NCBI GenBank assembly: GCA_023383035.1
Contig: JAHDYE010000011.1
Span: 1 to 33,847 of the forward strand
DNA: 33,847 bases
Origin: Burkholderiaceae bacterium
GTDB taxonomy: Bacteria > Pseudomonadota > Gammaproteobacteria > Burkholderiales > Burkholderiaceae_E
Direction: 5' to 3'
Every line of letters starts with the position of its first letter. The first letter of the stretch is position 1. Below are positions 1-33,847 of this stretch, piece by piece. Both the position numbers and the translations under genes were made by a program. The notes below the pieces were generated by a model that searched no databases, had not been told where the DNA came from, and saw nothing but the letters and a program-made list of their open reading frames with translations.

Positions 1-187
1 AGCCGACGAGGACCGTCTTCGCCTCGTCGTAGCTGTCGAGTTCGGCCTGCAACGCCGCGGCGAGCTTCTTGGGCGTATTGTGCAGTGAAATGTCCATCCA
101 TGTCCGCGGCATGTCTGCGGGCAGGCGCTTGCCAAGCAGCACCTTGAGAACGTCGCAGGCAAGGACGACGGTGGGTCGCTTGCTCAT
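1..187 (-). CDS. DUF1638-like protein, truncated at window edge (N-terminal part present)
   Basis: Reverse-strand translation from ATG at 187: MSKRPTVVLACDVLKVLLGKRLPADMPRTWMDISLHNTPKKLAAALQAELDSYDEAKTVLVG. The LHN-P-KL-AALQA-LD--YD--LVG pattern resembles DUF1638 proteins found beside corrinoid methyltransferases. Confidence 0.65.
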   Translation of the reverse strand, partial: MSKRPTVVLACDVLKVLLGKRLPADMPRTWMDISLHNTPKKLAAALQAELDSYDEAKTVLVG

Positions 188-200
188 CTTCACCCCTCCA

Positions 201-2084
201 TCACGCGAACGGGTTCTCGGCCATCGAAGTCAATCCGGTGTGCATCACGAACAGGTCCTGGAAATCGGCTCTCCCGGAGAGCTCGAGCACGTCGAGGCGG
301 CGCGCGAGCGAGACGGCGCGACTGCGATGATGACGGTTGAACAATGCCATGCGGGCGCCGTCGCCGGCCGCGTTGCCGATCGAGTGCACGTGCTCGACCG
401 GCACCTGGGGCACCAGGCCGATCGAGAGGATGTCCACCGGATCGAGGTGATTGCCGAAGGTCCCCGCCAGATAGATGCGATCGACCTTCGTCACGCCGCT
501 CTCGGCGAGCAGGATCTCGATTCCGGAGCGCAGCGCCGACTTGCCCAGCTGCACCGCGCGCACGTCCTGCTGGGTGAGCACGATGTCGCGCCCGGTACGC
601 GAGAACGGCGCCTCGACCAGCATCAGTTCGCCGCTGCGTCCCGAGGGGTTTGCCCGCAATTGCCGGTGCGTCTGCACCGGCGCGAGAGCACCATCGGTGC
701 CGATCAGCCCCGCGCCTACACCAGCGGCGACGCACGAGATCACGCCCGAACCGCACAAGCCGATCGGGCGCCGGTCGCCGCGCTCGCCGTCGCCGGGGAT
801 CGCAGCCCAGCGGATCTTGCCGCCCGGTTCGACCCAGACGCGCTCGAGCGCACCGGGCGCGGCGCGCACGCCGCAACGGATGTGCGCCCCCTCGTATACC
901 GGACCGGTCGCGCAGGAGGTCGCCGTCAGCTTGCCGTCGTGGGCGAGCACCACCTCCCCGTTGGTCCCGACGTCGACCAGCAACTGCGTACCGCGGTAGA
1001 AATCCGCGCCACGCGTGAGCAGCGCGGCGAGCGTGTCGCCGCCGATGTAACCGGAGACCATCGGGAACACGAAGGCGCGCGCGCGCGGTGCGATATCCAG
1101 CCCGAGCGCTGCGGCCTCGACGTCGGCACCCTCCGACCAGACCGGCAGGTAGGGGCCGCGTCCGAGCGATTCGGGATTGACGCCGAGCAGGATGTGCTGC
1201 ATCGTCGGATTGCCCACGAGCACCGCGTCGACGATGTCGCGCGACGCCACGCCGCATTCGGCGCAGGCCTCGGCGACCAGCCGGTTGATCTCGTCGACCA
1301 GCAGCTTGCGCATCGCAGCGAGAGCCGTCGGGTCCTGCTGGATGCAGGTCATTCGCGAAACGACGTCCTCGCCGTAGATTGCCTGCGGGTTGCCGGCGGT
1401 ATGCATCGCAATGATCTCGCCGCGCGCCAGATCGCAAAGGAAGACGACGAAAGAGGTGGTGCCGATGTCCACCGCGATACCGCAGACACGCTCGTGGCGT
1501 CCCGGCAGGATCTGGATCACGCGCCGCTCGCGAAATACCGTCGCGGTCAGCTCGCGAGCGCCGTCGAACCCGTCGACGGCCGAGTAGTCGCCGATCACCT
1601 CGAGCGGGATCTCGACCTCGCGCCGTCCGAGCGCCTTCGCGACGGCCTGCGCGATCCGCGTGGTCAGCGAACGCGGCGGCTGCGACGCCGCCGGGTCGAC
1701 CGACAAGGTCAAGCGGCTCGCGAGCGGGCGAGCAGCGATCGAAATCATGGTGTGCGGCTTGCGCGGAGCGCTGCGCACCGCCTGGCTCTCGAACGGCACG
1801 GAAATCGATACGTCGCCCTGCACCTCGCACATGCAGGCGAGACGATAGTTCCCGCCCTGCGGATGCTCGGGCAGCAACTCGCGCTCGGTGTCGCTACGCG
1901 CGGTGAGCATGGCGTCGGACGCCGCATCGACCTCGACGATGCAACTGCCGCACTTGCCCCGTCCTCCGCAGACCGACTTGATACCGACGCCGGCCTTCCA
2001 CGCCGCGGAGAGCAGGCGCTCGCCGGATCGAACCTCGACGCTGCGCGAATCAGGCTGGATGGTGACGCGATGCACGGCTGGCAA
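201..2084 (-). CDS. RACo-like ATP-dependent reductive activator of corrinoid proteins (N-terminal 2Fe-2S ferredoxin domain plus ASKHA/DUF4445)
   Basis: 627 aa. N-terminal CGGRGKCGSC...RLACMC [2Fe-2S] motif, then VCGIAVDIGTTSFVVFLCDL and LLVDVGTNGEVVLAHDGK ASKHA-type motifs. Confidence 0.88.
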   Translation of the reverse strand: MPAVHRVTIQPDSRSVEVRSGERLLSAAWKAGVGIKSVCGGRGKCGSCIVEVDAASDAMLTARSDTERELLPEHPQGGNYRLACMCEVQGDVSISVPFESQAVRSAPRKPHTMISIAARPLASRLTLSVDPAASQPPRSLTTRIAQAVAKALGRREVEIPLEVIGDYSAVDGFDGARELTATVFRERRVIQILPGRHERVCGIAVDIGTTSFVVFLCDLARGEIIAMHTAGNPQAIYGEDVVSRMTCIQQDPTALAAMRKLLVDEINRLVAEACAECGVASRDIVDAVLVGNPTMQHILLGVNPESLGRGPYLPVWSEGADVEAAALGLDIAPRARAFVFPMVSGYIGGDTLAALLTRGADFYRGTQLLVDVGTNGEVVLAHDGKLTATSCATGPVYEGAHIRCGVRAAPGALERVWVEPGGKIRWAAIPGDGERGDRRPIGLCGSGVISCVAAGVGAGLIGTDGALAPVQTHRQLRANPSGRSGELMLVEAPFSRTGRDIVLTQQDVRAVQLGKSALRSGIEILLAESGVTKVDRIYLAGTFGNHLDPVDILSIGLVPQVPVEHVHSIGNAAGDGARMALFNRHHRSRAVSLARRLDVLELSGRADFQDLFVMHTGLTSMAENPFA

Positions 2085-2109
2085 GTCCTTTGGCGTTGGC
2101 TATCCGATA

Positions 2110-3279
2110 CTACGAGACCGCTCTCGCGCGCACCCAGCCAGCGCCTCGCACGACCTCGCTCGCCTGCAGCAGGTTGGCGGGATCCCGGAACGGGTCGGCG
2201 CTGAACAGCGCGAGGTTGGCGCACGCACCGGGCCGGATGTCGGCCGATCCGGCACCCCAGAGCCGCCGCGGCAAGCTGCTCGCGGCACGCAGCGTCTGCT
2301 CCATCGACAGGCCGCACTCGAGCAGAAAGCGCAGCTCGTCGATCAGTCCGGCGCCGTGCTCGACGCCGGGGCTGCCCGCGTCGGATCCCGCCACCAGATC
2401 GACACCCAGTTGCGCTGCGCGCGCGACATGCTCGCGGTGCGCATCGAGGATTGCTCCGAGCTTGAGCACCGTGTCCGGCCCCCAGCCGGCAGCCTCGGGC
2501 CTGCGCCACTGGAAGTGCACCGGCGCGAAGGTCGGTACCCACGCCGTGCCCTGGTCGGCCATGCGGCGCAGCAGCTCCTCGGTCATGAAGAACCCGTGCT
2601 CGACCGAATCGATGCCCGCCTCGACCGCCACGGCGATGCCTTCGGTGCCGCTGCAATGCGCGAAGGTTCTCAGTCCGTGCTCGCGCGCGCAGCGCACGAT
2701 CAGTCGAAGCGATTCGACATCGAACTGCGGTGCGCCCTTGACGCTGCCCGACTCGAAATCGATGATGCCCGTCTCGATGATCTTCAGATCGTCGGAGGAG
2801 CGCGCGATGTCGCGCACCGCGGCGCGGATCTCGTCGTCGCTCGAGACCTCGCGCGCCATGAAGCTGCCGTATCGCTGGGGCCGGCGCAGCGCCTCGCCCG
2901 CCGATCGCACCTCCAGCACCTTCGACTCGCCGCGGATGCCGTGATTCACGCCGTAGCGGTCGCCCGCGTCGCGCACCATCGTGATTCCGTGCGAGAGCGT
3001 GCGTGCGACGTTGTCCCGCCCCACTTCCATCATCAACTCGAGCGGCGCATCCTGGTAGCGCGAACGCGCCTGGAAGTCGAGTTCGCCGCCGTCCAGGAAG
3101 AGATGGCAGTGCGCGTCGACCAGCCCGGGCATCACGAACGCGCATTGCGTCGTCGGGCCCGCGACCGCGTGCTCTCCCGGCGTCACCGCGGCAATGCGCT
3201 CGCCGTCGACGACGATGCTCACCGGCGAGTCGCGATAGCGCTCGCCGTCGAACCAGGCGCTGGCGATCAGGGTTCTCAC
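2110..3279 (-). CDS. Amidohydrolase family metal-dependent hydrolase (imidazolonepropionase-like)
   Basis: GTG start at 3279 overlapping the upstream stop. GLVDAHCHL (HxH), TFAHCSG, SVEHGFF and AGSDAGSPG metal-ligand motifs. Confidence 0.82.
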   Translation of the reverse strand: MRTLIASAWFDGERYRDSPVSIVVDGERIAAVTPGEHAVAGPTTQCAFVMPGLVDAHCHLFLDGGELDFQARSRYQDAPLELMMEVGRDNVARTLSHGITMVRDAGDRYGVNHGIRGESKVLEVRSAGEALRRPQRYGSFMAREVSSDDEIRAAVRDIARSSDDLKIIETGIIDFESGSVKGAPQFDVESLRLIVRCAREHGLRTFAHCSGTEGIAVAVEAGIDSVEHGFFMTEELLRRMADQGTAWVPTFAPVHFQWRRPEAAGWGPDTVLKLGAILDAHREHVARAAQLGVDLVAGSDAGSPGVEHGAGLIDELRFLLECGLSMEQTLRAASSLPRRLWGAGSADIRPGACANLALFSADPFRDPANLLQASEVVRGAGWVRARAVS

Positions 3280-4160
3280 GATTGCTGGTACAGATCGACG
3301 ATTGCCATCAGCGCATCGCTGTCGCGCAACTCGATGATGCGGCGAAACTCGCGCAGGACGAAGTTGTCTTCGGGCAGGAGCGCGTACTCGCGCCACGGCG
3401 TTCCGAGCACCGTGTCGAATCCGATCGGCATCGCCACGGTGAGAAACGCGCACTCGAGCTGGAACTTCAGGTCGGATCCGTCGGCCGCCTTGTCCGGCAG
3501 GTGCTGGGGCAGATTGGACAGCCCTCCCATGATGTGGATCCCTGCGAGCGCCGGATCGTCGCGCACCGCGCGGATACCCTCGAGCGCCATCTTGATCAGG
3601 CCCTCGGTGTCCGCGGCAAGCGTGCAGATGGAGACGTCGACGAAGAGGTCGGCGTTTCCGACGCCATAGCCTCCCTCCTTGAGTCGCTCGGCCATGCGCC
3701 GCGCGGTCTCGTGGACTTCGGCGCCGGTGCGGTTGTGCACCATCTTCCCGTCCCTGACCTGCTCGGAGGACATCAGGATCGCCTTGCACGGACGGATCTT
3801 CAGCAACTCGGCCAGTTCCCAACGCGATTCGGAGATGGAGTTGACCAGCGGCTTCCTCCCGCCCGCCCTGGCCTGATCGTAGGCCTGGAGCGCCGCCTCC
3901 TGTACCGCGAAGTCCGGGCAATCGAGCGACAGCGGCAGGTTCACCACTTCCTGAATCGCGCGCACGATCTCGACCATGAAGCGCGGGTCGCTGATCGCCT
4001 TGTCGCCGGCGTTCACGTTCAGGCAGGTCGCGCCGGCCTCGGCCTGACGCCGCGCGAGCTTCTGGATTCCGTCGATGTCCTCGTTGTCGAACAGTGCCTT
4101 CGTCGAGCGGAATCCGGGGTTGATGCGCTCGCCGATGATGCTCAGGCCGGGGATCGACAC
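3276..4160 (-). CDS. Pterin-binding (DHPS-like) methyltetrahydrofolate:corrinoid methyltransferase
   Basis: GTG start; SIIGERINPGFRSTK, GATCLNVNAGDKA, LSLDCPDF, KPLVNSISESRWE, GIHIMGGLSNLPQHLP typical of MeTr/AcsE/MetH pterin domains. Confidence 0.85.
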   Translation of the reverse strand: MSIPGLSIIGERINPGFRSTKALFDNEDIDGIQKLARRQAEAGATCLNVNAGDKAISDPRFMVEIVRAIQEVVNLPLSLDCPDFAVQEAALQAYDQARAGGRKPLVNSISESRWELAELLKIRPCKAILMSSEQVRDGKMVHNRTGAEVHETARRMAERLKEGGYGVGNADLFVDVSICTLAADTEGLIKMALEGIRAVRDDPALAGIHIMGGLSNLPQHLPDKAADGSDLKFQLECAFLTVAMPIGFDTVLGTPWREYALLPEDNFVLREFRRIIELRDSDALMAIVDLYQQS

Positions 4161-4171
4161 GGATGTTCTCC

Positions 4172-5587
4172 TCAGTGTTGTACAGGTTGCGCGCGCCCGG
4201 ACAGCAGCCCGGATTCGCTGACGATCTCCGCGATCAGGTGTTCGTTCTTCGGCGCCATCAGGTGGATCCCGGCGACCCCCTCGATCGCGCGAATCCTCAC
4301 GATCTGCTCGACGCAGATGCGCACGCCCTCTGCCTTCGGATCGCTGGCGCGCTCGATGCGCGTGATTAGCTCGTCCGGAATGTGCACTCCGGGCACGTGG
4401 TTGCGCATCCAGCGCGCCGAGCGCGCCGACGTCAACGGACCGACACCGACCAGGATGTGGCAGCGCTGGTGCAGGCCCTGCGCGCGCACCGCGTGCATGT
4501 AGCGTTCGAGCATCGGCACGTCGAAGCAGTATTGGGTCTGGACGAAGCGCGCGCCGGCGGCCACCTTGCGCCCGAGGCGCATCGGTCGCAGGTCGAAAGG
4601 CGGCACGAAGGGGTTGTCGACCGCGCCCAGGAACAGCCGCGGCCGACCGGTGAGCATGCGCCCCGAGCGATAGAGACCGTCGTCGCGCAGGCGCCGCGCG
4701 GTGTCGAGCAGCGAAACCGCGTCCAGGTCGAACACCGGCTTCGCGCCAGGGTCGTCGCCGTTGCCGATGCCGTCGCCGGTCAGGCACAGCAGATTGCCGA
4801 TTCCGAGTGCCGCGGCCGCGAGGATGTCGCCCTGGATCGCGATCCGGTTGCGGTCGCGACAGGTCATCTGCATCACCGGCTCCCATCCGTGGCGCGCGAG
4901 AATCAGCGAGACGCCCAGGCTGGACATGTGACAGTGCGCGCCGGGCGCGTCGGTGACGTTGAGCGCGTCGACCCATCCCTCGTAGTGGTGCGTGCGCGTG
5001 AGCACGTCGCCGGGGTCCGCCGAGTCGGGCGGCGAGCACTCCGAGGTCACCACGAAGGTTCCCGAACGCAGCAGCGACTCGAGGCGGCTCGCAGCGAGCG
5101 CTTCGTCGGACCGCGGGGGAGCCTGCGTGACCAGCGACGCCGGCCACGGTTCCTGGCGCAGTACGCGCAGCCAGCTCGACCGCCCCTGGTACTGGTGCTC
5201 GAGCGGCGGGTTCGGTTTCGTCGGCAAGGCACCCGCGCGCATCCGCGCGGCGCCGTGGTTCGCCTCGATCCAGACGCACTGCATCCCGGGCTCCACCTCG
5301 CAACCGCCGTCGGCGCGCACCCCGCCGCAGGGCCCGTTGCGCAGCGACTTCGGGCAGTTCATCGGGCAGGCCATCCCGGTGACCGAGAGCACGCACGCGC
5401 CGCACATCCTGCAGTCGAACAACGCGCCCTTCGCTGCGCGCTCGATCGCCGCCACCGGGCGTTCCAGCCTGGCATAGCCGATCAGGCGCGCGAGCGGACG
5501 CAGCGCATCGAGCGCCCTGTCGAGAACGCTGTAGACGGATTCGAGCAGCCTCGCGTGCCTGACGGCCCATCGGCGCAGTACGTACAC
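4172..5587 (-). CDS. Methylenetetrahydrofolate reductase with N-terminal Cys-rich MTHFR_C/MetV-like domain
   Basis: N-terminal CRMCGACVLSVTGMACPMNCPKSLRNGPCGG, then a MetF barrel (FVVTSECSPPDSADPGDVL, NVTDAP, QMTCRDRNRIAIQGDILAAAALGIGNLLCLTGD, FVQTQYCFD). Start codon uncertain. Confidence 0.85.
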   Translation of the reverse strand: MYVLRRWAVRHARLLESVYSVLDRALDALRPLARLIGYARLERPVAAIERAAKGALFDCRMCGACVLSVTGMACPMNCPKSLRNGPCGGVRADGGCEVEPGMQCVWIEANHGAARMRAGALPTKPNPPLEHQYQGRSSWLRVLRQEPWPASLVTQAPPRSDEALAASRLESLLRSGTFVVTSECSPPDSADPGDVLTRTHHYEGWVDALNVTDAPGAHCHMSSLGVSLILARHGWEPVMQMTCRDRNRIAIQGDILAAAALGIGNLLCLTGDGIGNGDDPGAKPVFDLDAVSLLDTARRLRDDGLYRSGRMLTGRPRLFLGAVDNPFVPPFDLRPMRLGRKVAAGARFVQTQYCFDVPMLERYMHAVRAQGLHQRCHILVGVGPLTSARSARWMRNHVPGVHIPDELITRIERASDPKAEGVRICVEQIVRIRAIEGVAGIHLMAPKNEHLIAEIVSESGLLSGRAQPVQH

Positions 5588-5646
5588 GTCGGTCTGCTCG
5601 CGAATTGCGATCCCGCGCGAGCGCCGGATCGCGTTCGGCCAGCCGG

Positions 5647-6732
5647 CTAGGGGTAGCGCCGGTACTTGTCGATGGCGCGCGACATGGCCCGGACGTTCTC
5701 CAGCTTGCAGTAGTCGGTGATGCTGTTGGCGCTGGAGATCATGTAGCCGCCGCCCTTGCCCACCTTCTCGATCCGGTCGCGCACTTCGGCTTCGACTTCC
5801 GCTTCGGTGCCGCGCGGCAGCGTGTAGTCGAGGTCGATGTTGCCGACGATGCAGACCCTGTCGCCGTACTTCGCCTTGAGCTGGTTGATGTCCATCGCCG
5901 CCGGCTGCACCGGATGAATGGCGTTCATTCCCAGCGTGAGCAGCCCGTCGAGCAGCGGGAACAGGTTTCCGTCGCTGTGGAAGATCCAGGGCTTTCGCAT
6001 CTCGTTGGCCACCAGCATCTGGTAGGGCTTCATGAACTCTTCCCACATCTCCGTGCTCACCCACGGCATCTTGTTGTCGGCGTGGTCGTCGTTCGCCCAG
6101 ATGAAGTCGAAGTCCATCTTGTTCAGGTGCTGCACGACGCGCGCCGACCACTCGGAGAAGCGCCGGTGCACTTCCTTCACCAGGTCGGGGTCGTCGTACA
6201 TCATGATCGAGAACACATCCAGCCCCATGCTCTCGAAGGTGCTCGCGCCGCCCAGCCTGATCCGGGCGAACACCGCGTAGTCCTCGCGGTACTTCTCGAT
6301 CCACTCGGCTACCTTCTCGTAGCGCGCCGGGTGGTCCGGGTCGGGCAGGAAGCGGTCGAACAGCTCGAGCGAATCGCGGCTGGTGAGCAGCCCGTGCTTG
6401 ACGTAGGTGCGCCCGTCGGACGGATCGGTACCCATCTCGGCGATCCAGGGCGGAGTGAAGTCGAAGGTGATGCGCTGCGGGTAGTACCAGGCCTCCTTGC
6501 CCGTCGTTCCGGTCGTCTGGATCGACTGGCCGTCGCTCGCGCTCAGGCCGCTGGGGAAGTGATAGCCGAAACCGTCCATGCCCAGCGCCCGGCACAGCTC
6601 GCCGGGCGTGAAATCGGTGCGCCCGCCCATCACCCGCACCTGCATTCCTTCCTCGATGTCGTTCTCGATCCACGGCACCATGTCGGGCTGACCGCGCTTC
6701 AACGCAGTCAGTACGCGTTCTCTCGGTGTCAT
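5647..6732 (-). CDS. Uroporphyrinogen decarboxylase (UroD)-family methyltransferase
   Basis: MTPRERVLTALKRGQPDMVPW start; PWIFHSDGNLFPLLDGLLTLGMNAIHPVQPAAMD; GNIDLDYTLPRGT. Sits beside its corrinoid protein. Confidence 0.85.
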   Translation of the reverse strand: MTPRERVLTALKRGQPDMVPWIENDIEEGMQVRVMGGRTDFTPGELCRALGMDGFGYHFPSGLSASDGQSIQTTGTTGKEAWYYPQRITFDFTPPWIAEMGTDPSDGRTYVKHGLLTSRDSLELFDRFLPDPDHPARYEKVAEWIEKYREDYAVFARIRLGGASTFESMGLDVFSIMMYDDPDLVKEVHRRFSEWSARVVQHLNKMDFDFIWANDDHADNKMPWVSTEMWEEFMKPYQMLVANEMRKPWIFHSDGNLFPLLDGLLTLGMNAIHPVQPAAMDINQLKAKYGDRVCIVGNIDLDYTLPRGTEAEVEAEVRDRIEKVGKGGGYMISSANSITDYCKLENVRAMSRAIDKYRRYP

Positions 6733-7394
6733 CGCCCTGCCTCCGCGCGCGCGCTGTCGACCATCCTGTTGCAGGCCTGGACGCACTCGTACGCGTCCTC
6801 GCTGTAGAAATCGGCGCCGATCTCGGCGGCGTACTTGTGCGTGAGCGGAGCTCCGCCCACGCCGACCCGCACCGACGAACGCAGCCCCGCTTCCTCGAGC
6901 GCCGCGATCGTGCGGCGCATGCCTTCCATGGTGAGCGTGATCAGCGCGCTCATCAGCACGAACTGCGGCGCCTCCTTGCGGATCGCCTCGATGAACATGT
7001 CGGCGGTCACGTCGACGCCCAGGTCGACGACCTCGTAACCACCGCCTTCGAGCATCATCCGCACGATGTTCTTGCCGATGTCGTGAAAGTCGCCCTGCAC
7101 GGTGCCCAGCACCACCTTGCCGCGGGTCGCCGCCGCCTCGCCGACCAGATGCGGCTTGAGCACCGGAACGACCTCGGTCATCGCGCGCGCCGCGACCATC
7201 ATCTGCGGCAGGAAGAACTCGCCCGACGAGTACTTCTCGCCCACCACCGACATCGCGGCGATCAGGCCGTCCTTCATGATCGCGCCGGGATCGACTCCTT
7301 CGTCGAGCGCGGCGCGGGTCGCCGCCACCGCCTCGTTCTTCCTGCCCCGGATCACCCAGTCCTTGATCGTCGCTATCGCGTCGGACATCGCCAT
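6729..7394 (-). CDS. Corrinoid (B12-binding) protein, MtbC/MtaC-like
   Basis: GTVQGDFHDIGKNIVRMMLEGGGYEVVDLGVDV (DxHxxG cobalt-ligand motif), VLMSALITLTM, VGVGGAPLTHKYAAEIGAD. Confidence 0.92.
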   Translation of the reverse strand: MAMSDAIATIKDWVIRGRKNEAVAATRAALDEGVDPGAIMKDGLIAAMSVVGEKYSSGEFFLPQMMVAARAMTEVVPVLKPHLVGEAAATRGKVVLGTVQGDFHDIGKNIVRMMLEGGGYEVVDLGVDVTADMFIEAIRKEAPQFVLMSALITLTMEGMRRTIAALEEAGLRSSVRVGVGGAPLTHKYAAEIGADFYSEDAYECVQACNRMVDSARAEAGR

Positions 7395-7419
7395 CTCCCT
7401 CGCTCTCGGAGTTCCTCTG

Positions 7420-7436
7420 ACATATTACGCATATGT
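7420..7436. promoter_or_regulatory. Inverted repeat ACATAT-TACGC-ATATGT, candidate operator/promoter element upstream of the corrinoid-protein operon
   Basis: Perfect 6-bp arms, 5-nt spacer, in a GC-rich background; a near-identical core lies at 13515-13529. Confidence 0.45.
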
Positions 7437-7460
7437 TTCAGACTGTCAATGCCGATCGGC

Positions 7461-8780
7461 CTAGCGAAAGCCCAGCAACTGGCTCGGCAGCCAGGTGACG
7501 AGCGCGGGAAAGATCATCACGATCACCAGCGTGAGGCACTGCAGCACGATGAACGGCGTCACACCCCTGTACATGTCACGAATCGTGATCTCCTCCGGCG
7601 CCACCGCGCGCAGATAGAACACCGCGGGAGCCATCGGCGGGGTCAGGTACGAGGTCTGGATCATGATCAGGAACAGGGTCAGGAACCACACCGCATCGAA
7701 CCCGGCCGCCACGGCCAGCGGCGTGAACAGCGGCACGAAGATCAGCACGATCGAGATCCAGTCGAGGAAGAAGCCAGCGATGAAGATCACGAACATCATC
7801 ATCCACAGCAGCACCCACGGCGAGAGTTGCGCCTTGCTGATCAGCGCACTGGCGGTGGTGATCCCGCCCCCGCCGATGAACACGCCGGTGAACAGCGTTC
7901 CGGCGAGCAGCACCGTCATGATCATCGCAGTGATCTTGAGCGTCTTGATCAGCGCCTCGTACAGGCCGGGAATGCTGAAGCGCCCGTAGAGCATCGTCAG
8001 GAACAGGGAGGCCAGCGCGCCGAGTGCCGCCGCCTCGGTCGGCGAGGCGAGGCCGAGCAGGATCGAACCCAGCACGGCGAAGATCATGAACAGCGGCGGC
8101 ACCAGGTTGCGCGAGGAGATCCACAACTTGCGACCGAATCCGGGCTCGTCGGGTTCGCGCGGGATGCGCGGGCCCTTCTCGGGGTAGACCAGGCAGATGA
8201 AAACGATGTAGACCAGGTACAACCCGGCCATGAGCAGGCCGGGAAACGCCATTCCGTAGAACAGGTCGCCGACCGACACGTTCGCCATCGGACCCATCAC
8301 CACCGCCACCACCGACGGCGGGATGATCGTTCCCAGAGAGCCACCCGCGCAGATGCTGCCCGAGATCAGCGCCTTGTCGTACTTGTAGCGCAGCATGATC
8401 GGAATCGTCAGCATGCCGACTACCGATTCGGTCGCGCCGATCACGCCGCTCGACGCCGCGAAGATCACGCACATGAAGATGGTCGCGAGCGCCAGTCCGC
8501 CCGGCAGGCGCCGCGTCCAGATGTGGATCGCCTCGAACAGCTTGTCGGCGATTCCGGACTTCTCCAGCATCGCACCCATGAACACGAACATCGGCACTGC
8601 GGCGAACACGAAGTTCGACGCGATGTCCTCGATCTTGTCGACGAACTGGAACACGACGTTGCTGCCGAAGATCATCAGGCCGAAGATCACGGCGGTGATC
8701 ATCATCGCGAAAGCGACCTGGACGCCCAGGAACATCAGCAGGAACGCAAGCGGCAACATCAGGAACGGCAGGTAGCTCAT
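7461..8780 (-). CDS. TRAP transporter large permease (DctM)
   Basis: Hydrophobic; ICAGGSLGTIIPPSVVAVV, SPTEAAALGA, LTPPMAPAVFYLRAVAPEEI. Confidence 0.92.
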   Translation of the reverse strand: MSYLPFLMLPLAFLLMFLGVQVAFAMMITAVIFGLMIFGSNVVFQFVDKIEDIASNFVFAAVPMFVFMGAMLEKSGIADKLFEAIHIWTRRLPGGLALATIFMCVIFAASSGVIGATESVVGMLTIPIMLRYKYDKALISGSICAGGSLGTIIPPSVVAVVMGPMANVSVGDLFYGMAFPGLLMAGLYLVYIVFICLVYPEKGPRIPREPDEPGFGRKLWISSRNLVPPLFMIFAVLGSILLGLASPTEAAALGALASLFLTMLYGRFSIPGLYEALIKTLKITAMIMTVLLAGTLFTGVFIGGGGITTASALISKAQLSPWVLLWMMMFVIFIAGFFLDWISIVLIFVPLFTPLAVAAGFDAVWFLTLFLIMIQTSYLTPPMAPAVFYLRAVAPEEITIRDMYRGVTPFIVLQCLTLVIVMIFPALVTWLPSQLLGFR

Positions 8781-9286
8781 GCTGCGTTTCCGCGGTTGAG
8801 AGTGAGTCTGCGCACGCACTTGGTCACCTCGACGATGACCTGCAGGGCGAATAGCACGAAGGCGACCAGGAACACGACGCGAAACGGCCACACCGGAAGG
8901 TTGAGCGCCGACTGTCCGCTGGTCTCGCCGCTCCTGTACCCGTCGACCAGGTAGCGGTACATCTGGTAGCTGAGCCAGATCAGCAGCGGCAGCATGACGG
9001 TGTAGCCGACCAGGTCGATCGCCGCGCGGGTGCGCTCGGAGAACTTGCCGCTGAACACGTCGATGCGGATGTGCGCGTCCTCGCGCAGGGTATAGGCCAT
9101 GCCGAGCAGGAAGTGCGAGCCGGTGAGCAGGTATCCCACCTCGTAGGCCCAGATGGTCGGCGCGCCCATCGCGTAGCGGGCGAATACCTCGTAGCAGGTC
9201 GCGAGCACCAGAGGGACCAGGACCATCGCCGCGGCGATGCCGACGCTTCCGGTGACACGTTCGATCGACTTCGTGAGCGCATTCAT
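8777..9286 (-). CDS. TRAP transporter small permease (DctQ)
   Basis: ATCYEVFARYAMGAPTIWAYEVGYLLTGSHFLLGMAYTLREDAHIRIDVF; 4-nt overlap with dctM. Confidence 0.9.
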   Translation of the reverse strand: MNALTKSIERVTGSVGIAAAMVLVPLVLATCYEVFARYAMGAPTIWAYEVGYLLTGSHFLLGMAYTLREDAHIRIDVFSGKFSERTRAAIDLVGYTVMLPLLIWLSYQMYRYLVDGYRSGETSGQSALNLPVWPFRVVFLVAFVLFALQVIVEVTKCVRRLTLNRGNAA

Positions 9287-9450
9287 CGCGCCCTCCCCTT
9301 ACTGGTTGGTGACGGACAACGATCGGCGCCGCATCGTGCCGATCGTCGGCGGGCGCGTCTCGCGCCGCCCCGGCCCCACCCGGCGCGGACTGCCGGGCAG
9401 GACTGCGCACCGAGCGGTGAACAAGCCGGATGTGCAACGGTCAGCAACAA

Positions 9451-9474
9451 GATGGGGTGCTTTCGCACCCCATC
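9451..9474 (-). terminator. Hairpin GATGGGGTGC-GAAA-GCACCCCATC between dctP and dctQ (attenuator, partial terminator or mRNA stabiliser)
   Basis: Perfect 10-bp inverted repeat; GNRA (GAAA) loop on the minus-strand transcript; followed by TTGTTG, no long U-tract. Confidence 0.65.
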
Positions 9475-9491
9475 GTTTCGGCGACGAGCGC

Positions 9492-10553
9492 TCAGGCCCT
9501 CGTCTTGACCGTGCGCCAGCCGGACGCGCCTTTCCAGAGCGCGTCCATCTCCTTCTGACTCGCGAGCGCCTTGCCGAACCAGGGAAGGTTTCCTTCCTTG
9601 GCCGTCTTCTCCGCCCACTTCAGGCCGATGTCGCGAGCCGCGTACTGCACCTCGGGCGAGAGTTCGATCAGCGTATTGCCCGCCTTCTTGTAGAAATCGA
9701 GCGCTTTGGCGTCCTCCTGGCCGACCTTCATCCAGAAATCCACCGTCACGAGCCTGGCCACCGTTTCGACCAGTTTCTGGTCGGCGGGCGTGAGCTTGGC
9801 CCAGGCCTCCTTGTTGATCGCCAGCTCGAAGGGCGCTGTGGGCTGGTGAACGCCAGGGTAGATGATGTACTTGGCGATCTTGTGAAAGCCCATCGAGATG
9901 TTCTCGTACATCGTGCCCCACTCGGTGGCGTCGATCGCGCCGCGCTCGAGCATCGGGTACACGTCGCCGCCCGCGGTCGTCACCGGCGCTGCGCCGAGAT
10001 CCTTGGCCATGTCCAGCCACGCGCCTGCGGTGCGCATCTTCAGGCCCTTGAGGTCGGCCAGCGTCTGGACCGGCTTTCTCGAGTGCAGGAAAGCCTCGGC
10101 GGTACGGGCCGCCAACGGGAACGAGATGATGTCGGCGGTTTCCTCCCGAAACTTGCGCTGCATCTCGACGCCGCCGGCCTGGTACAGCCAGTGCAGCATC
10201 CGTTCGGTGTCGAAGGAGCCCGCGTACCCGCCGAACAGTACCGTCGTCGGATCCTTGCCCCAGTCGTAGCCCATCCAGGTGTGGCCGCACTCGGCGATTC
10301 CGTTCTTGACCGTCTCGGGCACCTTCAGTGCGTTGCCCAGCGCGCCACCCGGGAACACCTCGACCTTGAAGCGTCCGCCGGAAAGCTCGCCCATCTTCTC
10401 GGCGAATGCCTTCGCGCCGAGGTCCATCAACGGGCCGCCGCCCCATCCGGTGGCCATCTTCCAGTTGATCGTGGACTGCGCCTGCGCCGGCTGCGCAAGC
10501 GTCGCGCCGGCAGTCGCGATCGCACCGGCCTTGAGAAAATCGCGTTTCTTCAT
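9492..10553 (-). CDS. TRAP transporter substrate-binding protein (DctP)
   Basis: MKKRDFLKAGAIATAGATLAQPAQAQ signal peptide (KRDFLK, possibly Tat-like); INWKMATGWGGG...GGRFKVEVFPGGALG; LKGLKMRTAG. Confidence 0.9.
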   Translation of the reverse strand: MKKRDFLKAGAIATAGATLAQPAQAQSTINWKMATGWGGGPLMDLGAKAFAEKMGELSGGRFKVEVFPGGALGNALKVPETVKNGIAECGHTWMGYDWGKDPTTVLFGGYAGSFDTERMLHWLYQAGGVEMQRKFREETADIISFPLAARTAEAFLHSRKPVQTLADLKGLKMRTAGAWLDMAKDLGAAPVTTAGGDVYPMLERGAIDATEWGTMYENISMGFHKIAKYIIYPGVHQPTAPFELAINKEAWAKLTPADQKLVETVARLVTVDFWMKVGQEDAKALDFYKKAGNTLIELSPEVQYAARDIGLKWAEKTAKEGNLPWFGKALASQKEMDALWKGASGWRTVKTRA

Positions 10554-10595
10554 TCCCCGTCTCCTCTGTTGTCTTTGGTTCGGACTTCGCTAGGA

Positions 10596-11408
10596 CTAGG
10601 CTGCTTGCTCGGCGACCGGGCCGTCGAGCGAGACCGGCGCGTCGGGCCGTCGGTACTTCTCGATCACCGGTTTCAACTCCGGTTTGATGTGGTCTTCGCT
10701 GTAGCCGTTGAAGATGGTTCCGACCAGGCCACGATCGAGGTCGCTCGTCCCCATCAGCCAGTCGGCGATCGGGAACGTCAGGTTCATGTTGTGCCCCATC
10801 ATGATTCCGTAGTTGTGGTGCGCCGTGTGATGACGCCTGATCGTGTTGATGAAGGGCGTGTGGCGCACGAACCAGTTGTCATGGACGTGGCAGCAGTAGT
10901 GGAAGCTCTCATATATCAGGTACTGCCCGACGATCGTCACCATCAGGATGTAGCCGGCGTTCGGGTTGATCAGCGCGCCGAGCACGAGCGCGAACGGCAC
11001 GCCCAGCGCCATGAAGGTGAACAGCGCACGCCACGGAAAGAAGATGATCCGCCATTCGCGCGCAGTGTCCACCGTCATCTCGTTGTCGGTGAAGTACTGG
11101 TGGTGCTGACGCGTGTGGCGGTCGTAGATCGCGCGCAGCGCCCACACGTCGATCAGACGATGCATCACGTTCTTGTGCATGTACCACTCGAACAGGTTCG
11201 AGAAGACGAACACCGGCACCACGAGCAACCACTCCCATCCGGCGTTGTCGAGGCGCATGACGCACCACCAGATCACCGCGATGCCCACGACGTAGATCAC
11301 GGCGATGTGCAGCGGGCCGTTGTAGGCGGGGTGGATCTCCGAGCGGTACTGCTCGCGAAACGCCACTTGGCGGGGCGACGGGTTGTGCCGTTCGATCAGT
11401 TCTGCCAT
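10596..11408 (-). CDS. Fatty acid hydroxylase/sterol desaturase family di-iron protein
   Basis: Histidine boxes HKNVMH, HTRQHH, HYCCHVH, HHTAHH among transmembrane segments. Confidence 0.82.
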   Translation of the reverse strand: MAELIERHNPSPRQVAFREQYRSEIHPAYNGPLHIAVIYVVGIAVIWWCVMRLDNAGWEWLLVVPVFVFSNLFEWYMHKNVMHRLIDVWALRAIYDRHTRQHHQYFTDNEMTVDTAREWRIIFFPWRALFTFMALGVPFALVLGALINPNAGYILMVTIVGQYLIYESFHYCCHVHDNWFVRHTPFINTIRRHHTAHHNYGIMMGHNMNLTFPIADWLMGTSDLDRGLVGTIFNGYSEDHIKPELKPVIEKYRRPDAPVSLDGPVAEQAA

Positions 11409-11514
11409 GGCTGTCCTCCTTTGCTGCGTGATTGCCGAATGCCAGATCCGGGAGACTGCCGTCATGCGTCCGGCGCTGCGCGGTATCGTGTCATGCACCG
11501 TGGCACCGAGCGGC

Positions 11515-13440
11515 TCACGCCGCCAGCAGACGCTTGGCTTCGTTGACTGCCTGCACCGCGTCGGCGGCGAATCCGTCGGCGCCGATCTGGCGCGCGAACT
11601 TGTCGCTGACCGGCGCCCCCCCGACGAACACCTTGCGCCCGTCGCGCAGCCCCCGCGCGTCGAGCTCGCGGATGATCGCGGGCATTTCCATCATCGTCGT
11701 GGTAAGCAGCGCCGACAACCCGATCACGTCCGGGCGATGCTCGGCGACCGCGTCGCAGAACGCATCGCGCGCGACGTTCACCCCTAGGTCGATCACCTCG
11801 AATCCGACCCCGCGCAGCATCGTCACCACCAGGTTCTTGCCGATGTCGTGCATGTCGCCCTTGACCGTGCCGATCAGCACGCGCCCGCGCTTCTCGTTCG
11901 ATCCGCCCGCCGCCAGGTGCGGCTCGAGCACGCTCACCGCGCTGCTCATCGCGCGTGCCGCGAGCAGCACCTCCGGAATGAACGCCTCGCCGCTCGCCAT
12001 GCGCTTGCCCACCACGTCGATCGCCGCGATCAGCCCCTTGTCCAGGATGTCGCGCGCCGCCACGCCCTGCGCGAGCAGTTCGGCGACATGCTCCCTGATC
12101 GCCAGGTGCTTGCCCTTGCTCACGTCCTGGCGCACCTGCGCGTAGATCTCCTCGCCCGCCGCTTCGCCCGCCTCGGCCGCGGCCGACGCCGCGACCGCGC
12201 CGCCTGCACCGGCCGTCGGCAGCGGCCGGAACGCCCCCGCCTTCAGCGGCAGCGACCCCTCGCGCTCGACCCGCTCGCCGATGCGCTGCAGCCGCGAGAA
12301 GATCGCCCCGGGCGGCACCTGGTCAGCCACCCCGACCAGGTAGCGCGTTCCCGGCGCGACCGCACGAAACAACTCGTCCAGGTAGGCCTCGAAGTCCGCC
12401 TCGCTGGTCTCGGGCAACACCACCGTCGAGGGCACGCCTCCGAACAGCGTGAGCTTCGGGCTCCAGCGCCGGTAGTACTCGGCCAGGCTCAGCTTCGTCA
12501 TCGGCGCCGGACAGATCGACTCGGCGATGTGCATCCCCGACTCGCGGATCAGGCCCATCAGCCCCTCGTTCTCGCCGTCGGTGTGGCACATCAACAGCTT
12601 GCCGCGCGCCTCGAGCGCCGTCGAAACCTTGCGCAGCCACGGACTGATCTCGCGCTCGAAGTAGGGCGGGTACGTGATCATGTCGTCGTAGTTCGCGCCC
12701 CAGAATACGACCTCGGCCGGCGAATCGCACTGGATCGCGAGCATCCGCTCGAACAGCGGCTCCATCTGCGAGGCCAGCCGCTGGAGCTTGTCGTAGTGGT
12801 CCTTGTAGTGGAAGAAGAACTGCGTCGAGTCGATCAGGTCGCGCTGGATCTCGTTGACCGGCGACGCGCCGAACGGACCCATCGAGACGGCCACGCCGTC
12901 GTCGCGCATCTCCTCGGCGGACCAGCGGTTGAAACGTTCGGGGTTGAGCTTCAGGTCGAGGTGTTCGTACAGGCACCCTGCCGCCTCGTAGTCGTCCACG
13001 GACTTGATCAGCGGTTCGACGATGGTCGGGATCGTCGTGCCGAGCCGCTGCGCCTCGAGGTCATAGTGCACGGTGGTGCTGACCATGCCCAGCGGCGTGT
13101 GGTACTCGACCCGCATTCGCGGACCGTCGTGTACCACCTTGACCTCGACCTTGTTCGAGATCACCAGGTCGTAGACCGTATCGCGGCTGCCGAACAAGCC
13201 GATGCCGCGATGCAGGTACATCGGCTGGATCGCCGGGTCGAGCTGGTCGTCGGCAAAGCGAAAGTACAGCGCCCAGCCCTCGGCGCGCGCGATCTCGTTC
13301 ATCGCGCGTCCGGCGTGCTGCGCGGGCAGCGTGCCGCAGGTATGGTTGGCGAGATACCACAGGTCCAGCCGCGGAACGTAGGGCAACCGGTCGACCTGCT
13401 CGCCGCGAAACGCAGCGAGCATGCGCGCCTTGTGGTTCAT
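11515..13440 (-). CDS. Fusion of UroD-family methyltransferase and C-terminal corrinoid-binding domain (CmuA-like architecture)
   Basis: N-terminal MNHKARMLAAFRGEQVDRLPYVPRLDL and LLMCHTDGENEGLMGLIRESGMHIAESICP; Ala-rich linker; C-terminal GTVKGDMHDIGKNLVVTMLRGVGFEVIDLGVNV. Confidence 0.85.
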   Translation of the reverse strand: MNHKARMLAAFRGEQVDRLPYVPRLDLWYLANHTCGTLPAQHAGRAMNEIARAEGWALYFRFADDQLDPAIQPMYLHRGIGLFGSRDTVYDLVISNKVEVKVVHDGPRMRVEYHTPLGMVSTTVHYDLEAQRLGTTIPTIVEPLIKSVDDYEAAGCLYEHLDLKLNPERFNRWSAEEMRDDGVAVSMGPFGASPVNEIQRDLIDSTQFFFHYKDHYDKLQRLASQMEPLFERMLAIQCDSPAEVVFWGANYDDMITYPPYFEREISPWLRKVSTALEARGKLLMCHTDGENEGLMGLIRESGMHIAESICPAPMTKLSLAEYYRRWSPKLTLFGGVPSTVVLPETSEADFEAYLDELFRAVAPGTRYLVGVADQVPPGAIFSRLQRIGERVEREGSLPLKAGAFRPLPTAGAGGAVAASAAAEAGEAAGEEIYAQVRQDVSKGKHLAIREHVAELLAQGVAARDILDKGLIAAIDVVGKRMASGEAFIPEVLLAARAMSSAVSVLEPHLAAGGSNEKRGRVLIGTVKGDMHDIGKNLVVTMLRGVGFEVIDLGVNVARDAFCDAVAEHRPDVIGLSALLTTTMMEMPAIIRELDARGLRDGRKVFVGGAPVSDKFARQIGADGFAADAVQAVNEAKRLLAA

Positions 13441-13514
13441 GGTCTCTCCTGTGGAGCGTCGACGCGTCGAACGCCGCCGGGAGCACCGCCACCCGATTAC
13501 GAGCAAACGCCGAT

Positions 13515-13529
13515 CATATTAGTGATATG
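13515..13529. promoter_or_regulatory. Inverted repeat CATAT-TAGTG-ATATG upstream of the fused methyltransferase
   Basis: Same CATATTA...ATATGTT core as 7421-7437; 75-89 nt upstream of the start codon. Confidence 0.45.
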
Positions 13530-13558
13530 TTAGGCGTATACATTCGGCGCTGTCCACA

Positions 13559-13712
13559 GTATCGTGTTGTGCACCGCGGCACCGGGCGGCACGCCGTCGG
13601 CGAACGTCTGGCTTCGTCGACTACCGGCACCGCGTCGGCGGCGAAGCCATCGACGCCGATCCGGCGGCGAACCTGCCGCTCACTGGCGCACCTCCGACGA
13701 ACCCTTGCGTTC
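13559..13712 (-). pseudogene. Degraded duplicate of the 3' end of the fused corrinoid methyltransferase gene
   Basis: About 150 bp aligns by eye with 11484-11637. Residual protein: GVDGFAADAVPVVDEARR versus GADGFAADAVQAVNEAKR. Confidence 0.8.
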
Positions 13713-13722
13713 GTCATGTCTG

Positions 13723-14439
13723 TCAGACGTCGGTGTCGAGCGTCGCCCGGGTGAAACTCTCGATGTGATCGATCAGCGCGTCGGTGGCGCGTCCCGCGCC
13801 GGCCTCGTCACCCTCGGCGATCGCCTCGGCGATCGCCGCATGCAGATTGGCCGTGACCGGCATGTCGGCGGCCTGCTGGTAGTGCACGTACCAGAAACGG
13901 CGCGAGAGCGGCTGCATCAGACGCATCGCCGCCGCGGCGAACTCGTTGCGCGCCGTCATGATCGCGAGCTCGTTGTACTCGTTGTCGGTGCGCATGAAGC
14001 CGACGTCGTCGTTCGCCTTGGCGGCCTTTCTGAAATTGACCGCGAGCGCGGCGAACCGCGCGCGTTCGCGCGGCTGAGCGCGCCGCGCCGCGCTGCGCGA
14101 CACCAGCCGTTCGATCTCGCGGCGAACCTCGAGCATCCCGAGCTGGCGCTTCACATTGATGTCCGAAACGATCACTCCGCGCCGCGGCAGGATCTGCACC
14201 AGCTTCTCGCGCGACAATCGTTGCAGCGCCTCGCGAATCGGCGTGCGACCGATTCCCAGCATTTGCGACAGTTCGGCTTCCGACACCGCACTACCGGGCG
14301 CCAGCTTGAGCGTGACGATCATCTCCTCGAGCGTGCCGTAGGCGCGATCGGTCAGCGTTTCGCCTGCGGAACCCGGAGCGCGAAGCGCCGGCTTCGTTCC
14401 GTCGCGCACGGTTGCCGCAACCTTGCGCGCGGACGTCAA
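13723..14439 (-). CDS. GntR-family (FCD-type) transcriptional regulator
   Basis: SEAELSQMLGIGRTPIREALQRLSREKLVQILPRRGVIV wHTH; C-terminal effector domain with D-N-H residues. Likely TTG start overlapping the upstream TGA; GTG further in is possible. Confidence 0.88.
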   Translation of the reverse strand: MTSARKVAATVRDGTKPALRAPGSAGETLTDRAYGTLEEMIVTLKLAPGSAVSEAELSQMLGIGRTPIREALQRLSREKLVQILPRRGVIVSDINVKRQLGMLEVRREIERLVSRSAARRAQPRERARFAALAVNFRKAAKANDDVGFMRTDNEYNELAIMTARNEFAAAAMRLMQPLSRRFWYVHYQQAADMPVTANLHAAIAEAIAEGDEAGAGRATDALIDHIESFTRATLDTDV

Positions 14440-15305
14440 ACCTGCCTCCGTTTCTCCAGCATTTCGAGGAAGCGCTCGTACTCGCGCATGTCCACGCCAT
14501 AGCTGTGCTCGTCGTCCGGGAAGCTGCCTGCCTTCACTTCGGCCACGTACTGCTTGAGGCCGCCCACGGCCACTTCCGTCAGGTTGGCGAAGCGCTTCGT
14601 GAACTTCGGCTTGAAGTCGGTGAACACGCCGAGCAGGTCGTACGAGAGCAGGATCTGCCCGTCGGTGCCGACTCCCGCCCCGATGCCGATCGTCGGGATC
14701 TCCAGCTGGGCCGAGATCGCGGCGGCGATCTTGGCCGGCACCGCTTCGAATTCCAGCATGAAGCAGCCGGCATCCTGGATCGCCAGCGCGTCCTCGAGGA
14801 TCTTCATCGCCGCCTCGGCGGTCTTTCCCTGGATCCTGAATCCGCCGAAGGTCGCGACCGTGTGCGGCGTCAGCCCGATGTGCGACGCGGTCGGGATGCC
14901 CGCATCGACCAGCGCCTTGAGAATGTGCGCCTGGCTCTTGCCGCCTTGCGGCTTGACCGCGTCGCATCCGGCCTCCTGCATGAACCTCGTGGCGTTGGTC
15001 AGCGCGCGGTCGACGGTGTTGTAGCTCTGGTAGGGCATGCAGCCGAGAACGAAGGTGTTCATCGCGCCGCGGCGCACCGCCTGCGAGTGCAGCACCATCA
15101 TGTCCATCGTCGCGGGAATCGTGTTCGGGTGCCCATGTGCGGTCATCGCCAGGCTGTCTCCGACCACACACACGTCCACTCCCGCCGCTTCGGCCCACTT
15201 GGCCGATGTGTAGTCGAGCACCGAGGTGTAGACCATCTTCTCGCCGGTCTTCTTCGACTCCCGGATCTCTGGAATCGTGCGCTTCTTGCGCTCGCCCTGA
15301 TTCAT
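14436..15305 (-). CDS. PanB (3-methyl-2-oxobutanoate hydroxymethyltransferase)-family protein, divergent
   Basis: DYTSAKWAEAAGVDVCVVGDSLAM, AVRRGAMNTFVLGCMPYQSY, HIGLTPHTVATFGGFRIQGK, IPTIGIGAGVGTDGQILLSYDLLGV, EVKAGSFPDDEHSYG. Confidence 0.85.
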   Translation of the reverse strand: MNQGERKKRTIPEIRESKKTGEKMVYTSVLDYTSAKWAEAAGVDVCVVGDSLAMTAHGHPNTIPATMDMMVLHSQAVRRGAMNTFVLGCMPYQSYNTVDRALTNATRFMQEAGCDAVKPQGGKSQAHILKALVDAGIPTASHIGLTPHTVATFGGFRIQGKTAEAAMKILEDALAIQDAGCFMLEFEAVPAKIAAAISAQLEIPTIGIGAGVGTDGQILLSYDLLGVFTDFKPKFTKRFANLTEVAVGGLKQYVAEVKAGSFPDDEHSYGVDMREYERFLEMLEKRRQV

Positions 15306-15381
15306 TGCGTTCCCCCTGCAAACCGAGGTCCCCTCGGCGTGGAACCGACGCTCTCCCTCAGACCGTTCAGTCGTATGAAAA

Positions 15382-15391
15382 TGATATATCA
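15382..15391. promoter_or_regulatory. TGATATATCA palindrome in the divergent panB-like/enolase-like intergenic region
   Basis: Perfect 10-bp palindrome in an AT-rich patch (GTATGAAAATGATATATCAAC); partial similarity to the 7421 and 13515 sites. Confidence 0.3.
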
Positions 15392-15477
15392 ACAACGAAC
15401 CGGTGCGCGCCTCCACGGATGTCGCGATGGCGTTAAGCTCGCCGGGTCCGATGCGATTCCTGCTTTCTTTTTGCTCC

Positions 15478-16776
15478 ATGACAGCCACCGCCATCCGTTC
15501 GCTGCACGCCCGCCAGGTCCTCGATTCGCGAGGCCGCCCCACGGTCGAAGTCGACATCGTCCTCGAAGACGGCTCGCCGGGCCGCGCCTCGGTGCCCTCG
15601 GGCGCCTCCACCGGCGCGGCCGAGGCGTACGAGCTGCGCGACCGCGAGCCCGCGCGCTACGCCGGACTCGGCGTGCGACGCGCGGTGGCCAACGCCAACG
15701 GCGAGATCGCCGACGCGCTGCGCGGCTGCGACGCCTGCGACCAGACCGGACTGGACCGGCGACTCGTCGAGCTCGACGGCACGCCGCGGCTCGAGCGCCT
15801 GGGCGCCAACGCGATCCTCGGCGTCTCGCTGGCGGCCTGCCGGGCCGCAGCGGTATCGCTACGCCAGCCGCTGTACCGGCGCATCGCGGACCTGGCCGGC
15901 ACCGGTGCGCTCACGATGCCGATGCCGATGGTCAACATCCTGTCGGGCGGCCTGCACGCCGGCCGCGGGATGGACGTGCAGGACTTCCTCGCGATCCCCG
16001 CCAGCGCGCGTTCGATCGCCGAGGCGATCGAGATGGTCGCCGCGGTGCGCGCGGCCGCCAGCGAAGCGATGACGCAGCGCGGCCTGCCCACGCTGCTGGC
16101 CGACGAGGGCGGATTGAGCCCGGGTCTGGCGACCGGCCGCGAGGCGCTGGAGCTGTTGGTCGAATCGATCGCCCGCGCAGGCCTGGCAGCGGGCCGCGAC
16201 GTGAGCATCGCGATCGACGTGGCGGCGACCTCCCTGAAGGGCCCGGCACCCGGCCGCTACCGACTCGCCCGGGAGGGCCGCGATGCGAGCAGCGCCGAGA
16301 TGGTCGAGCTGGCGGCCGGTTGGGTGCGCGACTTTCCGGTGGTGTCGATCGAGGACGCGCTCGACGAAGAAGACTGGACCGGCTGGCGGGCGTTGACCGA
16401 GCGACTGGGCAGCTCCGCGCAGCTGGTGGGCGACGACCTGTTCACCACGAACCCGGCACGGGTGGCGCGCGGCATCGCCGAAGGCGTGGCCAACGGCGTG
16501 CTGATCAAGCTGAACCAGAACGGCACATTGAGCGGCACGCTGGACGTGATGCGCCGGGCCCGCGAGGCGGGCTATGCGCCGGTCGTTTCGGCGCGCTCCG
16601 GAGAGACCGAGGACCCGTTCATCGCCGACCTGGCGGTGGGCACCGGCGCCGGCCAGATCAAGATCGGCTCGCTGCGCTGCGGCGAGCGACTCGCCAAGTA
16701 CAACCAGTTGCTGCGCATCGAGGAGGAAAGCGGCGCGCCCTTTGCCGGCACCTCGGCGCTGGCCGGCCGGCGGTGA
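15478..16776 (+). CDS. Enolase-superfamily paralog (phosphopyruvate hydratase-like) with substituted active-site positions
   Basis: VLDSRGRPTVEVD, SIEDALDEEDW, LVGDDLFTTNPARV, VLIKLNQNGTLSGTLD, SARSGETEDPFIADLAVGTGAGQIKIGS. Confidence 0.88.
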   Translation: MTATAIRSLHARQVLDSRGRPTVEVDIVLEDGSPGRASVPSGASTGAAEAYELRDREPARYAGLGVRRAVANANGEIADALRGCDACDQTGLDRRLVELDGTPRLERLGANAILGVSLAACRAAAVSLRQPLYRRIADLAGTGALTMPMPMVNILSGGLHAGRGMDVQDFLAIPASARSIAEAIEMVAAVRAAASEAMTQRGLPTLLADEGGLSPGLATGREALELLVESIARAGLAAGRDVSIAIDVAATSLKGPAPGRYRLAREGRDASSAEMVELAAGWVRDFPVVSIEDALDEEDWTGWRALTERLGSSAQLVGDDLFTTNPARVARGIAEGVANGVLIKLNQNGTLSGTLDVMRRAREAGYAPVVSARSGETEDPFIADLAVGTGAGQIKIGSLRCGERLAKYNQLLRIEEESGAPFAGTSALAGRR

Positions 16777-17822
16777 GCAAGGACGCTGCGGCGAGCCCGC
16801 CGCCGACGACGAGCGATCCGGAGGTCGCAGTCGATGTGCAGGTCCTGATCTCGGGCTTCCTGGTCCGCCACGGCCTGGCAGCGGCCGGCGACACCCTTCG
16901 CTGCACGCCGCTCGAGGGCGGCGTGTCCTCGGACATCTGGCGGATCGACACCGGCCTCGGCACGGTCTGCGTGAAGCGCGCGCTTCCGAAGCTCAAGGTG
17001 GCGGCAGACTGGCGCGCCCCGATCTCGCGCAACACCTACGAATGGGCCTGGCTCGAGTTCGCGGCACGCCATATGCCGAAGGCGGTGCCGGCACCGCTGG
17101 CGCATGACCCGCAGGCCGGTCTGTTCGCGATGGCCTGGCTCGACCCCGGGCGGTACCCCGTCTGGAAGCGACAACTGCTCGACGGCCGGGTCGAGCCCGA
17201 GACCGCCCGGTCGGTCGGCACGGTCCTCGGCCGGATCCACTTCGCCAGCGCCCACGACCCGGCACTGGCCGCCGCATTTCCTACGCTGTCGAACTTCCAC
17301 GCGTTACGGCTGGAGCCCTACCTGCTCGCGACGGCGACCCGGCATCCGGATCTCGCGACGCGCCTGCACGGCCTGGCCGAGCGCACCGGCTCCAAGCAGA
17401 TCGCCCTGGTCCACGGCGACGTGAGTCCCAAGAACATCCTGGTGGGCCCGGACGGGCCGATCCTGCTCGACGCCGAGTGCGCCTGGTACGGCGACCCGGC
17501 CTTCGACATCGCCTTCTGCCTGAACCACTTGTTGCTGAAGGGTCTGGTCCGCTCCGAGCTGCGCGGCAAGCTCACCGCGAGTTTCGAGGCCTTCGTGAAG
17601 GCCTACTTCGCGGAAGCCCGCTTCGAACCGCGCTCGGACCTGGAGGCGCGGGCCGCGGCGCTGCTGCCGGCGCTGATGCTGGCCCGCGTGGACGGCAAGT
17701 CGCCGGTCGAATACCTGCGCGACGAAGCGCGGCGCGATACGGTCCGGCACTTCGCCCGCCCGCGCATCGCCGCCGCGCCCAGCACCCTCGAGGAGGTCGT
17801 CCGCGACTGGATCTCGGTCTGA
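16773..17822 (+). CDS. APH/choline-kinase-fold small-molecule phosphotransferase
   Basis: LVHGDVSPKNILVGPDGPILLDAECAWYGDPAFDIAF kinase motifs; GTG start overlaps the enolase-like stop (GTGA). Confidence 0.85.
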   Translation: MSKDAAASPPPTTSDPEVAVDVQVLISGFLVRHGLAAAGDTLRCTPLEGGVSSDIWRIDTGLGTVCVKRALPKLKVAADWRAPISRNTYEWAWLEFAARHMPKAVPAPLAHDPQAGLFAMAWLDPGRYPVWKRQLLDGRVEPETARSVGTVLGRIHFASAHDPALAAAFPTLSNFHALRLEPYLLATATRHPDLATRLHGLAERTGSKQIALVHGDVSPKNILVGPDGPILLDAECAWYGDPAFDIAFCLNHLLLKGLVRSELRGKLTASFEAFVKAYFAEARFEPRSDLEARAAALLPALMLARVDGKSPVEYLRDEARRDTVRHFARPRIAAAPSTLEEVVRDWISV

Positions 17823-17827
17823 CCGTC

Positions 17828-19036
17828 TCACACCGGCACCGGCGCGATGCGTGCTTCCCGTATCGGCAGGTTGACGACCGCCGCGGCTGCGGCAAGCGCC
17901 ATGTCGGCGTACCACATCCACTGGTAATCGCCGGACTGGACGAGCGTGATTCCGCCGAGATACGCGCCCAGGAATCCGCCGACCTGGTGCGACAGGAGCG
18001 TCAGGCCGAACAGCGTGGCGAGATAGCGCACGCCGAAGAGCTTGCCTACGATCGACGCGGTCGGCGGCACCGTGGCGAGCCAAGTGAGCCCGAGGCCGAT
18101 GGCGAACAGGTAGAACGTCCACTCGGTCTTCGGCGCGACCAGGTACCACGCGATCAGGACGGCGCGCGACCCGTACATCACCGCGAGGATGTACTTGCTC
18201 CGGAACCGCGAGATCGACGACCCGGCGAGCAGGCTGCCGGCGATATTGGCCAGACCGATCAGCGCGAGCGACCAGCTTGCCACCGACGCCGGCAGCCCGC
18301 ACAGATCGACTTCCCCCGGCAGGTGCGTGACCAGGAACGCGATGTGGAATCCGCAGGTGAAGAATCCGGCGTGCAGCAGCAGGTAGCTGCGATCGGCCAT
18401 CGCGCTGCGTACGGCGCGCCACGGCGTCGCATGATCGCCGGTCGCCTTCGCGGGATGCACCGGAGCCTTTGGGCTCACGACCTTCGCGAGGGGCAACGCG
18501 GCGAGCGTGATCGCCGCGAGCGACCACATCGCGCCCATCCATCCGAGCAGTCCGATCAGCCCTTGCGAGATGGGCGCGAACACGAACTGGCCGAACGATC
18601 CACCCGCATTGATGATTCCGGCAGCCTTGCCGCGGCCTTCGGCCGGGAGCCTCTGCGCCGCGGCACCGATCAGCACCGAAAAACTGCCCGCACCCGAGCC
18701 GATGGCGACGAGAAACCCGAGCGACATGACGAGACCGAAGGTCGACGTCATGAACGGCGTCATCGCGGTGCCGATCGCAAGCACGATCAGTCCGCCGACG
18801 AGCACCCGGGCGGGTCCGTGACGATCAGCCATCGCGCCGGCGATCGGCTGGATGACGCCCCACATCAACTGGGACACTGCCATCGCAAGGCTGATGGCCG
18901 TGATCCCGAGCCCGGTCGACGTATTGATCGGCGATACGAACAGGCCGAGCGATTGCCGTGCGCCCATCGTGACCATCAGGAACGCCGCCGCCGCCAGGGT
19001 AACCGCCCACGCGGTGCGCTGGTTCTGGTTCAGCAT
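17828..19036 (-). CDS. MFS transporter (OFA/MCT-like)
   Basis: MGARQSLGLFVSPI, GAMADRHGPARVLVGG, AEGRGKAAGIINAGGSFGQFVFAP; 12-TM-like hydrophobicity pattern. Confidence 0.88.
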   Translation of the reverse strand: MLNQNQRTAWAVTLAAAAFLMVTMGARQSLGLFVSPINTSTGLGITAISLAMAVSQLMWGVIQPIAGAMADRHGPARVLVGGLIVLAIGTAMTPFMTSTFGLVMSLGFLVAIGSGAGSFSVLIGAAAQRLPAEGRGKAAGIINAGGSFGQFVFAPISQGLIGLLGWMGAMWSLAAITLAALPLAKVVSPKAPVHPAKATGDHATPWRAVRSAMADRSYLLLHAGFFTCGFHIAFLVTHLPGEVDLCGLPASVASWSLALIGLANIAGSLLAGSSISRFRSKYILAVMYGSRAVLIAWYLVAPKTEWTFYLFAIGLGLTWLATVPPTASIVGKLFGVRYLATLFGLTLLSHQVGGFLGAYLGGITLVQSGDYQWMWYADMALAAAAAVVNLPIREARIAPVPV

Positions 19037-19093
19037 ACGCTGCTCCGCTCCTTCGGCACGGCGGCATCCCGCGGATGCGGCTGCCCTGGATAG

Positions 19094-19132
19094 ATGACGC
19101 TCGTCATGATTGTATTATATGACGATCATCAT
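19094..19132. promoter_or_regulatory. Tandem operator pair ATGACGCTCGTCAT / ATGACGATCATCAT between divergent MFS and TetR genes
   Basis: Site 1 (19094-19107) is a 6-2-6 inverted repeat; site 2 (19119-19132) differs by one arm position; 25-bp spacing start to start. Confidence 0.75.
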
Positions 19133-19173
19133 GTATGCTGTCAACGCCCAGTGATGCCCCGGGAGCGAGCGAC

Positions 19174-19767
19174 ATGAAAGTGACCAGGGAAGAGGCGACT
19201 CGCAACCGCGAGCGGATCATCGATGCCGCGGCGCGGCTGTTCCGCGAGAAGGGGTTCGATGGCATCGGCGTCGCCGACCTCATGAAGGAGGTCGGCCTGA
19301 CGCACGGGGGTTTCTACGGCCACTTCGCTTCGAAGGACGACCTGGAGGTGCAGGCCTGCGCGCGCGCGCTCGCCCGGTCGCTCTCGCTCTGGAAGAAGCG
19401 CTCGGACGCTGCGCCCGACGATCCCCTTTCGGCGATCACGGACGCCTACCTCACCGCCAGGCACCGCGACGATCCGGGCGCGGGATGCCTGCTCGCGGCG
19501 CTCGGCCCGGATCTCTCGCGCCGAGGCCCGGGCGTACGGCGCGCGGTCACGGAGTACCTGGACTCCGCCTTCGGTCTGTTGGCGAAGCTGGTGCCCGGCA
19601 GATCGAAAGCGGCGAGAAGGCGCAAGGCGATCGGCACTTATGCGAGTCTCGTCGGCGCCTTGGTGCTGGCGCGGGCCGTCGACGACGATGCGCTGTCGCG
19701 CGAGATCCTCGACACGGTCCGGGAAGCCCTGTCGTCCTCGCATCCACGCAGGGAGGTGCTCCCGTGA
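19174..19767 (+). CDS. TetR/AcrR-family transcriptional regulator
   Basis: RERIIDAAARLFREKGFDGIGVADLMKEVGLTHGGFYGHFASKDDL. Confidence 0.92.
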   Translation: MKVTREEATRNRERIIDAAARLFREKGFDGIGVADLMKEVGLTHGGFYGHFASKDDLEVQACARALARSLSLWKKRSDAAPDDPLSAITDAYLTARHRDDPGAGCLLAALGPDLSRRGPGVRRAVTEYLDSAFGLLAKLVPGRSKAARRRKAIGTYASLVGALVLARAVDDDALSREILDTVREALSSSHPRREVLP

Positions 19768-20128
19768 ATACCCGAACCGCGCTGGTGATGGGCGCCGGCG
19801 ACAGCCTCGGCGCCGCGCTCGCGCGACGTTTCGCGCGGGAAGGCGTGGCGGTGTGCGTGGCACGACGGCTTGCGCGCGCTGGCGCAGAGCATGGCGCGCG
19901 AGTTCGGCAAGCAGGGCCTGCACATCGTGCACCCGGTGATCGACGGGCCGATCGACACGCCCTTCGTGCGCGAGCGGTTCCTCGATCTGGTGGCGTCGCG
20001 GCCCGCCGACGGGCTGCTGGCACCCGACGACAGCCGACACGTACTGGATGCTGCACTGCCAGAGGCGCAGCGCCTGGACCTTCGAGCTCGACCTGCGCCC
20101 CTGGCTCGAACCCATCACCAACTTCTGA
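19764..20128 (+). pseudogene. Short-chain dehydrogenase/reductase pseudogene (internal deletion plus frameshifts)
   Basis: Frame 0: MNTRTALVMGAGDSLGAALARRFAREGVAVCVARR. Frame +1: LRALAQSMAREFGKQGLHIVHPVIDGPIDTPFVRERF. Frame +2: ADTYWMLHCQRRSAWTFELDLRPWLEPITNF*. Confidence 0.88.
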
Positions 20129-20138
20129 AGGAGCTGCC

Positions 20139-20744
20139 ATGAGCCTGCAGGCCGACTTCTACTTCGATTACGGCAGCCCCACCAGCTACCTCGCCTGGGT
20201 CCAGCTCCCGGGCATCGTCGAGCGCACGGGCGTCACCATCCACTACAAGCCCATCCTGCTCGGCGGCGTGCTGAAGGCGGCGGGCAATGCATCCCCGATG
20301 GACGTACCGGCCAAGCGGAACTGGATGGCCAGGGACATGGCATCGTTCGCCCGCCGCTACGGGGTGCCTTTCCGGCTCAACCCGCTCTTTCCGATCAACA
20401 CGCTTCCCCTGATGCGCGGCGCGATCCACGCGCAGCGCGAAGGTTTCCTGGTCCCCTACTCCGACGCGATGTTCCGCGCGATGTGGGTCGATGCGCGCGA
20501 CATGTCGAATCCGGCGGTGATCGCCGAGGTGCTGGCGGGCGCCGGCATCGACGCCGCTCGACTGATGGCCGGCGCGCAGGAACCCGGGATCAAGGAAGCG
20601 CTGAAGGCGGAAACCGAAGCCGCCGTGCAGCGCGGCCTGTTCGGCGCCCCGGTGCTCTTCGTCGGCGACGAGATGTTCTTCGGCCAGGATCGCCTGCCAT
20701 ACGCGGAGGAACAGTTGCGCAGCCTCGGAAGGAGCGCACCATGA
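20139..20744 (+). CDS. 2-hydroxychromene-2-carboxylate isomerase/DsbA-like thioredoxin-fold protein
   Basis: ADFYFDYGSPTSYLAWVQLPGI, YKPILLGGVLKAAGN, FGAPVLFVGDEMFFGQDRLPYAEE. Confidence 0.92.
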   Translation: MSLQADFYFDYGSPTSYLAWVQLPGIVERTGVTIHYKPILLGGVLKAAGNASPMDVPAKRNWMARDMASFARRYGVPFRLNPLFPINTLPLMRGAIHAQREGFLVPYSDAMFRAMWVDARDMSNPAVIAEVLAGAGIDAARLMAGAQEPGIKEALKAETEAAVQRGLFGAPVLFVGDEMFFGQDRLPYAEEQLRSLGRSAP

Positions 20745-20842
20745 GGGTGCCGCAAGCACCTTCGGCAGTTGATCGCGATCATGCCGCGCCGCCGCAGCCT
20801 GGTCGATAATTCCCGGTTTCACACGTCTCAGGAAATGCTTCG

Positions 20843-21187
20843 ATGACCCGCATCCAGATCTTCGAATCGGCACGTTCGGAAGCAGGGCGCAATGCCCGGA
20901 ACCGTCTCGAGGCGATGACGGAAGTCGCGCGCGCCCGCGAGCAGGGCGCCGATATCGAGCACTACGAGTTCGCGAGCGATGCTTCCGAGTTCCTGCGCGA
21001 TGCGCAGGTCAAGGCATACATCGACACCGCGGGTGCCGATGCGCTGCCGCTGGTCCTGGTCGACGGCAAGCAGGCGCTCGCCGGGCGGTATCCCACGCGT
21101 GCCGAGCTGGCGCGCTGGAGCGGCCTGTCGATCGTCAAGGTCCATCCCGACAGCGTGAACTGCTGCAGCGGCGGCAACTGCGGTTGA
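20843..21187 (+). CDS. ArsD-like small protein lacking the canonical N-terminal Cys triad
   Basis: VKAYIDTAGADALPLVLVDGKQALAGRYPTRAELARWSGL matches the ArsD core; C-terminal NCCSGGNCG. Confidence 0.65.
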   Translation: MTRIQIFESARSEAGRNARNRLEAMTEVARAREQGADIEHYEFASDASEFLRDAQVKAYIDTAGADALPLVLVDGKQALAGRYPTRAELARWSGLSIVKVHPDSVNCCSGGNCG

Positions 21188-21193
21188 AGCGCT

Positions 21194-21358
21194 TCACAGC
21201 ACCGCTTCGGGCCCCTTGCGCTCGATGAGATCGAGCAGTTTCGAGGAGGGCCCGCTAGACTTCTCGTCGCCGATCTCTCCCTTGCGAACGGTGGAAACGC
21301 TGGTGTTGAGCATCCCCGCGAGAACGGCCTGACTCAGGCGGAGACTCTCGGTCACGGT
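21194..21358 (-). pseudogene. Truncated HigA/YiaG-type antitoxin HTH fragment
   Basis: TVTESLRLSQAVLAGMLNTSVSTVRKGEIGDEKSSGPSSKLLDLIERKGPEAVL*; resembles the C-terminal HTH of HigA-type antitoxins, with no start region and no toxin. Confidence 0.65.
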
Positions 21359-21385
21359 AGGGCCGCTCCGGGCGATAATTACCCG

Positions 21386-22324
21386 ATGCGCCTGCGACAC
21401 GTCGAAATCCTCTACGCGATCAAGAAGACCGGCTCGATCAGCGCCGCCGCCGAGGCGCTCTCGATCACCCAGCCGGCCGCCAGCAAGATCCTGAAGCACG
21501 CCGAGCAGCGGCTCGGCTTCGCACTGTTTCGCCGCAGCCGAGGGCGCGTATACCCGACCGACGAAGCCGAACTCCTGCTGATCGAGGTCGAGAAGGTGTT
21601 CGCCGCGCTCGAGAGAACCCGGGACGCCGCGCGCATCCTGCGCCAGCGCCAGGACACGCGCCTGACCGTGGCCTGCCTCCCGAGCCTCGGCTTCAGCGTC
21701 GTGCCGCGCACCGTACAGTCCTTCCGGAAACGGCATCCGGGAACGATGATCGAGATCGGGGCGCGCCACTCGTCGGAAATCATCAGCTGCCTGCTCGCCC
21801 GCGAGTTCGACCTCGGCATCGGCTTCGGTCCGGAGAGCGGCGAGTGCGCCCCGCTCGGGATCGAGGCAACCCTGCTCGCCGTGGGCCGGATGCTGTACAT
21901 CGACCACGCTTCGAGCCGCGCCGCCACCGCCACCGGGAGCGTGCGGCTCTCCGATCTCGATGAACGACGCCTCATCGGACTGAACACCGGGCACCATCTC
22001 GGCACGAGCCTCAATCGCGCCCTCACCGAGCACGGACTGACCGGCGTGCCCGGCATCCAGGTGCAGACCTACTATTTCGCGCTCGGCCTCGTGGCGGCGG
22101 GTACCGGATGTGCGGTGGTCGACGAGTTCACGGCCGGCGCGAGCTCAGCCGACGTCATCGTCCGTCCGATCGAACCGACGATCCGGTTCGGTGTGTACGC
22201 GTACACTCGCGGGCCGCGTCCGCCCGATGGCCGGATGCTCGAGTTCCTCGAGTGCCTGCGCGCCACGTGCCTCGACAACCGTGTCGGTGATGACCGGTTG
22301 GCCGCCCGCCCAGCGGCGCGATGA
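21386..22324 (+). CDS. LysR-family transcriptional regulator
   Basis: MRLRHVEILYAIKKTGSISAAAEALSITQPAASKILKHAEQRLGFALFRR HTH. Confidence 0.93.
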   Translation: MRLRHVEILYAIKKTGSISAAAEALSITQPAASKILKHAEQRLGFALFRRSRGRVYPTDEAELLLIEVEKVFAALERTRDAARILRQRQDTRLTVACLPSLGFSVVPRTVQSFRKRHPGTMIEIGARHSSEIISCLLAREFDLGIGFGPESGECAPLGIEATLLAVGRMLYIDHASSRAATATGSVRLSDLDERRLIGLNTGHHLGTSLNRALTEHGLTGVPGIQVQTYYFALGLVAAGTGCAVVDEFTAGASSADVIVRPIEPTIRFGVYAYTRGPRPPDGRMLEFLECLRATCLDNRVGDDRLAARPAAR

Positions 22325-22353
22325 GCCGACGCGCCGGGTGCCTGCGCAGGTCC

Positions 22354-23541
22354 TCAGACCCGGCTGACCGCGACGACCGCCGAGACGAATGACTCGACCT
22401 GCCCTTCCTGCAGGCCGGCAATGTTGACCCGTCCGTCGTCGACCATGTAGATCGCATGCTCGCGGCGCAGCCGCTCGACTTGCGCGGCAGTGGTGCCGAT
22501 CAGCGAGAACATGCCCCGGTGCCTGCGCAGGAAGTCGTACCGGTTGGAGTTCGAGTGTTCGGCGAAGACCCTCGCCAGCTCCGAGCGCAGCGCGACGATC
22601 CGGTCGCGCATGGTGCCGAGCTCTTCGCGCCACTGCGCCGAAAGCGCCGGATCCTGCAGGATGATGCGTACCAGCGACCCGCCGTGATCGGGCGGCATCG
22701 AGTACGCGATGCGCGCGCACGTGAGCAACTGGCCCCGGGCGATCCCGGCCCGCGCGGCTGTGTCCGCCAACACGAAGGCGCAGCCGGTTCGCTCGCGGTA
22801 GATGCTGAAGTTCTTGCAGCTCGAGACCGCGACCAGCATCTCGGGCAGCCGGCGTGCGAAGAGACGCACCGCATGGGCATCCTCGTCCAGGCCGTCGCCG
22901 AAGCCCTGGTAAGCGAGGTCGACGAACGGAACGAGCCCACGCGCGAGCACGAGCTCGCAGACGCGCTCCCAATCGTCTTCGGCGAGACTCGCCCCGGTCG
23001 GATTGTGGCAGCAGCCGTGGAGCAGCACGACGTCGCCCGGCGCTGCATCGTGCAGGCCGGCGAGCATCGCCTCGAGCTGCACGCAGCTGCCGACCGGGTC
23101 GAAATAGGGGTAAACGCGCGTCGCCAGCCCGGCGTCGCTGAAGATCGCATGGTGGTTGACCCAGGTGGGGTCTGGGAGCCAGACCGAGGCCTGCGGGCGC
23201 GCGCGAGCGATCAATGCCGCGAGGATCCGCAAGGCGCCCGCTCCGCCCGGAGTTTGCGCGGAGGCGAGCCGATCCACCGGTGCGTCATCGCCGAGGACGA
23301 GTTTGGCGATGCTGCCGCAGTAGGCTGGATCGCCGCCCGGGCCGAGATAGGCCTTCGTATCCTCGGTCTCGTAGAGTCGGCGCTCGGCTTCGCGCACCGC
23401 GCGCATCACCGGCGTGCGCCCCGCACTGTCTCGGTACACACCCACCCCCAGATCGATCTTGTGGGGCCGCGGGTCGCCGCGGAACAGGTCGATCAGCGAG
23501 AGGATCTTGTCCGGGGGCGAGGGCTGCAGGAGTTCGAACAT
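22354..23541 (-). CDS. Class I aromatic/aspartate aminotransferase (TyrB/AspC-like)
   Basis: KIDLGVGVYRDSAGRTPVMRAVREAE, HGCCHNPTGASL, VSSCKNFSIYRERTGC (PLP Lys region), GRVNIAGL. Confidence 0.9.
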   Translation of the reverse strand: MFELLQPSPPDKILSLIDLFRGDPRPHKIDLGVGVYRDSAGRTPVMRAVREAERRLYETEDTKAYLGPGGDPAYCGSIAKLVLGDDAPVDRLASAQTPGGAGALRILAALIARARPQASVWLPDPTWVNHHAIFSDAGLATRVYPYFDPVGSCVQLEAMLAGLHDAAPGDVVLLHGCCHNPTGASLAEDDWERVCELVLARGLVPFVDLAYQGFGDGLDEDAHAVRLFARRLPEMLVAVSSCKNFSIYRERTGCAFVLADTAARAGIARGQLLTCARIAYSMPPDHGGSLVRIILQDPALSAQWREELGTMRDRIVALRSELARVFAEHSNSNRYDFLRRHRGMFSLIGTTAAQVERLRREHAIYMVDDGRVNIAGLQEGQVESFVSAVVAVSRV

Positions 23542-23556
23542 GGTGAGCCTGGCGAG

Positions 23557-24975
23557 TCAGGTGGGTTGGCGGTCGACCAGCTTGCCCGGGTTGAGCACGC
23601 CGACAGGATCGAAGGCGAGCTTGATCGCACGCATGATCCCGATTTCCGCGGGCGAGAGCATTCGTGCCAGCGCGTCGCGCTTGCCTTGCCCGATGCCGTG
23701 CTCGGCGCTTACGGTTCCACGCAGCGACAGCGCGATGTCGTCGATCATGCGCGACAACTCCTCCGAACGCATGCGGAACTCCGTGTCCGCCATGCCCGGC
23801 GGGGGCAGGACGTTGAGGTGGATGTTGCCGTCGCCGACGTGGCCGAACGCGACCGGCCTGCAGCGCGGAAGGCGGTGCTCGAGTTCCGACTCGACACGCC
23901 GGATGAACTCAGGGGAACTCGCAACCGGAACCGCCGTATCGGTCTTCACGATGTGGAACCGGGCCTCACCCATCGCCACGGCGATGCCCTCGCGAAGGGC
24001 CCACATCGAGCGCCGCTGCGCAATCGAACTCGCGACGCTGCCGTCGAGCAGCAGGCCGGCCTCCATCGCCCGATCGAGCAGCGACTGGAAGGCGGCGTCC
24101 AGGTCCATGAAGCGGCTCGTGCTCTCGGCCTCCAGCAGCGCCAGCCACGGCGTCGGGCGGTCGAGCGGCTCGCGCCTCGCCTTCACGTGTGCGAAATGGA
24201 ATTCCACCGCGGGACGCGACATCAGCTCGAACGCGGAGACCGTCTCTCCCAGCACCGATCTCGCCAGCAGGAAGAGATCGAGCGCCTTCTGTGGCGACTC
24301 GACTCCGAACACGCCGGTCGCGAACGCGATCGGCGCCGGGCGCAGCTTCAGTGCCACCGCGGTGACGACCGCGAGCGTTCCCTCCGAGCCGACGATCAGC
24401 GAGCGCAGATCGTACCCCGCATTGCATTTGCGCAGCACGGACGGCGGCCCGAGCACGCTTCCGTCGGCGAGCACCGCTTCGACGCCGAGCACCTGGTCGC
24501 GAGCCATGCCGTAGCGGAGGACGTTGTTGCCGCCGGCATTCGTGGCAACGTTGCCGCCGATCGAACTGGACCCCGCCCCGCCGTGATCCAGCCCGAGCAG
24601 GCGGTTTACGCCGAGCGCAGCCTGCTGGAGTTCGTGAAGGGTGCAGCCCGCGTCGGCCACCATCACGTCGCCTACCGTGTCGATCGAACGGATGCTGCGC
24701 ATGCGCTCGACCGACAACAGCACGGCGTCCTGTCCGGGCAGCGGCAGGGCGCCGCCCGCGAACCCGGTTCCGCCACCCCGGGGAACCAGCGCAACGCCAG
24801 CCGCGCGGCAGGCGGCCACGACACGCGAGACCTGTTCCGTGTCGGCTGGACGCGCGACACAGAGGATGCCGGCATCGACACGGTGGACGCTGTCGCAGCG
24901 GTACGCGCCGAGATCCCCGGGCTCGACGAGCAGCCCCGCGCCGCCCAGGATCTCGCGCAGCCTCGCGACGATCAC
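23557..24975 (-). CDS. FAD-binding 2-hydroxyacid dehydrogenase (GlcD/D-lactate dehydrogenase family)
   Basis: VPRGGGTGFAGGALPL, GGNVATNAGGNNVLRYGMARDQVLGVEAVLADG, GHVGDGNIHLNV, SAEHGIGQGKRD. Confidence 0.88.
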   Translation of the reverse strand: MIVARLREILGGAGLLVEPGDLGAYRCDSVHRVDAGILCVARPADTEQVSRVVAACRAAGVALVPRGGGTGFAGGALPLPGQDAVLLSVERMRSIRSIDTVGDVMVADAGCTLHELQQAALGVNRLLGLDHGGAGSSSIGGNVATNAGGNNVLRYGMARDQVLGVEAVLADGSVLGPPSVLRKCNAGYDLRSLIVGSEGTLAVVTAVALKLRPAPIAFATGVFGVESPQKALDLFLLARSVLGETVSAFELMSRPAVEFHFAHVKARREPLDRPTPWLALLEAESTSRFMDLDAAFQSLLDRAMEAGLLLDGSVASSIAQRRSMWALREGIAVAMGEARFHIVKTDTAVPVASSPEFIRRVESELEHRLPRCRPVAFGHVGDGNIHLNVLPPPGMADTEFRMRSEELSRMIDDIALSLRGTVSAEHGIGQGKRDALARMLSPAEIGIMRAIKLAFDPVGVLNPGKLVDRQPT

Positions 24976-24994
24976 GACCGTCGGCCCTCGAAGG

Positions 24995-26611
24995 CTAGTG
25001 CAGCGCGCCCAAGTCGCGTTCGGCGACATCGAGCGCGACGCCCTCGGTCGCGATGCGGATCGCGGGGCCGGTCTGGCCAGGCATGTACGAATCCTCCGTC
25101 CGGAACGGGATTGCCTCGCGCAGCGCGCGGTAGACCGCAGCCGTCCCTTTCCCTAGCGCAAAGCCCCCGAGCTGCGACTCGGTGACGTAGATCGCCCGCG
25201 CCGCGAGCATCAGCTCGATCCCGACGATCTTGGGCAGGTTGTCGATGACCTGGCGGGTCTTTCGACACGCCCAGGTGGCCATGCTGACGTGGTCTTCCTG
25301 GTTGCTCTTGGTCGGAATCGTGTCGACACTGGCGGGAAAGCAGAGGCCCTTGTTTTCGGACGCGATCGCCGCAGCCGAGCAGGAGATCACCGCGTAGCCG
25401 CTGTTCAGGCCCGGGGGATTGCCCGCGAGATTGGGAGGAAGCCCGTAACTCAGCGTGCTGTCGCACAGCGCGAAGAGCCTGCGCTCCGAAATGTTGCCGA
25501 TCTCGGCCAGCGACATCGCGACGATGTCCATCGCGAAGGCAATCGGCTCGCAGTGGAAGTTGCCGCCCGACAGGAACTCGAGCCGGCCGTCCGGGTTCCA
25601 GAAGACGAGCGGATTGTCGGTGGCGGCGTTCAGTTCGTTGGTGATCACGCGTCGTGCGTAGGCCAGGTTGTCGCGACACGACCCGTGCACCTGCGGGAGA
25701 CAGCGGAACGAGTACTGATCCTGGACGCGTGCCGAATACGTGGGGTGCAGCAGGTCGTCGGCGAGGCGCACCTTTCTCGCGGCCTCGGTCGTGCGCTCGC
25801 TGCCGGCGATGAGCCGCCGGATGTTCTCCGCCACGTCGATCTGGCCGGGCTGGCGGCGCGCAACGTGGATGCGCGGATCGAAAGCGGCCTGTTCGCCGCG
25901 GATCGCCTCGAGGCTGAGCGCTGCCGCCACGTCGGCCTGCCTGGCCTGACGCTCGGCGTCGTGAACGTTGAGCGCCGCCATCGCGGCGCACAGGCTGTTG
26001 CCGTTGATGAGCGCCAGACAGTCCTTGGCCTCGAGCGCGAAGCTCACCGGGGAGATCGCGGCTTTCGCCAGTGCCTGCTGCGCAGACATGCGCTCGCCCT
26101 CGAACCAGGCCTCGGCGGCCTCGTGCCCGATCAGCACCGACACCACGTGCGCCAGCGGCGCGAGGTCGCCGCTGGCGCCCACCGAACCCTGCACGGGAAC
26201 CACCGGATGGACACCGCGGTTGAGCATCTCGACCAGCCGGTCGACCACTTCGATCCGCAGGCCCGATACCCCCTGGCAGAACGCGTTGATCCGGATCGCG
26301 AGCATCGCGCGAACGACGTCCTGCGGGGCCGGTTCGCCGATGCCGGCGCAGTGGGAAAGGACGATGTTGAGCTGGAAACGGTCGTTGTCGGCTTGGGCGA
26401 TCGCGAAGTCCTTGAGCTTGCCCACGCCCGTGTTGAAGCCGTAGACCGGCGGCGCACCTTCCTTCAGCCACTCCCTTGCGATGTAGTCGCGTACGCGAAC
26501 GATCTCGGCACGGCAGGCGGCGTCGAGTTCGACTTTTGCGCCGTGCCTCGCGATCTGCACAACGTCCTCGATCGTGAGGCTCGCGCCGTCGAGGTGGATG
26601 ATTCGGCTCAT
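24995..26611 (-). CDS. hutH: Histidine ammonia-lyase (aromatic amino acid lyase, MIO enzyme)
   Basis: GSVGASGDLAPLAH (MIO-forming ASG); NIVLSHCAG selectivity loop with SH, as in His-specific lyases; GLNSGYAVISCSAAAIASENK; SNQEDHVSMA. Confidence 0.9.
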   Translation of the reverse strand: MSRIIHLDGASLTIEDVVQIARHGAKVELDAACRAEIVRVRDYIAREWLKEGAPPVYGFNTGVGKLKDFAIAQADNDRFQLNIVLSHCAGIGEPAPQDVVRAMLAIRINAFCQGVSGLRIEVVDRLVEMLNRGVHPVVPVQGSVGASGDLAPLAHVVSVLIGHEAAEAWFEGERMSAQQALAKAAISPVSFALEAKDCLALINGNSLCAAMAALNVHDAERQARQADVAAALSLEAIRGEQAAFDPRIHVARRQPGQIDVAENIRRLIAGSERTTEAARKVRLADDLLHPTYSARVQDQYSFRCLPQVHGSCRDNLAYARRVITNELNAATDNPLVFWNPDGRLEFLSGGNFHCEPIAFAMDIVAMSLAEIGNISERRLFALCDSTLSYGLPPNLAGNPPGLNSGYAVISCSAAAIASENKGLCFPASVDTIPTKSNQEDHVSMATWACRKTRQVIDNLPKIVGIELMLAARAIYVTESQLGGFALGKGTAAVYRALREAIPFRTEDSYMPGQTGPAIRIATEGVALDVAERDLGALH

Positions 26612-26625
26612 GAGTTCTTCTCTCT

Positions 26626-27798
26626 TCAGGTGGATGGTGCGTGAGTTCGCCGGCCCTCCGCGGCATCTACGCTGCCGTGGAGCCCGGCCAACATTCGAAG
26701 CCGCTGGTCCGACGAACCGAACAGTGCGTCGATCACCGCGAGGCGCTTGAAGTAGCCGCCAACGGGAAGCTCGGCGCTCATTCCCATGCCGCCGTGCAGT
26801 TGAACGGCACCGTGGGCCACACTGCGGCCCGCCCGACCCACCGTGATCTTGGCCATCGACAGCAGCCGCTCGGCCGCCGGAAGGCTCTCGGCGAGCGCCA
26901 TGCAAGCCGCCATGACGATCGAGCGGGCCTGCTCCAGCGCGATCAGCATGTCGACCTGGCGGTGCTGCAGGACCTGGAACTGCCCGATCGGACGTCCGAA
27001 CTGCTTGCGCACCTTCAGGTGATCGAGTGTCAGGTCGTGCAGTGCCTGCATGGCGCCCACTGCCTCCGCGCACAGCGCAGCGACCGCCGCATGCGTGAGC
27101 TCGGCGAGGATTTCGTCTCCCTGGCCAGCCTTGCCGAACCGGTCGGCGTCACCGGCACGGACCGCACGCAGCCGCAGGCGGCTGGCCCGGCCTCCGTCGA
27201 GCCGCTCGAAGTGCCGCGCTTCGAGCCCGGGTGCGTCGCCGTCGACCAGGAAGAAGCCCAGCGCGCCGCCTTCGGCGCCCTCGACGCGCGCGGCGACGAG
27301 GATCTTTCCAGCCGTCTCGGCGTCGAGCACGCAGGGCTTCTCCCCGTGCAGCGTGTAGCCGCTGTGGCAAGGTACCGCCCGCGTGGCGATCGCCGACGGC
27401 ATGCAGCCCGACGGATCCTCGTGCAGGGCCGCGGCGAAGCGCAGATCTCCCCGGGCCAGGCGCGGAAGCAGTTCCTGCCGTTGCGCGTCGGATCCGAAGC
27501 GCAGGATTGCCCGGGCGCCGACCACGGCGCTCGAGAGGAAGGGTTCGAGCGCTCCTGCCCTTCCGAACGCCTCCATCAGGATCATGGTCTCCAGCGGCCC
27601 ACCGGACATGCCGCCGAGTTCCTCGGGCAACTGCAGAGCGAGCCAGCCGAGCTCGGCGATTCCCCTCCAGTCACCCGCCTCGGACGCCTTTCCGCCGGCA
27701 TGCGCCGGGCCACCTCGGGATCTGGCCGCACGCGTGGCGAAGTAGGCCGACGCACTGTCCTGCAGCATCCTTTGCTCTTCGGTCGGAACGAAATCCAT
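26626..27798 (-). CDS. Acyl-CoA dehydrogenase family protein (probably the smaller partner of a two-gene pair)
   Basis: DFVPTEEQRMLQDSASAYF, RKQFGRPIGQFQVLQHRQVDM, VQLHGGMGMSAELPVGGYFKRL. Confidence 0.88.
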   Translation of the reverse strand: MDFVPTEEQRMLQDSASAYFATRAARSRGGPAHAGGKASEAGDWRGIAELGWLALQLPEELGGMSGGPLETMILMEAFGRAGALEPFLSSAVVGARAILRFGSDAQRQELLPRLARGDLRFAAALHEDPSGCMPSAIATRAVPCHSGYTLHGEKPCVLDAETAGKILVAARVEGAEGGALGFFLVDGDAPGLEARHFERLDGGRASRLRLRAVRAGDADRFGKAGQGDEILAELTHAAVAALCAEAVGAMQALHDLTLDHLKVRKQFGRPIGQFQVLQHRQVDMLIALEQARSIVMAACMALAESLPAAERLLSMAKITVGRAGRSVAHGAVQLHGGMGMSAELPVGGYFKRLAVIDALFGSSDQRLRMLAGLHGSVDAAEGRRTHAPST

Positions 27799-27807
27799 GT
27801 CCCCGTC

Positions 27808-29016
27808 CTAAAGGCCTAGCACCTGCCGCGCCAAGATGTTGCGCTGGATCTCGTTCGAGCCGCCCCAGATGCTCACCTTGCGCAGGTTGAAGTAGAGGGG
27901 ACCCACGGCAGCCCCGAACTCGGGTGCGAGCGCGTCGCCGTCGGAACCACGCCCTTCGAGCGTCTCGACATCGAAGGGAATCGCCCGCGTGCCGAAGCAC
28001 CGGAAGGCGAGCTCGGCGATCGCCTGCTCGATCTCGGTGCCGCGGACCTTGAGGATGGAGACGAGGGCGCCCGGGGTGCCGCCCTGCTCGAGCGCGCTCA
28101 GGTAGCGCAGCTCGGTGTATTCGAGCGCCGCGATCTGGGTCTCGAGGTCTGCAAAGCGCAACGCAACGTCGGGCAGGTCCGCCACGCGCCTTCCCGGTCC
28201 CTCTTCCATTCTTGCCGCCAGGCCCTTGACCCTGCGCAGCAGCCGCTTCGAACGCGGCAGCCCGGAGATCACGAAGCGCTCGTGCTCGAGCAGGAACTTG
28301 CCGTACGACCACCCCGCACCCTCGCGCCCGACGAGCTGCTCGGCCGGCACCCGCACGTCGTCGAAGAACACCTCGTTGACCTCACGATCGCCGTCGAAGG
28401 TCCGGATCGGGCGCACGGTGATGCCCGGCGAGCGCATGTCGACGAGCAGGAACGAGATCCCCTGCTGCGGCCGCTCCTCGCGGCTCGTGCGCACGAGCGC
28501 GAACATCCAGTCCGCCCACTGCGCCCAGGTCGTCCAGATCTTCTGGCCGTTGACGACGTAGTGGTCTCCGCGCAGCACGGCTTCGGTCTTGAGCGAGGCG
28601 AGATCGGAGCCCGCACCCGGCTCGGAGTAGCCCTGGCACCACCAGTCCTGGTTGGCCAGGATCCTCGGCAGGAAGCGCCGCTGCTGCGCTGCGTTTCCGT
28701 AGGTGTAGATCACCGGTCCGACCATGTTGACGCCGAACTGCACCAGCGGCGGGCAGGGTTGCGCGCCGTACTCCTGCTGGAAGAGGTAGCGCTGCGCCGG
28801 CGTCCAGCCCGGACCGCCCCATTGCTTCGGCCAGTTGACCGCGTACCATCCGCGCGCCGCGAGAATGTCCTGCCAGCGGACGTAATCGTGCTTCGCGAGG
28901 TATTGGCCAAGCTCGACCTTGCGACGAATGTCGGGCGGGAGGTGATTACCGATGAAATCGCGCACCTCGATGCGGAAGCGCTCCTCCTCGGCCGTGAACC
29001 CCAGTCGCATGTGCAA
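27808..29016 (-). CDS. Acyl-CoA dehydrogenase family protein (probably the larger partner of a two-gene pair)
   Basis: CQGYSEPGAGSDLASLKTEAVLRGDHYVVNGQKIWTTWAQWADW, GGSNEIQRNILARQVLGL. Confidence 0.9.
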   Translation of the reverse strand: MHMRLGFTAEEERFRIEVRDFIGNHLPPDIRRKVELGQYLAKHDYVRWQDILAARGWYAVNWPKQWGGPGWTPAQRYLFQQEYGAQPCPPLVQFGVNMVGPVIYTYGNAAQQRRFLPRILANQDWWCQGYSEPGAGSDLASLKTEAVLRGDHYVVNGQKIWTTWAQWADWMFALVRTSREERPQQGISFLLVDMRSPGITVRPIRTFDGDREVNEVFFDDVRVPAEQLVGREGAGWSYGKFLLEHERFVISGLPRSKRLLRRVKGLAARMEEGPGRRVADLPDVALRFADLETQIAALEYTELRYLSALEQGGTPGALVSILKVRGTEIEQAIAELAFRCFGTRAIPFDVETLEGRGSDGDALAPEFGAAVGPLYFNLRKVSIWGGSNEIQRNILARQVLGL

Positions 29017-29023
29017 TCCCCTC

Positions 29024-30223
29024 TCAGACGACGGCTTTGCCGTGGAGGTCCGCCAGTTCCGCCGCGTCCAGCCCGAGCAGCTCGGCGAGCACCGTGTCCG
29101 TGTGCTCGCCCAGCCCGGGCGCCGCAGCGGCGAAGTTCGATGCTGCCGACGAGAACTTCACCGGCTGCGGCGCCAGCCAGCAGTCGCCGAAGGCGGGATG
29201 CCGCGTCGGGAGCAGCAGATCGCGGTCGCGAACCTGCGTGCTCGAGGCCGCTGCGGCTATACCCTGAATCGGCGCGCAGGGCACGCCCGCTGCCCCGAAC
29301 GCGGCGACGACCTGCGCGAGTTCGACACCGCGACTCCAGCCCTCGATGAGCGCACGCAGCTCGGCATCGTTGCTCGAACGGGCGGAGTCGGTGGCGAAGC
29401 GCGGATCCGTGGCCAGTTGCGGCTGGCCGATGACCTCCGCCAGGGCCCCGAACAGCTTGTCGTTGGCGGCCGCCAGCACGAAGTGGCCGTCACGCGCAGC
29501 GTAGGCGCCGAACGGGGCACTCAGCGGATGGCGGTTTCCGACCCGCTTCGGCTCGACTCCCGCGTACAGGTACCGGGTCAGCGCGGTCGGCAGAATCGCG
29601 AAAAGCGAATCGAACATCGCCACGTCGACGTGCCGGCCGCGGCCGGTGCGCTCCCGCGCGTAGAGTGCCGACAGGATGCCCCAGGCGGCGAACATCCCGG
29701 CGCAAATGTCGCCTACCGACTCACCCACGAGAGTCGGCGGCCCCTCGGGGTCCCCGGTGATGCTCATCAGGCCGCTCAAGGCCTGCGCGACGATGTCGTA
29801 CGCGGGTGTCGTCGCCAGGGGTCCGCGCTGCCCGAAGCCCGAGACGCTGCAGTACACGAGACGCTCGTTATCGGCTGACAACCGCTGGTAGCCGATGCCC
29901 AGCTTGTCCGCGACTCCCGGGCGGAAGTTCTCCACGACGACGTCAGCGCGCGCCGCGAGCTGCCGCGCGATCCGCTGCCCCTCGGGACGACCTAGGTCGA
30001 GGCGAATGCCCTGCTTGTTGCGGTTGATCATCGCGAAGCTGGCGCTCTCGCCATCGATGATCACGCCCATCCGCCTCTGGTCGTCACCCTGCGGCGGCTC
30101 GACCTTGATCACGCGTGCACCGAGGTCGCCCAGCATCGCAGTGCAGTAGGGACCGGCGAGGATTCGCGAGAAATCCAGGACCAGCAGCCCGTCGAGCAGC
30201 GGCGCGCCCGCCGCGGGGCTCAC
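29024..30223 (-). CDS. CaiB/BaiF family (class III) CoA-transferase
   Basis: LLVLDFSRILAGPYCTAMLGDLGARVIKVEPPQGDD, DVVVENFRPGVADKLG, GESVGDICAGMFAAWGI. GTG start overlaps the dctM stop. Confidence 0.92.
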   Translation of the reverse strand: MSPAAGAPLLDGLLVLDFSRILAGPYCTAMLGDLGARVIKVEPPQGDDQRRMGVIIDGESASFAMINRNKQGIRLDLGRPEGQRIARQLAARADVVVENFRPGVADKLGIGYQRLSADNERLVYCSVSGFGQRGPLATTPAYDIVAQALSGLMSITGDPEGPPTLVGESVGDICAGMFAAWGILSALYARERTGRGRHVDVAMFDSLFAILPTALTRYLYAGVEPKRVGNRHPLSAPFGAYAARDGHFVLAAANDKLFGALAEVIGQPQLATDPRFATDSARSSNDAELRALIEGWSRGVELAQVVAAFGAAGVPCAPIQGIAAAASSTQVRDRDLLLPTRHPAFGDCWLAPQPVKFSSAASNFAAAAPGLGEHTDTVLAELLGLDAAELADLHGKAVV

Positions 30224-31536
30224 TTCAGACCCGGCAGCCACAGGCACACCATCGGGACAGACAGCACCAGCAGTACGCGCAGGACGTCCATCGCGCAGAA
30301 GCCGAGAACCCCCCGGTAGGTCTCCTTCATCGGGACGTCCTTGGCGAGCGAATTGATCAGGAACAGATTCAGGCCGAAGGGCGGCGAGATCATGCCGATC
30401 TCCACGCTCATCAGCACGAGGATGCCGAACCACACCAGCGTGGCGTCCTTGGACATTCCCAGATCGAGCGATAGCATCAGCGGGATGAACACCGGCAGCG
30501 TGAGCAGCACCATGGCGAGCGACTCCATGAAGCAGCCGAGAATCATGTAGGCGATCACCACGCACAGCACGACCAGATAGGGCGAAGCGTTGATCTGCGC
30601 CACCATCCGCGCCAGCTCGGTGGGCATCTGCGAGGATGCCAGCGCGGCCGAGAACAGCTCGGCCGACAGCATGATCAGAAACATCATCGCGGTCGTGAGC
30701 CCTGCGCTGCGAACCGACTCGACGAAGCCCTTCATTCGCATTCCGCCCTGCAGCACGGCGAAACCCAGCATCAGGAATGCGCCGACCGCGGCGCCTTCGG
30801 AAGGCGAGAAGAAGCCAGCGTAGATGCCGGTGACGATCAGCGCGAACACTACGACGATCGGCCAGGCCCCGCGGGTGGCCGCGATCCGTTCCGACCAGTC
30901 CGCGCGCGGCACCGACGGGCTCGCGCCGGGGACGAAGCGCGAATAGAGGTTCACCACGAGCATGTACTGCACCGTGGCGATCAAACCGGGGAGCACCGCC
31001 GCTACGAAAAGCGCGCCCACCGACTGCTCGGTGTAGACGGCGTAGATCACCAGGATGATCGACGGGGGAATGAGGATCCCCAGGGTGCCGCCCGCGGCGA
31101 GGGTGCCGGTGGACAGCGCCGGCGAGTACCCCGCGTTGCGCATCTCGGGCAACGCGACCCGTGACATCGTGGCCGCGGTCGCGAGCGACGAGCCGCAGAT
31201 CGCCCCGAACGCTGCGCAGCCTCCGATGGTCGCCACCGCGAGTCCGCCGCGCCAGTGGCCGAACCAGGCCAGCGCCGCCCGGAACAATCGCGAGTTCATG
31301 CCGCCGTGTGTCGCGAACTCACCCATCAGCAGGAACAACGGCAGTACCGCCAGCGTGTTGTTCGCGAACTTCGAGTACGTCATGGTCTTGATCGCGCTGA
31401 GCAGCGGAAGCCACCCGTTGATCGCCGCGTACCCGAGTCCGCCCACGAGCAGCATCGCGCCCGATACGGTCATGCGCAGCCCGATCACGAGCAGGGCACC
31501 GGCGAACATCAGCAATCCGATATCGAATCGGTCCAA
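30220..31536 (-). CDS. TRAP transporter large permease (DctM)
   Basis: AICGSSLATAATMSRVALPEM, GTLAAGGTLGILIPPSIILVIYAV, SPSEGAAVGA, MISPPFGLNLFLI. Confidence 0.93.
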   Translation of the reverse strand: MDRFDIGLLMFAGALLVIGLRMTVSGAMLLVGGLGYAAINGWLPLLSAIKTMTYSKFANNTLAVLPLFLLMGEFATHGGMNSRLFRAALAWFGHWRGGLAVATIGGCAAFGAICGSSLATAATMSRVALPEMRNAGYSPALSTGTLAAGGTLGILIPPSIILVIYAVYTEQSVGALFVAAVLPGLIATVQYMLVVNLYSRFVPGASPSVPRADWSERIAATRGAWPIVVVFALIVTGIYAGFFSPSEGAAVGAFLMLGFAVLQGGMRMKGFVESVRSAGLTTAMMFLIMLSAELFSAALASSQMPTELARMVAQINASPYLVVLCVVIAYMILGCFMESLAMVLLTLPVFIPLMLSLDLGMSKDATLVWFGILVLMSVEIGMISPPFGLNLFLINSLAKDVPMKETYRGVLGFCAMDVLRVLLVLSVPMVCLWLPGLK

Positions 31537-31569
31537 TTGAATCTCCGCGGAAAGCCGTCGCGTCGGGGA

Positions 31570-32133
31570 TCAGCCGAAGGTATGGACGTCGGTCGGAGAG
31601 CCGGCCGAGCCTGTGCGGACGCGCTGGACCGCTTCCCAGGCGACGAACAGGATCACCGCCACCCACAGGATGCAAGCGACGCTGCCCAGCGCGTAGACCG
31701 TCCATTCGGGCAGGTTGAGGAACATACTGCGCTGGTCGCGGGTGTACGCCGAGACTCCGCCGGCGGCCAGACGCCAGGTGATCATCGCGGCCACGATCGC
31801 GAACAGCAGGTTCATGACCGCGTCGAGCGCATGGTTCACCCTGCGCGGCAGCGGACGCGTGAAGAAATCGACCATCACGTTTCCGCCGTGAAGGTGGCAG
31901 TAGGGAAGGAAGCAGAAGACCAGGACTCCGGTGAGCTGGTCGACGATCTCGCTGTCGCCCAGGATCGGCTTGCCGAACTGCGCGCCGATCACCGACATCA
32001 TGATCACCATCATCACCGCGATGAGCGCCGCGCCGCCGACCATCGCGACGCTGCCGCAGATCCGGTCCAGTCGACGACGGCCGGCGGCCGTCGCGTCGGC
32101 CCCACCCCCCGATACCGGAGATACGTCGTTCAC
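31570..32133 (-). CDS. TRAP transporter small permease (DctQ)
   Basis: DSEIVDQLTGVLVFCFLPYCHLHGGNVMVDFFTRPLPRR; transmembrane segments. Confidence 0.88.
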   Translation of the reverse strand: MNDVSPVSGGGADATAAGRRRLDRICGSVAMVGGAALIAVMMVIMMSVIGAQFGKPILGDSEIVDQLTGVLVFCFLPYCHLHGGNVMVDFFTRPLPRRVNHALDAVMNLLFAIVAAMITWRLAAGGVSAYTRDQRSMFLNLPEWTVYALGSVACILWVAVILFVAWEAVQRVRTGSAGSPTDVHTFG

Positions 32134-32152
32134 CTCTGCCCCCCGCGGCCGG

Positions 32153-33187
32153 TCATTTGCGGCCGTATCTGGCGGTCACGTCCAGGAGGTCGTCGAACAT
32201 CTTCTGCCCCGGCAGTCCGCGCTTTTCGGCGTCGGCGATCCACTGCTTGTAGACCGGTGCCATCGCCGCGCGCCACTTCGCGGTCTCCTCGGGCGAAAGC
32301 GAGTAGATCGTGTTCCCGGCATCGCCGATCGCCTTCTTGGCAGGGATCGTCAGCTCGTCGATCTTCTTCGCGACGGAAATCGAGTAGGCAACGCCGATGT
32401 TGTCGTCGATCACCTTCCTGAGGTCGGCCGGCAGCTTGTCGTAGGAGGCCTGGCTCATCAGGGTCATGATCGGGTTCTGGTACAAGGGCGTCTCCATGTG
32501 GAACTTCGTGACCTCCTGCAGCTTGTACGGAGCCATGATCGCCCAGTTGATCGTCATGCCGTCGAGCTGGCCACGCTGCAGCGCCTCGTAGACCTCGGGC
32601 AACGCGACCCCGACCGGGGTTCCGCCGAGGGTCTTGATCGCCTCGCCCACGTAACGTCCCGGAACGCGGATGCGCATGCCGGAGAGATCGGCTGCGGAGC
32701 GGACCGCCTTGGTCCGCGTGTGCAGCACCGCCGCGTCGGTCGTGTGTATGTGGATGATCTTGAGTCCCTTGAGCTCGCTGTTCATCAGCCACTTCTGCGC
32801 CCATTCGAGCACCGCAGGCGTCTGGCCCGCGGAAGTGCCGACGTTGACGAACGGCAGTTCGGTGGCCTGCAGCAGCGGGAAGCGGTTCGGTGTCGCCCCC
32901 GGAATCGTGATCACGATGTCGACCACCCCGTCCTCGACCTGCTGGATCAGGTCGCTCACCTTCCCGCCGAGCTGCATGCTCGGGTAGAACTCGAGCTTCA
33001 GCCTGCCGTTGGAGTCCTTCGCGATCTTCTCGATCAGCGGAAGCATGTGGTGCACGGCTTCCGGAGCCTGCGGGCCGGAGAATGAGTGCACCTTCAGGAT
33101 GACGGGTTGCTGCGCCATGGCGCCGGCAGAAGCCGCCATGGCGAACGTGGCGGCCAGCGCCCATTTACCGAGGGTCTTCCAGTTCAT
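32153..33187 (-). CDS. TRAP transporter substrate-binding protein (DctP)
   Basis: Signal peptide WALAATFAMAASAGAMAQ; LKVHSFSGPQAPEAVHHMLPLIEKIAKDSNGRLKLEFYPSMQLGG; LSGMRIRVPG. Confidence 0.92.
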   Translation of the reverse strand: MNWKTLGKWALAATFAMAASAGAMAQQPVILKVHSFSGPQAPEAVHHMLPLIEKIAKDSNGRLKLEFYPSMQLGGKVSDLIQQVEDGVVDIVITIPGATPNRFPLLQATELPFVNVGTSAGQTPAVLEWAQKWLMNSELKGLKIIHIHTTDAAVLHTRTKAVRSAADLSGMRIRVPGRYVGEAIKTLGGTPVGVALPEVYEALQRGQLDGMTINWAIMAPYKLQEVTKFHMETPLYQNPIMTLMSQASYDKLPADLRKVIDDNIGVAYSISVAKKIDELTIPAKKAIGDAGNTIYSLSPEETAKWRAAMAPVYKQWIADAEKRGLPGQKMFDDLLDVTARYGRK

Positions 33188-33201
33188 GATGGTTGTCTCG
33201 C

Positions 33202-33847
33202 TCACAGTGAAAAATGGTTGATGTTCCTGCGCCTGCTCTCGTCGATCGCGTCGTCGTACCCGGCGTCGGCGTAGCGCATCACGCCGAGCGACGTGTCGTT
33301 GTCCAGCGTGAGCCGCAGCCGCTGCTCGGCCTGGAGCGTGCCGTCGGCGATCAGCGTGACGCCCGCGCTCGTCATGTACCCGCTGTAGCCGCCCCCACCC
33401 GAATGGATCGCCACCAGGTCGGCCTGCGACGAGCACGTGATCATCGCGTTGAGCAGGGGCCAGTCAGCGATCGCGTCGGACCCGTCACGCATGTTCTCGG
33501 TCATGATGTTCGGGTGCGCCATCGCGCCCGCGTCCAGGTGATCGCGGGTGAACGCCACCGGGGCCTTGAGCACGCCCTCGGCGACCATGCGGTTCACCGC
33601 CAGCGCGAGTTCGGTGCGGTCGCCATGGCCCATCCAGGCGATGCGCGCAGGAAGGCCCTCGAAGCGGATGTGCTCGCGCGCCAGCCGGATCCAGTTCGCG
33701 ATGATCCGGTTGTCGGCAAAGCGGTTCAGCAGGAAGTCGTCGATGGCGGCGATGTCCGCCGGGTCGTTCGACAGCGCGATCCACCGGAAGGGCCCGATGG
33801 CGCGGCAGAACATCGGCCGCAGGAAGGCCTCGGTGAAGATCGGGATG
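33202..33847 (-). CDS. hutU: Urocanate hydratase family protein, C-terminal part; continues past the window edge
   Basis: GPFRWIALSNDPADI, LPARIAWMGHGDR, FTRDHLDAGAMAHPN, MRDGSDAIADWPLLNAM, VMRYADAGYDDAID. Frame stays open to 33847. Confidence 0.85.
   Translation of the reverse strand, partial: IPIFTEAFLRPMFCRAIGPFRWIALSNDPADIAAIDDFLLNRFADNRIIANWIRLAREHIRFEGLPARIAWMGHGDRTELALAVNRMVAEGVLKAPVAFTRDHLDAGAMAHPNIMTENMRDGSDAIADWPLLNAMITCSSQADLVAIHSGGGGYSGYMTSAGVTLIADGTLQAEQRLRLTLDNDTSLGVMRYADAGYDDAIDESRRRNINHFSL

Follow-up and report, generated by a model that had tools for sequence, protein, structure and literature searches.

A UroD–corrinoid fusion protein in a TRAP-fed cluster for predicted demethylation in a Burkholderiaceae bacterium

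Does a protein that joins a UroD-type methyltransferase to a corrinoid domain, in the order known from CmuA, mark its host as a degrader of halomethanes? This question was raised by a locus of a Burkholderiaceae bacterium in a window of 33,847 nucleotides, which is the whole contig and ends at position 33847. The gene of the fusion protein (FUS) was located at 11515–13440 on the minus strand, with the ATG at 13440 and the stop at 11515, and AGGAGAGACC was found 5' of the ATG. The translation was uninterrupted and comprised 641 aa; the single ORF described in an earlier note is real, but the 642 aa given there, without a strand, included the stop. Full-length homologues sharing 45–70% identity were present in about two dozen MAGs, which indicated that the ORF did not arise by chance.

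FUS comprises a UroD-fold methyltransferase (residues 1 to ~400), an Ala/Gly linker and a corrinoid domain (residues ~430–640), as assigned from domains, predicted fold and the family alignment. The corrinoid half matched the Pfam models B12-binding_2 (435–506, 60 bits) and B12-binding (519–632, 97 bits). It contains the string GDMHDIGKN, of which GDMHDIG is the base-off motif D-x-H-x-x-G, with D529, H531 and G534 invariant in the family. The UroD half was barely above the cut-off of PF01208 (24.6 vs. 23.9 bits), and a PDB search with a profile of 14 FUS UroD domains returned no chain at E ≤ 10, CdmB included. Because this half is highly divergent, the structure was predicted with AlphaFold from an alignment of 27 relatives. 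The model had a mean pLDDT of 83, and disorder was confined to the low-complexity linker (~406–429). Its N-terminal part matched human UroD and MtaA (Foldseek, E about 7e-9), and its C-terminal part matched MttC, MtmC, MetH and the Desulfitobacterium corrinoid protein 4JGI. This confirmed that FUS is a genuine fusion of a UroD and a corrinoid domain, and the arrangement first read from the sequence (UroD, linker, GDMHDIGKN-bearing corrinoid domain) was recovered by Pfam and by the predicted fold.

For comparison with the cmu cluster, the proteins of plasmid pJM105 (L038) were used as the reference. This plasmid carries cmuB, cmuC, cmuA, fmdB, paaE, hutI, metF, purU, and folD of Hyphomicrobium sp. 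MC1 origin and supports growth on CH3Cl (PMC4949252). CmuA showed the same order in one chain, an N-terminal UroD-fold methyltransferase followed by a C-terminal corrinoid domain, at a similar length (614 aa vs. 641 aa in FUS), so that the CmuA-like layout proposed earlier was borne out. The corrinoid halves were 35% identical, and the blastp match was confined to them. The UroD domain of FUS gave no significant blastp match to CmuA and an hhalign probability of 1.8, and the MtaA/CmuA model TIGR01463 (cut-off 235 bits) gave no FUS match at E ≤ 0.01, with a CmuA control at 507.8 bits. The UroD domain did align with the second UroD protein of its own locus (profile comparison, probability 95.7). 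Bona fide CmuA homologues are 64–84% identical to the CM4 protein (PMC4197683).

The surroundings of the two genes followed a common logic, transfer of a methyl group to H4F and the presence of an MTHFR, and differed in components. The cmu cluster has the MtrH-type CmuB, whereas the FUS cluster has a pterin-binding MT2, its own RACo activator and a TRAP importer. No member of the MtrH/CmuB family (PF02007) was detected in the source genome, which is 83% complete (CmuB control 161 bits). The earlier note had named metF and a hutI-like gene as parts of known cmu loci and seen both here. The MTHFR is indeed present, as a fusion of DUF5981/MetV and MetF, but the amidohydrolase is not HutI: with 30.6 bits it stayed far below the cut-off of 298, which the cmu HutI passed with 342 bits. 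HutI, PaaE and FmdB are absent from the FUS cluster, unlike in cmu. Between CmuC and the second UroD protein of the locus, similarity was weak and local (23.7%, 76 aa, E 0.006).

The active sites also differed. The H-x-C motif and a later Cys of MtaA (PDB 4AY7), which we take to be zinc ligands, are represented in CmuA, where both cysteines are retained. In the FUS family this H-x-C...C motif was replaced by H286-x-D288-G-E290-N291 together with D373, all of which were invariant in the 28 aligned members. His286, Asp288 and Asp373 fall at the positions of the MtaA zinc His, Cys and Cys, D373 at the second Cys, in an alignment that is transitive across very divergent sequences. The H-x-D-G motif is common to FUS and the other UroD methyltransferase of the locus (HSDG).

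In the UroD-domain tree, the FUS family was monophyletic (100/100), with a long stem branch, and CmuA was placed alongside MtaA and related proteins, in a region of the tree with only moderate support. A clade of FUS and CmuA was rejected for this domain (AU test, p-AU 0.027). The corrinoid-domain tree had long branches and did not reject such a clade (p-AU 0.29). The corrinoid domains of three fusion proteins (L032, L033, L035) stood apart from those of the other fusions in the tree, which may hint at domain exchange, although a single clade was not rejected (AU p 0.52).

A distant CmuA, acting as a halomethane:corrinoid methyltransferase-dehalogenase in a diverged locus, would account for the domain order, the length, the related corrinoid domains with their unrejected clade, and the MTHFR and extra UroD protein nearby. 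We consider it very improbable, given the lack of UroD kinship in BLAST and profile searches, the missing TIGR01463 match and zinc cysteines, the rejected UroD clade, and the lack of a CmuB family member in the genome and of HutI in the locus; furthermore, a dedicated TRAP importer would be unexpected for a methyl halide gas. Orthology with CmuA was rejected on the same blastp, hhalign, AU, CmuB, HutI and TIGR01463 results. Judged from sequence, FUS resembles CmuA in layout and follows a similar logic but does not belong to the Cmu family, and its UroD domain indicates a fusion independent of that in CmuA. The comparisons suggested in the earlier note, BLAST, HMM and phylogeny against verified CmuA and a comparison of active sites, went against the specific Cmu link and left the fusion itself intact. 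The methyl donor of FUS is very likely different from that of CmuA, as that note had allowed.

On the minus strand, the genes read leftward from ~15.3 kb begin with a PanB-like paralogue (14436–15305), a GntR/FCD transcriptional regulator (13723–14409, with its domains in the C-terminal part of a longer ORF), FUS, and a membrane protein of the fatty-acid-hydroxylase superfamily (10596–11408), a conserved neighbour assigned by synteny and a weak PF04116 match (31.2 bits vs. a cut-off of 31). These are followed by the TRAP solute-binding protein DctP (9492–10553), the small membrane subunit DctQ (8777–9286) and the large membrane subunit DctM (7461–8780), a stand-alone corrinoid protein (6729–7394), and the stand-alone UroD-type methyltransferase with the HSDG motif (5647–6720, start approximate). 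The run continues with the MetV-MetF fusion (4172–5587, start approximate), the pterin-binding methyltransferase or MT2 (3276–4160, PF00809), which is of the AcsE/MetH and not the MtrH/CmuB type, the amidohydrolase (2110–3279), which is Xaa-Pro-dipeptidase-like and common to few relatives, and a RACo-type reductive activator of corrinoid proteins with 2Fe-2S and ASKHA domains (201–2084). A complete set of MT1, corrinoid protein, MT2, activator and MTHFR is thus carried in one gene run. On the plus strand, a divergent enolase paralogue (15478–16776) is paired with an APH-fold small-molecule kinase (16773–17822), whose nearest NCBIfam model is methylthioribose kinase.

One scan of GTDB genomes recovered 29 loci, and no named member of the FUS family was found in the literature. 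Its occurrence was sporadic, in Burkholderiales MAGs, one Hyphomicrobiaceae MAG (L017), Desulfobacterota, and others. It was found in 3 of 399 genomes of the order and 2 of 74 of the family, and in the phylum-wide sample (399 genomes) only the source genome itself carried it. In the genus g235, all four tested genomes contained it. The Burkholderiales MAGs (64–70% identity) and the alphaproteobacterial L017 retain the PanB, GntR, fatty-acid-hydroxylase-like, TRAP, corrinoid, UroD and MT2 genes in an altered order, the Desulfobacterota loci keep the set in part, and the folate MT2 and the RACo activator are kept in the clusters of FUS relatives. Because the set recurs in Burkholderiales, is rearranged in L017 and persists partly in Desulfobacterota, the linkage appears functional rather than residual. 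The g235 loci carry the full set, then DUF1638 and PhyH, and then homologues of the plus-strand genes at 15478–17822 in line, which indicated that the kinase and enolase belong to the FUS system. The clusters of G785 and G478 are flanked by genes for formate dehydrogenase and succinate/malate-CoA ligase on the upstream side and by a formate-H4F ligase gene on the downstream side, as would be expected if methyl-H4F were oxidised and assimilated. In G826, one of the four g235 genomes, RACo and MetVF read through as a single 1105-aa frame (L060 1477–4794), and the FUS gene is split into two overlapping frames; these are either assembly errors or real gene changes.

FUS defines its own family, and fusions of this kind also occur elsewhere. 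The gut bacterium Vescimonas fastidiosa pMM35_01 encodes an uncharacterised one (WP_329958977.1, in the region L040 5479–8520) with the same domain order. Its corrinoid domain is 44% identical to that of FUS, and the UroD halves share ~20% identity, a weak but detectable relationship (profile probability 93.4). It adjoins an amidohydrolase, as does the FUS locus, but its neighbours are glycine-cleavage genes, unlike those of FUS. Another UroD family in Desulfobacterota (cluster 7) was fused to a corrinoid domain in L023 (3874–5727), L026 (5125–6900), and L031 (5038–6855) and split from it in L022 (4225–5987), L024, L036, and L037 (8183–9922), a pattern that points to repeated fusion or fission. 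Since the same family occurs both fused and split, a UroD–corrinoid fusion is not diagnostic in itself.

What, then, does the FUS cluster do? We propose, as the probable reading, that FUS is an MT1 with its own corrinoid carrier that demethylates an imported methylated acid and passes the methyl group to H4F for C1 oxidation or assimilation. Domains, fold, motif conservation, synteny and the lack of a CmuB family member and of HutI are results of the analysis, and the order of reactions, the substrate class and the accessory roles are deduced from them; the mechanism is modelled on analogous characterised systems (PMC13222342, PMC9768040). A methylated polar compound would enter through the TRAP transporter, and its methyl–heteroatom bond would be activated in the UroD barrel, probably by His286-x-Asp288-Gly-Glu290-Asn291 and Asp373 and not by a zinc-thiolate. 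Cobalamin, bound through the Asp-x-His531 of the C-terminal domain, would attack the methyl group as Co(I), and the resulting methyl-Co(III) would swing to the pterin-binding MT2 and be demethylated there to give CH3-H4F. MetV-MetF could oxidise CH3-H4F to CH2-H4F, for energy or assimilation, and the RACo protein would re-reduce cobalamin that had been oxidised to Co(II). The fusion presumably holds carrier and enzyme together. The stand-alone UroD and corrinoid pair may serve as an additional MT1, acting on a different methyl group or on an intermediate, and the kinase, the altered enolase and the PanB-like enzyme would act on the carbon skeleton left after demethylation. This scheme assigns no role to the amidohydrolase or to the oxygenase-like neighbours (fatty-acid hydroxylase, PhyH).

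The Cdm, Odm, Mtv and Mto systems are built from the same four components, a UroD-superfamily MT1, an MtaC/MtgC-like corrinoid protein, a folate MT2 and an ATP-dependent activator. The FUS cluster differs from them in that MT1 and carrier are fused and in its extra importer and enolase, PanB and kinase paralogues, and the UroD domain is too divergent for a profile match to CdmB. FUS could accordingly be an aryl-methyl-ether O-demethylase of the MtvB/OdmB/MtoB kind fused to its corrinoid protein and acting on lignin-derived methoxybenzoates: O-demethylases have the same set of MT1, corrinoid protein, MT2 and RACo activator (PMC13222342), two UroD enzymes of the locus have the H-x-D-G motif in common, and aromatic acids are reported as possible TRAP cargo (PMC3610893). 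This appeared quite unlikely, as the conserved neighbours include no aromatic-degradation genes, DctP is of the TakP/lactate kind, and neighbours of the enolase, kinase, glycerate kinase and LarA types suggest aliphatic hydroxy acids.

The best PDB match of DctP was TakP (3.5e-47), whose TRAP type takes 2-oxoacids, and the next was the lactate-binding TTHA0766. Six residues of TakP bind sodium-pyruvate (PMC1839085). The carboxylate- and cation-binding Tyr100, Arg177, Glu214, and Trp215 are kept in DctP, and Gln156 and Glu240 are replaced by Glu and Gln, respectively. In Desulfobacterota, members of the FUS family adjoin enzymes of 2-hydroxyacids, namely LarA-type proteins, MOFRL glycerate 2-kinase and FAD-linked oxidases.

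Two paralogues in the cluster carried altered catalytic positions. In the enolase paralogue, the His of SHRSGE was Ala in the window and in all g235 cluster copies, whereas the second, canonical enolases of g235 keep the His. The E of QEF was also changed to D in paralogues co-located with FUS clusters (window 15478–16776, L052 11348–12670, L054 11918–13225). In PanB of E. coli, D84 and E114 are Mg-ligand positions. In the PanB paralogue these were Cys or Ala (Cys in the window) and Gln, respectively, in every cluster copy covering both positions, whereas the other PanB of the genome is canonical. Altered PanB paralogues near a FUS gene were observed in the window (14436–15305), with homologues in L009–L017, L034, L051, L053, and L059. 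The changed ligands suggest a different hydroxymethyl- or aldol-type reaction.

DctP, the Desulfobacterota neighbours and the enolase and PanB changes all fit a 2-hydroxy- or 2-oxo-acid skeleton with a methyl group, though they do not pin down the compound. A gas such as CH3Cl would account for none of these features. The imported compound is most likely a methylated small 2-hydroxy-, 2-oxo- or 2-alkoxy-carboxylate, for example an O-methylated sugar-acid-like molecule, a class deduced from the neighbours and one solute-binding protein.

The far end of the contig carries genes of another kind. The C-terminal part of a urocanase-family protein (33202–33847) matched the NCBIfam model of thiourocanate hydratase with 390 bits over 202 of 535 positions, against 248 for hutU, and is a candidate ergothioneine/thiohistidine catabolic gene. 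Beside it, the minus strand at 22354–33187 encodes a HutH-type aromatic amino acid lyase, an aminotransferase, an FAD-linked oxidase, a class III CoA-transferase, two acyl-CoA dehydrogenases and a second TRAP transporter, possibly a thio-imidazole degradation module. A link between this module and the corrinoid cluster was considered and set aside, as proximity was its sole support: protein clustering and inspection revealed none of these genes beside FUS in other genomes.

It is also conceivable that the O-methyl assumption is wrong and that FUS acts on a methylated N or S compound of the betaine, sulfonium or thio type. The best models for its corrinoid domain were MtgC (glycine betaine) and MtbC, both under their cut-offs, and the thiourocanate-hydratase fragment and the HutH-type lyase lie in the second half of the window. 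Corrinoid-domain similarity, however, does not set specificity, the module is ~7 kb away with mostly opposite-strand genes between, protein clustering and inspection placed none of its members beside FUS in other genomes, and the ligand residues of DctP are consistent with a carboxylate that bears oxygen at C2. We regard such a substrate as unlikely.

With an O-methylated 2-hydroxy- or 2-oxo-acid as the substrate, the cluster could be extended to a whole catabolic pathway for C1 and skeleton, and we put this forward tentatively. FUS would demethylate the acid delivered by the TakP-like transporter, and the neofunctionalised enolase and ketopantoate hydroxymethyltransferase would handle the skeleton and the released C1, in bacteria that also have O2-dependent enzymes.

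FUS is a conserved, uncharacterised fusion of known type, a UroD MT1 with a corrinoid protein, in a TRAP-fed cluster for predicted demethylation. CmuA is the best-known case of the UroD–corrinoid fusion, but the fusion exists outside CmuA as well and should not by itself be read as a sign of halomethane degradation. The FUS proteins delimit an uncharacterised family of putative demethylases, spread thinly over several phyla and accompanied by a conserved importer and by unusual paralogues of enolase and PanB. Because of this importer and these paralogues, the substrate should be findable, and the periplasmic binding protein can be screened on its own.
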